From an uncultured Roseburia sp. (GTDB taxonomy: Bacteria > Bacillota > Clostridia > Lachnospirales > Lachnospiraceae), in NCBI GenBank assembly GCA_944380515.1, contig CALWHT010000050.1, forward strand, positions 1 through 64,000: a stretch of 64,000 nucleotides of DNA. The letters run 5' to 3'. Made by a program: the position numbers and the translations under genes. Below the pieces are notes generated by a model. It saw only the letters and a list, made by a program, of their open reading frames with translations. It was not told the DNA's origin and did no database searches. The first letter of the stretch is position 1. Every line of letters starts with the position of its first letter. Positions 1 through 64,000 of this stretch are shown here, piece after piece.

Positions 1-341
1 TGTTCTGTAGTGTGTCAGTCTTATAAAAAATCATATCAGAAGGAAGATAGATTAGAAAAGCGAAAGTTAGCCAACATGTTTCATGACGCATTGGTGCCTT
101 TCGCAGAAAGGCGGACTATAAAGATGATTTTGTTGCGTATTTAGCCAAACCGAATGTTGGCAATGCCAAGAAGATTTTCAAAATCACAAAAATCGAGGGC
201 ATACTAACTGCTTACAAATTGTTTTATGTGGGATGCTCACGAGCGAGAAAGAGTCTAATTATTGTTGTAGATGAAAACAAGATAGCTCGGTTTAAAGATG
301 CTTTTATTGAAAAAGTTAAGAAGATTGGATTTTCTGTATAA
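1..341 (+). pseudogene. C-terminal remnant of a UvrD/Rep-type helicase, frameshifted and cut by the window edge
   Basis: Reading frame 1 is open from base 1 (ending LEKRKLANMFHDAL) but stops at about 142. The last part of the protein continues in another frame from about 87 to the stop at 339-341. That second frame contains KLFYVGCSRARKSLIIVVD, which resembles helicase motif VI of UvrD/Rep superfamily 1 enzymes, followed by a Lys-rich tail. The frame change lies around bases 84-120. Such helicases act in DNA repair and also in defence pairs such as Gabija, but the fragment is too short to say which. The upstream part lies outside the window, so it cannot be decided whether this is a recently broken gene or an old fragment. 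Confidence 0.6.
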
Positions 342-594
342 TGTAAAAACCGGGCACTTATCAGCACCCGGGAAAAAGAAAGATGTCCTCAATCACTGTG
401 AGAGGCTCTGGGTTTGTAATGGATTTGCAACAAATTTCCATTGAAAACCTTGATTTTCCGCCATTCTCGGTTACCCAAACGTTAATCATACGTTTTGGGC
501 GTATCATTTCAAAGAATGTTGCAAGCCTCTCAGAACATGGTTCTGGGAGGCTTTTATATACGATTAAGAAAATTCAGAAAAGGAAGAAACAGAG
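342..594. other. intergenic stretch between helicase remnant and MFS gene
   Basis: No convincing gene is seen; short open frames here have no recognisable protein. The stretch holds one strong hairpin, listed separately, and a weak GC inverted repeat near 350-372. I could not assign a promoter for the following MFS gene with confidence. Confidence 0.5.
524..555 (+). terminator. strong hairpin with short T tract, terminator or leader attenuator
   Basis: The arms 524-536 and 540-552 pair over 13 positions with one mismatch around a 3-base loop, and four T follow. It lies only about 40 bases before the MFS start. It may therefore end transcription from upstream or act as an attenuator in the MFS leader. 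Confidence 0.6.
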
Positions 595-1758
595 ATGGTA
601 CAATTATTGTTGGTTATCATTTATTTGGCTTTTATCAGCCTTGGCTTACCGGATGCGCTGCTGGGTTCGGCGTGGCCTTCCATGTATTCGGAATTCGGGG
701 TGCCTATTTCTTATGCGGGAATTATTTCCATGATTATTGCGGCCGGGACGATTGTTTCCAGCTTGCAGAGCGACCGTCTGACAAGAAGGCTCGGAACCGG
801 AAAGGTGACGGCCATCAGTGTGGCGGTAACGGCGGCGGCGCTGTTTGGCTTTTCCGTCAGTCAGTCCTTTGGGATGCTTTGCCTTTGGGCGATTCCCTAC
901 GGGCTTGGGGCCGGGAGTGTGGACGCTTCCCTGAATAATTATGTTGCCCTGCATTATGAGAGCAAGCACATGAGCTGGCTTCACTGTATGTGGGGTGTCG
1001 GCGCGACTCTGGGTCCCTATGTTATGGGATATGCCCTGACCCGGGGAATGACCTGGAACAGCGGTTACCGGATTATCTCCATTTTACAGGTTGTCCTGAC
1101 GGCAATTTTGATATTCAGCCTGCCCTTGTGGAAAGGGCGCCCTCAAATGACAGCCGAAGATGGACAGGAGGTTTCCCCGAAGGCACTTTCTTTACCGGAA
1201 ATCATGAAAATACCGGGCGCGAAGGAAGTTATGCTCTGCTTTTTCTGTTATTGCGCGCTGGAGCAGACAGCCGGTCTGTGGGCGAGCAGCTATCTGACCC
1301 TTTACAAAGGTGTCCCTGCGGAGACCGCGGCGGGTTATGCAAGTATGTTTTATATCGGAATCACGATTGGACGCGCGTTAAGCGGCTTTATTACGATGAA
1401 GCTGAATGATGTTCAGATGATACGGCTGGGGCAGGGAATCATAGGCCTCGGGGTGTTGGTGCTACTGCTCCCCCTTGGAGAGTCCGTGTCTTTGGCGGGG
1501 CTTATTTTGATTGGGCTGGGCTGTGCACCAATCTATCCGTGTATCATCCATTCCACACCGACTCATTTCGGGGCGGATAAATCGCAGGCGCTCATAGGGG
1601 TACAGATGGCATGCGCTTATGTGGGAACCTGTCTGATGCCGCCGATTTTCGGGCTGATTGCAAACCATATTTCCGTTGCCCTGCTGCCGGTTTTCCTGCT
1701 TGTGATTCTGGTGCTTATGGTTGTCATGCATGAGGGGCTGACGAGGAAGACGGCGTAG
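595..1758 (+). CDS. MFS transporter
   Basis: This is a 387-residue polytopic membrane protein with about 12 hydrophobic segments in two six-helix halves and a central polar loop near residues 180-205, the usual size for a major facilitator superfamily carrier. The first helix holds LGLPDALLGSAWP, and a DRLTRRLGTGK loop follows helix 2, like the conserved MFS loop 2-3. The overall look is that of FucP/NarK-like sugar or metabolite permeases, but the substrate cannot be read. The ATG at 595 follows an AGGAAG ribosome site. It sits alone, between a helicase remnant and a DpnI-type remnant. Confidence 0.85.
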   Translation: MVQLLLVIIYLAFISLGLPDALLGSAWPSMYSEFGVPISYAGIISMIIAAGTIVSSLQSDRLTRRLGTGKVTAISVAVTAAALFGFSVSQSFGMLCLWAIPYGLGAGSVDASLNNYVALHYESKHMSWLHCMWGVGATLGPYVMGYALTRGMTWNSGYRIISILQVVLTAILIFSLPLWKGRPQMTAEDGQEVSPKALSLPEIMKIPGAKEVMLCFFCYCALEQTAGLWASSYLTLYKGVPAETAAGYASMFYIGITIGRALSGFITMKLNDVQMIRLGQGIIGLGVLVLLLPLGESVSLAGLILIGLGCAPIYPCIIHSTPTHFGADKSQALIGVQMACAYVGTCLMPPIFGLIANHISVALLPVFLLVILVLMVVMHEGLTRKTA

Positions 1759-1763
1759 CAAAA

Positions 1764-2136
1764 ATGAATAAGGTGAATATGAATTTACAGCTGCGAAAGG
1801 ATATAGCGGAGGCATATCACAGTAATCCTCAGAAAATAAGGGTGATGAATTTTTTTCTCACAGAAATGCTTGAAAAGCGTAAGCCATTAAGTGAGGGGGC
1901 CGGGCGTACAGGTCGGATTGGATGCAAGAGGCTGGATTTTGGATATTTTTCATTGTATAGAACGAATTCCCAATAAAGATTTTACTTTGGATGAGGTCTA
2001 TCAGTTTGCGGATGAACTTGCAGTCAGGCATCCCGACAATCATCACATAAAGGAGAAAATCCGCCAGCAGTTACAGTTGCTGAGAAATAAGGGACTGATC
2101 CAATTTGAGGGCGGCGGAACGTACAGAAAACGGTAA
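1764..2136 (+). pseudogene. gutted DpnI-type methyl-directed restriction endonuclease
   Basis: Three separate pieces match the order of DpnI. The first is the N-terminus (MNLQLRKDIAEAYHSNPQK, like DpnI's ETYKSNSQKAR). The second is the end of the nuclease domain (EKRKPLSEGAGRTGRIGC, like QRKPLAPTARRAGWIGC). The third is the C-terminal winged helix that reads methylated DNA (RGWILDIF, then HHIKEKIRQQLQLLRNKG). The zinc-binding and PD-(D/E)XK catalytic core between the first two is missing, joined in frame near 1842. A second deletion near 1926 puts the winged helix in a different frame. DpnI cuts G-m6A-TC. No catalytic function is possible here; the intact winged-helix frame (1891-2136) could at most give a DNA-binding fragment. 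The comparison with DpnI is from memory. Confidence 0.85.
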
Positions 2137-2172
2137 ATATTTGTTTATTATGATTACTATGGAGGAACCGCC

Positions 2173-3114
2173 ATGATTTTAAGTGTAAGCAGGCGTACCG
2201 ACATACCGGCCTGGTATTCCGACTGGTTTTTTCAACGCTTAAAGGAAGGCTTTTTATATGTAAGAAATCCGATGAATCCCCGTCAGGTAAGCCGTGTTTC
2301 GCTGTCACCGGATGTGGTGGACTGCATCGTATTCTGGACGAAAAACCCAAAGCCGATGCTTTCCCGGCTTGCGGAGCTGGATGCATATCCGTATTACTTC
2401 CAATTCACGCTGACCGGCTATGGAAAGGATTTAGAGCCGGGAGTGCCGCACAAAAGAGAGTACATGCTCCCTGTTTTTCGGGAGCTGTCGGAACGGATTG
2501 GAAAGGAGAGGGTCATCTGGCGCTACGATCCGATTTTTTTTACGGACAGATATACAAAAGAATACCATATGCATGCATTTGAGGAAATTGCAGCAGCGCT
2601 GCGGGGTCATACCGAAAAATGTGTCATCAGCTTCGGGGACATTTACGCCAAAAACCGCAAAGCGATGGCGCAGCTCTCCTGCCATATGGGGGAAAATGAG
2701 GCAGGGGACGGAGAGGAACTTCGTAATTTTGCAAGGGCATTGAGCGGCATTGCCGGGGAAAACGGGATGAGGATTGCGGCCTGCGCAGAGACGATAGATT
2801 TGTCCGACTGCGGTATAGCGCATAACTCCTGTATTGATAAAGAATTGATAGAAAAAATTACGGGCTGCAATATCCGGGCAGGAAAAGATAAAAGCCAGAG
2901 AGCAGCCTGCGGCTGCATCGAGAGCGTGGAGGCAGGGGCTTATGACACCTGTCCGGCCGGCTGTCGGTATTGCTATGCAAACGGCAGTGCGGGCCGTCTG
3001 GAGCAAAACCTTAAGAATTATGACGAAAAATCCCCGCTTTTATGCAGTGTGCTAAAGGAGGGGGATGTGGTAAAGGAACGGAGGGTAAAACGATGCGGAG
3101 TGAAACGGAAATGA
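2173..3114 (+). CDS. DUF1848 family protein
   Basis: This 313-residue protein opens with MILSVSRRTDIPAWYSDWF and contains VVDCIVFWTKNPKPML, both hallmarks of the DUF1848 family. The C-terminal third carries a Cys-rich segment, ACGCIES then CPAGCRYCYAN, at about residues 236-277, which suggests a metal or iron-sulfur centre. The biochemical role of the family is not established. The ATG at 2173 follows TATGGAGGAACC. The end overlaps the next gene by 22 bases, so the two are probably co-translated. Confidence 0.8.
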   Translation: MILSVSRRTDIPAWYSDWFFQRLKEGFLYVRNPMNPRQVSRVSLSPDVVDCIVFWTKNPKPMLSRLAELDAYPYYFQFTLTGYGKDLEPGVPHKREYMLPVFRELSERIGKERVIWRYDPIFFTDRYTKEYHMHAFEEIAAALRGHTEKCVISFGDIYAKNRKAMAQLSCHMGENEAGDGEELRNFARALSGIAGENGMRIAACAETIDLSDCGIAHNSCIDKELIEKITGCNIRAGKDKSQRAACGCIESVEAGAYDTCPAGCRYCYANGSAGRLEQNLKNYDEKSPLLCSVLKEGDVVKERRVKRCGVKRK

Positions 3115-3962
3115 TGGAGTTGATTCTGGGTACGGCACGGGAGGATGCGCGCATCCGGGCGGTATATATGAACGGTTCCAGAACCAATCCGAATGTTCCA
3201 AAGGATATTTTTCAGGATTACGATATTGTTTATGTCGTGACGGAAACGAAAAGCTTTATCGAGGATAAGACGTGGATCGACCGCTTCGGGGATCGGCTGT
3301 TTATGCAGTATCCCGATGAAAATCCCGAATTTCCGAATGAAGCGCAGGATTTTTACGGCTGGCTGATGCAGTTTGCGGACGGCAACCGGTTGGATTTGCA
3401 TGTGGAAACCGTAAGCCATGCCTGTGAAAATATCCAAAAGGACCGGCTGTGCAGGATTTTACTGGATAAGGACGGCATATTGCCGGATATGCCGGAAGCA
3501 ACCGACGCAGACTATCACGTCAAGCGGCCGACCGAGACAGCATATCATTGTGCCTGCAATGAATTTTGGTGGTGTCTTGACAATGTGGCGAAAGGGCTGT
3601 GGAGAGAAGAACTTCCGTATGTGCAGGATATGCTTAATTTTCATATCCGTAAGGAGCTTGAAAAAATGCTTTCCTGGAAGGCGGGAATCCTTACCTCCTT
3701 TTCCGTAAGCGTCGGGAAGTCCGGAAAATATCTGTACCGCTGGCTGCCCGAAGAGGATTGGCAGGATTATCTTTCGACCTATTGCGCGGCAAACACAGAG
3801 GATTGCTGGGAGGCGGTAGAGACGATGTGCGGTTTGTTCCGGCGGACGGCAGGCTATGTCGGAGAAAAGCTGAATTACCGGTACGACGCGCAGGAGGGCG
3901 AGAACTGCATGAGGTTTTTGGAGCGTGTGAGGGCCTTGCCGAAGGATGCGCAGGAGATTTAA
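3093..3962 (+). CDS. aminoglycoside 6-adenylyltransferase, ANT(6) family
   Basis: The 289-residue product has the family's usual length and carries the nucleotidyltransferase signature MNGSRTNP followed by QDYDIVYVV at about residues 24-49, plus RLDLHVETV. ANT(6) enzymes transfer AMP from ATP to the 6-hydroxyl of streptomycin and are cytosolic. I chose the ATG at 3093 because GGAGGG precedes it at 3080-3085; an upstream ATG at 3042 lies inside the DUF1848 gene without a good site. The chromosomal setting beside DUF1848, with no mobile element visible, suggests an intrinsic homologue. Whether it gives resistance cannot be told from sequence. Confidence 0.85.
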   Translation: MRSETEMMELILGTAREDARIRAVYMNGSRTNPNVPKDIFQDYDIVYVVTETKSFIEDKTWIDRFGDRLFMQYPDENPEFPNEAQDFYGWLMQFADGNRLDLHVETVSHACENIQKDRLCRILLDKDGILPDMPEATDADYHVKRPTETAYHCACNEFWWCLDNVAKGLWREELPYVQDMLNFHIRKELEKMLSWKAGILTSFSVSVGKSGKYLYRWLPEEDWQDYLSTYCAANTEDCWEAVETMCGLFRRTAGYVGEKLNYRYDAQEGENCMRFLERVRALPKDAQEI

Positions 3963-3971
3963 AAAGACATA

Positions 3972-3999
3972 TTGCCTTTTTCTGAAGTTTTTATATAAT
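3972..3999 (+). promoter_or_regulatory. promoter for the chemoreceptor gene
   Basis: TTGCCT at 3972-3977 and TATAAT at 3994-3999 are 16 bases apart, with the chemoreceptor start 54 bases further on. Confidence 0.65.
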
Positions 4000-4052
4000 A
4001 AGGTTACCGGATGCCTTTGTGCAGCCGTCTGTTGGAAAAGGAGGGATTACAA

Positions 4053-5489
4053 ATGACAGGGGAACAGTATGTACGTGCAAGTAAAAAGGTTTATTCTGTC
4101 GTCATGGCACAGCTTATCGTGATGACACTTCTTGCGGGAGCTGCGTGCCTCACAGGATTGAAAGCGGGTACGGTGATACAGGTGCTGTCGGCAGTGGCAG
4201 GAATCATTTTGATTAATGCATATGCGAGAAAGTTTTTTGACTGTAAAAAGGGAGCGATGCTGCTTCTTGGAACTGCTGCGGGAGTATATTTTATTTTTAT
4301 GATTTTTAATCAGTCGAATTATGTTTACGCCTATGCGTTGCCATTGATGACCGCAAGCATTATTTACCTTAACGTGAGGTTCCTGTATTACGGAGGAACT
4401 GTTGCGATTCTGGGGAATATCATTCATATTATCCTGCAGGTGATACGCGGCAAGGCGGATGCGGAGCAGATGATATTCAGCGTCGTTATATGGGCAATGA
4501 TGGTATATGCCGTTTATCATGTAAGTGTTATGCTGACAAAGTTTCATGAGGAAAATCTTCAAAAACAGCGTTCCGCTTCCGGAAAGATGAGTCTGGTAGC
4601 GGAAAACCTTTTGAAGCATTTTGACTCAGCCAATGCTTCGCTTGAGCGGCTTGAGGAAGTCATTCACAATAACAGCGAGTCGATTTCCAACATTGCGGAC
4701 AGTACGGGAAGCACGGCGGAAACGATTCAGCAGCAGGCAATGATGTGTGACGAGATACATAAGAGTACCGATGCGGCGGAAAAGGAAACGCAGGCAATGA
4801 TTGAGCGCTCCAACCATACGCTGGAAAACGTGGCGGAGGGGTCAAGGCTGGTAGCGGGTCTGAAAGAGCAGGCAAACAGCGTGGAGGAGGCAAGCAATCT
4901 TGCCGCGGAATCCACCCGGCAGCTGAGCAACCGTGTGGAGGAAGTAAAGGGAATCGTTGCGACGATTTTAAGCATTTCAAGTCAGACGAATCTGCTGGCG
5001 CTCAACGCTTCCATCGAAGCGGCGAGGGCGGGGGAAGCAGGCAAAGGCTTTGCAGTAGTTGCGGATGAAATCCGGCAGCTTTCGGAGCAGACGAAGGATG
5101 CTACCAACCGGATTACAGATATTATCCGGGATTTGAATATGGATGCGGAACAGGCCATGCAGAATATGGAAAATTCCGCAAGATCAATTCAGGAGCAGAA
5201 TGAACTGATTGAAACCACAAAGGATAAATTTGAAATGATAGACGGGGAGATGCAGACGCTGGCGGAGGTAATTGCGAGAATTGAGGATGTTATGAAATCT
5301 ATTCTTACAAGCACGGATATGATTTCCGAGAGCATTTCCAATCTGTCGGCGGCAAGCCAGGAGGTCGCTGCTTCGTCTGCCGAGGGGCTTCAGACCGCAA
5401 ACGGCGCGGTGGAGACCATGCAGAAGACAAAGGAGATTATCGAGGCCACTTATACGCTGGCGCAGGATTTAAAAACATATGCGGAATAG
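4053..5489 (+). CDS. methyl-accepting chemotaxis protein
   Basis: This 478-residue chemoreceptor has an N-terminal membrane region of about five or six hydrophobic segments (residues 10-165) with almost no extracytoplasmic domain. A long cytoplasmic coiled coil ends in the conserved signalling tip, [16 protein letters not shown] then [20 protein letters not shown]. Such proteins control CheA kinase through CheW. The lack of a large periplasmic sensor suggests that it senses a membrane or intracellular cue. The ATG at 4053 is preceded by AAGGAGGG at 4038-4045; an upstream ATG at 4011 lacks such a site. It is a single-gene unit with its own promoter and terminator. Confidence 0.92.
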
Positions 5490-5498
5490 GCAGCAGGA

Positions 5499-5529
5499 AA
5501 AGCCTTTCGGGAGACCGAGAGGCTTTTCT
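5499..5529 (+). terminator. terminator after the chemoreceptor gene
   Basis: AAAGCCTTTCGG and CCGAGAGGCTTT form a hairpin with a four-base loop and a T-rich end, directly after the stop codon. Confidence 0.85.
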
Positions 5530-5580
5530 TAAGTTTTGTTTAAAATTCCGGATAAGCTATGTATGGCGTGAAATTTGTGG

Positions 5581-5586
5581 TACAAT
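5581..5586 (+). promoter_or_regulatory. possible -10 element of the GH25 gene
   Basis: TACAAT at 5581-5586 lies 56 bases before the start codon. No good -35 box is seen at the right distance, so the promoter may need an activator. Confidence 0.35.
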
Positions 5587-5641
5587 CAGGGAAGATGGGG
5601 AACAGAGAAAGCTGTTTCCAAAAAACCGGGAGGGCAGAGTT

Positions 5642-8600
5642 ATGGGAAAGAAAAGACTCGAATGGTTTAAGCGTGGTATCTGTATTGCGATGGCAGGAGC
5701 CATGCTCCTTAGTTCCGATGCAATGGCTTACGCGGCGGCAGGGCAGCCGGATCAGGCCGTGGAAGCAGAGGACCTTTTGACGGGAACACTGCCGGAGGAT
5801 ACGGAGACGGCAGGAGATACGGAACTGCCGGAGGATACGGAGACGGCAGGAGACACGGAACTGCCGGAGGGTACGGAGAATGACGGTGATACGCAGACGG
5901 TAGAAGATACACAGGAGATTTCGGAAACGGAAGAGGCAGAGCCGACCGAGGTGCAGGAGCCGGAGGGTGCCGGAAGCACCGAATTCACGGAGCCCACTGA
6001 AGCGGCAGAACCGCAGGACACCGAAGAAGCAGCTGAAACGGCGGAGAATCGTATCAAAGGTGCCGGTGCCGTAACTGGAATCAGTATCAATGCGAATCCC
6101 AAATATCAGGAAGTGAGTATCGGAGAGGTTATGGAACTGCCGGGATATACCATTTCCTATCAGGATGACAGTCAGCAGGGAGAAGAACCCGAGACAGAAT
6201 GGGTCTGCAATGATACAGACATTGTTATGCTGGATCCGGTGCAGGGCAAGGTGACGGCCAAAAATCCGGGAGTCGCATATCTTCGTCTGCAGTTGAAGGA
6301 TGATGATACAAAATATGATGAGTACCGTGTCATTGTAAAACCGGAATCGGTGGCGGGCGCGTCCGGCGAGGCCGCCAGCTATCATTCGGCACAGTTGAGA
6401 TGGAATGAAGTCCCGACAGCCGACGGTTATACGATTGCGCGCAAAGAGGGAAATGCGGGTGAGGAGACGGTGCTGGCACATGTGAGCGGTGCACAGACTA
6501 CGGTTTATCAGGACGACACCTTAAAAACCGGCGTGAAATATACTTACTATATTTATGCTTATATCGCATATCAGGATGAAAAGAACCAGACGCAGTATGC
6601 CGAGTCGGATACGCCGGCACGCATCATGATAACGGCGGAGCTTGGTAAGGTGGCGGCAAAGGGCGTGACCACGGACAGCTATAACAGGCTTACGGTGTCC
6701 TGGAACGGGCTGGACGGAGCGGACGGCTATGTGATTTTACGCGCATCCGGGGAAAGCTCGGCTTATGAGGAGCTTGCGAGCGTAGCGGGGAGCACGCTTA
6801 CCTATACGGATCAGTCCGTCACTGCGGGCACTACATACAAATACAAAATAAAAGGCTACCGCATGACGGACGGCGCGAGAGTGTACGGAGACGAGTCAAA
6901 TATTGTTTCCGGAAAAGCGTATCCGGCGGCAGCGGAATTAAAGGCATCGGTAAGCTACAATAAAGTAAAGCTTACCTGGAATAAGGTTGAGGGAGCAACC
7001 GGTTACCGAATTGAGCGAAAGGCAGCCGGTTCGTCCTCCTATAAAGAAATTGAGACGCTGGGCAAAGGCTCATCCACCAGCTATACGGACAAAACTGTAA
7101 AAACAGGCACAAAATATACCTACCGTGTAAGGGCATATACAAAGGCGGACGGAGAAACGGTGTGGGGCGGCTATTCCAATGAGAAAACGGTTACGCCGAC
7201 TATGGCGGCAACCACAGTAACGCTGAAAAATACGTCCTATAACAGCATCGCCGTAAGCTGGAAAAAGGTCAGCGGCGCCCATGGCTATAAGGTATTACGT
7301 GCCTCCAGCGCAAACGGCAGCTATAAGACAGTAAAGACCATCCGTAATGACGATACGTTTACGTTTACGGATGAAGGGCTTTCGGTCGGCACGACCTACT
7401 ATTACAAGGTATGCGCATATCGATCCGTGGGCGGTAAAAATGTAAATGGAACGAAGTCAGAGGTAATGTCGCTTCAGGCAGTTCCGACAGCGGTAGAACT
7501 GAAATCAGAGGCTGCGGGGGCCACGGCGGTCAAGCTGACGTGGTCAAAGGCGAAGCTTCCGTCCTCCGGCGGCGGATATTATATTTATCAGGTAGTCGAC
7601 GGGCAGGAGAAGAAAATTAAGACCTGCAAGAAATCCGCTTCGTCCTATACGGTAAAAGGACTGACTGCCGGAGAAAAATATACCTTTAAAGTAGCGCCTT
7701 ATGCGAAGAGCAAGAACGGGGAAGCAGTCAAGGGAGTAGTCTCCGATGCACTATCGGTTTCTCCGAAGCTTTTGCCGGTTACCATAGATGAGGTGAAGAC
7801 AGGCTCCTACAACAGCGTGGAAGTATCGTGGCAGGCGACGGAGAACGGAGATGAGGACGCGTATGCCGTATTTCGTGCTTCCTCCAGGAAAGGAAGCTAT
7901 AAACAAATCGGAACCGTAGCGTATAGAAGCGGAGTAAAGGATTACTCTTACAAGGACAAGAACGTTACTCTGGGCAAAAAGTATTTTTATAAGGTGCTGT
8001 GCACCAAGACGGCAGCCAACGGGAAGACCATGAAGTCGGCTTATTCCGGAGTAAAGAGCGTTACGGCGGCGCCCGGTACAACCACGGTAACGGTAAGCTC
8101 ATCTAAGGCGGAAAGCCTTAAGATTTCCTGGAAACGGGTAAAGGCATCCTCCAGTAAGTATGTGAGCGGCTATGCAATTTACCGGAGCACGTCAAAGAAT
8201 GGTACCTATAAAAAGATAAAGACGATTACAAACGGAAAGACCTCGTCCTACATCGACAGCGGTCTGGTGACGGGAAATACTTATTACTATAAGGTGCGGG
8301 CATACCAGAAAGCGGGCGGAAAGACGATTTACGGGGCATATTCTTCCGTCAAGTCAAAGCAGGTAGTCCCGGCGAAGCCTACGATTCAGGCGGTATCGGC
8401 AAACTACAATACGGTTACCGTCTCCTGGAAAAAGGTAGACGGCAGCAGCGGATATAAGGTTTACCGTGCGGCGGAGGAAAACGGCACCTATAAGGCAGTA
8501 AAAACGATTACTTCCGCGAATACGCTTTCCTACAAGAATACGAATCTTACGACAGGGCAGACTTATTACTATAAGGTAAGGGCTTACGTAAATAAGGGCG

Positions 8601-9754
8601 GCAAAAAAATTTACGGGGCTTATTCCGACGTGAAAAGCGCGACGCCGGTACTCGGAAAACCGACCGGACTTCAGGCATCGGCGACGGACAGTAATCAAAT
8701 CAAGCTGACCTGGAACAAGGTAGCCGGAGCCGAAACCTATACGGTATTGCGGAGCACGGCGCAGAACGGACCCTATAAAATTGCGACCGAAATATGTGAC
8801 ACAAACTCTTACCTTGATACCAACATTAAGACCGGCACTACCTATTACTATAAAGTATTTGCGGTTCGGGGAAATGTGGTCAGCGAGACGACGGATTGTG
8901 TAACGGCGGTGGCATCGACACTGGAGCTTAGTGTTTCCAGTGTGACCATTAAGACAGGAAGCAGTATAAAAGTTACGGCAACCGTGAAGCCGTCGGGTCT
9001 TGTATCATGGACCTCCGATAATTCCACCGTTGCGGTGGTATCCTCTGATGGTACCATTTATGGTATGAAGGCGGGAACCACTACGGTCAAGGCCACTGCA
9101 AACGGTATTACCAAGCAGGTGGCGGTAACTGTAAAGGATCAGCTCGGCACTGAAAACAAGGGAGTGGACATTTCCAGCGATAACGGAAATGTAGATTTTA
9201 ACGCCATAAAGGCAGCGGGTTATGAGTATGTCATGCTGCGCATTTCAAAGGGAACTGCGGAAGATAAAAACTTTGACAAAAACTTTAAAAATGCGAAGGC
9301 AGCAGGACTGAAGGTTGGCGTTTACTGCTATTCGCTGGCCCAGAATACTGCGGACGCGAAGAATGAGGGAGACAAGGTCTTAGAGATTTTGGGAGGACAG
9401 AAGCTGGATTATCCGGTGGTATATGTTATGGAGGATATCTCGCTGCTGTATAACAGCCTTACCAAGGAGCAGCGAAATGAGCTGGTGTACGCGTTCAAAT
9501 ACGAAATTATAGAGGCAGGAAAGCAGTATAATTTTGCACTTGGTATCAGCCAGGATCTGCTGACAAAATATCAGTATTTGGATACCAGTAAATTTACCGG
9601 ACTTGACATCTGGGTGATCAATTATCGCTCCGAAAACCTGGGAAGCGGCTATCAGGGAAAAGGAAATGTCGCGATGTGGAGGTACACGAACCAGGGAACG
9701 GTAAGCGGTGTGAACGGAAAGGTAAATATCAGTATTCGATATAAAACCTATTAA
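5642..9754 (+). CDS. large secreted protein: FN3 repeats, Ig-like domain and C-terminal GH25 (lysozyme) domain
   Basis: The 1370-residue product begins with a signal peptide (about residues 1-33). A Glu/Thr-rich linker with 12-residue repeats of the type LPEDTETAGDTE follows (about 45-140). Next come a bacterial Ig-like domain (about 145-233), nine fibronectin type III-like repeats (about 235-1090, each with an LTWNKV/VSWKKV strand and a TYYYKVRAY strand), a second Ig-like domain (about 1095-1165) and a GH25-type domain (about 1173-1370, starting GVDISSDNG). GH25 enzymes hydrolyse the muramyl bond of peptidoglycan. The usual DxE catalytic motif reads VME here (YPVVYVMEDI), so activity is doubtful although GVD at the domain start is kept. 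The likely role is a surface or biofilm protein holding peptidoglycan. GGGAGGGCAG precedes the ATG. Confidence 0.85.
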   Translation: MGKKRLEWFKRGICIAMAGAMLLSSDAMAYAAAGQPDQAVEAEDLLTGTLPEDTETAGDTELPEDTETAGDTELPEGTENDGDTQTVEDTQEISETEEAEPTEVQEPEGAGSTEFTEPTEAAEPQDTEEAAETAENRIKGAGAVTGISINANPKYQEVSIGEVMELPGYTISYQDDSQQGEEPETEWVCNDTDIVMLDPVQGKVTAKNPGVAYLRLQLKDDDTKYDEYRVIVKPESVAGASGEAASYHSAQLRWNEVPTADGYTIARKEGNAGEETVLAHVSGAQTTVYQDDTLKTGVKYTYYIYAYIAYQDEKNQTQYAESDTPARIMITAELGKVAAKGVTTDSYNRLTVSWNGLDGADGYVILRASGESSAYEELASVAGSTLTYTDQSVTAGTTYKYKIKGYRMTDGARVYGDESNIVSGKAYPAAAELKASVSYNKVKLTWNKVEGATGYRIERKAAGSSSYKEIETLGKGSSTSYTDKTVKTGTKYTYRVRAYTKADGETVWGGYSNEKTVTPTMAATTVTLKNTSYNSIAVSWKKVSGAHGYKVLRASSANGSYKTVKTIRNDDTFTFTDEGLSVGTTYYYKVCAYRSVGGKNVNGTKSEVMSLQAVPTAVELKSEAAGATAVKLTWSKAKLPSSGGGYYIYQVVDGQEKKIKTCKKSASSYTVKGLTAGEKYTFKVAPYAKSKNGEAVKGVVSDALSVSPKLLPVTIDEVKTGSYNSVEVSWQATENGDEDAYAVFRASSRKGSYKQIGTVAYRSGVKDYSYKDKNVTLGKKYFYKVLCTKTAANGKTMKSAYSGVKSVTAAPGTTTVTVSSSKAESLKISWKRVKASSSKYVSGYAIYRSTSKNGTYKKIKTITNGKTSSYIDSGLVTGNTYYYKVRAYQKAGGKTIYGAYSSVKSKQVVPAKPTIQAVSANYNTVTVSWKKVDGSSGYKVYRAAEENGTYKAVKTITSANTLSYKNTNLTTGQTYYYKVRAYVNKGGKKIYGAYSDVKSATPVLGKPTGLQASATDSNQIKLTWNKVAGAETYTVLRSTAQNGPYKIATEICDTNSYLDTNIKTGTTYYYKVFAVRGNVVSETTDCVTAVASTLELSVSSVTIKTGSSIKVTATVKPSGLVSWTSDNSTVAVVSSDGTIYGMKAGTTTVKATANGITKQVAVTVKDQLGTENKGVDISSDNGNVDFNAIKAAGYEYVMLRISKGTAEDKNFDKNFKNAKAAGLKVGVYCYSLAQNTADAKNEGDKVLEILGGQKLDYPVVYVMEDISLLYNSLTKEQRNELVYAFKYEIIEAGKQYNFALGISQDLLTKYQYLDTSKFTGLDIWVINYRSENLGSGYQGKGNVAMWRYTNQGTVSGVNGKVNISIRYKTY
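5787..5880 (+). repeat. short in-frame tandem repeat coding for the acidic linker
   Basis: A 36-base unit coding for LPEDTETAGDTE occurs about 2.5 times with small differences. It lies just behind the signal peptide region of the GH25 protein, and such repeats can change copy number by slippage. Confidence 0.7.
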
Positions 9755-9762
9755 AGTCAAAG

Positions 9763-9788
9763 GGCTGCCGTGTAAACGGCAGCCTTTT
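9763..9788 (+). terminator. terminator after the GH25 gene
   Basis: A perfect 9-base stem (9763-9771 with 9776-9784), a 4-base loop and four T lie just after the stop codon. Confidence 0.9.
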
Positions 9789-9840
9789 GGACGCCTGTTT
9801 TACGGGAGCAAAGATTATCAAACGGAAACGGAGAGCAAAC

Positions 9841-12159
9841 ATGAAAAAGAATTGGAACACATGGAAATGCCGTCTGACGGCATGGATTATGGCACTTCTT
9901 GTGCTGCTTGGAACCGTGCCGCAGGATGCGGCTGTCCTTGCGGCCGAGGGCAGCGCGCAGGCGGCACAGCAGCAGACGATTACCGGCTTTGCCGGGCTGT
10001 CCGGGGAACAGTCCGAAATACATATTACGGGGCGGGTGTCCGAAGACCGGCTGCTTGCCAAAATGCCGGCGTCTCTGGAGGTATATTTAAACGGTTCTTC
10101 CGAGCCGACATCCATTCCGGTTACCTGGCACAGTATCGGTGATTACGAGGGGACGAATTATTATTCCTACGGTTATACGCCGCAGTGGGATACGGACACC
10201 TATACCCTGGGCGCGGGGCTTTCGGATGAAATTCCGTATGTCGCAGTCTTTATAAAACCGGTTTCCAATTTTAAAGGAGCGTCTATTTCCAGCAGCCAGA
10301 TGGCGGTCAATGAAAAGACGATTTATAATTTCCTGAAAAAAGAGCTAAAACTGAATACGGCGGCCGCGTGCGGCGTATTGGCGAATATCCAGAGTGAATC
10401 TGCCTTTAATCCGACAGTCAGCGTAATCGATACCAATGGAAAAACCAGCTACGGCATCTGTCAGTGGAACGGTCCCCGTTTTGAAATGTTAAAGGATTAT
10501 TGCAGCCAGTACGGCTATGATTACAGGACATTGGAGGGGCAGCTTTATTTTCTGAAATATGAGCTGGAGCATACGGAGGCCAGCGCGTTTTCCAGGGTAA
10601 AAAATGTGGATAATACCGCGGACGGAGCCTATACGGCTGGCTATAACTGGGCGCGTTATTTTGAGCGCTGCGCCAGCGTATACCATGAATGGCGGGCAAA
10701 GCTCGCGAGAGATACCTACTGGCCGAAATACGTGTCGGACAGTATTGCGGAAGACAAGACCACGTATCAGATCACTTATGAGCTGTACGGCGGGAAAAAT
10801 AACAGTGCAAATCCGAATACCTACAAGGCATCCACCAGTACGATTACACTCAAAGAGCCGACAAAAAAAGGCTATACCTTTCAAGGTTGGTATAAGGAAA
10901 GCAGCATGAAGACGAAGGTATCCTCCATTCCTTACGGTTCTTCGGGCAATCTGAAGCTGTATGCGAAATGGGAGGCGAATCAATATACCATCCAATTCAA
11001 CGGAAATAAAGCGACCAGCGGCAGTATGTCCGCTATGAAGTCCAGAGAATATGACAGCAGCTATCGTTTAAGCGCCAATAAGTATAAGCGCAAGGGCTAT
11101 CAGTTTGCCGGCTGGAATACGAAAGCGGACGGCAGCGGCAAGGCCTATGCCAATAGGGAGGAAGTCGAAAATCTGTCGTCAAAAGACGGGGCGAAGCTCA
11201 CACTCTATGCGCAGTGGACGCGGGAAAGCTATAAGATTACCTATAAGACGAACGGTGGAAAGCTTTCAAGCGGAACGACAAAAAAGTATCATGTAAATAC
11301 CAAAACCTTTACATTAAAAAATCCTGTCCGTACAGGGTATACCTTCGAGGGCTGGTATAAGGATTCGAAGTTTAAAAACAAAATCACCCAGGTAAAAAAG
11401 GGAAGTACCGGAAATCTTACGCTTTACGCAAAGTGGAGCATCAATACATATAAAATCAAATATCAGGGGAACGGCGCGACCAGCGGTTCCATGAAAAGGA
11501 CACTGACCTGCAAATACGGAAATACCTATACGCTGGCGAAGAACAAGTTCAAACGGACCGGCTATGTATTTGAGGGCTGGAATACCAAAAAAGACGGTAC
11601 GGGGGATTGGTATGAGGACCGCGCCGACATTAAGAATATATCAAAGAGAGACGGAAAAACCATCACGCTCTATGCGCAGTGGAGCAAAAAGCCCTATACC
11701 ATCAGCTATGCATTAAACGGCGGAACCATGACAAAGAGCAACCGCAGCACATATTACGTTGATACAAAGACTTTTACGTTGAAGGCGCCGGAGCGCGAAG
11801 GCTACACCTTCCAGGGCTGGTACACGGAAAAAGACTTCAAGCATAAGATTACCCGAATTAAAAAAGGAACGCGCAAAAATTATAAACTTTATGCAAAATG
11901 GAAGGTGAATTCCTATGAAATTCAGTTTGACGGCAACGGAGCGGACAGCGGGAACATGGAAACGCTTAAGAACTGTAAATACGGAAGTACATACACGCTG
12001 CCCGGCAACGGATTTCAGAAAGCCGGGTATCAGTTTATCGGCTGGAGCACTCAGCCGGACGGCAGCGACAGCTTTTACGGGGATATGGCCGAGGTGACAA
12101 ATCTGTCATTCGAAAATGGAGCATCGGTAACGCTGTACGCGCAGTGGGAGACGGAGTAA
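9841..12159 (+). CDS. secreted protein with phage-type lysozyme domain and six InlB/Flg_new repeats
   Basis: This is a 772-residue exported protein. A signal peptide spans about residues 1-37. A phage tail lysozyme-like domain (Phage_lysozyme2 type) lies at about 150-295, with GVLANIQSESAFNP and YGICQWNGPRFEML. Six Listeria-Bacteroides (Flg_new/InlB B) repeats follow from about 308 to the end, each ending in LYAKW or LYAQW. The lysozyme-like part keeps the Glu in NIQSES expected as the catalytic acid and should cut glycan strands; the repeats are beta-grasp modules used for adhesion. I chose the ATG at 9841 because the signal peptide starts there; an in-frame ATG at 9787 lies in the preceding terminator. 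It follows another large wall-active secreted protein, so the two may act together at the surface. Confidence 0.85.
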   Translation: MKKNWNTWKCRLTAWIMALLVLLGTVPQDAAVLAAEGSAQAAQQQTITGFAGLSGEQSEIHITGRVSEDRLLAKMPASLEVYLNGSSEPTSIPVTWHSIGDYEGTNYYSYGYTPQWDTDTYTLGAGLSDEIPYVAVFIKPVSNFKGASISSSQMAVNEKTIYNFLKKELKLNTAAACGVLANIQSESAFNPTVSVIDTNGKTSYGICQWNGPRFEMLKDYCSQYGYDYRTLEGQLYFLKYELEHTEASAFSRVKNVDNTADGAYTAGYNWARYFERCASVYHEWRAKLARDTYWPKYVSDSIAEDKTTYQITYELYGGKNNSANPNTYKASTSTITLKEPTKKGYTFQGWYKESSMKTKVSSIPYGSSGNLKLYAKWEANQYTIQFNGNKATSGSMSAMKSREYDSSYRLSANKYKRKGYQFAGWNTKADGSGKAYANREEVENLSSKDGAKLTLYAQWTRESYKITYKTNGGKLSSGTTKKYHVNTKTFTLKNPVRTGYTFEGWYKDSKFKNKITQVKKGSTGNLTLYAKWSINTYKIKYQGNGATSGSMKRTLTCKYGNTYTLAKNKFKRTGYVFEGWNTKKDGTGDWYEDRADIKNISKRDGKTITLYAQWSKKPYTISYALNGGTMTKSNRSTYYVDTKTFTLKAPEREGYTFQGWYTEKDFKHKITRIKKGTRKNYKLYAKWKVNSYEIQFDGNGADSGNMETLKNCKYGSTYTLPGNGFQKAGYQFIGWSTQPDGSDSFYGDMAEVTNLSFENGASVTLYAQWETE
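10759..12156 (+). repeat. six Flg_new/InlB B repeats in three alternating pairs
   Basis: Odd copies have NGG near the start and GWYK before LYAKW. Even copies have GNGATSGSM near the start and GWNTK before LYAQW. Each unit is about 70-75 codons, so the array looks like three copies of a two-module block. Confidence 0.8.
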
Positions 12160-12165
12160 AGCAAG

Positions 12166-13344
12166 ATGCAGCACGGATACGGAAGAACCATTACCGCCTG
12201 TTTTACAGGGTACATTGTGCAGGCGATCGTCAATAATTTTGTGCCGCTTTTGTTTCTTACGTTTCAGGAAAGCTACCGGATACCGCTGTCTCAGATTACG
12301 ATGTTGGTCACGATTAATTTCGGAATCCAGCTTCTGATTGATTATCTGTCGGCGAGGTTCGTCGATAAAATCGGGTATCGGATGGCGGTTGTCGCCGCGC
12401 ATGTCTGTGCGGCGGCGGGACTTTTGCTGCTGACGGTTCTGCCGGAGCTGCTCGGGAATGCTTTTATCGGAATTTTGTGTGCGGTAATCGTATACGCAAT
12501 CGGAGGCGGACTTATTGAGGTGCTTATCAGCCCTATTATGGAGGCCTGCCCTACGGATAATAAAGAGAAGGCGATGAGCCTGCTGCATTCCTTTTATTGC
12601 TGGGGGCATGTGGGCGTCGTGCTGATTTCCACCCTGTTTTTTCAGATATTCGGAATTTCAAACTGGAAGGCGCTGGCGCTGCTTTGGGCAGTTATTCCGG
12701 CGGTCAATGCCTTTGTGTTCGCAAGAACGCCGATTGCCTCCCTGACGGAGGATGGGACGGCAGGGCTTACCATACGGGAGCTTGCCGTAAACAGGCTGTT
12801 CTGGTTTCTCATGCTGATGATGCTTGCCGCGGGAGCAAGCGAGCAGGCAGTCAGCCAGTGGGCGTCCACATTTGCGGAGCAGGGGCTCGGTGTCAGCAAA
12901 ACCGTCGGCGACCTGGCAGGGCCCATGTCCTTTGCGGTAATGATGGGGCTGTCGCGCCTCTATTACGGGAAATACGGTGAAAAAATAGATTTGGAACGTT
13001 TTATGGCAGGAAGCTGCGTGCTATGTATTCTGTCTTATCTGATGATTGTATTTATCCCCATTCCCGCACTCGGTCTTGTGGGCTGTGCGCTTTGCGGCCT
13101 TTCGGTCGGTATTCTCTGGCCCGGCACCTTCAGCAAGGCGTCCGCATCCATTCGCGGAGGCGGAACGGCGATGTTCGCGTTTTTGGCGCTGGCCGGGGAT
13201 TTGGGCTGTGCCGCCGGCCCGACGCTTGCCGGCGCGGTCTCAAGCTGTTTTGAGGATAACCTGAGAGCCGGAATCCTGGCGGCAGTGATTTTTCCCGTGC
13301 TTCTGCTTGTGGGACTTTATGCATGCAGAGCAGAACGGTTCTGA
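12166..13344 (+). CDS. MFS transporter
   Basis: This 392-residue, strongly hydrophobic protein has about 12 membrane segments and the MFS loop 2-3 signature in ARFVDKIGYRMAV (about residues 64-76). The first helix keeps FTGYIVQAIVNNFVPLLFLTF. It resembles the FucP-like branch of sugar permeases, but the substrate is not readable. It starts seven bases after the lysozyme-like gene with only a weak ribosome site (GGAG), so it may depend on read-through from that gene. Confidence 0.85.
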   Translation: MQHGYGRTITACFTGYIVQAIVNNFVPLLFLTFQESYRIPLSQITMLVTINFGIQLLIDYLSARFVDKIGYRMAVVAAHVCAAAGLLLLTVLPELLGNAFIGILCAVIVYAIGGGLIEVLISPIMEACPTDNKEKAMSLLHSFYCWGHVGVVLISTLFFQIFGISNWKALALLWAVIPAVNAFVFARTPIASLTEDGTAGLTIRELAVNRLFWFLMLMMLAAGASEQAVSQWASTFAEQGLGVSKTVGDLAGPMSFAVMMGLSRLYYGKYGEKIDLERFMAGSCVLCILSYLMIVFIPIPALGLVGCALCGLSVGILWPGTFSKASASIRGGGTAMFAFLALAGDLGCAAGPTLAGAVSSCFEDNLRAGILAAVIFPVLLLVGLYACRAERF

Positions 13345-13392
13345 TGTGCTGCGGACAAGGACGGTTGTTTGCCTCATAAAAACAAAAAATAC

Positions 13393-13421
13393 TTGCAATC
13401 TTTATTTTCACATGCTATGCT
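13393..13421 (+). promoter_or_regulatory. promoter of the amino acid symporter gene
   Basis: TTGCAA (13393-13398) and TATGCT (13416-13421) are 17 bases apart, about 50 bases before the symporter start. Confidence 0.65.
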
Positions 13422-13473
13422 ACTGTGCAGTGGTACTTTTATACCGTATAAAACGAAAAGGAAAGAGGCAGGT

Positions 13474-14859
13474 ATGTTACAGGCAATTGACGATTTCATA
13501 TGGGGACTTCCCCTGATTATCCTGATTCTTGCAGTCGGGATTTTTTTGACGATTCGGCTTCGGGGACTCCAGATTACGAAGCTTCCGCTGGCAATCCGCC
13601 ATATTATCGCGAACGAGAAGGATGGAAAGGAGGGCGAGGTTTCCAGCTTCGGGGCGCTGTGTACGGCGTTATCCGCCACCATCGGAACCGGAAATATTGT
13701 CGGCGTGGCGACCGCTTTAGTGGCGGGAGGACCGGGAGCGCTGTTTTGGATGTGGGTTGCCGCCCTGCTTGGGACAGCGACGAAATATGCCGAATGTCTC
13801 CTTGCCATCAAATACCGTGTGGTGGAAGAAGACGGGCATGTGGTGGGAGGCCCATTTTATTACATAGAAAACGGAATGGGGAAAAAATGGAGATGGCTCG
13901 GCTGTATTTTCGCGTTTTTCGGCGTAGGGGTCGGGCTGCTCGGAATCGGTACATTTACCCAGATTAACGGAATTACCAGTGCGGTCAATGACTTTTTTGA
14001 CCCGCAGAACGCATGGACGGTTTCTTTGTTCGGCAGGGATTATTCCTGGACGGTTGTTATCGCGGGACTGGTTCTCACGCTGTGCGTGGCGCTTGTGATT
14101 ATCGGCGGGATCAAGCGTATTTCCTCCGTGGCGCAGGTTATCGTACCGATTATGGCGCTTTTGTATGTGGGAGTGGTTCTGGTGATTCTGCTGACGCACC
14201 TGACAGAGATTCCGGCGGCGGTTGTAGAGATTGTGGAAAGCGCCTTCGGCCTTCGGGCGGTCGCGGGAGGAGCGGCCGGAGCGGTTCTGGTTGCCATGCA
14301 GAAGGGGATCGCGAGAGGGATTTTCTCGAATGAGGCGGGACTCGGAAGCGCGCCGATTGCAGCCGCAACCGTGAAAACGGATGAACCCGTGGCACAGGGG
14401 CTGGTTTCCATGATGGGAACCTATATAGACACGATTATCATCTGTACCATGACGGGGCTTTCCGTTGTCATCACGGGAACCTGGAATATAGGGCTCGACG
14501 GCGTTGCGGTGACGACAAGGGCATTTCAGCTTGGACTCCCGTTCCCGGAGCAGATATCGTCGTTTATCCTGATGGTGTGTCTTGTATTTTTTGCGTTTAC
14601 GACAATCCTTGGTTGGAACTATTACAGTGAAAAATGTCTGGAATATCTGGTGGGCAACCGTCCCGGTATTTTAAAGGGCTACCGCTGGCTGTATATTCTT
14701 GCGGTATTCATTGGGCCGTTCATGACCGTTTCGGCGGTATGGACAATTGCCGATATTTTTAACGGCCTGATGGCGCTGCCGAACCTGGTCGCGCTCGTCG
14801 CCTTAAGCGGAGTGACCGTTGCCGAGACAAAAAAATATTTTGAGAAACAGAGAAACTGA
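13474..14859 (+). CDS. sodium:alanine/glycine symporter (AGCS family)
   Basis: The 461-residue integral membrane protein carries the AGCS signature GTGNIVGVATALVAGGPGA (about residues 68-86), and FSNEAGLGSAPIAAA (about 285-299) further on. Members import alanine or glycine with sodium. There are about ten or more hydrophobic segments. The ATG at 13474 follows AAAGAGGCAGG, and an upstream ATG at 13369 would precede the promoter. It is probably its own unit, with rarA 38 bases downstream. Confidence 0.93.
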   Translation: MLQAIDDFIWGLPLIILILAVGIFLTIRLRGLQITKLPLAIRHIIANEKDGKEGEVSSFGALCTALSATIGTGNIVGVATALVAGGPGALFWMWVAALLGTATKYAECLLAIKYRVVEEDGHVVGGPFYYIENGMGKKWRWLGCIFAFFGVGVGLLGIGTFTQINGITSAVNDFFDPQNAWTVSLFGRDYSWTVVIAGLVLTLCVALVIIGGIKRISSVAQVIVPIMALLYVGVVLVILLTHLTEIPAAVVEIVESAFGLRAVAGGAAGAVLVAMQKGIARGIFSNEAGLGSAPIAAATVKTDEPVAQGLVSMMGTYIDTIIICTMTGLSVVITGTWNIGLDGVAVTTRAFQLGLPFPEQISSFILMVCLVFFAFTTILGWNYYSEKCLEYLVGNRPGILKGYRWLYILAVFIGPFMTVSAVWTIADIFNGLMALPNLVALVALSGVTVAETKKYFEKQRN

Positions 14860-14897
14860 AAAAAGCGATGTTTGTCAGGTGAAAGCGGGGAAATGGC

Positions 14898-16232
14898 ATG
14901 GAACAGATGACGTTGTTTGATGACAGGGAGCAGTGGCTGGGCGAGCGGATGAGCGCACCGCTGGCAAGCCGGCTGCGCCCGAAGACACTGGAGGAGTTTG
15001 TCGGGCAGGAGCATTTGCTCGGAAAAGGAAAAATGCTGCGGCAGCTCATCGAGCGGGACCAGATATCCTCCATGATATTCTGGGGACCGCCCGGAGTCGG
15101 GAAGACGACGCTTGCCAGTATCATTGCGGGCAGGACAAAGGCAGATTTTATTAACTTCAGCGCGGTGACAAGCGGAATCAGGGAAATCAAAGAGGTCATG
15201 AATCAGGCGGAGAACAGCCGGAAAATGGGAATCCGCACCGTGCTGTTTGTGGACGAGATACATCGTTTTAACAAGGCGCAGCAGGATGCTTTTCTGCCGT
15301 TTGTGGAGAAGGGGAGTATTATCCTGATTGGAGCAACGACCGAGAACCCGTCCTTTGAGGTAAATGCCGCGCTTTTGTCCCGCTGCAAGGTATTTGTGCT
15401 GAAGGCGCTTTCGGAGCAGAATCTTGTTGCGCTTTTAAAGCATGCGCTGACGAGCCCGGACGGCTTCGGGGGACAGCGGGTGCAGATGACGGAGAAGCAG
15501 CTTTGTGCCGTTGCCGCCGTGGCGAACGGCGACGCGAGGACGGCGCTCAATACGCTGGAGATGGCGGTGCTCAACGGCGAGATTGGCTCTGACGGCTCAA
15601 TCACGGTGACGGACGAGGGCATGGAGCAGTGTATCAGCAGAAAATCGCTTCTCTACGACAAAAACGGGGAGGAGCACTATAATCTGATTTCCGCGCTCCA
15701 TAAGTCTATGCGCAATTCCGATCCGGACGCTGCGGTTTATTGGATGCAGCGCATGTTGGAGGGCGGGGAGAATCCGCTTTACATTGCCAGAAGGCTGATT
15801 CGTTTCGCAAGCGAGGATGTCGGGATGGCGGACAGCCAGGCGCTTTCGGTGGCCGTTGCCGCTTATCAGGCCTGCCATTTTAACGGAATGCCGGAATGGG
15901 ACGTGAATCTGGCGCAGGCGGTCGTGTATCTTTCCATGGCTCCGAAATCGAACGCGCTCTACGCGGCCTGTGAGGAGGCAAAGCACGACATCCGCACGCG
16001 GAGGACGGACCCCGTTCCGCTCCAAATCTGCAATGCGCCCACGGAACTGATGAAAGAGCTGGATTACGGAAAGGGCTATGAGTATGCCCATGATTATGAG
16101 AATAAGCTGACAAAAATGCAGTGTCTGCCGGAGGCGCTTGCGGACCGGGAATATTACCGGCCCACGACGCAGGGACAGGAGGCAGCGGTGCGGGAGAAGC
16201 TTGATAAGATAAGGGCATGGAAAAAAGAGTAA
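14898..16232 (+). CDS. rarA: RarA/MgsA-type AAA+ ATPase (replication-associated recombination)
   Basis: The 444-residue protein has Walker A (WGPPGVGKTT, about residues 55-64), Walker B (FVDEIHRFNKAQQDAFLPF, about 116-134) and the sensor GATTENPSFEVN, all typical of RarA (MgsA, Mgs1/WRNIP1 family). The C-terminal half is the tetramerisation region with YWMQRMLEGGENPLYIARRL. RarA acts at stalled replication forks with SSB. The length is normal. The unit ends in a strong terminator. Confidence 0.95.
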   Translation: MEQMTLFDDREQWLGERMSAPLASRLRPKTLEEFVGQEHLLGKGKMLRQLIERDQISSMIFWGPPGVGKTTLASIIAGRTKADFINFSAVTSGIREIKEVMNQAENSRKMGIRTVLFVDEIHRFNKAQQDAFLPFVEKGSIILIGATTENPSFEVNAALLSRCKVFVLKALSEQNLVALLKHALTSPDGFGGQRVQMTEKQLCAVAAVANGDARTALNTLEMAVLNGEIGSDGSITVTDEGMEQCISRKSLLYDKNGEEHYNLISALHKSMRNSDPDAAVYWMQRMLEGGENPLYIARRLIRFASEDVGMADSQALSVAVAAYQACHFNGMPEWDVNLAQAVVYLSMAPKSNALYAACEEAKHDIRTRRTDPVPLQICNAPTELMKELDYGKGYEYAHDYENKLTKMQCLPEALADREYYRPTTQGQEAAVREKLDKIRAWKKE

Positions 16233-16252
16233 TGAAATGGAATAGGGGGTTC

Positions 16253-16309
16253 AAAAAGGACCGAATTTCCGGGAAATGTAAATGTTTCCGGAAATCCGGT
16301 CCTTTTTTT
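16253..16309 (+). terminator. terminator after rarA
   Basis: A long inverted repeat (AAAAAGGACCG then ATTTCCGG, matched by CCGGAAAT then CGGTCCTTTTT) ends in a T tract. The stem exceeds 20 pairs with two small defects. Confidence 0.92.
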
Positions 16310-16354
16310 GTGGTGGTGCGCCTGGCGGCGCATGTTTCCGGGAAGCTGCCCGGG

Positions 16355-16421
16355 TTCATAAAATCTTCAAAAAGTCTTCATGCGGCGCCTGATTTTATCT
16401 TCATAATTATTCCATTAAAAT
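16355..16421 (+). promoter_or_regulatory. direct repeats at 11-base spacing and weak promoter before the vanG-type gene
   Basis: TTCA occurs at 16355, 16366 and 16377, exactly 11 bases apart, and again at 16400. Three of the four are part of TCTTCA (16364, 16375, 16398). This helical-turn spacing is characteristic of OmpR/PhoB-class response regulators, the class to which VanR belongs. A possible -10, TAAAAT at 16416-16421, has no good -35, as expected for an activated promoter. The binding protein is inferred, not shown. Confidence 0.5.
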
Positions 16422-16466
16422 AGAGGAAACAAAGAACAAAGCGCTGCGCGGAATGAATGGAGGATT

Positions 16467-17516
16467 ATGATGAAAGATAAAAAGAAAATTGCCGTTTTTT
16501 TCGGGGGATGTTCCACAGAGTATGAGGTATCGCTGCAATCGGCTGCGGCGGTCATCGCGCATATTGATACGGAAAAGTATGAGACGGTTTTCATCGGACT
16601 TGACGGAAAAACCGGGGAATGGCTGTGGTACCGGGGTACGCCGGAGCTGATCGAAAAGGACCGCTGGCGCAGGGAAGGAGCATGTGTTCCGGTGTACCCG
16701 GCCATGGACCGGAGCGTGTCCGGGTTTGTGTACTGGGAGGCGCAGGGGATGAAAACCATAAGCGTTGATGCGGCGCTTCCGATTCTGCACGGAAAAAATG
16801 GGGAGGACGGGACGCTGCAGGGCGTGCTGGAGCTGGCGGGGATTCCGGTGATCGGCTGCGGTCTTTTATCCTCGGCGCTGTGTATGGACAAGGAGCTGGC
16901 GCATCGGATTGCGCAAATGGAAGGAATCAGGACGGCCGAATCTCTCACAGTACAAAAACCCTACGACGGGGAGAAATTAAAACTGGAGGCACAGAAAATC
17001 GGTTATCCGCTGTTTGTAAAACCCGTCAAATCAGGCTCATCCTTTGGCATCACAAAGGTAAGCGCGCAGGAACAGCTTTTGCCAGCGGTGGAGACTGCGT
17101 TTGCCCATGATGACAGAGTGGTTTTGGAGCAGGAGATCCGCGGCTTTGAAGTGGGGTGCGCCGTTTGCGGCACAGAGGAGCTTTTCATCGGAGCGGTGGA
17201 CGAAATCGAGCTGTCGGACGGCTTTTTTGACTATACGGAAAAATACACCTTAAAAACCTCGAAAATTCATGTGCCCGCCCGTATCTCCGGGGAAAAAGCG
17301 GAGGAAATTAAGCGGACGGCAGCGGTGCTTTACCGTGCGCTCGGGTGCAGCGGTTTTGCACGTGTGGACATGTTTCTGACACCGGACGGCGAGATTTACT
17401 TCAATGAAATCAATACGATTCCTGGTTTTACCACGCACAGCCGCTATCCGGGCATGATGAAGGCTGCGGGCATTTCCTTTGCGGAGCTTGTGGAGCGCAT
17501 TCTGGAAACCGCATGA
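16467..17516 (+). CDS. vanG: D-alanine--D-serine (or D-Ala) ligase, VanG type
   Basis: This ATP-grasp ligase of 349 residues resembles VanG closely along its length: CSTEYEVSLQSAAAV, PILHGKNGEDGTLQG, SALCMDKELAHR, SGSSFGITKV, DEIELSDGFFDYTEKYTL and the ATP/Mg site EINTIPGFTTHSRYPGMM. VanG-type enzymes join D-Ala to D-Ser, giving peptidoglycan precursors with low vancomycin affinity; ordinary Ddl joins two D-Ala. Neighbouring VanXY- and VanT-type genes support the D-Ser assignment. The ATG at 16467 follows TGGAGG; an ATG directly after it (16470) is also possible. No vanR/vanS is adjacent. If this were the only Ddl of the cell it would have to make D-Ala-D-Ala; that cannot be judged here. Confidence 0.82.
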   Translation: MMKDKKKIAVFFGGCSTEYEVSLQSAAAVIAHIDTEKYETVFIGLDGKTGEWLWYRGTPELIEKDRWRREGACVPVYPAMDRSVSGFVYWEAQGMKTISVDAALPILHGKNGEDGTLQGVLELAGIPVIGCGLLSSALCMDKELAHRIAQMEGIRTAESLTVQKPYDGEKLKLEAQKIGYPLFVKPVKSGSSFGITKVSAQEQLLPAVETAFAHDDRVVLEQEIRGFEVGCAVCGTEELFIGAVDEIELSDGFFDYTEKYTLKTSKIHVPARISGEKAEEIKRTAAVLYRALGCSGFARVDMFLTPDGEIYFNEINTIPGFTTHSRYPGMMKAAGISFAELVERILETA

Positions 17517-17579
17517 AGCTTTTCGGGAAAGCAGACGGCAAAAAGAAAACGCAGTGACATACGGAAAGGAAGGTGCGGT

Positions 17580-18329
17580 ATGGGAAACGTTGTTTTAAAG
17601 CAGGAAATGGCGTGCCGGGGACCGTTGATTTTAGTGACGCCGGAGTACCCGCTCCGTGTCCGTCCCGGGCGGGAGCAAATGCAGGCTCCGCTGCGGGAAA
17701 CGCCCGAAATATTGCTGGCAAAAGAGGCGAAAGAGGCGTTGTGCGCTTTACTTGCCGAGACGGGCGGCGAAGCGGAAATCACGGGAGTGAGCGGCTTTCG
17801 GACGAGAGAGGAACAGGAAAAAATCTGGGAGGACAGCATTCGGGAAAACGGACCCGCGTTTACAAAAAAATTTGTGGCGCTGCCCGGCCACAGCGAGCAT
17901 GAAACGGGGCTTGCCATTGATTTGGCGAAAAGACAGCCCGGAATTGATTTTATCTGTCCTGAATTTCCGAGGGACGGAAGCTTTGGGGTATTTCGGGATA
18001 AATTGCCGCGGTACGGCTTTATCGAGCGCTATCTGGAAGGGAAAGAAAACATTACCGGAATCGGGGCGGAGCCCTGGCATTTCCGCTATGTGGGATTTCC
18101 GCATTCCGCCATAATAGCGGAGCGCGGAATGGTACTGGAGGAATACATCGAATTTTTAAAGGAGGGGGCCTCCCTGCGAAAGCCGTATCGGTATGGAGGC
18201 ATAGCCGTGTTTTATGTGCCGCTTTGCGGGGAAACGGAAAAGGCGGTATGCCTGCCGGATGCGCCCTGCTCGGTTTCCGGCACCAACGAGGGAGGCTTTG
18301 TGATTACTGTTTGGGAGGACCTGCCATGA
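17580..18329 (+). CDS. VanXY/VanY-family D,D-dipeptidase/carboxypeptidase
   Basis: The 249-residue metallopeptidase has the M15B/VanY zinc site: GHSEHETGLAIDL (about residues 102-114) and EPWHFRYVG (about 163-171), which supply the two His and the Asp of the zinc shell and the catalytic Glu. No signal peptide or membrane anchor is seen, which fits cytoplasmic VanXY rather than membrane VanY. VanXY enzymes remove D-Ala-D-Ala dipeptide and trim pentapeptide ending in D-Ala so that the D-Ser form prevails. It starts 63 bases after vanG behind GGAAGGTGCGGT and overlaps the next gene by four bases. Confidence 0.82.
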   Translation: MGNVVLKQEMACRGPLILVTPEYPLRVRPGREQMQAPLRETPEILLAKEAKEALCALLAETGGEAEITGVSGFRTREEQEKIWEDSIRENGPAFTKKFVALPGHSEHETGLAIDLAKRQPGIDFICPEFPRDGSFGVFRDKLPRYGFIERYLEGKENITGIGAEPWHFRYVGFPHSAIIAERGMVLEEYIEFLKEGASLRKPYRYGGIAVFYVPLCGETEKAVCLPDAPCSVSGTNEGGFVITVWEDLP

Positions 18330-20530
18330 AAACAAAAGAGTATGGAGCGGTGGATCTGTTCCGCCTGCCCGCGGCTTTTATGGTCGTGGCGATTCATACG
18401 GGACCGTTTGCCGCATGGAACGGGTTTGCCGATTTTTTGTTCAGCTACTGCCTTTGCAGGGTGGCGGTACCGTTTTTTCTGATAACGACGGGATTTTTTG
18501 TGCTCGGCCCCGGCCGCGGAGAAGCGCTCTGCCGCTATCTGAAAAAAACGCTGCTCCTGTATGCCGCTGCAACGCTCCTTTATGTCCCGGTGAGCTGGTA
18601 TGCCGGCAATCTGCCCGGGAATGCGGCGGAGGCCTTTCGGCAGCTCCTTTTTGACGGGACGTTTTATCATCTCTGGTATTTTCCGGCGGCGCTGCTTGGC
18701 TGTGTTCTGACGGCGTTTCTGTTAAAACGCTCCGTGAAGGCGGTCATACTGTTTGCTGTCTGCGCTTATCTGGTTGGACTGGGAGGTGACAGTTATTACG
18801 GGATCGTCTGCCGGGCCGGCTGGATAAACACGGCGTATGACGGAATATATTTCGTCAGCAGCTATACCAGAAACGGCATTTTTTATGCCCCGGTGTTTTT
18901 ACTGATGGGTACGCTTATATGCCGCGGCCGCCGGAATCGGAACAGGAGGCGCTATCTTCCGGTGTTGGCAGTGTTTCTGCCGCTTTTGTGCGCAGAGGGG
19001 GCATTCACCTTTTTGGCGGGCTGGCAGCGCCATAACAGTATGTACCTTTTGCTGCTTCCGGTCTGCTGGTGCCTTTTTTGCCTGCTTCTCTCCGCGAAAG
19101 CGAAAGCGCCGTCCTGGGTGCGCGGCGTCTCCATGCTGATTTATATCCTGCATCCGCTTGTGATTATTCTGGTGCGCGGGGCAGCGAAAGCGGCGGGACT
19201 GACTGCTTTGTTTGTGGAAAACAGTTTTGTGCATTATCTGACCGTTTGTCTGGTATCATTTGGAATTGCCCTTTTCGCGGTGTATGCCGGGGCGCGGTTA
19301 AAATGCTGCATTCGGGTAAAGAAAAGCCCGGAAAGCCCAGCGGCCCGATGGGAACAGAAGAAACCTCAAAATGCATCCGACCGGGCAGTCCTGACAACAG
19401 ATAAAGAAAGCTGCCGGGCGTGGATAGAGCTGAACCTGAAAAATCTGGCCTGGAATGTCGGACAGCTTCAGGGACTGCTTCCCGCTTCTTGTAAGCTGAT
19501 GCCTGCCGTAAAGGCAAATGCCTACGGCCATGGAGCGGTAGAAATCAGCCGGGCGCTGCAAAAGCTTGGGATTTCCGATTTCTGTGTCGCGTCGGAGGAG
19601 GAGGGAGCCCTGCTCAGAGAAGCGGGCATTACAGGACAAATCCTTGTGCTGGGATACACGCCGGTCTCAAAAATCGACGAACTGTGCCGTTATGATTTGA
19701 CCCAGACCATTGTGGATTTGGATTATGCCAGGGACCTAAGCGCCTTAGGCCGGCGTGTTGCCGTTCATGTAGGGGTGGATACGGGCATGCACCGTCTCGG
19801 GGAGGACTGCGGAAGGATAGAAAAAATCCTGCGTATTTTTCATCTGCCGAATTTGAACGTGACAGGTGTGTTTTCCCATCTGTGCGCCTCGGATGGGGTC
19901 TCAGAGGAGGAGCGGGAGTTTACCGAAATGCAGATTGCCCGTTTCGCGGAGGTGGTTGCGGCGCTGCGCCAGAACGGAATCACCGGGTTTCAGACACATT
20001 TATTCGGAAGCTACGGCATACTCAATTACAGCCGTTCCTGCGGGGAAAGCTACGATTATGCCAGAGCCGGAATCGCGCTCTACGGTGTGCCAAGCAGTCC
20101 GGGAGACCGGGTGGAGGCTCCGGTTACGCTGCGCCCTGTTTTATCCCTGAAAGCAAAAATTGCCTGCGTAAAAACCTTAAAGAAGGGTGAGACGGCCGGT
20201 TACGGGCTTGCGTATACGGCAAAGGAGGAACGTATCATCGCCGTGATTTCCATCGGCTATGCGGACGGCGTGCCGCGGACGCTTTCCGGCAGGGGGCATG
20301 TTCTTATCCGGGGAAAAAGGGCTCCGGTCATCGGGCGAATCTGCATGGATCAGATGCTTGTGGACGTCACCGGTATTGCGGATGCCGTGCCGGGCGAGAC
20401 GGCGGTCTTAATCGGAAGCAGCGGCGCAGAAACCATATCTGCCGCGGAGCTTGCGGCGGAGGCGGACACGATTTCCAATGAAATACTGAGCCGACTCGGC
20501 AGCAGGCTCACACGGCTTGTCCTTGAATGA
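18326..20530 (+). CDS. VanT-type membrane serine/alanine racemase
   Basis: The 734-residue protein is a fusion. The N-terminal half (about residues 1-335) is a membrane acyltransferase-3-like domain of about ten helices. The C-terminal half (about 365-734) is a complete fold-type III PLP alanine racemase: PLP lysine in MPAVKANAYGHGA, catalytic Tyr region in GYGLAYTA, and IGRICMDQMLVDVTG. This architecture is that of VanT, which supplies D-Ser (and D-Ala) in VanC/E/G clusters. I chose the ATG at 18326, in a 4-base ATGA overlap with the VanXY stop. The membrane domain is thought to aid L-Ser uptake in VanT. Confidence 0.85.
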   Translation: MKTKEYGAVDLFRLPAAFMVVAIHTGPFAAWNGFADFLFSYCLCRVAVPFFLITTGFFVLGPGRGEALCRYLKKTLLLYAAATLLYVPVSWYAGNLPGNAAEAFRQLLFDGTFYHLWYFPAALLGCVLTAFLLKRSVKAVILFAVCAYLVGLGGDSYYGIVCRAGWINTAYDGIYFVSSYTRNGIFYAPVFLLMGTLICRGRRNRNRRRYLPVLAVFLPLLCAEGAFTFLAGWQRHNSMYLLLLPVCWCLFCLLLSAKAKAPSWVRGVSMLIYILHPLVIILVRGAAKAAGLTALFVENSFVHYLTVCLVSFGIALFAVYAGARLKCCIRVKKSPESPAARWEQKKPQNASDRAVLTTDKESCRAWIELNLKNLAWNVGQLQGLLPASCKLMPAVKANAYGHGAVEISRALQKLGISDFCVASEEEGALLREAGITGQILVLGYTPVSKIDELCRYDLTQTIVDLDYARDLSALGRRVAVHVGVDTGMHRLGEDCGRIEKILRIFHLPNLNVTGVFSHLCASDGVSEEEREFTEMQIARFAEVVAALRQNGITGFQTHLFGSYGILNYSRSCGESYDYARAGIALYGVPSSPGDRVEAPVTLRPVLSLKAKIACVKTLKKGETAGYGLAYTAKEERIIAVISIGYADGVPRTLSGRGHVLIRGKRAPVIGRICMDQMLVDVTGIADAVPGETAVLIGSSGAETISAAELAAEADTISNEILSRLGSRLTRLVLE

Positions 20531-20664
20531 GAACGAACGACGGTGTCACAGAACTTTCGTATTTTTTCGAGACAAATCGAGGTGATTATGATAGAATATT
20601 GCTGAATCTTCATACGCTAAAATGAAAAATACAGGAATACGGTCAGGAGAAAAGGAGGAGCGCC

Positions 20665-20895
20665 ATGATGAATCCGGCATCTATTATGAAGCTTATGAAT
20701 GCGAAAAATAAATTTACGGAAAACCATCCCAAATTCACCGCATTTTTAAATGCGGTATTTTCCGGCGGCATCACCGAAGGAACTATTATTGAGATTACCG
20801 TGACAAAACCGGGCGAGGAAGCGGTTACCACGAACATGAAAATTACGCAGTCCGATTTGGATTTATTTTCCGAATTAAAAGATTTGGCGAAGTGA
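20665..20895 (+). CDS. small conserved hypothetical protein
   Basis: This is a 76-residue soluble protein with a short N-terminal helix (SIMKLMNAKNKF) and a beta-rich middle (GTIIEITVTKPGEE). I do not recognise a domain. The start has two adjacent ATGs after AAAGGAGGAG. The stop is 11 bases from the GH31 start, so the two are probably one transcript. Confidence 0.7.
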   Translation: MMNPASIMKLMNAKNKFTENHPKFTAFLNAVFSGGITEGTIIEITVTKPGEEAVTTNMKITQSDLDLFSELKDLAK

Positions 20896-20906
20896 GGGAG
20901 GAAGTG

Positions 20907-23161
20907 ATGTCAGGAAAGAGGGTTTCCCATCGGGTAGACGGAAATAAAATCGAGATAACATTTGAGCAGGGGACGGCAGTTTTCTCCGTCCTTCGGGAGG
21001 ATATTCTCAATGTATTTGTCCCACGCGAGACAAAGGAGCACCGCTCGAAGGCAATCGAAGGAGAAAAATGCGTTCCCGTGGAATTTACGGTGACGGAGGA
21101 AGCGGAGGCACTTGTCATAAAAACGCCGGCGCTTTGGGCAAAGGTATATGACGGTTTTTTTGTGGACTTCTATAAAAAGGACGGGACGCTTTTGTGCGCG
21201 GACTCCCGGCAGGGAAGAAGTTTTGGCAGCCAGCTCAGTGAAAAGTTTATTTCTTTTTTGGAGGCGGAGGGGCACGATGTGCCGGACGCGTCCGATTTCC
21301 ATTATCCGGTCGAAATCGTAAAGCAGATGGACGGCGACGAGAAGTTTTACGGGCTGGGGGATAAGACCGGCTTTTTGAACAAAAGGGATTATGAATATGA
21401 AAACTGGAATTCCGATATTCCGCAGGCGCACACGGAAAGCTACCGGGCGCTCTATAAATCCGTTCCGTTTTTGATTACGTTAAAGACCGCGGGTGTATAC
21501 GGCATCTTTTTGATAATACCTATAAGTCCTATATCAATCTCGGCAAGGAAAATACCGCGTACTATTATTATGGGGCGGACGGCGGCAATCTGGACTATTA
21601 TTTTATCTCCGGCGGGCATATGCCGCAGGTTGTGGAGGGCTATACCTGGCTGACCGGGCGCACGCCGCTGCCGCAGCTTTGGACGCTGGGGTATCATCAG
21701 TCACGGTGGGGCTATGAATCAGCGGAGGACATCCGGGAGGTTGCAGGGCATTACCGTAAGCTTCGGATTCCCTGTGACACCATCCACTTTGATATTGATT
21801 ATATGGACGGCTACCGTGTATTTACCTGGAATGAAAAAGACTTCGGCGCGCCCGGGGTCGTCATCCGGGAGATTGCGGACAGCGGCTTTAAAAGCGTATG
21901 CATTATTGACCCGGGCGTAAAGCTGGATCCCGGGTATGCGGTGTATGATGAGGGAATGGAGCAGGACTATTTTGCGAAAACACCGGAGGGGCAGACGTAT
22001 GTCAACGCGGTCTGGCCGGGGGACGCCGTCTATCCCGATTTCGGAAATCCCGAGGTAAGGAGCTGGTGGGCGAAAAAGCAGTCTTATCTCACCGGGCTTG
22101 GGGTAAGAGGTACCTGGAACGATATGAACGAGCCCGCGAGCTTCCGCGGGGAGCTTCCGGCGGACGTGGTGTTTACCGACGAGGATAAAAAGAGCAGCCA
22201 CGCGGCAATGCACAACGTCTACGGCCATCTGATGGCAAAGGCGACCTACGAGGGGTTAAAGCAGGCGGACGGAAAGCGCCCGTTTGTCATCACAAGGGCC
22301 TGCTATGCGGGAACCCAGAAGTATTCGACCGTCTGGACAGGGGATAACCAGAGCCTTTGGTCCCACTTGCAGATGGCGGTGCCGCAGCTTTGTAATCTGG
22401 GCTTAAGCGGCTTTGCCTTTGCGGGAACTGACGTGGGCGGATTCGGCGCGGACTGTACGCCGGAGCTTTTGTGCCGCTGGGTGCAGGTCGGGGCGTTCTC
22501 CCCGCTGTTCCGCAACCATTCGTCAAAGGGAAGCACACGTCAGGAGCCGTGGCAGTTTGACGAAACAACCATTGCCGTGAACCGGAAATTCATAGAGCTC
22601 CGCTATCGGCTGCTGCCTTATTTTTATGATTTGTTTCATGAATGTGAAAAGACAGGACTTCCGATTATGCGGCCGCTGGTGCTTCACTATGAAGATGATC
22701 CCGAGACCTTCAATTTAAACGGGGAATTTCTGGTGGGAGAAAAGCTTCTGGTGGCTCCGGTACTTGAGCAGGGTGCCGTAAAAAAGCTTGTTTATCTGCC
22801 GGAGGGTACCTGGTACGATTTTGAGACAGGCAGACCCTATGAGGGAAAGCAGTATTATATGGTAGACGCACCGCTTGATGTCTGTCCGATGTTTGTAAAG
22901 GAGGGCGGCATGATTCCGACCTGGGAGCTTTGCCAGTATGTGGGCGAGAAGCCGTATGATACCTTAAAAATGCTGGTATTTCCGGGGAACGGAACGTATC
23001 TTCATTACCGGGATAACGGTGCGGATTTTGCTTACCGGGACGGCGCGTATCATTTATATGAGTTTTCCGGCGTACCGGGACAGAAGGAGGTTTCGGTGAA
23101 GCTTCTGCATGAGGGCTATACGCCTTACCGGGAAATTGTTTTTGAAACAAGAGGCTTTTAA
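20907..23161 (+). pseudogene. GH31 alpha-glucosidase, split by a one-base frameshift
   Basis: The N-terminal part (to about 21510) has the GH31 beta-sandwich and ends in a frame reading TAGVYGIF. From the T run at 21507-21511 onward the correct frame is shifted by one. Adding one T would give GIFFDNTYKSYINLGKE and join smoothly to the catalytic domain read to 23161. The catalytic domain keeps the nucleophile Asp in WNDMNEPASF (about 22121), and STVWTGDNQSLWSHL with the acid/base Asp. GH31 enzymes release glucose from alpha-glucosides; there is no signal peptide, so a cytosolic enzyme. The corrected protein would be about 750 residues. It could be a real mutation, programmed slippage or a sequencing error at the homopolymer. 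Confidence 0.85.
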
Positions 23162-23170
23162 AATCTGCAC

Positions 23171-23196
23171 CCGCGGTTGGCTGGCGCATATGATAT
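23171..23196 (+). promoter_or_regulatory. possible sporulation-type (sigma-E/K-like) promoter
   Basis: CATATGATA fits the CATANNNTA -10 of mother-cell sigma factors. An ACC-type -35 stands about 15 bases upstream, close to but shorter than the sigma-K spacing. The match is weak and rests on consensus alone. Confidence 0.3.
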
Positions 23197-23223
23197 AGTG
23201 ATGTTATCTATAGGGAGTATAGA

Positions 23224-23703
23224 GTGGACTATAATCAGGAGCAGTTTTTCCGTATGCAGTTCGATGCGCCCAAAATGCCTTTTTATATGAGCTATCCGAT
23301 GCAGAATCTGTATCTGACAGAAATGGAATATGAGAAAGACATGGAGCGCATGAAGGAGCTGTATCCAAGGGAAGTAAAGCGGATTCTCGAATTTGTGGAA
23401 GATGAATGTGATAAAATGGAATATGAGGGAAGCCTGATGTTCGACGAGTACCCGGACCGCCTGATGCTGGAGATGGTCGTAGACCGGATTTATCAGAATG
23501 CAGCCGGCGAGAAACAGGATATGGAGGCGGAACAGTACTGGGGCGGCATGACGCCTCCTCCACCGCCGCCGGGCCCGGGAAGGCCGCCGCAGGGACCGCC
23601 CAGAGGGCAGGGAGATCATTTAAGGAGCCTGATTGGCGTACTGTTAAACAACGAGATGTACCGCAGGCGCTGCCGGCACAGGCGGTGCAGGCGCTGGTGG
23701 TAG
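23224..23703 (+). CDS. hypothetical Clostridia protein with basic Arg/Cys/Trp tail
   Basis: The 159-residue protein has a Met/Tyr-rich N-terminus, a helical acidic middle (MERMKELYPREVKRILEF, DECDKMEYEGSLMFDEYPD), a Pro/Gly stretch at about residues 111-137 and a tail of YRRRCRHRRC then RRWW. I recognise the pattern from small spore-former proteins of unknown function, but no domain name can be given. It starts with GTG behind GGGAG. The basic Cys-rich tail and possible mother-cell promoter suggest a spore-associated protein; this is only inference. Confidence 0.7.
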   Translation: MDYNQEQFFRMQFDAPKMPFYMSYPMQNLYLTEMEYEKDMERMKELYPREVKRILEFVEDECDKMEYEGSLMFDEYPDRLMLEMVVDRIYQNAAGEKQDMEAEQYWGGMTPPPPPPGPGRPPQGPPRGQGDHLRSLIGVLLNNEMYRRRCRHRRCRRWW

Positions 23704-23744
23704 ACGCTGTTTATTAAGAAAAAAGAAAGAATCGGAATTAGCCA

Positions 23745-23773
23745 TTGCGGATTTTTCCAAAAATGCATACAAT
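23745..23773 (+). promoter_or_regulatory. promoter of the 839-residue membrane protein gene
   Basis: TTGCGG (23745-23750) and TACAAT (23768-23773) are 17 bases apart, about 48 bases before the GTG start. Confidence 0.65.
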
Positions 23774-23803
23774 ATAGCTATCGCGTCTGCGGTAGCTATT
23801 TTT
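23774..23803 (+). terminator. hairpin with T tract
   Basis: ATAGCTATCGC pairs with GCGGTAGCTAT, followed by five T. It probably ends the upstream transcript. It also overlaps the expected start of the next transcript, so it may be a leader hairpin. Confidence 0.7.
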
Positions 23804-23820
23804 ATGAAGGAGGGACGATC

Positions 23821-26340
23821 GTGCGGAAGGGTGCAGTAAAAGCAATCGTCTTAATAATAATATTTATAGTCGGGCTTGTCGTATTCAGTGTTATGACAAA
23901 CCATGTCAATGAGGATCTGACAACGGAGATGGAGGAAGCAACGCTTCCGGTTATCACATTGTTTCAGGGTGAAACGGAAATCAATGAGCTTTACGGCTAT
24001 CGCACGGAGATGAATGCCGCTTACATGCGGGATACGATTACTCCAATCGGGGAGGACCGAAAGCTTCCGATTACGATTCAAAGCTATCAGACGGCGGTGG
24101 ATGCCGTTTCCTACGAAATCAGAAGCCTCGACGGCGAGCGTCTGATTGCCAATGCGGATGTCAATTCCTATGAGGATAATAAGGGAATCATATCCGCGGA
24201 GCTTGAGATTCAGAACCTGCTGAAGGAGGATGAAGAATATCTGCTGATCATTATGCTGGAAAGCGGAAATGAGCAGATTTATTATTATACAAGGCTTGTG
24301 GAAGCGCCGGAAAGCCACGTGGAGGAAAGTATCGCGTTTGTAAAGGATTTTAATAATAAGACCTTTAACAGTGAGACGGTGGGAACGCTTTCAACCTATA
24401 TGGAAAAAACGACCGGGGACAATACGACGCTGCAGTTTGTTTCGCTCAATTCGTCGTTAAAGCAGGTCTCCTGGGCGAATCTGCCGGTGGAGCGGCTGAC
24501 CGCGCCCGTTCCTTCCATCAAGGAAATTACGGACACCTACAATGTGATCGTGCTCAATTATGTGGTTACGAGTACCGGGGAGAACGGGGAAAATGAATAC
24601 TATAATGTCGAGGAGTATTACCGGGTCCGCTACACCAGCAGCCGGATGTATCTATTGAATTTCGAGCGCACCACAAACCAGATTTTCCGCCGGGAGAGTG
24701 CGGCTTTTTACGACAATTATATCCAGCTCGGCATACGCTCCGCCGATGTGGAATATCGGGCAAACGAGACAGGAACAACGGTTGCCTTCGTGCAGGAGGG
24801 GGAACTCTGGAGCTACAACGAGACGGAGAACACGCTGGCAAAGGTGTTCAGCTTCCGTGGCTATGAAGGGATTGACGAGAGGGAGAATTACGGCGAACAT
24901 GATATAAAAATTGTCAGCATTGACGAGACAGGAAGCCTGGACTATATTGTTTACGGCTACATGAACCGCGGACTTCACGAGGGGGAGGTTGGAATAGCGG
25001 TTTACCACTATGACAGTCTGGCGAACACCAACGAGGAAATGATATTTATCCCGTCCGATAAATCCTATGAGGTAATGAAGTCCGAAATGGGACAGTTAAT
25101 GTATGTAAACGAGGGCGGCGAGCTGTATCTTATGATGGACGGTACGGTTTATGGCATTGATTTGTCAACGCTTGAAGTAAGGAAACTGATTGAAGGGCTG
25201 GACAGTAAGGTCTTTGCCGTTTCCGCAAGCAACCGCTTCTTTGCGTGGACACAAGACGGAGAAAACAGTGAGATTGTCCATGTCATGGATTTTTCCGATG
25301 AAACCACAAGGGAAGTGACGGAGGGCAGCGGAAAATATGTAAGACCCCTGGGCTTTATGGAAGAGGACTTTGTGTATGGGGTCGCGAACGCGGCGGATGT
25401 TTCCACGGAGGCTGCGGGCAATACCATAGTTCCGATGTATCAGGTAAAAATAGCCGACGTGACCTCAGATACCATCGAAATTTTAAAAACGTATGAAAAA
25501 AGCGGATATTATGTGTCAGATGTTGAAATTGATGATTATACAATGTACCTAAACCGCATACAGTATAATGGGACGGCCTATGTGGAGGCGGATCAGGATA
25601 TGATCATGAACCGGGAGGGCGACGGGGCAGCGTCGGTGGAGGTGCGCAGCAGCAGCTCGGACATAAAGCAGACACAGTACCAGCTTTCGCTGGCAAATCC
25701 GGTCAGCGAAAAGGAGCCCAGGCTTCTTACACCCAAAGAGACAATTCTTACAGAGGAGCGTAATGTCACGCTCACGCAGGATGGAACCGGGGAGCGGTAT
25801 TATGTTTATGTAAAGGGTGACGTCATCTTTACCACGGATGATGTGACGGAGGCAATCGGCCAGGCAAACGAGAACATGGGAGTGGTGATAGGCGCCGACC
25901 AGAAATATGTCTGGAAACGATCCAGAAATGCGACCCAGCCGGCATTTTCGGATATCGCGGTCGGAGAGGAGGATATGGATTCCGGAAGCATTGCAAAATG
26001 TATCAATGCCATGCTTGAGAAGGAAGGAATTAATATCAGCGTGAACGCACTGATTGCCGGAGGTGAGACGCCAAAAACGATTCTGGGAAATACGATGAGG
26101 GACGCGCAGATTTTGGATTTGAGTGGCTGTAATGTGGAGGAGGTGCTTTATTATGTAAGCTGCGGAAGTCCTGTTTTTGCCATGACCGGAAGCGAGGAAG
26201 CTGTACTTTTGGTCGGTTATGATGCGGATAATGTTATCGTTTATGATTCGGATACCGGGACAAACCAAAGAATTAGCCTTGAGGAGGCGGATGAAGTATT
26301 TTCCGGTGCCGGAAACGTATTCTTAACCTATCTGAAATGA
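23821..26340 (+). CDS. large membrane-anchored extracytoplasmic protein of unknown function with C39-like C-terminus
   Basis: This 839-residue protein has one N-terminal membrane helix (about residues 7-25), then a long extracytoplasmic part. The middle (about 300-560) has repeated short beta segments such as YVWKRS, EGELWSYNETENTL and GTVYGIDLSTLEVRKL, suggesting a beta-propeller. The last 110 residues resemble a papain-like C39 fold (SCGSPVFAMTGSEEAVLLVGYDADNVIVYD). The His normally before VLLVGYD is absent (EAVLLVGY), so the C39-like part is probably a non-catalytic pseudopeptidase. It starts with GTG behind AAGGAGGG. The function is unknown. Confidence 0.75.
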   Translation: MRKGAVKAIVLIIIFIVGLVVFSVMTNHVNEDLTTEMEEATLPVITLFQGETEINELYGYRTEMNAAYMRDTITPIGEDRKLPITIQSYQTAVDAVSYEIRSLDGERLIANADVNSYEDNKGIISAELEIQNLLKEDEEYLLIIMLESGNEQIYYYTRLVEAPESHVEESIAFVKDFNNKTFNSETVGTLSTYMEKTTGDNTTLQFVSLNSSLKQVSWANLPVERLTAPVPSIKEITDTYNVIVLNYVVTSTGENGENEYYNVEEYYRVRYTSSRMYLLNFERTTNQIFRRESAAFYDNYIQLGIRSADVEYRANETGTTVAFVQEGELWSYNETENTLAKVFSFRGYEGIDERENYGEHDIKIVSIDETGSLDYIVYGYMNRGLHEGEVGIAVYHYDSLANTNEEMIFIPSDKSYEVMKSEMGQLMYVNEGGELYLMMDGTVYGIDLSTLEVRKLIEGLDSKVFAVSASNRFFAWTQDGENSEIVHVMDFSDETTREVTEGSGKYVRPLGFMEEDFVYGVANAADVSTEAAGNTIVPMYQVKIADVTSDTIEILKTYEKSGYYVSDVEIDDYTMYLNRIQYNGTAYVEADQDMIMNREGDGAASVEVRSSSSDIKQTQYQLSLANPVSEKEPRLLTPKETILTEERNVTLTQDGTGERYYVYVKGDVIFTTDDVTEAIGQANENMGVVIGADQKYVWKRSRNATQPAFSDIAVGEEDMDSGSIAKCINAMLEKEGINISVNALIAGGETPKTILGNTMRDAQILDLSGCNVEEVLYYVSCGSPVFAMTGSEEAVLLVGYDADNVIVYDSDTGTNQRISLEEADEVFSGAGNVFLTYLK

Positions 26341-26425
26341 CCCTTAAAATACGAGAAAAATGCATAAAAAATCAGACGTTGAGAAAAATACTTCGTTGAA
26401 CTTTAACAGATTTTATTTAAGTGTA

Positions 26426-26454
26426 TTGCAAATTGTACATGAATGGGTTATATT
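26426..26454 (+). promoter_or_regulatory. promoter of the HPr-like gene
   Basis: TTGCAA (26426-26431) and TATATT (26449-26454) are 17 bases apart, 35 bases before the start codon. Confidence 0.75.
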
Positions 26455-26488
26455 TTGAGAAGTACTTAAAAAGAGGAAGTGGAGGAAT

Positions 26489-26743
26489 ATGAGCAGAAAA
26501 GAAGTAGTTGTATCTAATGTTTCTGAGGAACACAATAATCCGATTGCAGAGCTTGTCCAGGTAGCATGCAGTTTTGACAGCGAAATTATACTGGAAAGCA
26601 ACAACCGCAGAATCAACGCCAAAAGTATTATGGGAATTATGGCCTTTAATCCTTCTAAGGGGATGACGGTGAATATCGTCGCAGAGGGAAGCGATGAGGA
26701 GGAAGCGTTAAATGCAATGGAGAAGTTTTTAGTGTGTGAGTAG
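26489..26743 (+). CDS. HPr-family phosphocarrier-like protein
   Basis: The 84-residue length and fold pattern match HPr of the sugar phosphotransferase system. The region of active His-15 reads EEHNNPIAELVQ where canonical HPr has LHARPA, so the His and Pro are kept but Arg-17 is Asn. The regulatory Ser-46 region is preserved (AKSIMGIMAF). HPr carries phosphate from enzyme I to sugar permeases and, when phosphorylated on Ser, serves catabolite repression. The loss of Arg-17 suggests weak phosphotransfer and perhaps a regulatory, Crh-like job. GGAGG precedes the ATG. Confidence 0.85.
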   Translation: MSRKEVVVSNVSEEHNNPIAELVQVACSFDSEIILESNNRRINAKSIMGIMAFNPSKGMTVNIVAEGSDEEEALNAMEKFLVCE

Positions 26744-26774
26744 TTTGTTTTTTTAATTGAGGAGGGAGAGACTC

Positions 26775-27329
26775 ATGATGGAAAAAAAGACGACAGCAAA
26801 AGTGGACGAGACCAAAGCAGTAAAAGCAGATGACGTAAAAGCAACCGTGAAGGAAGGCGCCGCGGCAGTAAAAGCAGCAGTGAAGGAAGCGGCAGCAGAG
26901 GTAAAGGAGCCGGCAGCGGAGGCGAAGGCGGCAGTGAAGGGAGCTGCAACAGAGACGAAGGCTGCAGTGAAGGACGTTGCGGCAGAGACGAAAGCGGCAG
27001 TGAAAGAAGCAGCACAGGAGACAAAGGCAGTTGTAAAAGAAGTAGCAGAGGAGACAAAGACAGCGGTGAAAGGTGTAAGAGGAAGAAAGCCGGGAAAAAC
27101 GGCTGCGAAGAAGGCAGTGAAAGAGGAATTAAAGCCGGAAGTGTTCATTCAGTATCAGGGAAATGAAGCGATTGTGGCAGAGGTAATCGAGAAAGCGAAG
27201 AACACATATGTGGCAGAGGGACACAGAGTTTCTTCTATTAAGAGCCTTCAGGTATATTTAAAGCCGGAAGAATTTGCAGCTTACTATGTTATCAATCAGA
27301 AGGTTGCCGGGAGAGTAGATTTATTTTAA
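26775..27329 (+). CDS. Lys/Ala-rich 11-mer repeat protein with conserved C-terminal domain
   Basis: The 184-residue protein has an N-terminal region of about six 11-residue repeats of the type ETKAAVKEAAA (about residues 25-105). A short basic linker GRKPGKTAAKKA follows, then a conserved 70-residue C-terminal domain (VFIQYQGNEAIVAEVIEKAK to VAGRVDLF). I recall this domain as a Lachnospiraceae DUF (DUF6465), a name given from memory. The 11-mer period gives an amphipathic helix like group 3 LEA proteins or apolipoproteins; the Lys/Ala bias also recalls histone H1-like tails. DNA or membrane binding is possible, with no proof. ATG ATG at 26775 follows GGAGGGAGAG; it is 31 bases after the HPr-like gene, probably one operon. 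Confidence 0.75.
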   Translation: MMEKKTTAKVDETKAVKADDVKATVKEGAAAVKAAVKEAAAEVKEPAAEAKAAVKGAATETKAAVKDVAAETKAAVKEAAQETKAVVKEVAEETKTAVKGVRGRKPGKTAAKKAVKEELKPEVFIQYQGNEAIVAEVIEKAKNTYVAEGHRVSSIKSLQVYLKPEEFAAYYVINQKVAGRVDLF

Positions 27330-27395
27330 ATAGAGAGGAACCGCATGGAACGGTCATGCATAAATATTTAAAATAAATATCAGATATAGAACAGA

Positions 27396-27434
27396 AAAGA
27401 GGGACAAATCCATTTTGGATTTGCCCCTCTTTTT
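27396..27434 (+). terminator. terminator after the 11-mer repeat gene
   Basis: A stem of about 16 pairs (AGAGGG then CAAATCC with GGATTTG then CCCTCT) and a five-T run lie 70 bases after the stop. Confidence 0.88.
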
Positions 27435-27438
27435 CTAT

Positions 27439-27564
27439 AGAGCGCCACCGCCGGGTGGCGCTTTTTAGAGCTTCGGGAAACTGCGCGAGCCAATTGGTAA
27501 AGCATCAGGGAGAATGCGAAGCATTCTCTTAAGAGCGCCACCGCCGGGTGGCGCTTTTTAGAGC
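27439..27564. repeat. duplicated 33-base hairpin element between convergent genes
   Basis: Two identical 33-base copies (27439-27471 and 27532-27564) each contain GCGCCACC, a GCCG loop and GGTGGCGC, then TTTTT. Between them is another perfect inverted repeat, GAGAATGC-gaa-GCATTCTC at 27510-27528. The second copy contains the stop codon of the minus-strand prs gene. As written on the plus strand each copy is a good intrinsic terminator; the duplication suggests a small dispersed repeat. Confidence 0.8.
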
Positions 27565-28739
27565 GTTTCCCCGGCTTTGTACTTGGATACCAGGCGTTCG
27601 ATTCGTTCATACGGATTTAACAAATCACTGATGGAGGAATCGTGGTTTAAGGTATCAATGATATAGGCGATATACTTGCTCATATCGCAGTTGATATAAT
27701 AAGGCTTGGAGAGCAGCTCCGGTGTCTGATAGGTAAGGTTCGTGGTCACAACCTTGTAGATGATACCGTCTGCAACCGCCTTGTCAAATTTTTCAAGTCC
27801 GTTGGTAAAAAGTCCGAAGGTCGCTACGACGAAAATCCGGTTTGCTTTGCGTTTCTTTAACTCGGTGGCAACGTCAATCATGCTTTCACCGGACGAAATC
27901 ATATCGTCGATAATAATAACGTCCATACCCTCCACGGAGGAACCGAGGAATTCATGCGCGACGATCGGGTTGCGTCCGTCTACGATTTTACTGTAGTCAC
28001 GTCTCTTATAGAACATACCCACGTCAAGCCCAAGCACGCTCGCGAGATATACCGCGCGGTTGGTACCGCCCTCATCCGGGCTGATGATCATCATGTGCTT
28101 GGAATCAATCTTTAAATCAGGAACATTTTTTAAGATGCCTTTGATAAACTGGTAGGCGGGCTGAACCGTCTCGAAGCCTTTCAGCGGAATCGCGTTCTGT
28201 ACACGCGGGTCGTGGGCGTCAAAGGTGATAATATTGTCAACACCCATGGCGGTAAGCTCCTGCAGCGCCAGAGCGCAATCCAGTGATTCCCTTGCGGTAC
28301 GCTTATGCTGGCGGCTTTCATACAGGAAAGGAATGATCACGGTGATGCGGCGTGCCTTTCCGCCGACTGCGGCGATAATGCGCTTTAGGTCCGCGTAGTG
28401 GTCGTCCGGCGACATATGGTTTTTATGTCCGCAGACCGTATAGGTAAGGCTGTAGTTTGTCACGTCCACCATCAGGTATAAGTCATAGCCGCGGACGGAT
28501 TCCTTGATGACACCCTTCGCTTCTCCGGTTCCAAAACGCGGAACTGACGTGGAGATAATGTAGGAGCTGCGGCGGTAATCACGGAAAGCGAGCTCGGATT
28601 CATGCTGATGCAGTCTCTTTTCCCTCCAGCCGACCAGATACTGGTCTACCTTACAGCCCAGTTCCCTGCAGCTCTCCAGCGGAATAAGGCCAAGTGCTCC
28701 GTCCGGGATGGTTTCTAAATTTCTTTCATCGTTTGGCAT
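27558..28739 (-). CDS. prs: ribose-phosphate pyrophosphokinase
   Basis: The 393-residue protein contains the PRPP-binding loop DVIIIDDMISSGESM, ISPDEGGTNRAVYLAS, and the ATP-side region ITVIIPFLYESRQHKR, all typical of Prs. It makes PRPP from ribose 5-phosphate and ATP for nucleotide, His and Trp synthesis. It is about 75 residues longer than the classical 315-residue enzyme; the extra part lies at the N-terminus and within the fold, a form common in Clostridia. I chose the inner ATG at 28739 because TGGAGGA lies just before it; an ATG 15 bases further out is possible. It follows the dnaI-like gene by 65 bases. Confidence 0.93.
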   Translation of the reverse strand: MPNDERNLETIPDGALGLIPLESCRELGCKVDQYLVGWREKRLHQHESELAFRDYRRSSYIISTSVPRFGTGEAKGVIKESVRGYDLYLMVDVTNYSLTYTVCGHKNHMSPDDHYADLKRIIAAVGGKARRITVIIPFLYESRQHKRTARESLDCALALQELTAMGVDNIITFDAHDPRVQNAIPLKGFETVQPAYQFIKGILKNVPDLKIDSKHMMIISPDEGGTNRAVYLASVLGLDVGMFYKRRDYSKIVDGRNPIVAHEFLGSSVEGMDVIIIDDMISSGESMIDVATELKKRKANRIFVVATFGLFTNGLEKFDKAVADGIIYKVVTTNLTYQTPELLSKPYYINCDMSKYIAYIIDTLNHDSSISDLLNPYERIERLVSKYKAGETL

Positions 28740-28804
28740 TGAATGTTCCTCCATAAAATAAAGTTAACATGTATTTCAATAGATTACTCTAATTGAAGAC
28801 AGGG

Positions 28805-29785
28805 CTATCGGTTGCGTTTTAAAATGCGGATATCGTCTCCAAACAGCTTGATCAGCGTGTAGTAACTCGATATCCGGGAGAGAATACGCTCCGAATAAAT
28901 GTCGGCAAGCTGGGTCATGCCGAGGTTTGTGGAAATCACAGTGGATTTTTTTCTCAAAATACGTTCATTCAGGCAAAGAAAAAGCTGTGAGGTCGTAAAG
29001 GAATTTGCAAGCTCGGTTCCCAAATCGTCGATGATCAGCAGATCGCAGGTAAAAATATTGCGGTGTGCCGCGACGGCGTCCTCGTCCTTTTCAAACACGC
29101 CTTTGCTTAATATATCAAATAATTGAAACGCCGTAAAGTAGATAACGGAATGACCGCTGTCCATAAGCTCCTTTGCCACGCAGTTGGATAAAAAGGTCTT
29201 TCCGATACCAGTATCTCCATAAAAATAAAGATTAGAGAATTCATCATCAAAATGACGGATAAAATCCTTGCATTTCGCAACGGCATCTTTGGCCGTTTCC
29301 AAAGAGGTTAACCCCGTGGCGGGATTGACCTGCGTATCGGAATAATATTCAAAGGAAAAAGTAGAAAAGTTCTCCTTAATCAGAATTTCTTTCAGGTTGG
29401 ACTGCGCGTAGATCAGATCAATGGCAGCCTGGCGGAAGCAGTGGCAGCGCTTTCCGTCAATAAAGCCGGTATCCTTGCAATCCCTGCATGTATAGGACGG
29501 CTCAAAATAGTCATCGGGAAAATCATAGCGCGTTAAAAGCTCCTGCTTTTCGGCGCGGTAATTTGCAATCTGTGCTTTCAGATCCGAAAGGGCAAGCGCG
29601 TCACCGCCTAACATTTTTTTTGCCTGGGCCACGGAGCAGGAAGCGATGGCGTCGTCAATCTCCCGGAGCCGTGGAATCTTCTGATAGGCGTAGCGCAGTT
29701 TTTTCTCCTGTTCACGCTTGTTGCGAAGCTGTCTGGCGTCGTATGTTCGGATAATCTCGTCGTACTGGGTATTGCTTAATGGCAT
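28805..29785 (-). CDS. dnaI: DnaI/DnaC-type helicase loader ATPase
   Basis: The 326-residue AAA+ protein has Walker A in FYGDTGIGKTFLSNC (about residues 190-204) and Walker B LLIIDDLGTE. A zinc-ribbon-like CRDCKDTGFIDGKRCHC (about 98-114) is the layout known from Bacillus DnaI, which loads the replicative helicase. GGAGATGAGCC precedes the start. It lies 23 bases after the dnaD-like gene, which is the usual pairing of helicase-loading proteins, so one operon is likely. Confidence 0.88.
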   Translation of the reverse strand: MPLSNTQYDEIIRTYDARQLRNKREQEKKLRYAYQKIPRLREIDDAIASCSVAQAKKMLGGDALALSDLKAQIANYRAEKQELLTRYDFPDDYFEPSYTCRDCKDTGFIDGKRCHCFRQAAIDLIYAQSNLKEILIKENFSTFSFEYYSDTQVNPATGLTSLETAKDAVAKCKDFIRHFDDEFSNLYFYGDTGIGKTFLSNCVAKELMDSGHSVIYFTAFQLFDILSKGVFEKDEDAVAAHRNIFTCDLLIIDDLGTELANSFTTSQLFLCLNERILRKKSTVISTNLGMTQLADIYSERILSRISSYYTLIKLFGDDIRILKRNR

Positions 29786-29808
29786 GGCTCATCTCCTGTT
29801 ATGTATGG

Positions 29809-30897
29809 CTAACGCTGCGCATTGGTTGTCAGCAGCATTTTTTCGAGCTGATCATAATCGTAGGAACGCTGGTTAAAATTATTGAATTTATTTTTGGAGG
29901 CATTTCCCGTCTGGGAAGCGCCGGAAGCATTCCTTGACTCCCGGTGCTCACTGCCGAGCCGCCGGACGTCTTCGAGCGAGCGCACCTGCCGTTCTTTCCA
30001 GTTCTTCAAAATAGAGTCCGCATACTGGAAACTCGGCTGATGGATGGCCTGAATGGTCTGCTGGCATGCCTCTGAGATAAGCTCGGTGGAAAAACCGTAT
30101 TCCGAACGCCAGCGCTCAATAAACTCTGTCTCGGACGGAACGAGGTTCCTGCCGGAAATTCCGAATGCGCGCATGACAGCGTAATAGGCCGCGCTGTGGA
30201 TTTTGGCTTCCTGTTTGGCGGCGCTTACGCTCCGTATACCGGATTCCGCCCACCGTATGGCAGTCGTTTCGATATAGCGTATGGCGGTATGGTTCTTGCT
30301 CACACAGTATTCCACAAGGTATTCGATTAAATCGGCGGAAAAGCCGAGACCGTCATACAGATAAAGAAACGTGTTGGTATCGGTCTGACTTAACGGCCGT
30401 CCGAGATAGCGCTCGGCAATAAATAAAAGCTCGGCAATCTGGTCGTTTTCGCAGAAATCTTTCAGGTCGTCCGCCGTGTAGCATTTTTTCGGGGGAACGG
30501 AATCCGTTTCCTCCGGGGTCTGGACCTGTGCCGGAGAATCCCCGGCGGGAAGCCGGGAAGCTTCCGGATCCCCAGATAATGCCTCTTCCTCATGGCGGGG
30601 AACGGAGTCGAGCAGACAGATTCCGGTAAGGTTGTCCTCCGCATCATATTCCAGCTGCAAAAGCTTCATGCGCTCCCAGTAGCTTAAGGCACGCCGCACG
30701 TCTTTTTCCGTGTGCTCGAATTTATCGGCAATCGAGGAAAGAGAAAAGGCGGAGTCAGGCGCATTCATCAGGCGCAGCAGATACAGATATATTTTTACGA
30801 ATTCCCCGTTCGCATCAGACATATATTCGTCAATAAAAATATTGGAAACACTCGTGGCAGAGGTATCGCTGTCACGGTGGATTCGTATTTTTGCCAT
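29809..30897 (-). CDS. DnaD-domain replication initiation/primosome protein
   Basis: The 362-residue protein has an N-terminal winged helix (about residues 10-105, FVKIYLYLLRLMN, LSSIADKFEHTEKDVRRALSYWE). A Pro/Glu-rich linker follows, then a DnaD/DnaB_2 C-terminal domain repeat (about 160-320, with YLYDGLGFSADLIEYLVEYC and SILKNWKERQVRSLEDV). Such proteins help load helicase at origins and restart sites. I chose the ATG at 30897, after AGAGGGGGC; an upstream in-frame ATG at 31053 would include 52 residues that look non-coding. It is the first gene of the dnaD-dnaI(-prs) minus-strand unit. Confidence 0.85.
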   Translation of the reverse strand: MAKIRIHRDSDTSATSVSNIFIDEYMSDANGEFVKIYLYLLRLMNAPDSAFSLSSIADKFEHTEKDVRRALSYWERMKLLQLEYDAEDNLTGICLLDSVPRHEEEALSGDPEASRLPAGDSPAQVQTPEETDSVPPKKCYTADDLKDFCENDQIAELLFIAERYLGRPLSQTDTNTFLYLYDGLGFSADLIEYLVEYCVSKNHTAIRYIETTAIRWAESGIRSVSAAKQEAKIHSAAYYAVMRAFGISGRNLVPSETEFIERWRSEYGFSTELISEACQQTIQAIHQPSFQYADSILKNWKERQVRSLEDVRRLGSEHRESRNASGASQTGNASKNKFNNFNQRSYDYDQLEKMLLTTNAQR

Positions 30898-30945
30898 AGC
30901 CCCAAAGCCCCCTCTTTCGCATGTAACGATTTTTGTACGCTCCAA

Positions 30946-30974
30946 ATTATAGCACAGGCACAGAAAAAAGAGAA
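30946..30974 (-). promoter_or_regulatory. likely promoter of the dnaD-dnaI unit
   Basis: TATAAT on the minus strand at 30951-30946 lies about 48 bases before the dnaD-like start. A T-rich but poor -35 stands 17 bases upstream of it. Confidence 0.5.
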
Positions 30975-31020
30975 GCAAATTTTTTGCCGCAAAGCCTGTA
31001 AAATCGGGGGTTTCATGAAA

Positions 31021-31205
31021 TGTGGACAATGTGGATAACCCGTGAAAAGGCATTTGGGGGAAAGATTATGGAAACCTGTCGGAGGTGGAAGGAAAACAGC
31101 TTTTTCCGTGTATAAGACAAAAATGGGCGAAAATATTATGTAAACAAAAAAATCCACATCTGAAAGTTGAAGTTTTCCCCAATCAGATGTGGATAATGTG
31201 GATAA
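31021..31205 (-). promoter_or_regulatory. cluster of DnaA boxes between dnaD-like gene and murC
   Basis: The DnaA consensus TTATCCACA occurs perfectly three times on the minus strand, at 31030-31038, 31188-31196 and 31197-31205; the last two are directly adjacent. A near-perfect TTGTCCACA lies at 31021-31029, adjacent to the first. About 0.5 perfect copies would be expected by chance in the whole window on both strands. DnaA binding could control the dnaD-dnaI unit or titrate DnaA; no dnaA/dnaN or AT-rich unwinding region is here, so an origin is unlikely. Confidence 0.65.
31146..31194 (-). terminator. murC terminator
   Basis: On the minus strand, ATCCACATCTGA pairs perfectly with TCAGATGTGGAT (12 pairs, about 19-base loop), followed by seven T. 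One arm shares bases with a DnaA box. Confidence 0.8.
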
Positions 31206-31206
31206 C

Positions 31207-32586
31207 TTACCTGTCGAGAAAGTGTTCTCCCACAGTTACAATATCTCCGGCCCCCATAGTTATCAACAAATCTCCGTTCATACAATTTTTTTTCAAAAAT
31301 TCTTCGATTTCCCCGAAAGAAGGAAAATAGTAACAGTTACAGCCGCGTTTTTTGAGCTTCTCTAAAATATCGCCGGAGCTGACACCGTAGATATTTTTTT
31401 CGCGGGCGGCGTAAATATCGCTTAAGACCACCATATCGGCGAGGGAGAGGACCTCGGCGAAGTCGTCGAGAAAGGCTTTGGTCCGCGAGTAGGTGTGAGG
31501 CTGGAATACCAGCACCAGGCGGCTGTGCGGATATTTTTTTGCCGCGGTCAGCGTCGCCCGGATTTCCGTCGGGTGATGCGCGTAGTCGTCGATTACGGTG
31601 ACACCGTTCTTACAGCCCTTGTACTGAAATCTGCGGTCTGCGCCTCCGAAAGCGGAGAGGCCCGCTGCGACGGCATCCTTCGGGAGCTTTAAGTCAAGGG
31701 CCAGGGAGATAGCTGCCATGGCGTTTAAGACATTGTGTATGCCCGGAACCCGGAGAGAAACGCGCATGACTTCATTTTTGCGGTACATGGCGGTAAAGGA
31801 GGCGCAGGCCTTTTCGTCGAAGGAAACATCTGCCGGATAGAAGTCGCAGGCGTCCGAGAGGCCGAAGGTAATCACCTGCGGCGCTAAGCCCCCGGTGATT
31901 TCGTCATAGCGCTCAATTTCGCCGTTGATGATGACGGCACCGTCTTTTTTTGTATTTTCTGCAAATTTGCGGAATGAATTGCGGATGTCCTGAATATCTT
32001 TAAAAAAGTCAAGATGTTCTGCTTCTACGTTCAGAATGATACTGTACTTTGGATAAAAATGCAGAAAGCTGTTTGTGTATTCGCAGGCCTCCGAGATAAA
32101 AATATCGGACTTGCCTACCCGCAGATTCCCGTCAATGGCTTTTAAGATACCGCCCACCGTGATAGTCGGGTCTGTCTCTGCGGCGAGAAGGATCTGGCTG
32201 ATCATGGACGTAGTCGTTGTTTTTCCATGGGTTCCGGCCACTGCGATGGAATTTTTATAATTATCCATAATCTGGCCAAGCAGTTCGGCTCGGCTTAAGG
32301 CCGGAATCTTAGCAGCGCGTACCTGCATCAGCTCGGGGTTATCCTCCCGGATTGCAGCGGTGTAAACGACGAGGTCAATGTCCTCCGTGATATTGGAAGC
32401 TTTCTGTCCGTAAAATACGGTAATGCCCATTTGCTCCAGGTGCCGGGTAAGCTCGGATTCCCTGGAATCGGAACCGGAGACGGTAAAATGCTCATGTTTG
32501 AGTATTTCAGCAAGACCGCTCATGCTGATACCGCCGATACCGATAAAATGGATATGTATCGGGTTTTGAAAATTGATTTTATACAT
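31207..32586 (-). CDS. murC: UDP-N-acetylmuramate--L-alanine ligase
   Basis: The 459-residue Mur ligase contains HFIGIGGISMSGLAEI (UDP-binding N-terminus), the ATP P-loop VAGTHGKTTTTSM (about residues 115-127), NVEAEHLDFF, and the C-terminal DYAHHPTEI. It adds L-Ala to UDP-MurNAc in the cytosol, the first step of the stem peptide. The length is normal. AGGCAGGTAA precedes the ATG. It is monocistronic, ending in its own terminator. Confidence 0.96.
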   Translation of the reverse strand: MYKINFQNPIHIHFIGIGGISMSGLAEILKHEHFTVSGSDSRESELTRHLEQMGITVFYGQKASNITEDIDLVVYTAAIREDNPELMQVRAAKIPALSRAELLGQIMDNYKNSIAVAGTHGKTTTTSMISQILLAAETDPTITVGGILKAIDGNLRVGKSDIFISEACEYTNSFLHFYPKYSIILNVEAEHLDFFKDIQDIRNSFRKFAENTKKDGAVIINGEIERYDEITGGLAPQVITFGLSDACDFYPADVSFDEKACASFTAMYRKNEVMRVSLRVPGIHNVLNAMAAISLALDLKLPKDAVAAGLSAFGGADRRFQYKGCKNGVTVIDDYAHHPTEIRATLTAAKKYPHSRLVLVFQPHTYSRTKAFLDDFAEVLSLADMVVLSDIYAAREKNIYGVSSGDILEKLKKRGCNCYYFPSFGEIEEFLKKNCMNGDLLITMGAGDIVTVGEHFLDR

Positions 32587-32784
32587 AGTCTGATTACCTG
32601 CCTGTTAATAGAATTTCAATTCATTAGAATCTGTATGATTTATTATACCCGTATCTTAATGATTTGCAAATTCTTTTGGCGTAAAATCTTTTCGACATGT
32701 TACGTGCACGGGCTGTCAATTGGAAAATATTTGTATAAAATGTCAAAAAAGATTATGGATTTCAAAAATTATTGTGAAAAATGA

Positions 32785-32813
32785 TGTACATTTTATGGGC
32801 GGTATGGTATAAT
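32785..32813 (+). promoter_or_regulatory. promoter of glgC-glgD
   Basis: TGTACA (32785-32790) and a perfect TATAAT (32808-32813) are 17 bases apart, about 50 bases before glgC. Confidence 0.7.
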
Positions 32814-32864
32814 AAAAAGCGTTATAAGGAACAAAGTACTAAAAAGTGACGAGAGGTGATTGGC

Positions 32865-34139
32865 GTGATTCGTAAAGAAATGATAGCAATGCTATTAGCT
32901 GGAGGACAGGGCAGCCGTCTGGGCGTGCTTACGGCAAGAGTTGCCAAACCGGCAGTTGCGTTTGGCGGTAAGTATCGTATTATCGATTTCCCGCTCAGCA
33001 ACTGCATCAATTCCGGTATTGATACGGTGGGCGTTTTGACCCAGTATCAGCCGTTGCGTCTGAATACTCATATCGGGATTGGTATTCCCTGGGATTTGGA
33101 TCGCAACAATGGAGGGGTAACAGTTCTTCCCCCTTATGAGAAAAGCAACAACAGTGAATGGTACAGTGGGACGGCAAATGCAATTTTCCAGAATATGAAT
33201 TATATGGAAAATTATAATCCCGAATATGTGCTGATTTTGTCAGGTGATCACATTTACAAGATGGATTACGAGGTCATGCTCGATTTCCACAAGGAGAACA
33301 ATGCGGATGTCACGATTGCGACCATGCCGGTGCCGATTGAGGAGGCAAGCCGTTTCGGAATTGTCATTGCGGATGAGAATAAGAAGATTCTCGACTTTGA
33401 GGAAAAGCCGGCGCAGCCGAGAAGCAATCTGGCTTCCATGGGTATTTACATATTCAGCTGGGATGTATTAAAGGAAGCGCTCTATGCCATGAAGGATCAG
33501 AGTGGCTGTGACTTTGGTAAGCATATCATTCCGTATTGTCACGAAGGTGGAAAACGTCTTTTTGCCTTTGAGTACAACGGTTATTGGAAGGACGTCGGAA
33601 CACTCGGCTCCTACTGGGAAGCAAATATGGAGCTGATTGATTTGATCCCGGAATTCAATCTGTACGAGGAATACTGGAAGATATATACCAAGAGCGATAT
33701 CATTGAGCCGCAGTACCTGGCAGCGGACTCAGTTGTGGAAAAGAGTATTATCGGAGAGGGCTCCGAGATATACGGCGAGGTTCACAGCTCTGTGATTGGA
33801 CCCGGCGTTACAATCGCAAAGGGCAGCGTAATCAGAAATTCCATTATTATGAAAGGAACGCAGATTGGCGAAGGCGTTACGGTAGACAAGTCTATCATAG
33901 CGGAGAATTGCAGTATCGGCAACAACGTAGTCCTCGGCGCGGGTGAGGAGGCGCCCAATAAGCTGAATGCGAGTATTTATTCCTTTGGTCTGGTCACGAT
34001 TGGAGAGGACTCCGTAGTGCCGGACAATGTGACGATTGGAAAGAACACGGCGATTTCGGGTGTTACGGAGAAAGAAGATTACCCGGATGGAATCCTTGGT
34101 AGCGGTGAAGTAATTATTAAGGCAGGTGACACAATATGA
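32865..34139 (+). CDS. glgC: glucose-1-phosphate adenylyltransferase
   Basis: The 424-residue protein has the nucleotidyltransferase motif [15 protein letters not shown] near the N-terminus, [16 protein letters not shown], and [17 protein letters not shown]-terminal left-handed beta-helix holds hexapeptide repeats ([27 protein letters not shown]). It makes ADP-glucose from ATP and glucose 1-phosphate, the committed step of glycogen synthesis. I chose the GTG at 32865, which has GAGAGGTG at the right distance; a GTG nine bases upstream is possible. It overlaps glgD by four bases. Confidence 0.95.
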
Positions 34140-35251
34140 AGGCAATAGGTATTATTTTAGCTGGCGGTAATAACAGCCGTATGCAGGAGCTATCCAATAA
34201 AAGGGCGATTGCGGCAATGCCCGTTGGCGGCAGTTTCAGATGCATCGATTTTGCACTCAGCAACATGAGTAATTCCCATATACAGACGGTGGCGGTTTTG
34301 ACGCAGTACAGCGCAAGATCCTTAAATGAGCATTTAAGCTCTTCCAAATGGTGGGATTTCGGCAGAAAGCAGGGCGGCTTATTTGTGTTTAATCCGACCG
34401 TGACGGTGGACAACAGCTGGTGGTACCGCGGAACTGCGGATGCGATGTACCAGAATATCAGCTTTTTAAAGAAACGCCATGAGCCGTATGTAATTATTAC
34501 CAGCGGTGACTGTGTCTACAAGATGGACTATAATAAGGTGCTTGATTTCCATATTGAAAAGAAAGCGGATATTACGGTAGTATGCAAGGACATGGAGCCG
34601 GGCGTGGATGTCAGCAGATTCGGTGTCATCCGGATGAATGAGGATTCCAGAATTGTGGAGTTTGAGGAGAAGCCGATGGTTTCCCAGTCAAATACCATTT
34701 CCACCGGTATCTATATCGTGCGCAGAAGACAGCTTATTGAGATGCTTGAGCGCAGCGCGGAGGAAGACCGCTGGGATTTTGTTACCGACATCCTGATTCG
34801 CTATAAGAATATGAAGCGGATTTATGGTTATAAGATGAAAGAGTACTGGAGCAATATCGCGACGGTGGAGTCTTATTATCAGACGAATATGGATTTCCTG
34901 AAGCCGGAGGTCCGTAAGTTCTTTGGGGACGAGCCGAGGATTTATTCCAAGGTGGATGATCTGCCGCCGGCAAAATACAATGCGGGCTCCGATGTGCGCA
35001 ACAGCCTGGTTGCGAGCGGCTGTATTATAAACAGTAAGGTGGAGAACTCCATACTATTTAAAAAAGTGTTTGTCGGAAAGAATTGTGTGATTAAGAATTC
35101 GATTATTTTGAATGATGTGTACATTGGGGATAACACGCATATTGAGAACTGTATTGTGGAGAGCCGTGATACCTTAAAGGCCAACACCTATTATTGCGGC
35201 GATAACGGAATCAAGATTGTGTCGGAGAACAACGAGCGTTACGTGTTGTAG
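34136..35251 (+). CDS. glgD: GlgD, ADP-glucose pyrophosphorylase regulatory subunit
   Basis: The 371-residue protein is a GlgC homologue that starts with [20 protein letters not shown] instead of the catalytic GGxGxRL pattern, the typical GlgD difference. The beta-helix repeats follow at the C-terminus. In Firmicutes GlgD forms a complex with GlgC and modulates its activity. The start is in a 4-base ATGA overlap with glgC, showing translational coupling. Confidence 0.93.
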
Positions 35252-35308
35252 AAGCGCAGGGACATTTTTAGGATAAAGGTACGAACAACATAAAGGGGGA
35301 CATCAGAC

Positions 35309-35575
35309 ATGCAGATAACGGACGTGAGAATCAGAAAAGTAGAAAAAGAAGGAAAGATGAAAGCGGTGGTATCCATCACAATCGACGAGGAATTTGTTGT
35401 ACACGATATTAAGATTATCGAAGGGGAAAAGGGTCTTTTTATCGCAATGCCGAGCCGGAAAGCGGCGGACGGCGAATACCGCGATATCGCACATCCAATC
35501 AATTCGGAGACCAGGGAGCGGATCCAGAGACTTATTTTAGAGAAGTATGAGGAGACGCTGGCTGCCGAAGAATAA
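35309..35575 (+). CDS. spoVG: SpoVG, RNA-binding regulator
   Basis: The 88-residue protein has the full SpoVG pattern: [20 protein letters not shown] at the start, [20 protein letters not shown] in the middle and the helix [10 protein letters not shown] near the end. SpoVG binds RNA and DNA and affects septation, sporulation and virulence genes. AAAGGGGGAC precedes the ATG. The order spoVG - glmU-like - pth - mfd matches Bacillus. Confidence 0.97.
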
Positions 35576-35623
35576 GGAGCATGCAGGGGATAGCAAATAA
35601 TATATATAATGTAAGGGGAAAAT

Positions 35624-35666
35624 AAACTGCCGTATCGGTGCGGGAAGGCGCCGGTACGGCAGTTTT
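35624..35666 (+). terminator. terminator after spoVG
   Basis: AAACTGCCGTA and TACGGCAGTTT pair, with further inner pairing, followed by TTTT. Confidence 0.9.
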
Positions 35667-35689
35667 TGAGTTCATCAGAAACAAAACGC

Positions 35690-35717
35690 TTGTAAAATCC
35701 CAAAACTACGGTAAAAT
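35690..35717 (+). promoter_or_regulatory. promoter of the glmU-like - pth - mfd unit
   Basis: TTGTAA (35690-35695) and TAAAAT (35712-35717) are 16 bases apart, about 50 bases before the start. Confidence 0.6.
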
Positions 35718-35768
35718 GAAATTTAGACTGTAAATAACGATAATCACAGATAGACGAGGAGGCTTCCA

Positions 35769-36527
35769 ATGGAGGAATTAAAAGCGGTGATTCTGGCGGC
35801 AGGCAAAGGAACCAGAATGAAATCGGATTTGCCGAAGGTTGTACACACGATAGAGGGGAAATGTCTGGTCGATTATGTCGTCGACGCGGCTATCGGAGCA
35901 GGAGCCGAAGATATTTGCCTGGTCGTGGGCTATAAATATGAAATTGTGCGGGAGTCCGTCCGGCATCAGGAGGTGCGCTTTGTACTTCAGGAGCAGCAGC
36001 TTGGTACTGGCCATGCCGTCAGATGCGCGAAGGATTTTCTGGGGGATGAGGGACAGACGATGATTCTGTTCGGCGATGCTCCTCTCATTACCGCAGAAAC
36101 ATTGCTGCGCTTAAAGGAATACCACGTGAAAAACAACAATACGGTTACGGTGCTCTCCGCAATGGTGGAGGATCCGACCGGCTACGGAAGAATCATAAGG
36201 GACGCGGAAGGGAATTTCGTAAAGAGTGTTGAGCATAAGGACGCGAGTGAAGAAGAATTAAAATCACATGAGATAAACTCCGGTATGTATATCTTTGATA
36301 CCCGGGAGTTAAAGGAAGCCCTCGAAAAAATACAGCCGAACAATGCGCAGGGAGAATATTATCTGCCTGATACGCTGACAATTATTAGGGAAAAGGGAAA
36401 AAAGGTTGACGCGTTTGCGCTGGAGGACGATGAGGATATTACCGGGGTCAACGACCAGGAGCAGCTTGCGGCTGCGGCAGCCGTAATTCGCAGAAGAAAT
36501 GCACAAAGGAGTACGTCATGTTTTTGA
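35769..36527 (+). CDS. GlmU-like nucleotidyltransferase lacking the acetyltransferase domain
   Basis: The 252-residue protein matches the N-terminal uridylyltransferase half of GlmU: LKAVILAAGKGTRMKSDLPK, QEQQLGTGHAV, LFGDAPLI, INSGMYIFDT, NAQGEYYLPDT and GVNDQEQLA. It stops right after this domain, where normal GlmU (about 450 residues) continues into a left-handed beta-helix acetyltransferase. The reaction should be UTP plus GlcNAc-1-phosphate to UDP-GlcNAc. Acetylation would have to come from another protein. It overlaps pth by ten bases. Confidence 0.85.
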   Translation: MEELKAVILAAGKGTRMKSDLPKVVHTIEGKCLVDYVVDAAIGAGAEDICLVVGYKYEIVRESVRHQEVRFVLQEQQLGTGHAVRCAKDFLGDEGQTMILFGDAPLITAETLLRLKEYHVKNNNTVTVLSAMVEDPTGYGRIIRDAEGNFVKSVEHKDASEEELKSHEINSGMYIFDTRELKEALEKIQPNNAQGEYYLPDTLTIIREKGKKVDAFALEDDEDITGVNDQEQLAAAAAVIRRRNAQRSTSCF

Positions 36528-37105
36528 TCGTCGGACTTGGAAATCCGGGCAGGCAGTATGAGCATACCAGACATAATGTGGGATTTGATGTCATGGATGC
36601 CATTGCGGAGAAATATAATATCAGTATCAGTGAGAAAAAGCACAAGGCGCTCTGCGGAAAGGGCGTCATAAACGGCGTAAAGGTAGTTCTCGCGAAGCCG
36701 CAGACCTTTATGAACTTAAGCGGTGAAAGTGTGGAGAGCCTTCTTTCCTATTATAAACTGGACCCGGAGGAGGAAATGCTTGTCATTTATGACGACATCA
36801 GCCTTGCGCCGGGAAATCTGCGTATCCGAAAAAAGGGAAGCGCGGGCGGCCACAACGGCATCAAAAATATCATCGCGCAGACAGGTACACAGAATTTTCT
36901 GCGTATAAAAGTCGGTGTCGGGGAAAAGCCGAAGGGCTGGGATCTGGCAGATTATGTGCTGGGACGTTTTGATGAGGACGAGCGGGCGGCTGTCGAGGAA
37001 GCGATTGGGCACGCCGTTTTGGCGGCGGAGCTTATGCTGCAGGGGGAAGTCGATGCGGCAATGAACGAATTTAACGCAAAGAAGAAGGAGCCGCGCGAAG
37101 CATAA
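36518..37105 (+). CDS. pth: peptidyl-tRNA hydrolase
   Basis: The 195-residue protein contains the family signatures VGLGNPGRQYEHTRHNVGFD (with the catalytic His), KPQTFMNLSGESV and GSAGGHNGIKNI. It frees tRNA from prematurely released peptidyl-tRNA. GGAG stands before the ATG, which lies inside the end of the glmU-like gene, so the two are coupled. The length is normal. Confidence 0.97.
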   Translation: MFLIVGLGNPGRQYEHTRHNVGFDVMDAIAEKYNISISEKKHKALCGKGVINGVKVVLAKPQTFMNLSGESVESLLSYYKLDPEEEMLVIYDDISLAPGNLRIRKKGSAGGHNGIKNIIAQTGTQNFLRIKVGVGEKPKGWDLADYVLGRFDEDERAAVEEAIGHAVLAAELMLQGEVDAAMNEFNAKKKEPREA

Positions 37106-37141
37106 GTCCGGCGGCGAAAACGTTTTGGAATGGAGATTGGC

Positions 37142-40100
37142 ATGAAAACGTTTACGGAACCTCTGCTGGGGTTAAAAGAATTTGAAGACCTGCAGTCCAT
37201 GCTGCCGAAGCTAAGCGGCATCGTACAGATATCGGGCTGCATAGACGCGGCAAAGCCGCATTTGATGTATAGCGTAAACAATGGTTCCGGCAGCAGAATC
37301 ATCGTTACGTTTCAGGAGCAGCGTGCAAAGGAGCTGTGCGAGGAATATCGGTTTTTCGACAAAAAGGCCGCATATTATCCGGCAAAGGATATTCTGTTCT
37401 ATCAGTCGGACATTCAGGGCAATGTACTGACGGCGGAGCGGATTAACGCCTTAAAGCTCCTTGCGGAGGAAAAATCCTGCACTATAATAACTACATTTGA
37501 CGCATTAATGAACCCGATGCCGGAGCCGGAAAAATTCATTCAGGCGGTGACGAAAATCGCGGTCGGCGATACGGTCCATTTAGAGAAGCTGACCAGGCAC
37601 CTCGTCGAGCTGGGATATGAAAAAAATTATCAGGCGGAGGCGATGGGTGAGTTTTCCGTCCGGGGAGGAATTATCGATGTATTTCCGCTGACGGAGGAAA
37701 ATCCGATCCGAATCGAGCTGTGGGGGGATGAGGTGGATTCCATCCGCTCGTTTGACGCGAAAAGCCAGCGCTCCGTGGAAAATCTGAACGAAGTCCATAT
37801 TTATCCGGCCTGTGAGCTGGTTTTAAGCCCGAAAGAGCGGGAGGCCGGGCTGCAGCGCATCTTAGAGGAAGCCGGGCAGGTGTCGGCAAAGCTGAAAAAG
37901 GAAATGAAAACAGAGGAGGCATACCGTGTGAAGGCGGCTGCGGAGCAGCTTGCCGAGGCGGCCGGAGAGCTTGGCATCAGCGCCGGGCTGGATGCCTACC
38001 TCTCTTATTTTTGCGGGGAGCGCGTTTCGCTTCTGGACTATTTTGACAGGGAGGGCACCGTTATTTTTCTGGATGAGGCCCTGCGCTGCATCGAGCGGGG
38101 AACGGCGACCGAGACAGAGTTTTCCGAGAGCATGAAGCAGCGGCTCGAAAAGGGATATATTCTGCCCGGGCAGATGCGCGAGCTGTTTTCCTGCAAAGAA
38201 ATACTGGCGAAAATCCAGAACCGCAGATGTATTTCGCTGGCCGCGCTGGAGCGCAAGAGCAGCCACCTGGATATAAAGATGAAGTTCTCCATCGATTCGA
38301 GGACGGTGAACCCCTACAACAACAGTTTTGAGCTTTTAGTGCGCGATTTGACGCGATATAAGAAAAACGGCTCCCGGGTCGTTCTGCTTTCCAGCTCGAG
38401 AACGCGGGCAAAACGCCTGGCGGAGGATTTTCTGCAGGAGGGCTTAAATGCTTTTTATTCGGAGGATTTTGACCATGAAGTGAAGCCGGGAGAAATTATG
38501 GTCGGCTACGGCAAGGTCAAAAAGGGCTACGAGTATCCTCTGCTGAAATTCGCGGTTATCTCCGAGAGTGATATTTTCGGCGGGGAAAAGAAGAAAAAGA
38601 AGCGCCGCCGTACCTATGAGGGAGAAAAAATAGCAAGCTTTACGGATTTGCATGTCGGCGATTATGTTGTGCATGAAAACCACGGGCTGGGAATCTACCG
38701 GGGCATCGAGAAGATTGAGGTTGATAAAACCATCAAGGATTATATCAAAATCGAGTACGCGGGGGGCGGAAATCTCTATATTCTGGCGACGCAGTTAGAG
38801 CTGATTCAAAAGTATGCGGGCGCCGACGCCAAAAAGCCGAAGCTCAATAAGCTGGGCGGACAGGAGTGGAACCGGACCAAAACAAAGGTGCGGGGAGCGG
38901 TCAAAGAGATCGCGCAGGATTTGGTGGCGCTTTATGCCGAAAGACAGAATAAGAAGGGCTTCGTCTACGGGCCGGACACGGTATGGCAGAAGGAATTTGA
39001 GGAAATGTTTCCGTTTGAGGAGACCGAGGACCAGGAGCTTGCGATTGAGGCGACCAAACGTGACATGGAGAGCACGAAAATTATGGACCGCCTTATCTGC
39101 GGGGATGTGGGTTACGGAAAGACGGAAATCGCGATTCGTGCGGCATTTAAGGCGGTGCAGGACGGAAAACAGGTGGCGTTTCTGGTGCCGACGACAATCC
39201 TCGCACAGCAGCACTACAACAATTTTGTGCAGCGCATGAAGGATTTTCCCGTAAACGTAGATTTGCTTTGCCGGTTCCGCAGTCCCGCCGAGCAGAAAAA
39301 AACCATTGAGGGACTCAAAAAGGGAAGCGTGGATATCGTCATCGGGACGCACCGTCTTCTGTCAAAGGACGTGGCGTATAAGGATTTGGGTCTGCTGATG
39401 ATTGATGAGGAGCAGCGCTTCGGCGTTGCCCATAAGGAGAAAATTAAACAGTTAAAGACCGACATTGACGTGCTGACTTTAACGGCGACGCCGATTCCGC
39501 GAACGCTGCATATGAGCCTGATTGGCATCCGTGATATGAGCGTTTTAGAGGAGCCGCCGATGGACCGTCTGCCCATACAGACCTATGTGATGGAATATAA
39601 CGAGGAGCTTGTGCGGGAGGCAATCGCAAGAGAACTGGCCCGCGGCGGACAGGCGTATTACGTCTATAACAGGGTTCGGGAGATTGCCGACGTGGCGGCG
39701 AAAATCGCGGAGCTGGTGCCCGAGGCGAATGTCGCCTGCGCGCACGGCCAGATGAAGGAGACCGAGCTGGAAAATATCATGTATCGTTTCATCAACGGGG
39801 AAATTGACGTGCTCGTTTCCACGACGATTATTGAGACCGGTCTTGACATCTCAAACGTCAATACCATGATCATTCATGATGCCGACAATATGGGACTTTC
39901 ACAGCTTTATCAGCTTCGGGGCCGGGTCGGAAGGTCAAACAGGACGTCCTATGCATTTTTGATGTATAAGCGGGATAAAATGCTAAAGGAGGTCGCGGAG
40001 AAGCGTCTTGCCGCCATCCGGGAATACACCGAGCTTGGAAGCGGCTTTAAAATTGCCATGCGGGATTTGGAAATCCGGGGAGCGGGCAATCTTCTGGGTG

Positions 40101-40711
40101 CGGAGCAGCACGGGCATATGGAGGCCGTGGGCTACGATTTATACTGCAAGATGCTGGGTGAGGCGGTCAAGCAGGCGAAGGGCATGCAGGTGGAAGAAAG
40201 CTTTGATACCTCAATTGATATTGATATCGACGCTTATATTCCGGCTGCCTATATCCCCAATGAGTTCCAGAAGCTGGATATTTATAAACGGATCGCCGGC
40301 ATCGAGACGCAGGAGGAGACGGAGGAAATGACCGAGGAGCTGATAGACCGGTTCGGAGACCCGCCGAAATCCGTGGAAAATCTGCTTTCGATTGCAAAAA
40401 TAAAGTCTATGGCGCACCGGGTATATTTTACGGAGGCTGCCCAAAAGGGCGACACCTTAAAGTTCACTTTGTATGGAAAGGCAAAAATCAATGTGGCGAA
40501 AATTCCCGAATTTGTGGAGAGCTGCGGTGCGGGCGTCACATTTACCGCGGATGCAAAGGCCCCGTATTTTACCTGCGTCCTTAAGAGAAATTCGCGTGAC
40601 AAAAATGTGGATATCCAAAAGGTGCTGGAAGAATTTCTTGCGTCTGCGGCGGTCTTTTTACTCCCGGAGGAGCCGAAAAATACTTGCGGGTTCGACCAAA
40701 AGGCACTATAA
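37142..40711 (+). CDS. mfd: transcription-repair coupling factor
   Basis: The 1189-residue protein has the whole Mfd layout. A UvrB-like N-terminal part spans about residues 1-350. The RNA polymerase-interacting CarD-like domain is at about 500-570 ([20 protein letters not shown]). The superfamily 2 translocase has Walker [12 protein letters not shown] at about 655, DEEQRFG at about 755, and [11 protein letters not shown] near 925. A D7 domain is at the C-terminus. It removes stalled RNA polymerase and recruits UvrA. The ATG at 37142 has GGAG six bases before; an ATG 12 bases upstream is possible. Confidence 0.97.
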
Positions 40712-40744
40712 TAAAAAAAGCGACTGCCATGACAGGAGGAAAAA

Positions 40745-40831
40745 GAGTGAAAAATAAATTTTTCACTCGCAAGTTTGTGTCTGCGCGCTGCTTGACAGCA
40801 AACTTATTATGCGCAAAAAGCAGCGCAGAAA
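40745..40831 (+). repeat. structured intergenic element (nested inverted repeats), resembles the one at 50528
   Basis: GAGTGAAAAAT pairs with ATTTTTCACTC (40745-40768). Directly after it, AAGTTTG pairs with CAAACTT and TCTGCGC-GCTGCTT with AAGCAGC-GCAGA. Both this element and that at 50528 start with GTGAAAAATAA, end the first stem with TTTTTCAC and continue with CGCAA. The function is unknown; terminator, mobile small repeat or RNA structure are all possible. Confidence 0.55.
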
Positions 40832-40843
40832 TGAGGAAAAACA

Positions 40844-41896
40844 ATGAACGGAAGAAAACATATGGCGCTGCTGCTCGGCGGTGTGATGGCGGTATCTGCA
40901 CTTGCGGGCTGCGGCGGAATTGATAAGGATAAAACGGTGGCGACCTTAAACGGGGAGCCGGTGACACTGGGAATCGCGAATTTTGCGGCGCGGTTTCAGC
41001 AGGCGGGCTACGATGATTTTTATGTGGCCTATTTTGGCGAGAATGTCTGGAGCTCTGATTTATACGGCAACGGGAGCACCATGCAGGAAACGATTAAGGA
41101 CAGTGTCATGGAGAGCCTTGAGGACATGTATGTCTTAAAGCTTCATATGGACGAGTACGATGTTGTGCTGACGGACGAGGAGGAGGCGGCCATCTCCGAT
41201 GCGGCTGCGGCTTTTCTGTCGGATAACTCCGACGATGCGATCGAGGCGCTTGGTGCCACACAGGAAATCGTGGAGGAGTATCTTCAGTTATCCACGATTC
41301 AGCATAAGATGTATGACGCCATTATCGCGGACGCCGATACGGAGGTGACGGACGAGGAGGCAAAGACGAGCGCGTACAGCTACGTGAATATTTCAAAAAC
41401 CTCCTACACGGATGACGAGGGCAACACAGTGGAATACACGGAGGAGGAATTAACGGAGCTTTCTGAGACGGCGGAGAGCTTTGCCGCCGATGCGGCTGCG
41501 GACGGGCTTGAGGAAGCTGCCGAAACCGCAGGCTATACGGTGAGCAGCGGAACCTTCACACAGGATGATTCCGGTCTGGATGAGGATGTCCTTGCGGCCT
41601 TAAAAGAGCTGGGAGAAGGGGAGGTTTCCGGGCTGATCGATACGGACAGCGCGTATTATGTCGTGCGTCTGGATCAGGAAGTGGACGAAGAAGCTACCGA
41701 GGAAAACCGCGCGAATATTATAGAGCAGCGTCAGTCGGATTTGTATGATGAAGTGCTCGAGGGCTGGAAAGAGGGCGTTGAGTGGGTGGTAGATACGGAT
41801 GTCTGGGACACCGTAACCTTTGACAATTTATTCACCACTGTTGTACAGAGTACCGAGACGGAAGCGGTGGAAGCGACCGAGGAAGCAACAGAATAA
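40844..41896 (+). CDS. PrsA/SurA-like lipoprotein (peptidyl-prolyl isomerase family)
   Basis: The 350-residue protein has a lipoprotein signal (MALLLGGVMAVSALAGC, Cys at residue 23). An N-terminal SurA-like helical domain (VATLNGEPVTLGIANF) follows, then a region at about 190-290 like a diverged parvulin domain (EGEVSGLIDTDSAYYVVRLD), and an acidic tail. PrsA-like lipoproteins help fold exported proteins outside the membrane. The central part is very rich in Asp/Glu/Ala, and the isomerase site residues are not clearly kept. It follows mfd by 132 bases that hold a structured element. Confidence 0.8.
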   Translation: MNGRKHMALLLGGVMAVSALAGCGGIDKDKTVATLNGEPVTLGIANFAARFQQAGYDDFYVAYFGENVWSSDLYGNGSTMQETIKDSVMESLEDMYVLKLHMDEYDVVLTDEEEAAISDAAAAFLSDNSDDAIEALGATQEIVEEYLQLSTIQHKMYDAIIADADTEVTDEEAKTSAYSYVNISKTSYTDDEGNTVEYTEEELTELSETAESFAADAAADGLEEAAETAGYTVSSGTFTQDDSGLDEDVLAALKELGEGEVSGLIDTDSAYYVVRLDQEVDEEATEENRANIIEQRQSDLYDEVLEGWKEGVEWVVDTDVWDTVTFDNLFTTVVQSTETEAVEATEEATE

Positions 41897-41906
41897 CGGC
41901 AGCAGG

Positions 41907-41937
41907 AAAGACGCTGGACAAGGTCCGGCGTCTTTTT
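41907..41937 (+). terminator. terminator after the PrsA-like gene
   Basis: AAAGACGC and GGAC pair with GTCC and GCGTCTTT around a three-base loop, followed by T. Confidence 0.9.
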
Positions 41938-41967
41938 GGTAAAAAACAGCAGTGGGAGAGAAAATGA

Positions 41968-42477
41968 ATGAAAAAAGATAACATTGTATTAATAGGAATG
42001 CCCGGAGTGGGGAAAAGTACCATTGGAGTGGTGCTTGCCAAGGTTCTGGGCTATCAGTTTGTGGATGCGGATTTACTCATTCAGAGAGAAGAAGGAAAAT
42101 TACTGCATGAAATTATAGAGGAAGCAGGGACAGAGGGCTTTATCGCGGTCGAAAACCGCGTCAACAGCAAAATTTCAGCGTCCCATTCCATCATCGCGAC
42201 CGGGGGGAGCGTTGTGTACGGTACGGAGGCGATGACCCATTTAAAGGAAATCGGAACGGTAATTTATTTAAAGCTTCCCTACGAGGAGCTTGCGGCGCGT
42301 CTGTCCGATATCAGGGGCAGGGGAGTCGTATTGCGGGAGGGTCAGACCCTGCGGGATTTGTATGAGGAACGCGCGCCCCTGTATGAAAAATACGCCGACC
42401 TTACGGTGGAGGAGCGCGGTTTAAATGTGGAGCAGACAATTGATAAAATCTTGGAGCTGAAGGAACAATTCGGATGA
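41968..42477 (+). CDS. shikimate kinase-like P-loop protein
   Basis: The 169-residue protein has Walker A GMPGVGKST, the substrate-side DAD, a GFIAVE segment, ATGGSV and RAPLYEKYADLTV, in shikimate kinase order and size. Two substrate-binding features differ: the Arg of the GFR motif (Arg58 in E. coli AroK) is Ile here, and GGG reads GGS. Shikimate kinase phosphorylates shikimate in aromatic synthesis; loss of that Arg suggests another substrate. The stop overlaps the next gene by four bases. Confidence 0.75.
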   Translation: MKKDNIVLIGMPGVGKSTIGVVLAKVLGYQFVDADLLIQREEGKLLHEIIEEAGTEGFIAVENRVNSKISASHSIIATGGSVVYGTEAMTHLKEIGTVIYLKLPYEELAARLSDIRGRGVVLREGQTLRDLYEERAPLYEKYADLTVEERGLNVEQTIDKILELKEQFG

Positions 42478-44093
42478 AAAACGGGATATTTTCAAAAAAA
42501 ATGCTGGCTCAGGCGGCAGCGGCGGCCTCTCTGCTGCTGCTGCTTTTGCTTGGCGTTTCGGCCTTCCGGGAATATGGAATCGGCCAGAAATACCAGCGTG
42601 TACTGATAGACGGGCAGGTAATCGGCTGCACATCGGCGGGTGTGAATGTGAAAGACGTGTTTTTGGCTGCGAGGAGAGAGCTTGCGGCCGAGGCCGATGA
42701 GCGGCTGCGCATGGATTATGAGTGGAGCGTGGAAACTGCGGACGAGCCTTTCGTCCGCCTGCTTGGCACGGAAGAATTAAAAGAAAGCTTAAAAGCTGTA
42801 TTGACCGAAAAAATCATAAGCGGCGGAGAGCAGGCGTATACGGTGGCAATCGGCTCCTATCGCGGCAATTTCGCGAGCCTTGAAGAAGTGCAGCAATTTT
42901 TAAATCAGGTCAAGGCGGAGACGGACGGGGACGGTGCATTTACGACTGAGGTATCGCCGTTGGACGGGCATATCAGCGGAATACTGACCGCCGGACTCAC
43001 GGAGAACCGTAAAGAGGCTTCCGGGGAGAAAGAGGAGAATGACGCGGCCGTTTTTGGCGGCCCTTATGCCGGTGCGCTTTCCAACATGGCCGTAACCTGG
43101 GACGGGCTTTTGGCGGAGGAAGCGTCGTCGCCCTCCGCGGGAGTCTTTCTTGGTACGGCGGACGCGATTGAGGGGGCCGGGACTGTGGAAAAATATCAGA
43201 CCGGAATCCTCGATATGGAATTTGTCGAGTGTGTGGAGATCTATGAAAATTATGTGGCGGAGGACGAGCTGACGAATATCGGGGAGGCGGTCGCCGAAGT
43301 CACAAAAGAAAAAGAATCGAATAAAATATATGTAGTAGAGAGCGGCGATTGTCTCTCGGTGATCGCAATGGACAATAATACGAGCGTTTCGTCCATTGTG
43401 GCGTTGAACGGGCTTTCCAATGCGGATGACATCCGCGAAGGGCAGGAACTGATCATCGCGGTTCCGGAGCCGGATTTAAAGCTCCGCGTGACTGTGGGAG
43501 AGGTATACGAGGAGGATTACGAGGAAGAACCGGTAATCATAGAAAATGATTCCTGGTACACAACAAGGGAAGTGGTACTGGAGGAAGGAACGGTCGGACA
43601 CCGTGAGAGAAACGATGTTGTCGTTTATGAGAACGGAATGGAAATCAGCCGCGAGCTGGTGAACCAGAGAGTGATGAGCGAATCGCAGGCAGCGGTGATT
43701 GAGCGGGGGACCGTGATTCCGCCGACTTATATCAAGCCGATTTCGGGAGGACATTTTACATCCGGCTTCGGTTACCGGTGGGGCCGTCTGCATAGGGGCG
43801 TGGACTGGGGCTGCCCGGTGGGAACTACGGTGTTCGCGTCCTGCGGAGGAACAGTCATCCAGGCGTCCTACAACGGCGGATACGGAAATAACGTTGTCAT
43901 CAGCCATCCGGATGGCCGCATGACAAGATATGCGCATAACAGTAAGCTTTTGGTCAGCGTCGGCCAGACGGTAGAGCAGGGAGAGCCGATTGCTTTAAGC
44001 GGAAATACCGGGCGCTCCACCGGACCGCATGTGCACTTTGAGATATATATTGACGGAGTGGCAGTCAATCCGCTTAATTATATCAGCAATTAG
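42474..44093 (+). CDS. LysM - G5 - M23 peptidoglycan peptidase
   Basis: The 539-residue protein has an N-terminal membrane segment (about residues 10-28) and a long variable region. A LysM domain follows (about 283-327, YVVESGDCLSVIAMDNNTS), then a G5 domain (about 330-407) and a C-terminal M23 peptidase (about 422-535) with zinc residues in HRGVDW and GPHVHFEIY. M23 enzymes cut peptide cross-bridges; LysM binds glycan. This order resembles the wall-active endopeptidases common in Clostridia. It begins in a 4-base overlap with the shikimate kinase-like gene, an unusual pairing. Confidence 0.92.
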   Translation: MKNGIFSKKMLAQAAAAASLLLLLLLGVSAFREYGIGQKYQRVLIDGQVIGCTSAGVNVKDVFLAARRELAAEADERLRMDYEWSVETADEPFVRLLGTEELKESLKAVLTEKIISGGEQAYTVAIGSYRGNFASLEEVQQFLNQVKAETDGDGAFTTEVSPLDGHISGILTAGLTENRKEASGEKEENDAAVFGGPYAGALSNMAVTWDGLLAEEASSPSAGVFLGTADAIEGAGTVEKYQTGILDMEFVECVEIYENYVAEDELTNIGEAVAEVTKEKESNKIYVVESGDCLSVIAMDNNTSVSSIVALNGLSNADDIREGQELIIAVPEPDLKLRVTVGEVYEEDYEEEPVIIENDSWYTTREVVLEEGTVGHRERNDVVVYENGMEISRELVNQRVMSESQAAVIERGTVIPPTYIKPISGGHFTSGFGYRWGRLHRGVDWGCPVGTTVFASCGGTVIQASYNGGYGNNVVISHPDGRMTRYAHNSKLLVSVGQTVEQGEPIALSGNTGRSTGPHVHFEIYIDGVAVNPLNYISN

Positions 44094-44172
44094 CACAAAT
44101 CCGCCGCCCGGGTGCGGAAATCATGGGAATATCTGTATATTTACAGAGAAACGCAATTTGTGATATAATTGC

Positions 44173-44202
44173 TTGACAAAAGCGCATAATAGCTACTATA
44201 AT
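44173..44202 (+). promoter_or_regulatory. consensus promoter of murA
   Basis: Perfect TTGACA (44173-44178) and TATAAT (44197-44202) are 18 bases apart, 38 bases before the start. Confidence 0.85.
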
Positions 44203-44239
44203 TACGTGTTTGTATGGAAAAGGTTCGTAGAGGTGTGAT

Positions 44240-45532
44240 ATGGAACAATATGTCATTAAAGGGGGGAATCCGCTGGTCGGTGAGGTGGAAATCGGAGGCG
44301 CGAAAAACGCGGCGCTTGCGATTCTTTCCGCTGCGGTCATGACGGATGAGACCGTTACGATAGAAAATATACCCAATGTGAGGGACATCAATGTACTGCT
44401 GAATGCGGTACAGGAAATCGGGGCTAGGGTGGAGCGTACGGACGCGCATACGGTAAAGCTCAACGGCTCCTTTATCCACAATCTTGTCGTGGATAATGAA
44501 TACATCCGCAAAATCAGGGCGTCGTACTATCTGCTCGGTGCGCTGCTGGGAAAATATAAACACGCTGAGGTGGCGCTTCCGGGCGGCTGTGATATTGGAA
44601 GCAGGCCGTTTGATCTGCACCTGAAGGGCTTTCGGGCGCTTGGGGCTACCGTAGATATTCGCCACGGGCTTGTGGTGGCGTCTGCCGAAAAACTGAAGGG
44701 AACCCACATTTATCTGGATAAGGTTTCGGTAGGGGCGACCATCAATATTATGATGGCGGCCGTGATGGCGGAGGGAAAGACTACCATCGAAAACGCGGCA
44801 AAGGAGCCGCACGTGGTGGATGCCGCGAACTTTTTAAGCAGCATGGGCGCCAATATCAGGGGCGCGGGTACGGATGTCATCCGTATCGTCGGAGTAGAAA
44901 AGCTGCATAAGTCCGAATATTCCATTATTCCGGACCAGATTGAGGCCGGTACGTTTATGCTTGCCGCGGCGGCGACAAGGGGAGATGTGACGGTGAAAAA
45001 CGTGATACCGAAGCATTTGGAGGCAATCAGTGCAAAGCTTCTGGAAATCGGCTGTGAGGTGGAGGAATTTGACGACGCGGTGCGCGTGGTGTCCGCAAAG
45101 CCGCTGCAGCATACACAGGTGACGACGCTTCCCTACCCCGGCTTTCCGACCGATATGCAGCCGCAGATTGCGGTGGTTCTTGGAATGGCGCAGGGAACCA
45201 GCACCGTGACGGAGAGCATTTTCGAGAATCGGTTTAAATACGTCGGGGAACTGGCAAGAATGGGCGCAAACATCAAGGTGGAGAGCAATATCGCCATCAT
45301 AGGCGGCGTTGATAACTATACCGGGGCCCGTGTGAACGCGCCGGATCTGCGTGCCGGGGCAGCGCTTGTCATTGCGGGGCTTGCCGCGGAGGGGATCACC
45401 GTAGTTGACGATATATATTATATTGAGCGCGGCTATGAGGAATTTGAAAATAAGCTGGCCGCTTTGGGCGCTTTGATTGAGAAAGTAGGTACCGAGAAGG
45501 AAATCCAGAAGTTTACCTTAAAGGTTTCCTGA
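44240..45532 (+). CDS. murA: UDP-N-acetylglucosamine 1-carboxyvinyltransferase
   Basis: The 430-residue EPSP-synthase-family protein has the MurA pattern: GGNPLVGEVEIGGAKNAALA, LPGGCDIGSRPFDLHLKG with the catalytic Cys that fosfomycin blocks, DQIEAGTFMLAAA and PGFPTDMQPQ. It starts peptidoglycan precursor synthesis by adding enolpyruvate to UDP-GlcNAc. It is a single gene with its own promoter and terminator. The start follows AGGTGTGAT. Confidence 0.97.
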   Translation: MEQYVIKGGNPLVGEVEIGGAKNAALAILSAAVMTDETVTIENIPNVRDINVLLNAVQEIGARVERTDAHTVKLNGSFIHNLVVDNEYIRKIRASYYLLGALLGKYKHAEVALPGGCDIGSRPFDLHLKGFRALGATVDIRHGLVVASAEKLKGTHIYLDKVSVGATINIMMAAVMAEGKTTIENAAKEPHVVDAANFLSSMGANIRGAGTDVIRIVGVEKLHKSEYSIIPDQIEAGTFMLAAAATRGDVTVKNVIPKHLEAISAKLLEIGCEVEEFDDAVRVVSAKPLQHTQVTTLPYPGFPTDMQPQIAVVLGMAQGTSTVTESIFENRFKYVGELARMGANIKVESNIAIIGGVDNYTGARVNAPDLRAGAALVIAGLAAEGITVVDDIYYIERGYEEFENKLAALGALIEKVGTEKEIQKFTLKVS

Positions 45533-45539
45533 TAAAAAT

Positions 45540-45577
45540 AAAGACGGCATATCCGTAAAGCAGGAATGCCGTCTTTT
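45540..45577. terminator. bidirectional terminator between murA and the HD-GYP gene
   Basis: AAAGACGGCAT pairs with ATGCCGTCTTT and is flanked by T-rich sequence on both strands, between convergent genes. Confidence 0.88.
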
Positions 45578-45583
45578 TGTCCG

Positions 45584-46669
45584 TTATAAAATCGACTGAA
45601 TATGTAAGTCCCCCGTGGTTGATAAATCAATGCAGGAGCCGTCGTCAAACTGGACAACCGGTTTTGACAGGCGGCTTTTGTTGAGCATAACGATATTGGC
45701 GCTCCGGCCGTCATTCAACAGGACGCGGTTGTTGCGGTAGGTGTCTGCGATGTGCTGCAAAAAGGTCAGGATAAACTTCGGATAATATTTCTGAAGTCCC
45801 TCCTGCTCAAAGGATTCGATGACCTGGAACGGACACAGCGGAGCGCGGTAGGAGCGCGCTGCTGTCATGGCGTCATAAACATCCGCGATTGCCACAATCA
45901 TCGCGTATACATCCGTATCGTCTTTGGTGAGGCCGAGGGGATAGCCGGAGCCGTCACAGCGCTCGTGGTGCGACAGGGCGGATTTCTTGATATGGGTATT
46001 CAGCGGAAGATTTTTCAGCAGGTCGTAGCCGTAGCGGGTGTGGTTTTTCACCAGTGCAAATTCCTCGGCGGTATACTTGTCCGGTTTGTTTAAAAGCTCG
46101 GACGGAACCTTAAGCTTTCCGATGTCGTGAAGCAGGCCGCAGAGAGTAAGCGTGTCGAGGGCTTCCGAGTCAAGCTTCAGCCACTTTCCGATGCGCCGGC
46201 AGATTAAGGCTACATTGAGCGAGTGGGCATAGACGCTGTCCTTATGGGAACGCATATTGTGAAGCATGTCAAACAGCTCCAGAGAGGTTTTGCAGGAGTC
46301 AAACAACTCCGTCGTCTGCCTTAGCATTTCATCGGTTTCTAAGGTGCCGTCCTCGAATACATAATCTTCCATTGTGTTCTTGATGGAGTTTAAGACGAAG
46401 GAATGATCAAACTGAAAGGTTTGAAATTCTTTGGAAGTCTTTATTTTCTGCGAATAGATGGGGGCAGAGGCAGGCTTTGCCGCAGCAGGGGCAGCTTCCT
46501 CGCCGTCGCCCGCTACTGCAATCTCATTAACGCAGTAAAAAGAAAGCCGCATGATCAGCGGTCTGGTCAGTTCGACACCCCGCTCTATAATGACCTGCCC
46601 GCTTCTGGTTGTGACGGGCTCTGCCGTGACCATGCCGGCTTTCAGTTGATTGATATTTACCCTTCTCAT
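45584..46669 (-). CDS. HD-GYP cyclic-di-GMP phosphodiesterase
   Basis: The 361-residue protein has an N-terminal region of about 100 residues with no named domain, then an HD-GYP domain (about 130-290). The signature residues are intact: HDIGKLKVP, and HHERCDGSGYP, which holds the GYP. HD-GYP proteins hydrolyse cyclic di-GMP to GMP in the cytosol, lowering the signal that stimulates biofilm and reduces motility. A short C-terminal part has DDGSCIDLS. It stands alone on the minus strand with a good promoter. Confidence 0.93.
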   Translation of the reverse strand: MRRVNINQLKAGMVTAEPVTTRSGQVIIERGVELTRPLIMRLSFYCVNEIAVAGDGEEAAPAAAKPASAPIYSQKIKTSKEFQTFQFDHSFVLNSIKNTMEDYVFEDGTLETDEMLRQTTELFDSCKTSLELFDMLHNMRSHKDSVYAHSLNVALICRRIGKWLKLDSEALDTLTLCGLLHDIGKLKVPSELLNKPDKYTAEEFALVKNHTRYGYDLLKNLPLNTHIKKSALSHHERCDGSGYPLGLTKDDTDVYAMIVAIADVYDAMTAARSYRAPLCPFQVIESFEQEGLQKYYPKFILTFLQHIADTYRNNRVLLNDGRSANIVMLNKSRLSKPVVQFDDGSCIDLSTTGDLHIQSIL

Positions 46670-46709
46670 AAAAAGACCCCCGTTTCGTAAGATTAGCGCT
46701 TATGGCTAT

Positions 46710-46738
46710 AGTATAATTTTTCCATATCAGAAAGTCAA
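46710..46738 (-). promoter_or_regulatory. promoter of the HD-GYP gene
   Basis: On the minus strand, TTGACT (46738-46733) and TATACT (46715-46710) are 17 bases apart, 41 bases before the start. Confidence 0.8.
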
Positions 46739-46747
46739 TAAAAATGC

Positions 46748-46776
46748 TTGACATCTGTATGAAACGGGTGTATGGT
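46748..46776 (+). promoter_or_regulatory. promoter of metK
   Basis: TTGACA (46748-46753) and TATGGT (46771-46776) are 17 bases apart and lie upstream of the SAM riboswitch. Confidence 0.75.
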
Positions 46777-46817
46777 AAACAGCGTAAGTTATACAACCGC
46801 ATATAGCATAGAAATTT

Positions 46818-46981
46818 TCTTATTCAGAGTGATGGAGATACAAAGGATCTGTGAAGTCACGGCAACCCCTCTACGGAAGGTGCCAACCTGAGCGAATCAA
46901 TTTACAAGTTCGAACAATAAGAGGATTTGAGCATTGGCAAAAGATGTCACTTCCACTTGTTTTCGCAGGTGGATTTTTTTT
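46818..46981 (+). ncRNA. SAM-I (S-box) riboswitch with terminator, before metK
   Basis: The aptamer runs about 46818-46922. The P1 arms TCTTATT and AATAAGA pair. The core carries the conserved CAGAGTGATGGAG, CTGTGAAGTCACGGCAACC and GGAAGGTGCCAACCTGA elements. An intrinsic terminator follows at 46951-46981 (CCACTTG-CAGGTGG and eight T). When SAM is high, the aptamer should fold and let the terminator form, switching off metK. Confidence 0.92.
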
Positions 46982-47039
46982 GCGCCGTTTTAAAAAAGAG
47001 CGGTGAAGGAACAACAGCAGGAAAAGGAGAAAATAAACG

Positions 47040-48221
47040 ATGGAAAAAAGATTATTTACCTCAGAGTCCGTAACCGAAGGACATCCGGACAAAGTCTGCG
47101 ATGCCATTTCCGATGCGATTTTAGATGCCTGCATGGAGCAGGATCCCATGAGCCGTGTGGCATGCGAGACCGCAAGCTGTACGGGCTTTGTGCTGGTGAC
47201 CGGTGAGATTACAACAAAGGCACAGCTTGACATTCCGGCAATCGTGCGCAGGACGGTGAGCGAAATCGGCTACAACGATGCAAAAACCGGCTTTGACGCG
47301 AATACCTGCGCGGTCATGGTAGCGGTTGACCGTCAGTCTCCCGATATTGCGATGGGCGTGGATAAGGCGCTTGAAGCGAAAAACGGAGAGCTGACCGACG
47401 AGCTTGATACCGGAGCAGGGGACCAGGGCATGATGTTCGGCTATGCGACGAACGAGACGCCGGAGCTTATGCCGTATCCCATTTCCCTTGCGCATAAGCT
47501 TGCCCTGCAGCTTGCAAAGGTCAGAAAGGACGGAACGCTTGGCTACCTTCGTCCGGACGGAAAGACGCAGGTTTCCGTGGAATACGATGAGAACGGCAGA
47601 CCGTTCCGGCTTGAGGCGGTCGTGCTTTCCACGCAGCATGACGAGAATGTAACGCAGGAGCAGATTCATAAAGACATCCGGCAGTATGTGTTTGACCCGG
47701 TGCTTCCGGCGGAGATGGTGGATGCAGACACGAAGTTTTTCATCAACCCCACGGGACGTTTTGTCATCGGCGGTCCGCAGGGAGACGCGGGACTTACGGG
47801 ACGTAAAATTATCGTGGATACCTACGGCGGATATGCGCGTCACGGCGGCGGCGCATTTTCCGGCAAGGACTGCACGAAGGTGGATCGGTCCGCGGCGTAT
47901 GCGGCGCGCTATGTGGCGAAGAATATTGTTGCGGCGGGACTTGCCGACAAATGCGAGATTCAGCTTTCCTACGCAATCGGCGTTGCGCAGCCGACCTCTG
48001 TTATGGTGGATACCTTCGGAACCGGAAAAATTTCCGATGAGAAGCTGGTAAAAATCATCCGTGAGAATTTTGATCTGCGCCCGGCCGGCATCATCCGCAT
48101 GCTGGATTTGAGAAGGCCGATTTACCGCGGGACTGCGGCATACGGGCATTTCGGACGCACGGATCTGGCGCTGCCGTGGGAAGCGCTTGATAAGGTTGAG
48201 TGCCTGAAAAAATATCTGTAA
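47040..48221 (+). CDS. metK: S-adenosylmethionine synthetase
   Basis: The 393-residue protein contains the family signatures [34 protein letters not shown] and [17 protein letters not shown]. It makes SAM from methionine and ATP. The length is normal. It lies behind a SAM-I riboswitch and AGCAGGAAAAGGAG, so regulation by its product is clear. Confidence 0.98.
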
Positions 48222-48287
48222 AGCATAGCTTTATGAAAAGTTTAGATTCTTTTACATAAAATAAATGGGATTTCTGACTTTTCATGC

Positions 48288-48293
48288 TATAAT
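48288..48293 (+). promoter_or_regulatory. possible -10 of the two-component operon
   Basis: A perfect TATAAT at 48288-48293 lies 56 bases before the kinase start; the -35 region (ATGGGA) is poor. Confidence 0.5.
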
Positions 48294-48348
48294 GGGTCAT
48301 AGGATAAATTCTTATGACCTGTTATTATATTTGGAAGGCAGAAGCGTT

Positions 48349-49836
48349 ATGAAGTTTAGAAATAAAATCATTACTTCTTTTTGTATCATTATATTCGTTC
48401 CGATTCTCCTTGCAATCATTACCATGTTCGGGTTTCAGCAGATTCAGATAAGAGCGATTGAGAAAACCTACGGGATCGGGGATAACGAGTACAACTATTT
48501 TTCCAATTCCATGCAGCTTTTGAGCCGGATTACGAAGGACTGCTTTAAGGACATTTCCGATACGGCACAAAATAACCCTGCCCGGATGGAGGACGAGACG
48601 TATCTGGAGAATACCAATCGGGTGCTGGAGGGAAAAAGCTCGTATTTGATCGTGAGAAAGGATAAGGAGCTTGTTTACATCGGAAAGGACGCAAGCGTCA
48701 CTTTGCTGACGCAGCTTCCGGAGTACGGCAATACGCCGATGGATGCCGACGGGGGCACCTACATCGACGGGGAGGAGCAGGCGCTGATTAAGCAGATTGA
48801 CTTTTCCTATCCCGACGGAAGCGAGGGAAGCGCGTTTATCGTCACCATGCTCGAGGAGTCTGTCCCCGAGGTCAAAAGCCTGATGGTCGATGTGATTGTC
48901 GCGATATTGGTGATTTTAGTGCTGACCGCGTGTATGCTTTCAGTCTGGATGTACACGAGCCTGATCAACCCGATCCGCAAGCTGCAGGCTGCGGCGCAGA
49001 ATATTAAGGAGGGAAATCTGGATTTCACGATTGAAGCGGAAAGCGACGATGAAATCGGAGAATTGTGCCGCTCCTTTGAGGAGATGCGCCAGCGGCTGAA
49101 ATACAATACGGAGGAAAAGATTGAGGGCGAGAAGGAGAATAAAACGCTGATCAGCAATATTGCCCATGATTTAAAAACGCCGATTACCGCGGTCAAGGGC
49201 TATGCGGAAGGGTTGATAGACGGAGTTGCGGACACGCCGGAGAAGCAGAGCAAGTATCTTCGTACCATATACAACAAAGCAAACGAGATGGATACGCTGA
49301 TCAATGAACTGACGCTTTATGCAAAGATTGATACCAACCGGATTCCGTACAATTTTGCAAAGCTGAATGTTTCGGAATACTTTGACGACTGCGTGGAGGA
49401 AATCGGGCTTGATCTGGAGGCCAAAAATATCGGACTGGCCTATTTTAACTATGCGGATGAGGATGTGCAGATTATTGCTGACCCCGAGCAGCTCCGCCGC
49501 GTCATCAATAATATCATTGGCAATTCCGTCAAGTATCTGGATAAGCAGAAGGGCTTTATCAATATACGTATCAAGGATGTCGGCGACTTCATTCAGGTTG
49601 AGATAGAGGACAACGGAAGAGGGATCGCGGCGAGGGATCTGCCGTATATTTTTGACCGGTTCTACCGCGCGGACGCGTCAAGAAATTCCGCGACCGGAGG
49701 AAGCGGCATCGGACTTTCGATTGTGAAAAAGATTATCGAGGACCACGGAGGCAAAATCTGGGCGACCAGCAGGGAGTCCATCGGAACGGTCATGTACTTT
49801 GTAATACGTAAATATCAGGAGGTACCAAATGAGTAA
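48349..49836 (+). CDS. two-component sensor histidine kinase
   Basis: The 495-residue membrane kinase has two membrane helices (about residues 10-30 and 180-203) around a sensing domain of about 150 residues and a HAMP linker (about 205-258). A HisKA domain has the phosphorylated His in NIAHDLKTPITAVKGY (about 270), and a HATPase domain follows with DNGRGIAARDLPYIFDRF and GGSGIGLSIVKKI. It should phosphorylate the response regulator that overlaps its end. The signal is unknown. I chose the ATG at 48349, which has GGAAGGCAG before it and begins a Lys-rich membrane start. Confidence 0.93.
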   Translation: MKFRNKIITSFCIIIFVPILLAIITMFGFQQIQIRAIEKTYGIGDNEYNYFSNSMQLLSRITKDCFKDISDTAQNNPARMEDETYLENTNRVLEGKSSYLIVRKDKELVYIGKDASVTLLTQLPEYGNTPMDADGGTYIDGEEQALIKQIDFSYPDGSEGSAFIVTMLEESVPEVKSLMVDVIVAILVILVLTACMLSVWMYTSLINPIRKLQAAAQNIKEGNLDFTIEAESDDEIGELCRSFEEMRQRLKYNTEEKIEGEKENKTLISNIAHDLKTPITAVKGYAEGLIDGVADTPEKQSKYLRTIYNKANEMDTLINELTLYAKIDTNRIPYNFAKLNVSEYFDDCVEEIGLDLEAKNIGLAYFNYADEDVQIIADPEQLRRVINNIIGNSVKYLDKQKGFINIRIKDVGDFIQVEIEDNGRGIAARDLPYIFDRFYRADASRNSATGGSGIGLSIVKKIIEDHGGKIWATSRESIGTVMYFVIRKYQEVPNE

Positions 49837-50518
49837 GGTGTTAATTATTGAAGACGAGGTGGCAATCGCGGACCTGGAGAAGGACTATCTGGAGTTGAGC
49901 GGGTTTGAGGTTGAAACGGAAAATGACGGCATGGTTGGATTAAAACGCGCGTTGTCCGAGGATTTCGATATGTATATTCTGGATTTGATGCTGCCGGGGA
50001 TTGACGGCTTTGAAATCTGCCGGCAAATCCGGGAGGAAAAGAATACGCCCATTCTGATGGTTTCGGCAAAAAAGGATGACATTGACAAGATACGGGGGCT
50101 GGGGCTTGGCGCGGACGACTACATCACAAAGCCGTTCTCCCCGAGCGAGCTTGTGGCGCGTGTCAAGGCGCACCTTGCACGGTATGAGCGCCTGATCGGA
50201 AGCAATATGATGGAAAACGACATTATTGAAATCCGTGGCATCCGCATTGATAAGACGGCGCGCCGCGTCTGGGTCAATGGGGAGGAAAAACAGTTTACCA
50301 CCAAGGAATTTGACCTTTTAACCTTTCTGGCGGAGCATCCGAACCATGTGTTTACCAAAGAGGAGCTGTTCCGTGAAATCTGGGATATGGAGTCGATCGG
50401 CGATATTGCGACCGTGACCGTTCATATTAAAAAGATTCGTGAAAAAATAGAGATGAACACCAATAAGCCTCAGTATATAGAAACGATCTGGGGCGTGGGG
50501 TACCGGTTTAAATTATAA
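49829..50518 (+). CDS. OmpR/PhoB-family response regulator
   Basis: The 229-residue protein has a receiver domain (about residues 1-115) with the phosphorylated Asp in LDLMLPG and the switch Lys in DDYITKPFSP. A winged-helix DNA-binding domain of the OmpR/PhoB type follows (about 130-227; TKEFDLLTFLAEHPNHVFTK, VTVHIKKIREK). It overlaps the kinase gene by eight bases, so the two are coupled partners. The target genes are not readable. Confidence 0.95.
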   Translation: MSKVLIIEDEVAIADLEKDYLELSGFEVETENDGMVGLKRALSEDFDMYILDLMLPGIDGFEICRQIREEKNTPILMVSAKKDDIDKIRGLGLGADDYITKPFSPSELVARVKAHLARYERLIGSNMMENDIIEIRGIRIDKTARRVWVNGEEKQFTTKEFDLLTFLAEHPNHVFTKEELFREIWDMESIGDIATVTVHIKKIREKIEMNTNKPQYIETIWGVGYRFKL

Positions 50519-50527
50519 AAGGAAGGA

Positions 50528-50578
50528 GTGTGAAAAATAAGCTTGATAGCTTATTTTTCACACGCAAACTTGTTTGCG
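50528..50578 (+). repeat. structured intergenic element with perfect 16-base inverted repeat
   Basis: The arms 50528-50543 and 50548-50563 pair perfectly around TGAT. Overlapping that, CGCAAAC pairs with GTTTGCG (50563-50578). It resembles the element at 40745. It may end transcription of the two-component operon, though no T run follows the stem. Confidence 0.6.
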
Positions 50579-50644
50579 TTGAAGCGTCACAAATAAGCCC
50601 TGATGGCATCCCGTCGCGTAAAACGCTCCGGAATGGAGATTGAT

Positions 50645-51298
50645 ATGAATATTCAGATATTATATGAAGATGAAGCCATCCTTGTATGCAGGAAACCCGC
50701 CGGTGTGGCGGTGCAGACGAGGCGGCTGGGAGAGCCGGATATGGAGAGCCTGCTGAAAAATTACCGCGCGTCGAAGGGAGAGCCGCCCTTCATCGGGGTG
50801 GTTCATCGGCTGGATCAGCCCGTGGAGGGCGTGATGCTGTATGCAAAGACAAAGCAGGCCGCGTCGGCGCTCGGGCGGCAGATTGCGTCGGCACAGGCGG
50901 ATAAATGCTACTATGCGATGACAGACGGCGTGCCCGCACGAAGCGGCGGCACGCTGGAGGACTATCTGCTGCGGGACGGAAAAACCAACGTTTCTTCGGT
51001 GGTCACGAAAAGTACGCCGGGAGCAAAGCACTCGGAGCTTTCCTACGAGGTGCTTGAGCAGAACGGAAAGCGGGCAGTCTTAAAAATCCGCCTGAAAACC
51101 GGACGCCATCATCAGATTCGGGTTCAGCTTGCACACGCGGGCTTCCCCATTGTCGGGGACAGGAAATATAACTTTAAAGAAAATATTGCTCCGTCGGGCA
51201 GCGGGCTGGCGCTCTGCTCGTATCGCATCGCTTTTCGCCATCCCGTCACTTGTAAGAAAATGGAGTTTGAAATTGACAAGCCTTTCTGTTTATCATAG
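50645..51298 (+). CDS. RluA-family RNA pseudouridine synthase
   Basis: The 217-residue protein has the RluA signature VVHRLDQPVEGVMLYAKT with the catalytic Asp (about residue 58), and GRHHQIRVQLAHAGFPIVGD. No S4 domain is present, as in small stand-alone members. It converts uridine to pseudouridine in rRNA or tRNA; the target cannot be read. I chose the ATG at 50645, behind ATGGAGATTGAT; upstream ATGs at 50603 and 50633 are less well placed. Confidence 0.9.
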   Translation: MNIQILYEDEAILVCRKPAGVAVQTRRLGEPDMESLLKNYRASKGEPPFIGVVHRLDQPVEGVMLYAKTKQAASALGRQIASAQADKCYYAMTDGVPARSGGTLEDYLLRDGKTNVSSVVTKSTPGAKHSELSYEVLEQNGKRAVLKIRLKTGRHHQIRVQLAHAGFPIVGDRKYNFKENIAPSGSGLALCSYRIAFRHPVTCKKMEFEIDKPFCLS

Positions 51299-51339
51299 AA
51301 TAAATGGAAAGGTTTTTATATTGTAAATGGAGGACTATC

Positions 51340-52779
51340 ATGGCAAAGGATAAAAAAATGGTCGAGGCGATTACTTCGATGGAGGAAGATTTCGCTCAGT
51401 GGTATACAGATGTTGTAAAAAAAGCGGAGCTGATTGATTATTCTTCTGTCAAAGGCTGTATGATTATCCGCCCGGCTGGCTATGCAATCTGGGAGAATAT
51501 CCAGCGTGAACTGGATCGGCGCTTCAAGGAGACCGGCGTGGAGAATGTATATATGCCGATGTTTATCCCGGAAAGCCTGCTTGAGAAGGAAAAAGACCAT
51601 GTGGAGGGTTTTGCGCCGGAGGTGGCGTGGGTTACGCACGGGGGCTTAAATCCGCTTACCGAGCGTCTGTGTGTGCGGCCGACCTCCGAGACGCTCTTCT
51701 GTGATTTCTATAAAAATATTATTCATTCCTACCGTGACCTTCCGAAGGTGTATAACCAGTGGTGCTCGGTGGTGCGCTGGGAGAAGGAGACACGGCCGTT
51801 TCTGCGCTCCAGAGAATTTTTGTGGCAGGAGGGCCACACTGCGCATGCCACGGCGGAGGAAGCCGAGGAGAGAACCGTGCAGATGCTGAACCTCTACGCG
51901 GATTTCTGCGAGGAGGTTCTCGCGATGCCGGTCATCCGCGGGCGTAAAACAGAAAAGGAAAAGTTCGCGGGGGCTGAGGCAACCTATACCATCGAGGCGC
52001 TCATGCATGACGGAAAGGCGCTGCAATCCGGTACCAGCCATAACTTCGGTGACGGCTTTGCAAAAGCGTTCGGCATCCAGTTTACCGATAAGGATAACAC
52101 GCTCCGGTATGTCTACCAGACCTCATGGGGCATGACGACCCGGCTGATTGGAGCTATCATCATGGTTCACGGTGATGATTCGGGCCTGGTACTGCCGCCG
52201 AGAATCGCTCCGGTGCAGGTGATGGTGATTCCCATCCAGCAGCAGAAGGAGGGCGTTTTAGAAAAGGCGCGGGAGGTATGCGCCCGTATCGGAGCCGTAT
52301 GCAGAGCAAAGCTTGACGACTCCGAGAAGAGCCCGGGCTGGAAATTCTCCGAGCAGGAAATGCGCGGGATTCCGCTGCGCATCGAGCTTGGACCGAAGGA
52401 TATTGCGGCGTCATCCTGCGTAGTCGTGCGCCGTGATACCGGAGAAAAGATCCAGGTGGCGCTGGAGGAACTGGAAACAACGGTTCCCAGGCTTCTTGAT
52501 GAGATTCAGAGGGATATGTTTGCCCGGGCAAAGGCACACCGGGACGCACACATCTGGGATGCCCGCAATTATGAGGAATTTAAGGCGATTGCGGCGGAAA
52601 AACCGGGCTTTATCCGCGGAATGTGGTGTGGGGACCGGGCATGCGAGGACAAAATCAAAGAGGAGACGACCGCGACTTCACGCTGCATGCCGTTTCACGA
52701 TCAGGAGCAGATTTCCTCAACTTGCGTCTGCTGCGGCAGGCCGGCGCATAAACTGGTATACTGGGGCAAGGCATATTAA
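51340..52779 (+). CDS. proS: prolyl-tRNA synthetase, eukaryote-like (type 3) form
   Basis: The 479-residue class II synthetase has motif 2 around [18 protein letters not shown] and the Pro-site region [17 protein letters not shown]-terminal Cys-containing zinc domain includes [10 protein letters not shown] and ends YWGKAY, the archaeal/eukaryotic ProRS ending. It lacks the long editing insertion of the typical bacterial ProRS (about 570 residues). It charges tRNA-Pro. GGAGGACTATC precedes the ATG at 51340. Confidence 0.95.
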
Positions 52780-52814
52780 GAATTCTCATGTGGTTCATGC
52801 AAAAAGCAGAATGA

Positions 52815-52844
52815 GAGGCGGACGGGGTGTTGCCCCGCCGCCTC
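52815..52844 (+). terminator. GC-rich hairpin after proS, possible terminator
   Basis: GAGGCGGACGGGG pairs with CCCCGCCGCCTC around a short loop. The T run comes only about ten bases later, so it is a weak intrinsic terminator. Confidence 0.55.
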
Positions 52845-52909
52845 CGAAAATAAATATTTTTTTGGCATAGATGGAAACGTTTCCGGTAGCGTTTTTTAGG
52901 AGGGGAAGC

Positions 52910-55900
52910 ATGATAGAAAAATATTATAATGGGGCCGTGGAGCAGGTGCTTGCCGGTTTGGGGGAAGCGGCGCATAATTATCTTCTGGTCAGATACAGCG
53001 GGGATTTTTCGGTGCGTGATCTGACAAGCATACAGCAGGCGAGAGCGAGGGAGGACATTTTTTTTCGGGAGTATGAGTTTACGCACGGACAGGTGGCCGG
53101 CGCTTATGAGCCTTATCTGTCGATTTTGTGCGACGGCTTCCGCCGGTATATGAGCGGAAGCTTTGAGGAATTTTTGGAGGAGTGCGATGTCTATTATCTG
53201 CACCGCCCGGTGCTTTTAAGCTATTTTAATACGGGCTTTTGCAGGAGGGAGGAGATAATCCTCCTGGATGAGGCGGCCTATGAGCAGGAGCGCATGGCGG
53301 CGGCGCTCGAAAAAATGCTGCTTTCCCTTGCCGAAAAGCATCCGCTGGTTATTCTGTTAAACCGTTTTCAGCTTGCGTCAAAGAGCACGATGGCTTTAAC
53401 CTACCGTCTGCTGTGCAGGGAAAATAAAAATATCGGCCTGCTGCTCGGCGTCAGCGACATTCAGTCCATGCCCGAATTTTTAATTCCCGAGTGGGAGATG
53501 ATTTATGAGAAAATGGATGACGGAAGCCGGGTGTACCATATCGGAAATTCGGGAAGGAAAAAGGCGGAAGGTTTCGGCGGAGGTCAGGAGACGGACTATG
53601 CCAGCAATGAATTTTACCGGAAGATCAATAACCTTGTGGAGCTTTTGGATTTCGAGCAGGCTGCCTGTCTGCTCGGGGAGATGGAGCGGAAAATCAAATT
53701 TGATAACCTGGTGGTGGCCGATGAGATTCGGTACCGCATGTGGCTTTTGTTCGCGAATGTCTCAATTTTGAGGCAGGATATGTCCAAGACTCTTGAAATC
53801 TGCGAGGATTTGGAAAACATCAGCCTTCCGGGAAAAGAAGGGGAGTGCAGGTTCGAGCATGATTATATGCTTGCCAGGGCCTATATGTATCAGGGAAAGC
53901 TAAAGGAGGCGTTAGAGGCCGCCAAGGCGGCGGGAAGGGCGGCCGGGGAGCTTTCGGATGAGTTCCGGATTTTTCTTGTGGAGCTGCTTGAGGTACAGAT
54001 TCAGATGTCCGGCTGGTATAATATTTTTTTCTGCGCGCAGGATATCACGATCAGCGATTCCCTGATTGAAAAGCTGATTCGGTATAATTTCAGAAATCAT
54101 CTGGCGCATATTTATGTGTATGCCTATGACAATAAGCCGGAAATCGTCGCGAAGGCGTACCGCTCCGAGGAGCTTTTGGTTTATTTCAGCAAGGGTGTTA
54201 AAATTGCCAAGGAAATCGGAAACGAGCAGTTTATCAACACGGCTTATCAGAAAAACATTATGCTGGCGTCCACCAACGGCATGTATGAAATATCGCTTCT
54301 GTATTCCGTGCGTACCTATGAGGCGCTGCGGGACAAGACATCGGTGGAGGCGGGCAGGATTTATTCGGGTATTGCGTATAATCTCTGCGCGGTCGGGGAA
54401 AATGAGCGGGCAATGCAGTATTATGACCATGCCATCCGTCTGTTTTACCGGCTCAGGCGGTCAGAGGACATTGCCGAGGTTCAGTATAACATGTCGTTAA
54501 ACTGTATTATGTGCGGGGATTATCCGAAAGCGGAGATGTATCTGACTCAGTGTATGAAGGCGGTCGAGAAGCTTCATCTGAACAGCCTTCGGGTCTGCAA
54601 TCTCTCCAAGCTTTACGGTCTGCTCGCATTGGTGTCGATTTTGCAGAGCAATCGGTTTAATTGCGAGCGGTATCTGCATAACTGTAAACAGTTTTTGAAT
54701 TATGTACTGGAGAAAGAAAAGCTCGGGGATGATTTGGGAACGGTACACGACTATGCGAAGATTGACGACGATATGTTTTTGTATACGTTTTCCAATGCGC
54801 TTCTGGCGCGCCATGACGGCGAGGAGGCGCAGGCTGCAAGGCTGTTCGAGGAGGCGGAGGAATATTTAAAGCACTGCGAGGGTAACCAGTTTTTCAGCTA
54901 TGTACTTTTCCGCAGAAGCCGGATGGAGTGCTATCTCGCGCTGGGAAAAAGGCAGCTCTGCGAGGAGGAACGCGCCTGTCTCATGCAGTATGAGGAATCC
55001 CACCGCAGTATGTTCGGCGGGCTGGTAAAGGAAATTCTAAAGACGCTTCCCCCGGTGTCCGGGCAGGAGACGGAAAAGGGCGAAACCTCCATGCAGAAGC
55101 TGGATGAGCTGATTTGGCAGGAAAGTATGGTCCTGGCATATAAGAGCAAGAAGCGGCAGCTTGATTTTATCTCCACCTGGCAGAAGCTCATTGATGTGAC
55201 CGGTATGCACGCGTCGGAAATGATGGATATGGTGATGAAGACGTTTCTGAATCACTTTAATGTGGACTGTGCAGTCTATGTGCGCTGGAACGAAAAGCAG
55301 CCGCAGGTACTTTACAATAATACCGGAAAAAATCTGACGCGGGAAATTTTAAAGCAGATTGCCGAATCCCTAAAGCAGAATACCGGCGGCTTTGCGATTT
55401 CAAAAATCAGCAGCAATTATGCGGAGCATCAGGATATTACCTCTGTTTTCGGCGACGATGATGTTTGCTCGATGGTGGCGGTTCCGTTTTTTAACAATGC
55501 CAGAATCGAAAGCTTTCTGATCACGTATGTCCTGATGAAGGATAACTGGCATTCGTCCGTCAACCGTTATATGCTCGATGAGGACGATTTGAATATGTAC
55601 CAGCTTTTGTTCCGCGAGGTAAGATATTCTTTGAACCGGCTTGACGCTTATGATAAAATATATGAGATGAACAATAAACTGTATCTTTCGGCGGTGACGG
55701 ATCAGCTCACCGGGATTTATAACCGTGAGGGCTTTTATCAGCAGCTGAACAGCCTGTTAAAGGAGTTTGAGGCCGGAAGGCGAAGCGCCGAGCTGGGGCT
55801 GATGTTCATTGATCTGGATAATTTCAAACACTATAACGATACCTTCGGCCATGACGTCGGAGATTTGATATTAAAAGAGATGGCGGAAATCTTCGAGCAC

Positions 55901-56224
55901 CTTGCGAGACAGCGCGGGTTTGTCTGCCGCTACGGCGGGGATGAATTTATCATTGTGCTCTATACCGCGGATAAGACGGTGCTTGAGAAGACTGCCCGTG
56001 ATATTTACCGCTCGATTGACGAGTGCGGCGGGTTTGAACGGCAGATTTCCAGAAAGCTGGGAAAAGCGGTCTCCATTGATGAGAAGCAGCGGATATCCTG
56101 TTCGATCGGCGTTGTTGCGGGAGAGAATATCAGAAATGAGGATGAAATTAACCAGATGATCAAACGGGCCGATGACCTGCTTTACACAATCAAGACGTCT
56201 ACAAAAGGAACCTACCGCATATGA
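52910..56224 (+). CDS. large diguanylate cyclase: TPR-like, GAF-like and GGDEF domains
   Basis: The 1104-residue cytosolic protein has an N-terminal region of unknown fold and many TPR-like helices (about residues 200-720, for example YYDHAIRLFYRLRRSEDIAEVQYNM in part). A GAF-like domain follows (about 745-900; FNVDCAVYVRWN, DDVCSMVAVPFFNNA), then a GGDEF domain (about 930-1104) with DQLTGIYNREGF and an intact YGGDEFIIV. GGDEF domains make cyclic di-GMP. The layout suggests a multi-input sensor, with protein binding by TPR and small ligand or cofactor binding by GAF. The ATG at 52910 follows GGAGGGGAAGC. It overlaps cca by four bases. Confidence 0.88.
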   Translation: MIEKYYNGAVEQVLAGLGEAAHNYLLVRYSGDFSVRDLTSIQQARAREDIFFREYEFTHGQVAGAYEPYLSILCDGFRRYMSGSFEEFLEECDVYYLHRPVLLSYFNTGFCRREEIILLDEAAYEQERMAAALEKMLLSLAEKHPLVILLNRFQLASKSTMALTYRLLCRENKNIGLLLGVSDIQSMPEFLIPEWEMIYEKMDDGSRVYHIGNSGRKKAEGFGGGQETDYASNEFYRKINNLVELLDFEQAACLLGEMERKIKFDNLVVADEIRYRMWLLFANVSILRQDMSKTLEICEDLENISLPGKEGECRFEHDYMLARAYMYQGKLKEALEAAKAAGRAAGELSDEFRIFLVELLEVQIQMSGWYNIFFCAQDITISDSLIEKLIRYNFRNHLAHIYVYAYDNKPEIVAKAYRSEELLVYFSKGVKIAKEIGNEQFINTAYQKNIMLASTNGMYEISLLYSVRTYEALRDKTSVEAGRIYSGIAYNLCAVGENERAMQYYDHAIRLFYRLRRSEDIAEVQYNMSLNCIMCGDYPKAEMYLTQCMKAVEKLHLNSLRVCNLSKLYGLLALVSILQSNRFNCERYLHNCKQFLNYVLEKEKLGDDLGTVHDYAKIDDDMFLYTFSNALLARHDGEEAQAARLFEEAEEYLKHCEGNQFFSYVLFRRSRMECYLALGKRQLCEEERACLMQYEESHRSMFGGLVKEILKTLPPVSGQETEKGETSMQKLDELIWQESMVLAYKSKKRQLDFISTWQKLIDVTGMHASEMMDMVMKTFLNHFNVDCAVYVRWNEKQPQVLYNNTGKNLTREILKQIAESLKQNTGGFAISKISSNYAEHQDITSVFGDDDVCSMVAVPFFNNARIESFLITYVLMKDNWHSSVNRYMLDEDDLNMYQLLFREVRYSLNRLDAYDKIYEMNNKLYLSAVTDQLTGIYNREGFYQQLNSLLKEFEAGRRSAELGLMFIDLDNFKHYNDTFGHDVGDLILKEMAEIFEHLARQRGFVCRYGGDEFIIVLYTADKTVLEKTARDIYRSIDECGGFERQISRKLGKAVSIDEKQRISCSIGVVAGENIRNEDEINQMIKRADDLLYTIKTSTKGTYRI

Positions 56225-57543
56225 AAATTGTTTTGCCGGAAAAAGTAACCTATATTATCGATACTCTCTGGGCGCATGGCTACGAAGCGTATGCGGTCGG
56301 CGGCTGTGTGCGTGATACCGTGCTTTCCCGTACGCCGGGAGACTGGGATATTACGACCTCGGCGAAGCCGGATCAGGTAAAAGAGCTGTTTCGCCATACG
56401 ATTGATACGGGAATCCAGCATGGGACCGTCACAGTCATGCTCGAACATGAGGGCTTTGAGGTGACCACCTATCGGATCGATGGGGAGTATGAGGATGCCA
56501 GACATCCGAAGGAGGTGCAGTTTACCGGAAACCTGTTAGAGGATTTGAAGCGCCGTGACTTTACCGTAAATGCGATGGCGTATAATGACAGGGACGGCCT
56601 TGTGGATGCCTTTGACGGGCTTTCCGATTTAAAGCGCGGCATTATCCGCTGCGTCGGCAATCCCAGGGAGCGGTTTTCCGAGGATGCCCTTCGCATGCTG
56701 CGCGCGGTGCGGTTTGCGGCGCAGCTTAACTTTGTGATTGAGGAGGGAACAAAAGCGGCAATCCTTACCCTTGCGCCAAACATTGCGAGGGTGAGCGCGG
56801 AACGGATACAGGCAGAGCTGTTAAAGCTCCTTGTGTCCGACCATCCCGAAAAGCTTCGGATTGCATACGAAACCGGTCTTACGGCGGTTTTTCTTCCCGA
56901 GTATGACGCGATGATGAAAACGCCGCAGAATAATCCCCACCATTGTTATTCCGTAGGCGTGCATGTGACGGAGTCCTTAAAATATGTGGAACCGGATAAG
57001 GTGCTGCGTCTGGCAATGCTGCTTCACGACGTGGCAAAGCCGGCGTGCAGGAGTGTGGACGGCGCCGGAGTGGATCATTTTTACGGGCATCCGAAGGAGG
57101 GCAGCGAGATGGCGCGCGCGATCCTGCGGAGGCTCAAGTTTGACAATGATACGACGGACCGGGTATGCCGCCTCATCCGCTGGCACGATGATAACCCCGG
57201 GCTGAACGAAAGCCTCATCCGTAAGGCGGCAAACCGCATCGGTACGGAGCAGTACCCGGCGCTTTTTGCGGTAAAGCGGGCGGATATCCTCGCCCAGAGC
57301 GCTTACCGCAGGGAGGAAAAGCTTGCTTATGTGGACGGCTATGAGGCAATTTACGATGAAATTCAGAAAAAAGGACAGTGCCTGACGGTAAAGCAGCTCG
57401 CGGTGACCGGAAATGATTTGATCACGGCCGGTATGAAGCCCGGAAAGGAAATCGGTGAAACGTTAAGAAGGCTGCTGGAGCTGGTGCTTGAGGACCCTTC
57501 CTTTAACACAAAAGAGAAATTACTCGAACAGGTTCATAAATAA
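56221..57543 (+). CDS. cca: CCA tRNA nucleotidyltransferase with HD domain
   Basis: The 440-residue protein has the class II CCA-adding motifs GGCVRDTVLSRTPGDWDITT, RRDFTVNAMAYNDR and RMLRAVRFAAQL. An HD domain with LLHDVAKPAC and HFYGHPKEGSEMA is at about 250-330. It adds or repairs the 3'-CCA of tRNAs. HD domains occur in many bacterial forms and have phosphatase or phosphodiesterase ability. The start lies in an ATGA overlap with the GGDEF gene, an unusual pairing. Confidence 0.94.
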   Translation: MKIVLPEKVTYIIDTLWAHGYEAYAVGGCVRDTVLSRTPGDWDITTSAKPDQVKELFRHTIDTGIQHGTVTVMLEHEGFEVTTYRIDGEYEDARHPKEVQFTGNLLEDLKRRDFTVNAMAYNDRDGLVDAFDGLSDLKRGIIRCVGNPRERFSEDALRMLRAVRFAAQLNFVIEEGTKAAILTLAPNIARVSAERIQAELLKLLVSDHPEKLRIAYETGLTAVFLPEYDAMMKTPQNNPHHCYSVGVHVTESLKYVEPDKVLRLAMLLHDVAKPACRSVDGAGVDHFYGHPKEGSEMARAILRRLKFDNDTTDRVCRLIRWHDDNPGLNESLIRKAANRIGTEQYPALFAVKRADILAQSAYRREEKLAYVDGYEAIYDEIQKKGQCLTVKQLAVTGNDLITAGMKPGKEIGETLRRLLELVLEDPSFNTKEKLLEQVHK

Positions 57544-57613
57544 AGATTCCCTCTCATATGATGAATAGACGCGGTGGAAAGACCGTAAATCAATCATATT
57601 GGAGGGGGTCTTT

Positions 57614-58591
57614 TTGTATAATCGGCCGGAACAGATATTAGAAAAATATGACCTGGAAATAAAGTCCGTTTCCAAGGGTCGTGACAGTTATAATTGTGAG
57701 ACGGACCTGGGGCAGAAGGTGTTAAAGGAATACAGGGGCTCCATGGAGCGGGCGGAATTTCTTGCGGATATGCTTTCCCATCTGAAGCGGGAGGGCATGC
57801 GTGTGGAGACGGTGGTGCGGACCGCGGAGGGAACGCCGTTTGCGGTGAATGAGGACGGCGTGAAATACATGCTGGTCGATTCCTTTGCCGGGGCGGAGTG
57901 CGACACGAAAAGCCGATCGGATATGCTTGCGGCGGCACGCTTTCTGGCGGATTTACATAATGCGTCCATGCGCTATCCGGGGGAGGTTCCGGAATTTGTC
58001 CGGACGGAAAACTATGCGCTGCTGCATTTGTATGAGAAGCATAACCGTGAATTAAATAAGGTAAAAAATTATGTGCGCTCCAGGAAAAAGAAAAATGAAT
58101 TTGAGATGATGTTTGCCGGGCAGTATTCCGGTTTTATGGAAAAAGCGCTGAGTGTGACGGAGCAGTTAAAAAGGATGGAGCAGGGCGAGGAGCTGTTCGG
58201 CTTCTGCCACGGGGACTATAACCAGCATAATGTCATTTTTGCCCAGCAGGGGCCCTGTGCCGTGCATTTTGAAAATTTTTCATATCAGGTGAGGATCAGC
58301 GACCTGGCGAATTTTATTCGAAAAATGATGGAAAAAAATAACTGGAATACGGGACTCGGACTGGATTTGATACGCGCCTACGACGGAGGGCGAAAGCTCT
58401 CGGACACGGAACTGCGCTATCTCTATCTTTCCCTTGCCTATCCAGAAAAATTCTGGAAAATTGCCAATCATTATTATAATTCGCACAAGGCATGGCTTTC
58501 CGGCAGGAATATCGAAAAGCTGGAACGGGTTATTGCGCAGGAGGACGCAAGGGAACAGTTTTTGGAGCTGTTGTTTCACTTTACCGCTTGA
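57614..58591 (+). CDS. CotS-like spore coat protein of the aminoglycoside phosphotransferase fold
   Basis: The 325-residue protein has the CotS family pattern, with FCHGDYNQHNVIF (about residues 200-212) like the Brenner HGD catalytic loop. The metal-binding D of the next DFD-type motif reads FEN (VHFENFSY), so kinase activity is doubtful. CotS proteins lie in the spore coat. I chose a TTG start at 57614, with GGAGGGGG at 57601-57608; the alternative TTG at 57599 overlaps this site. The sporulation role fits the yab genes nearby. The assignment is by family resemblance. Confidence 0.75.
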   Translation: MYNRPEQILEKYDLEIKSVSKGRDSYNCETDLGQKVLKEYRGSMERAEFLADMLSHLKREGMRVETVVRTAEGTPFAVNEDGVKYMLVDSFAGAECDTKSRSDMLAAARFLADLHNASMRYPGEVPEFVRTENYALLHLYEKHNRELNKVKNYVRSRKKKNEFEMMFAGQYSGFMEKALSVTEQLKRMEQGEELFGFCHGDYNQHNVIFAQQGPCAVHFENFSYQVRISDLANFIRKMMEKNNWNTGLGLDLIRAYDGGRKLSDTELRYLYLSLAYPEKFWKIANHYYNSHKAWLSGRNIEKLERVIAQEDAREQFLELLFHFTA

Positions 58592-58608
58592 GAAATTTGT
58601 TATATACT
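58580..58608 (+). promoter_or_regulatory. promoter of the PEGA lipoprotein gene
   Basis: TTTACC (58580-58585) and TATACT (58603-58608) are 17 bases apart and overlap the end of the CotS-like gene. Confidence 0.55.
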
Positions 58609-58655
58609 GAAAATGCGGTAACAGTGGAATGAAGATAAAGGACACGGGTGAATAC

Positions 58656-60038
58656 ATGAAGATAAAAAAGGGAGCATGGATTGTTGTATTGGCGGCTCTG
58701 CTTGCAGCGGCAGGCTGCGGAAGGGAAAATACGGTCGTGACAGGACGGTATTATTATCCGGAGAACGGCGCGGCTGAGACAGTGGCGGCGACGGAGCAGG
58801 AAGCGGCTGCGGAAGGGGAAGAACAAAAGGCGGATACCCTCGGAACGGACCAGTTCATGATCCTTTCCCATGACATGCAGGCGGAGTGTCTGACGCTTGA
58901 GCAGATAGCCACGGGAAAGGAGTATATTTATTATTATACCCTCTCTACCAGATTCCTGGATAAGTACGGCAGCCGGGCAGCGGCATTAAGCTTTGAGCCG
59001 GGACGTGTCGTGACGGTCGGGGAAAAGGACACAAGCGGCAGAATTACCGAGGTGCGTTTATCGGACGCCGTGTGGGAGTATCCGGATGTGACGCGATACT
59101 CCGTGGATATGGAGCGGGGGATTTTTAAAATCGGTGAGGACCGCTATTCCTTTGAGGCGGATATTTTTGTCTGCGAAGACGATGAGGTAAAGAGCATTTC
59201 GGATTTGACGGACCTTGATACCCTCCGCGTTGTGGGCGTCGGGAAAAAGCTGATTTCGATTGCGGTCACGACGGGACACGGAGAGCTTGCGCTTACCAAT
59301 ACGGAGCTGTTTGACGGAAGCTACATTCAGATAGGCAGCAGGATTTTCGAGCAGATCAACGGGGAGATGACACTGGAAATTCCGGAGGGCACCTACACGG
59401 TCACGGTCGCCAACAACGGCTACGGGGGCAGCACGGAGGTGGAAATCGCGAGCGGAGAGGTGACGGAGCTGGATCTTAATACCTTAAAGGGCGAGGGACC
59501 GAAATTCGGCAGTATTTTATTTGCCGTGGACGTAGAAGGGGCAATCATCCAAATCGACGGGGAGATTGTGGATTACAGCGAGGCGGTTTCCCTGCAATAC
59601 GGCGTGCATACCCTGACGGTGACGGCGGAGGGCTATGAGACCTACAGCAAAAAGCTGTTTGTCAATTCCAGCGAGGCGACCATTGTAATAGGACTTTCCG
59701 GGGAGGATACGGATTCCGGTACGGGGTCGACGGAGAGCACAGAGACTTCGGAGAGTACGGAAACTTCGGAGAGTACGGGAACCTCCGGGAGCACGGGAAC
59801 CTCAGGCACCGCCGGAGGACAGGCGGGCTCTCTTGCGGGAAGCCTTGCCGGCAGCGCGTCTTCGGACAGCAGTACCTCATCAGGCAGCAGTACGTCGTCG
59901 GGAAGCAGTACGTCAACGGAAAGCTCGCTGACTGACGAGCTTTTGGATTCGGTGCTTGGTTCCGATTCCGATACCGGCACGGATTATTTATCCACTCTGT
60001 CGGAACTTTTGAATGCCCTGGCGGGTGATGACGAATGA
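58656..60038 (+). CDS. PEGA-domain lipoprotein with Ser/Thr/Gly-rich tail
   Basis: The product (460 residues from this start) has a lipoprotein signal, LLAAAGC, with the Cys near residue 20. Two beta-rich segments follow, the later of which (about 280-345, FGSILFAVDVEGAIIQIDGE, YGVHTLTVTAEGYETY) matches the PEGA surface-exposed domain. The tail (about 350-430) is a low-complexity Ser/Thr/Gly region with repeated SGSST units. It should be anchored outside the membrane; the function is unknown. The start may also be the ATG at 58629, nine codons upstream; neither has a strong ribosome site. Confidence 0.8.
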   Translation: MKIKKGAWIVVLAALLAAAGCGRENTVVTGRYYYPENGAAETVAATEQEAAAEGEEQKADTLGTDQFMILSHDMQAECLTLEQIATGKEYIYYYTLSTRFLDKYGSRAAALSFEPGRVVTVGEKDTSGRITEVRLSDAVWEYPDVTRYSVDMERGIFKIGEDRYSFEADIFVCEDDEVKSISDLTDLDTLRVVGVGKKLISIAVTTGHGELALTNTELFDGSYIQIGSRIFEQINGEMTLEIPEGTYTVTVANNGYGGSTEVEIASGEVTELDLNTLKGEGPKFGSILFAVDVEGAIIQIDGEIVDYSEAVSLQYGVHTLTVTAEGYETYSKKLFVNSSEATIVIGLSGEDTDSGTGSTESTETSESTETSESTGTSGSTGTSGTAGGQAGSLAGSLAGSASSDSSTSSGSSTSSGSSTSTESSLTDELLDSVLGSDSDTGTDYLSTLSELLNALAGDDE

Positions 60039-60064
60039 CGGCTTTCAAAAGTACGGAATGGGTC

Positions 60065-60093
60065 TTGAAAAAATAGTAGCGGAACGTTAATAT
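60065..60093 (+). promoter_or_regulatory. possible promoter of the phosphohexomutase gene
   Basis: TTGAAA (60065-60070) and TAATAT (60088-60093) are 17 bases apart, 40 bases before the start. Confidence 0.45.
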
Positions 60094-60132
60094 AAAAATA
60101 GAAAACGCAGATATTTGGGAGGAGACGCAGAT

Positions 60133-61866
60133 ATGGGATACAAAGAAAATTATGAGAGCTGGCTGAACAATCCTTATTTTGATGAGGATACGAGAAACGA
60201 GCTGAAGGGAATCGCCGGAAATGAGAAGGAGATTGAGGATCGGTTTTATATGGATCTCGAATTCGGTACGGCGGGTCTTCGCGGTGTCATCGGAGCCGGC
60301 ACGAACCGCATGAACATTTACACGGTGCGCAAGGCGACCCAGGGACTCGCCAATTACATTGCCAGCGTGAACGGACAGGACAGGGGCGTAGCTATCGCCT
60401 ATGATTCCAGGAGAATGTCGCCGGAGTTTGCGGATGAAGCGGCGCTTTGTCTTGCGGCAAACGGCATTAAGGCCTATGTTTTTGAATCCTTACGTCCGAC
60501 GCCGGAGCTTTCCTACGCGGTGCGTAAGCTGGGCTGCATTGCGGGCATTAATGTGACTGCCAGTCATAATCCGCCCGAGTATAACGGCTACAAGGTATAT
60601 TGGGAGGACGGCGCGCAGATTACGCCGCCGCACGATACAGGCATCATGGACGAGGTAAAGAAGGTGACGGATTACGCCGCGGTTAAGACCATGGCGCTTG
60701 AGGAAGCAAAGGCGGCCGGGCTTTATCAGACCATCGGTGCGGACATCGACGACGCCTATATTGCGGAGTTGAAAAAGCTTGTCCTTCATCAGGACTGTAT
60801 CGATAAGGTCGGCGCGGAGCTTAAAATTGTCTATACACCGCTGCACGGCACGGGAAACATTCCGGTACGCCGCGTGCTTGCGGAGCTTGGTTTTAAGAAT
60901 GTCTATGTAGTACCGGAGCAGGAGCTGCCCGACGGCAATTTCCCGACCGTAAGCTATCCGAATCCGGAGTCTGCGGAAGCGTTTGAACTGGGACTTGCTC
61001 TGGGCAGGAAGGTGGATGCCGATTTGATTCTTGCCACCGACCCGGACGCGGACCGTCTCGGCGTTTATGTGAAGGATTCCAAAACCGGGGAGTATCACAG
61101 CCTTACGGGAAATATGTCCGGCTGTCTGATTGGCGATTATGTCATCGGTCAGAGAAAGGAACTGTTCGGACTTCCGAAGGACGGCGCGTTTATCCGCTCC
61201 ATTGTTTCCACCAATATGGCGGATGCCATTGCGGAACACTACGGAATTCAGCTTGTGGAGGTGCTGACCGGCTTTAAATTCATCGGGCAGAAGATGCTGG
61301 AATTTGAAAAGACCGGAAACGGAACCTATCTCTTCGGAATGGAGGAAAGCTATGGCTGCCTGACCGGAACCTACGCGAGGGATAAGGATGCCGTTGTGGC
61401 TTCCATGACGCTGTGTGAGGCGGCGGCTTACTACAAGACGAAGAACATGACCCTGTGGGATGCGATGCTTGCGATGTACGAGAAGTACGGTTATTATAAG
61501 GACGACGTGACCTCCATCACCTTAAAGGGAATTGAGGGTCTGGCAAAGATCCAGGAAATCATGAATACGCTGCGTGAAAATGCTCCGGCCGAAATCGGCG
61601 GTTACCGGGTGACGGCCGTGCGTGATTACAAAAAAGATACCATTACCGATACCACGACCGGCGCGGTGAGTCCGACCGGGCTTCCGTCCTCCAACGTGCT
61701 CTACTATGAGATGACCGACGGAGCGTGGGTGTGCGTGAGACCTTCCGGCACCGAGCCGAAGGTGAAATTTTATCTCGGCGTGAAGGGAGACTCTTTAGAG
61801 GATGCGGACAACAAATCAAAGGATTTGTCCGAAGCGGTGCACGCCATGATAGACAAAATGTTGTAA
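60133..61866 (+). CDS. phosphoglucomutase/phosphomannomutase (PgcA-like)
   Basis: The 577-residue protein has the four alpha-D-phosphohexomutase signatures: the phosphoserine loop TASHNPPEYNGYKVYW (about residue 145), the metal loop DPDADRLGV (about 304), the sugar loop GMEESYG (about 406) and the phosphate loop RPSGTEPKVKFYLG (about 536). It interconverts hexose 1- and 6-phosphates, linking sugar catabolism to the GlgC glycogen pathway and wall sugars. The ATG at 60133 has TGGGAGGAGAC before it. Confidence 0.94.
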   Translation: MGYKENYESWLNNPYFDEDTRNELKGIAGNEKEIEDRFYMDLEFGTAGLRGVIGAGTNRMNIYTVRKATQGLANYIASVNGQDRGVAIAYDSRRMSPEFADEAALCLAANGIKAYVFESLRPTPELSYAVRKLGCIAGINVTASHNPPEYNGYKVYWEDGAQITPPHDTGIMDEVKKVTDYAAVKTMALEEAKAAGLYQTIGADIDDAYIAELKKLVLHQDCIDKVGAELKIVYTPLHGTGNIPVRRVLAELGFKNVYVVPEQELPDGNFPTVSYPNPESAEAFELGLALGRKVDADLILATDPDADRLGVYVKDSKTGEYHSLTGNMSGCLIGDYVIGQRKELFGLPKDGAFIRSIVSTNMADAIAEHYGIQLVEVLTGFKFIGQKMLEFEKTGNGTYLFGMEESYGCLTGTYARDKDAVVASMTLCEAAAYYKTKNMTLWDAMLAMYEKYGYYKDDVTSITLKGIEGLAKIQEIMNTLRENAPAEIGGYRVTAVRDYKKDTITDTTTGAVSPTGLPSSNVLYYEMTDGAWVCVRPSGTEPKVKFYLGVKGDSLEDADNKSKDLSEAVHAMIDKML

Positions 61867-61893
61867 GAAAAATTCTTTTTGCAGTTTCTTTGG

Positions 61894-61922
61894 AAAAATC
61901 CCCGGAAATCGGGGATTTTTCT
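61894..61922 (+). terminator. terminator after the phosphohexomutase
   Basis: AAAAATCCCCG pairs perfectly with CGGGGATTTTT around a 5-base loop. Confidence 0.9.
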
Positions 61923-61950
61923 TGACAACAGGGATAAAAACAAGTATAAA
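61922..61950 (+). promoter_or_regulatory. promoter of hup
   Basis: Perfect TTGACA (61922-61927) and TATAAA (61945-61950) are 17 bases apart, 74 bases before hup. Confidence 0.85.
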
Positions 61951-62023
61951 TAATGAAGTAGGTATTTTGAAGAAAACCTCGACATTAAATTTACTGTGAA
62001 AATCCAGAGGAGGAATTTTTAAC

Positions 62024-62299
62024 ATGAACAAAGCAGAATTAGTTGCAGCAATGGCTGAAAAAACGGAATTGAGCAAAAAGGATGCGGAAGCAGCATTAAA
62101 AGCATTCACGGATGTTGTTGCAGAGGAATTAAAAAAAGGTGAGAAGGTTCAGTTAGTTGGATTCGGAACATTCGAAGTATCCGAGAGAGCAGAGAGAACG
62201 GGAAGAAATCCGCAGAGCGGAAAAGAGATGGTAATCCCGGCTTCCAAGGCTCCGAAGTTCAAAGCAGGAAAAGCTTTAAAGGATATGATTAACGCATAA
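62024..62299 (+). CDS. hup: HU-type nucleoid protein
   Basis: The 91-residue protein has the full HU/IHF pattern: [62 protein letters not shown] bends and wraps DNA without sequence preference. AGAGGAGGAATTT precedes the ATG. It has its own promoter and terminator, and it precedes rqcP, the common arrangement in Clostridia. Confidence 0.98.
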
Positions 62300-62316
62300 T
62301 TGACGAAGAGTTTACG

Positions 62317-62350
62317 CGGGCGGGTTCCGGCAAGGGAGCCCGCCCGTTTT
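62317..62350 (+). terminator. terminator after hup
   Basis: CGGGCGGGTTCC pairs with GGAGCCCGCCCG (one mismatch), followed by TTTT. Confidence 0.9.
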
Positions 62351-62411
62351 GTACGTGCGCTGTGCGGCAGAAGCTGAAACGGCAGAAATGAAAAACAGGG
62401 GGAAATGTAAA

Positions 62412-62654
62412 ATGAGATTGGATAAATTTTTAAAGGTATCGCGCCTGATTAAGCGGCGGACGGTTGCCAACGAGGCATGCGACGCGGGACGAGTGACTGT
62501 AAACGGCAGGCCCGCAAAGGCTTCGGCGAATGTGAAGGTCGGCGATATTATTGAAATCGCCTTCGGGACAAAGGCTGTGAAGGTAAGAGTTCTTGCGCTT
62601 ATGGATACCACAAAAAAGGAACAGGCAAAAGATTTATTTGAATATATAGCATAA
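62412..62654 (+). CDS. rqcP: RqcP (YabO), S4-domain ribosome quality control protein
   Basis: The 80-residue protein is one S4 RNA-binding domain: MRLDKFLKVSRLIKRRTVAN, EACDAGRVTVNGRPAKAS, VKVGDIIEIAF. RqcP/YabO stabilises peptidyl-tRNA on the obstructed 50S subunit during alanine tailing with RqcH. The start at 62412 follows AGGGGGAAATGTAA. It is the first of rqcP-yabP-yabQ-divIC. Confidence 0.93.
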   Translation: MRLDKFLKVSRLIKRRTVANEACDAGRVTVNGRPAKASANVKVGDIIEIAFGTKAVKVRVLALMDTTKKEQAKDLFEYIA

Positions 62655-62662
62655 AAAGGGAC

Positions 62663-62708
62663 ACCTCCTAATATATTTAGAAACAGCTATCAATGGCAGT
62701 TAGGAGGT
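62663..62708 (+). promoter_or_regulatory. inverted repeat that would hide the yabP ribosome site
   Basis: ACCTCCTAA (62663-62671) is the perfect complement of TTAGGAGGT (62700-62708), which includes the AGGAGG of yabP. The loop is 28 bases. If formed in the RNA this hairpin would block translation starts at yabP. Confidence 0.5.
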
Positions 62709-62716
62709 TTTGGGTG

Positions 62717-63007
62717 ATGGATGACAGAAACGGCAGTACGGCGAAAGCCCACAAGGTTCTTTTGGCGAACCGCACAAGCGGGGCATTTTCGGGAGTTGTG
62801 GATGTGCTTTCCTTTGATGTGGCGGAAATTCTTCTGGAAACGGAGCTTGGCATGCTTCTGATTAAGGGACATGACCTTCATGTGAACAGGCTGACGCTGG
62901 AGAAGGGGGAAATCGACATCGAGGGGCGCATTGACTCCCTGACATATTCGGACGTAAAGGGTGCGGGAAAACAGGCGGAATCATTTTTCGGAAGGCTGTT
63001 TAAATAA
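62717..63007 (+). CDS. yabP: sporulation protein YabP
   Basis: The 96-residue protein matches YabP: HKVLLANRTSGAFSGVVDV, SFDVAEILLETELGMLLIKG, HDLHVNRLTLEKGEI. YabP is a mother-cell sporulation protein, needed together with YabQ for cortex and coat assembly. I chose ATG 62717 (10 bases after AGGAGG); GTG at 62714 is also possible. It overlaps yabQ by one base. Confidence 0.93.
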   Translation: MDDRNGSTAKAHKVLLANRTSGAFSGVVDVLSFDVAEILLETELGMLLIKGHDLHVNRLTLEKGEIDIEGRIDSLTYSDVKGAGKQAESFFGRLFK

Positions 63008-63483
63008 TGACGTCCATTTTGGCGGAAATTCCGACAGTCAGCGAAACCATCAGTCAGCAGGCGGTATTTTTGGGCATTTCCATACTGCTTGGCGCGCTGC
63101 TGTTTTTTCTGTACGACATCCTGCGCATCTTTCGGAGAATCGTCCCGCATGGAAATATCTGGATTGGTGTGGAGGATTTTATTTACTGGATGGCCTGCAC
63201 GGCGGCTGTGTTCGTCATGCTGTATCAGGAAAACGACGGGATGGTCCGGGGGTTTGCCATCGGCGGCATCGTTCTTGGAATGGCGGTCTATTACGCCCTG
63301 CTCAGCCGTTTTGTCATCCGTATCAACGTACTGGTGCTTAAGACAATACTTGGCTTCCTGGGAAAAATTCTTGGCTTTTTGTTCCGGCCCCTGTGGAAAA
63401 TCTGGAAAAAAGTATGGGCATTTTTCAGAAAACAATTGAAAAAAATCTTAAGAGCGGTTAAAATGGGCTTATGTAAACTTTAG
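63007..63483 (+). CDS. yabQ: spore cortex biosynthesis protein YabQ
   Basis: The 158-residue membrane protein has about three to five hydrophobic segments (AVFLGISILLGALLFFLYDI, then DFIYWMACTAAVFVMLYQ). A basic cytosolic tail (KIWKKVWAFFRKQLKKILRA) follows, as in YabQ. It is needed for spore cortex formation. Its ATG overlaps the yabP stop (TAATG), so translation is coupled. Confidence 0.92.
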   Translation: MTSILAEIPTVSETISQQAVFLGISILLGALLFFLYDILRIFRRIVPHGNIWIGVEDFIYWMACTAAVFVMLYQENDGMVRGFAIGGIVLGMAVYYALLSRFVIRINVLVLKTILGFLGKILGFLFRPLWKIWKKVWAFFRKQLKKILRAVKMGLCKL

Positions 63484-63508
63484 CCCGACAGAGGGGGGAG
63501 GGACGGAT

Positions 63509-63811
63509 ATGGCAGGTACAAGACGTCGGAGAAAAAAGAATAACCGAACCGGAAAGTTTTATATAGGTATGATTGTCCTTGCGTTTGTAGCGGTAATGTC
63601 CGTTCAGATTGTGAAGGTCTATCAGAAGGACCAGGAGTACATAAGCAGACAGGAGGAGCTTGTGCAGCAGCTCGAGGACGAGAGTGAGCGTGCCGAGGAT
63701 TTAAAGGAGTACGAGGCGTATACAAAGTCGCAGCAGTATGTGGAGGATACCGCCAAAAGTAAGCTGGGACTGGCCTATGATAACGAAATCATATTTAAAG
63801 AACAGGATTGA
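63509..63811 (+). CDS. divIC: DivIC/FtsB-type septum formation initiator
   Basis: The 100-residue protein has a basic N-terminus (RRRKKNNRTGK), one membrane helix (FYIGMIVLAFVAVMSVQIV, about residues 17-35) and an extracytoplasmic coiled coil (SRQEELVQQLEDESERAEDL) ending in the conserved AKSKLGLAYDNEIIF. DivIC joins DivIB and FtsL in the division complex that starts septal wall synthesis. It is last in the rqcP-yabP-yabQ-divIC run. Confidence 0.93.
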   Translation: MAGTRRRRKKNNRTGKFYIGMIVLAFVAVMSVQIVKVYQKDQEYISRQEELVQQLEDESERAEDLKEYEAYTKSQQYVEDTAKSKLGLAYDNEIIFKEQD

Positions 63812-63823
63812 GTATAGAGGGAC

Positions 63824-63867
63824 AAAAATGCAGGTGTCTTATCGGAAGATAGGATACCTGCATTTTT
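63824..63867 (+). terminator. terminator after divIC
   Basis: AAAAATGCAGGT pairs with ACCTGCATTTTT (12 pairs); the loop is about 19 bases with further partial pairing. It could also serve the minus-strand gene that ends at 63916. Confidence 0.88.
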
Positions 63868-63915
63868 GCGTTTAAAAGTGTTTCCCGGGTCGGTAAAATG
63901 TGACCGATGAAAAAA

Positions 63916-64000
63916 TCAGCCGACAATATCGTCGATTTTCTGCAGCTCCTGCGCAGTGAAATCGGTGTGTCCAAGGATGCTTAAGTTTTCCGTAATCTGT
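63916..64000 (-). CDS. C-terminal end of a probable aldo/keto reductase (partial)
   Basis: Only the last 28 codons are in the window; they end TENLSILGHTDFTAQELQKI then DDIVG and stop at 63916. The ENL...F(T/S)xxEL..ID pattern is common at the end of aldo/keto reductases of the YghZ/MgrA kind. The rest of the gene lies beyond 64000, so the family is tentative. Confidence 0.45.
   Translation of the reverse strand, partial: QITENLSILGHTDFTAQELQKIDDIVG

Follow-up and report, generated by a model that had tools for sequence, protein, structure and literature searches.

A VanG-type operon without vanRS in an uncultured Roseburia sp., and a candidate regulator for its control in trans

The window, a 64,000-nt stretch of the genome of an uncultured Roseburia sp. 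(G000; sister genome, G006), carries a ligase, a peptidase and a racemase gene of vanG type with no vanR or vanS beside them, which raises the question of what, if anything, controls them. The first-pass annotation had read these genes as a chromosomal D-Ala-D-Ser cluster, possibly silent or otherwise regulated. As vanG genes without vanRS have already been published, what looks novel here is the regulation. We lean towards the reading that this is a complete VanG-type operon switched on in trans, most likely by a response regulator encoded on another contig, C10. Coordinates are positions within the window unless a contig is named.

The three genes and their neighbourhood

The features of the locus are as follows:
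14898-16232: rarA-type gene, upstream neighbour of the van genes (NCBIfam: RarA-like ATPase)
16253..16307, plus strand: likely terminator, a strong hairpin followed by a T run, 3' of rarA
16467..17516, plus strand: predicted VanG-type D-alanine:D-serine ligase, 349 aa (NCBIfam VanG, PDB 4fu0, pocket residues)
17580..18329, plus strand: VanXY-like D,D-dipeptidase/D,D-carboxypeptidase, 249 aa (Pfam VanY domain, PDB 4f78)
18326..20530, plus strand: VanT-like fusion, 734 aa, with an N-terminal membrane part (Acyl_transf_3) and a C-terminal PLP racemase part (both Pfam)
20665-20895: 76-aa ORF downstream of the VanT-like gene, without a Pfam match

Profile and structure matches confirm, far beyond chance, that three genes with VanG, VanXY and VanT features lie in vanG order at 16467-20530, all on the plus strand. 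The four-base overlap reported earlier for the last two is the ATGA at 18326-18329, the VanT-like start lying inside the vanXY-like stop, while the ligase may start at ATG 16467 or at ATG 16470, the latter better spaced from the GGAGG at 16459-16463. The neighbours likewise proved to be as annotated, a rarA-type gene upstream and a small ORF downstream. RNA from 16240-16312 folds at -31.6 kcal/mol (z -5.05), with 0 of 200 shuffles as stable, and although the hairpin was absent from the output of a simple terminator scan, it and its T run are likely a terminator separating the operon from rarA. This rarA-type gene is a second RarA paralogue, as a 50%-identical copy lies on contig C3; in other fetched genomes the second rarA is followed by different downstream genes, and no empty insertion site was found among them. 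An NCBIfam scan of five neighbours returned the RarA-like ATPase, an AgcS-type carrier, an alpha-glucosidase in two pieces and an unmatched ORF (12166-13344), with no transposase or integrase among them, in line with the first-pass annotation, and the cluster looks chromosomal. Comparison with Rfam gave neither a riboswitch nor a leader RNA for the operon.

The ligase passes the NCBIfam VanG profile (NF000091; 539.2 bits against a cut-off of 495), and its nearest solved structure is the VanG ligase 4fu0 (E 7e-126). In alignment it has D245, F254 and R326 where the genome's own Ddl has A, Y and L, a D/F/R set found in 69 of 69 van-type rows and corresponding to what we take to be the VanG substrate-pocket residues (Asp243, Phe252, Arg324). 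Since D/F/R also occurs in the D-Lac ligase VanB, these residues exclude Ddl, not D-Lac; the enzyme is predicted to make D-Ala-D-Ser. With ddl and alr encoded separately, the genome does not fit the refuting case set out in the first-pass annotation, in which the ligase groups with housekeeping Ddl and no other ddl is present. The peptidase is closest to the VanXY structure 4f78 (E 5e-58), with which it shares the aligned zinc-peptidase stretches SEHxTGLAID and EPWHFRYVG of the VanY domain, presumably containing the metal ligands. It is named VanXY-like only because it falls below both NCBIfam cut-offs (vanXY, 198 against 250 bits; vanXY_G, 191 against 500 bits).

The catalytic part of the VanT-like protein passes NCBIfam vanT-G-Cterm (524.3 bits, cut-off 460), the protein as a whole falls short of the full-length vanT-CELN cut-off (580 against 900), and the nearest solved structure is the serine racemase 4ecl (E 7e-107). 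The serine racemase VanT has an active-site Asn where alanine racemases have Tyr; near the C-terminus the protein reads TISNE (Asn) against FNYE (Tyr) in the genome's own Alr, which suggests serine racemase activity.

VanR and VanS relatives

Among enterococcal vanG clusters, the vanG operon of Enterococcus faecalis BM4518 (vanURS-YWG-XY-T) matches the present locus in the order of its ligase, VanXY and VanT genes but differs in having vanU, vanR and vanS alongside. Between 11001 and 27000 no ORF matched response-regulator or kinase queries, so the enterococcal arrangement with vanR and vanS inside the cluster is not found, as the earlier reading had it. A search of the whole genome, which that reading had called for, extended the result: the VanR family profile (NF033117, cut-off 350 bits) gave 39 hits, about 20 of them full length, and the VanS profile 24, none above cut-off (best, 281 bits for VanR; 168 against 400 for VanS). 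Seven regulators adjoining vanG-type ligases were scanned with the same VanR profile; five pass (353-409 bits) and two fail (329 and 276).

The lack of vanRS beside vanG is common: 47 of the fetched loci had sufficient flanking sequence, and 15 of these lack it. Ligases of the vanG type occur in 12 of 62 same-genus genomes, and among these 12 a VanR above cut-off lies beside the ligase in one (G029) and on another contig in two (G023, G033); three more (G060, G045, G015) have weaker VanR-like hits, at 329-344 bits, on a separate contig, and in the remaining six (G000, G006, G011, G040, G032, G049) hits reach at most 283 bits. Promoters of separate vanR genes and vanG leaders in the same-genus genomes had no array in common.

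The vanC cluster of Enterococcus gallinarum has, as here, a D-Ser ligase, vanXY, a fused vanT and 4-base-type overlaps between neighbours, but its vanRS lies 3' of vanT, and the ligases are about 45% identical. In Clostridioides difficile, according to the passages of PMC11326576 cited here, vanG-vanXY-vanT is also chromosomal and its connection with resistance is contested; unlike the cluster here, it has its own vanRS, mutations in which can derepress it. As for van operons without vanRS, the cited passages mention vanGXT in Paenibacillus thiaminolyticus and P. dendritiformis (PMC11273654), and one E. faecium strain that regained resistance through vanHAX placed 3' of an rRNA operon (PMC11702846). 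These passages name no alternative regulator, whereas here the promoter sequence implies a specific one (PMC11273654; PMC11702846).

The operon promoter and its counterpart on contig C10

Three further features bear on control:
16355..16413, plus strand: response-regulator-type repeat array, with TTCA at 16355, 16366 and 16377 (11-bp steps) and TTCATAATTATTCC at 16400-16413
16416..16421, plus strand: probable -10 element, TAAAAT, which aligns in register with TACAAT in the promoter of the C10 regulator
Contig C10, 20547-21302, minus strand: candidate regulator, a VanR-sister response regulator paired with an 828-aa histidine kinase

Tandem repeats of 11 bp are typical of OmpR/PhoB-family regulators, and here tandem half-sites with a spacing of one helical turn (11 bp) precede the -10. 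That element is missing from sigma-70 scan output, and the promoter has no good -35, as is expected of one that depends on an activator. In BM4518, according to the portion of PMC4405338 cited, the OmpR/PhoB-family activator VanR-G binds three 12-bp direct repeats that lie upstream of a promoter with a poor -35; the consensus there is (T/C)CGTANGAAA(T/A)T, whereas the repeat here is of TTCA type in 11-bp steps. Across 63 dereplicated vanG leaders, 27 have 11-bp triples, other spacings of 6-20 give 0-5, and leaders shuffled over 60 rounds give a mean of 0.7 (maximum, 4). Leaders of vanG are thus enriched for 11-bp tandem repeats, with adjacent vanRS or without: 13 of 28 with an upstream regulator pair, 14 of 35 without. 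As a regulon marker the triple-TTCA array is weak, two other sites in the genome carrying it with no clear downstream gene.

The first-pass suggestion that the operon is otherwise regulated finds support in this array. When ten of the genome's own response-regulator promoters were compared with the operon, only that of the C10 regulator matched, its array and -10 in register over 59 bp (score 25; maximum, 13 in 100 shuffles), and the other nine scored 8-12. The two-component pair closest to the operon on its own contig (kinase 48925-49779, the genome's top VanS hit at 168 bits; regulator 49838-50506) was rejected as controller for promoter mismatch (score 9). Orthologues of the C10 regulator have promoters that exceed the top shuffle score of 17 in 10 of 15 cases. 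The regulator itself falls below the NF033117 cut-off (267 against 350 bits), and in a tree the genome's three candidate regulators group with that of locus L062, outside the other 38.

A 17-base pattern, picked like the C10 candidate after inspection of the data, matches the operon promoter exactly at 16365-16406. Sixteen genomes hold 11 exact hits: eight precede a C10-type regulator by 22-177 bp, two lie 61 bp upstream of a vanG-type ligase (G000, G006) and one is inside an ORF. Two of the exact regulator hits (G035, G052) come from genomes outside those used to write the pattern. With up to two mismatches there are 39 hits against 37 for a reversed control, so only hits with 0-1 mismatch carry weight. 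A motif placed, as here, ahead of C10-type regulator genes is what self-regulation usually looks like. Two results count against control by the C10 regulator: of 80 vanG leaders that could be scored, only those of the window and of L057, the G006 locus, match, the next best having 3 mismatches in 17; and in 18 other genomes no vanG leader matched the promoter of its own regulator (diagonal at most 14).

Proposed control and competing accounts

From the genes, their key residues, the lack of a VanR above cut-off, the repeat array and the promoter match, all read from the sequence itself, we suggest the following scheme. VanT would take up L-serine and racemise it to D-serine, the ligase would join D-Ala to D-Ser to give cell-wall precursors ending in D-Ala-D-Ser, and the VanXY-like peptidase would strip off D-Ala-D-Ala termini that the housekeeping Ddl produces. 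An adjacent vanRS may have been lost from the genome, or was perhaps never there; in its place a phosphorylated OmpR/PhoB-family response regulator may bind the TTCA repeats, phased at 11 bp, that lie immediately 5' of the -10. The best candidate is the C10 VanR-sister with its 828-aa kinase, since the regulator's own promoter shares the array, its spacing and the register of the -10. The scheme predicts activation in trans by a conserved two-component system other than VanRS, together with binding, autoregulation, inducibility and low-level glycopeptide resistance. We are evenly divided on the stronger proposal, that a conserved Lachnospiraceae two-component system has taken over the vanG operon of this lineage, the promoter being a near-copy of its self-regulated promoter. 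Given that near-copy, D-Ala-D-Ser wall synthesis would answer the kinase's signal, not necessarily vancomycin.

Clusters of vanG type are widespread in gut Lachnospiraceae, many without adjoining vanRS. Should the promoters of such clusters retain binding arrays for regulators whose genes lie elsewhere, inspecting the adjoining genes for vanRS would be no way to judge resistance potential. Control by the C10 system, if true, would show a resistance operon rewired into the host's own signalling and would hint that D-Ser-ending peptidoglycan may serve ends besides drug resistance. With a named regulator and a 68-bp promoter, the question of regulation is directly testable.

We think it unlikely that this real VanG operon instead answers in trans to some other OmpR/PhoB-family regulator that also binds the C10 promoter, with the C10 pair as a fellow target. 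The array is generic for the class, the 39 VanR-profile hits offer other candidates, and G006, of the same species group, retains the motif at its vanG site (contig C41) but has none in the 420 bp that precede its C10 regulator gene (98% identical), a finding that also weighs against the C10 scheme itself. Against this, of 17 hits with no more than one mismatch, 12 precede C10-type regulator genes, the C10 regulator ranks among the genome's three nearest relatives of VanR, and the other nine promoters do not match.

Somewhat less probable again is that the operon is a relic of vanRS loss, silent or constitutive and without working control. The want of any VanR or VanS above cut-off would suit such a relic, as would the cryptic or disputed vanG clusters of C. 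difficile (in the cited part of PMC11326576), but the phased array is of activator type, and the operon promoter (16355-16422, 68 bp) is 100% identical to that of G006 against 86% for the rarA-promoter gap. The 'silent' alternative of the first-pass annotation finds no support in the sequence: frames are open, and there is no apparent damage to the key residues, the ribosome-binding sites or the promoter.

That the genes encode an ordinary Ddl and an ordinary Alr with no part in D-Ser metabolism is very improbable, for although the family names rest on profiles and the peptidase lies under its cut-offs, the VanG and VanT-G cut-offs are passed, the Ddl- and Alr-distinguishing residues differ as described above, and a separate ddl adjoining murF and a separate alr elsewhere in the genome mean that the cluster is not the housekeeping set.

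Operon genes and their housekeeping counterparts

Three plus-strand genes, an intact set, lie downstream of rarA at window positions 16467–20530:
16467–17516, plus strand, ligase (349 aa)
17580–18329, plus strand, VanXY-like peptidase (249 aa)
18326–20530, plus strand, VanT-like fused protein (734 aa), an Acyl_transf_3-type membrane part followed by a PLP racemase part

Against the NCBIfam profiles, the ligase exceeds the VanG cut-off (539 versus 495) and the racemase part that of VanT-G (524 versus 460); the peptidase falls below both VanXY cut-offs (198 versus 250; 191 versus 500), and is therefore named VanXY-like here. Among solved structures, 4fu0 (a VanG ligase) is closest to the ligase, 4f78 (VanXY) to the peptidase and 4ecl (a serine racemase) to the VanT-like protein. 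With ATGA at 18326–18329 common to the last two genes, the first-pass annotation of VanG-, VanXY- and VanT-type genes with a 4-base overlap holds, the peptidase being VanXY-like only.

Gene organization varies among the best 80 of 434 relatives (L057–L136): a single fused VanT ORF was found in just seven loci by an ORF test, many others have one ORF for the membrane part and another for the racemase part, and a VanXY-like ORF occurs in 46, some contigs ending early. Downstream of the operon, a GH31 alpha-glucosidase (20892–23161) is split into two overlapping frames by a mutational frameshift or a sequencing error; the sister locus L057, from a genome of the same species group (G006), has one intact 756-aa frame. 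Two RarA-type ATPases, approximately 50% identical, are encoded in the genome (window 14898–16232; contig C3, 5470–6756), and 18 of the 62 same-genus genomes searched have a RarA with 64% or more identity to that of the window.

A genome-wide search with Dala_Dala_lig_C gave four matches over the cut-off: the window ligase; on contig C61, a ddl immediately 5' of a murF-like gene; and two weak matches (47 and 45 bits) whose frames exceed 1000 aa and which we take for other ATP-grasp enzymes. The separate ddl that the first-pass annotation suggested looking for is thus present. Ala_racemase_C matched only VanT and an alr on C54. At VanG Asp243, Phe252 and Arg324, which we take to be the positions named for D-Ser selectivity, all 69 aligned van-type rows, the window ligase included, carry D, F and R, as against A, Y and L in the genome's own Ddl. 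VanB, a D-Lac ligase, likewise carries D, F and R; the residues therefore rule out Ddl and leave a D-Lac type compatible. Alanine racemases have an active-site Tyr, and at this position VanT has Asn and the own Alr Tyr.

VanR, VanS and the distribution of vanRS-free loci

The cluster had been described as lacking adjacent vanRS, and neither gene was found above cut-off elsewhere: across the whole genome, 39 VanR profile matches included none over 350 bits (best 281), and 24 VanS matches none over 400 (best 168). For calibration, seven response regulators adjoining vanG-type ligases in other genomes scored 353–409 (five), 329 and 276. In a 48-row tree, the own regulators on contigs C41, C13 and C10 cluster with that of locus L062 and apart from the remaining 38 ligase-linked regulators. 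Cut-off and tree grouping together indicate, at the level of sequence, a genome with no VanR orthologue but with three VanR-sister pairs. The L062 pair (188–7103; 876-aa kinase), kin to the C10 and C13 pairs, is separated from a vanG ligase by approximately 2.4 kb, which include a single reversed ORF.

Among the best 80 of 434 relatives, 47 loci had at least 4.5 kb of upstream and 6 kb of downstream flank, near-identical mouse-gut loci being counted separately, and 15 of these have neither a response regulator nor a kinase in the 6 kb upstream or the 9 kb downstream. On the ligase tree, regulator presence changed at least seven times (17 by parsimony), with some rows scored 'no' merely from short contigs. 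Within the genus, the cluster occurs in 12 of 62 genomes; VanR above cut-off adjoins it in one and lies on another contig in two. vanGXT without vanRS is on record for Paenibacillus (PMC11273654), as are chromosomal vanG-like clusters, incomplete ones included, for gut Clostridia (PMC5073890).

An 11-bp phased leader

The DNA preceding the ligase gene contains:
16253–16307, stable hairpin and T run (z −5.05), closing off rarA
16355, 16366 and 16377, TTCA units
16400–16413, TTCATAATTATTCC
16416–16421, −10-like TAAAAT

We searched 63 dereplicated vanG leaders for any 5-mer present in three copies at a constant interval, one mismatch at most being allowed. At spacing 11, 27 leaders had such a triplet, both with (13 of 28) and without (14 of 35) an upstream regulator pair; each other spacing from 6 to 20 gave 0–5 leaders, and dinucleotide-shuffled leaders averaged 0.7 and peaked at 4 over 60 rounds. 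Such repeats are typical of binding by the OmpR/PhoB family, of which VanR-G is a member (PMC4405338). A second leader class (L096–L124) repeats GTCA every 11 bp, whether or not vanRS adjoins, and a third has CTTAG units. Four further leaders (L060, L061, L066, L074), with no regulator pair within the available sequence, share a near-identical TTCAATAATTCTTAA..CTTCG in 11-bp steps.

Promoter similarity to the C10 regulator

Of the promoters of ten response regulators encoded in this genome, that of the C10 regulator (contig C10, 20547–21302, minus strand) alone matched the post-terminator leader, over an ungapped 59 bp that takes in two half-sites and the TTCATAATTATTCC block and keeps the −10 in register (score 25; the other nine 8–12; maximum 13 in 100 shuffles). 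C10-type regulators (72–100% identity) occur in 15 of 20 genomes searched, and against their promoters the window leader scored 25, 9, 29, 20, 20, 13, 19, 20, 14, 18, 27, 19, 26, 13 and 10 (60 shuffled leaders: mean 9.7, never above 17). A 17-base pattern derived from this promoter set has 11 exact matches in 16 genomes: eight lie 22–177 bp 5' of a C10-type regulator gene, two 61 bp 5' of the vanG ligase (G000, the source genome, and G006) and one within an ORF. With one mismatch, four of six matches precede a C10-type regulator; with two, none of the 13 inspectable among 22 does. In G000, exact matches occur only at the C10 and vanG promoters. In two genomes outside the pattern-writing set (G035, G052), the match precedes a regulator that shares 88% identity with C10. 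The vanG promoter is 100% identical to that of G006 over 68 bp, compared with 86% in the preceding gap and 95% in the ligase gene, a difference that would fit a site under selection.

Other observations weigh against the link. G006 has the vanG motif, but its C10 regulator, 98% identical, has none in the preceding 420 bp, where a different gene end was found; rearrangement or misassembly is possible, because this assembly is a fragmented MAG of 84% completeness. Between the promoter and the C10 regulator gene, both genomes (L146, L272) have a palindrome-rich stretch that may be a small repeat element, and beyond it they diverge. Other vanG leaders did not match a regulator promoter of their own genome. 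Among 80 scorable leaders, only those of the window and L057 carry the exact pattern, the next best having three mismatches in the 17 bases, and at up to two mismatches there is no excess over the reversed control (39 versus 37). Candidate and pattern were, moreover, picked after the sequences were seen. Regulation by C10 is accordingly proposed for one lineage and not for vanG generally.

We suggest that the 828-aa kinase paired with the C10 regulator, whose domains are HisKA and HATPase_c only, would phosphorylate it, and that the phosphorylated regulator may activate both the vanG operon and its own gene. VanT would then supply D-Ser, the ligase would make D-Ala-D-Ser and the peptidase would trim D-Ala-D-Ala ends. 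Among the open-access literature matches listed, none describes a van operon whose promoter is shared with a non-VanRS two-component system, which is no proof of absence.

Elsewhere in the window, a SAM (S-box) riboswitch (46817–46923) is the sole Rfam match at gathering score, and 9787–12159 encodes a 790-aa protein with repeats resembling those of bacterial surface proteins (YxVxYxxNGG type, judged by eye from the translation).
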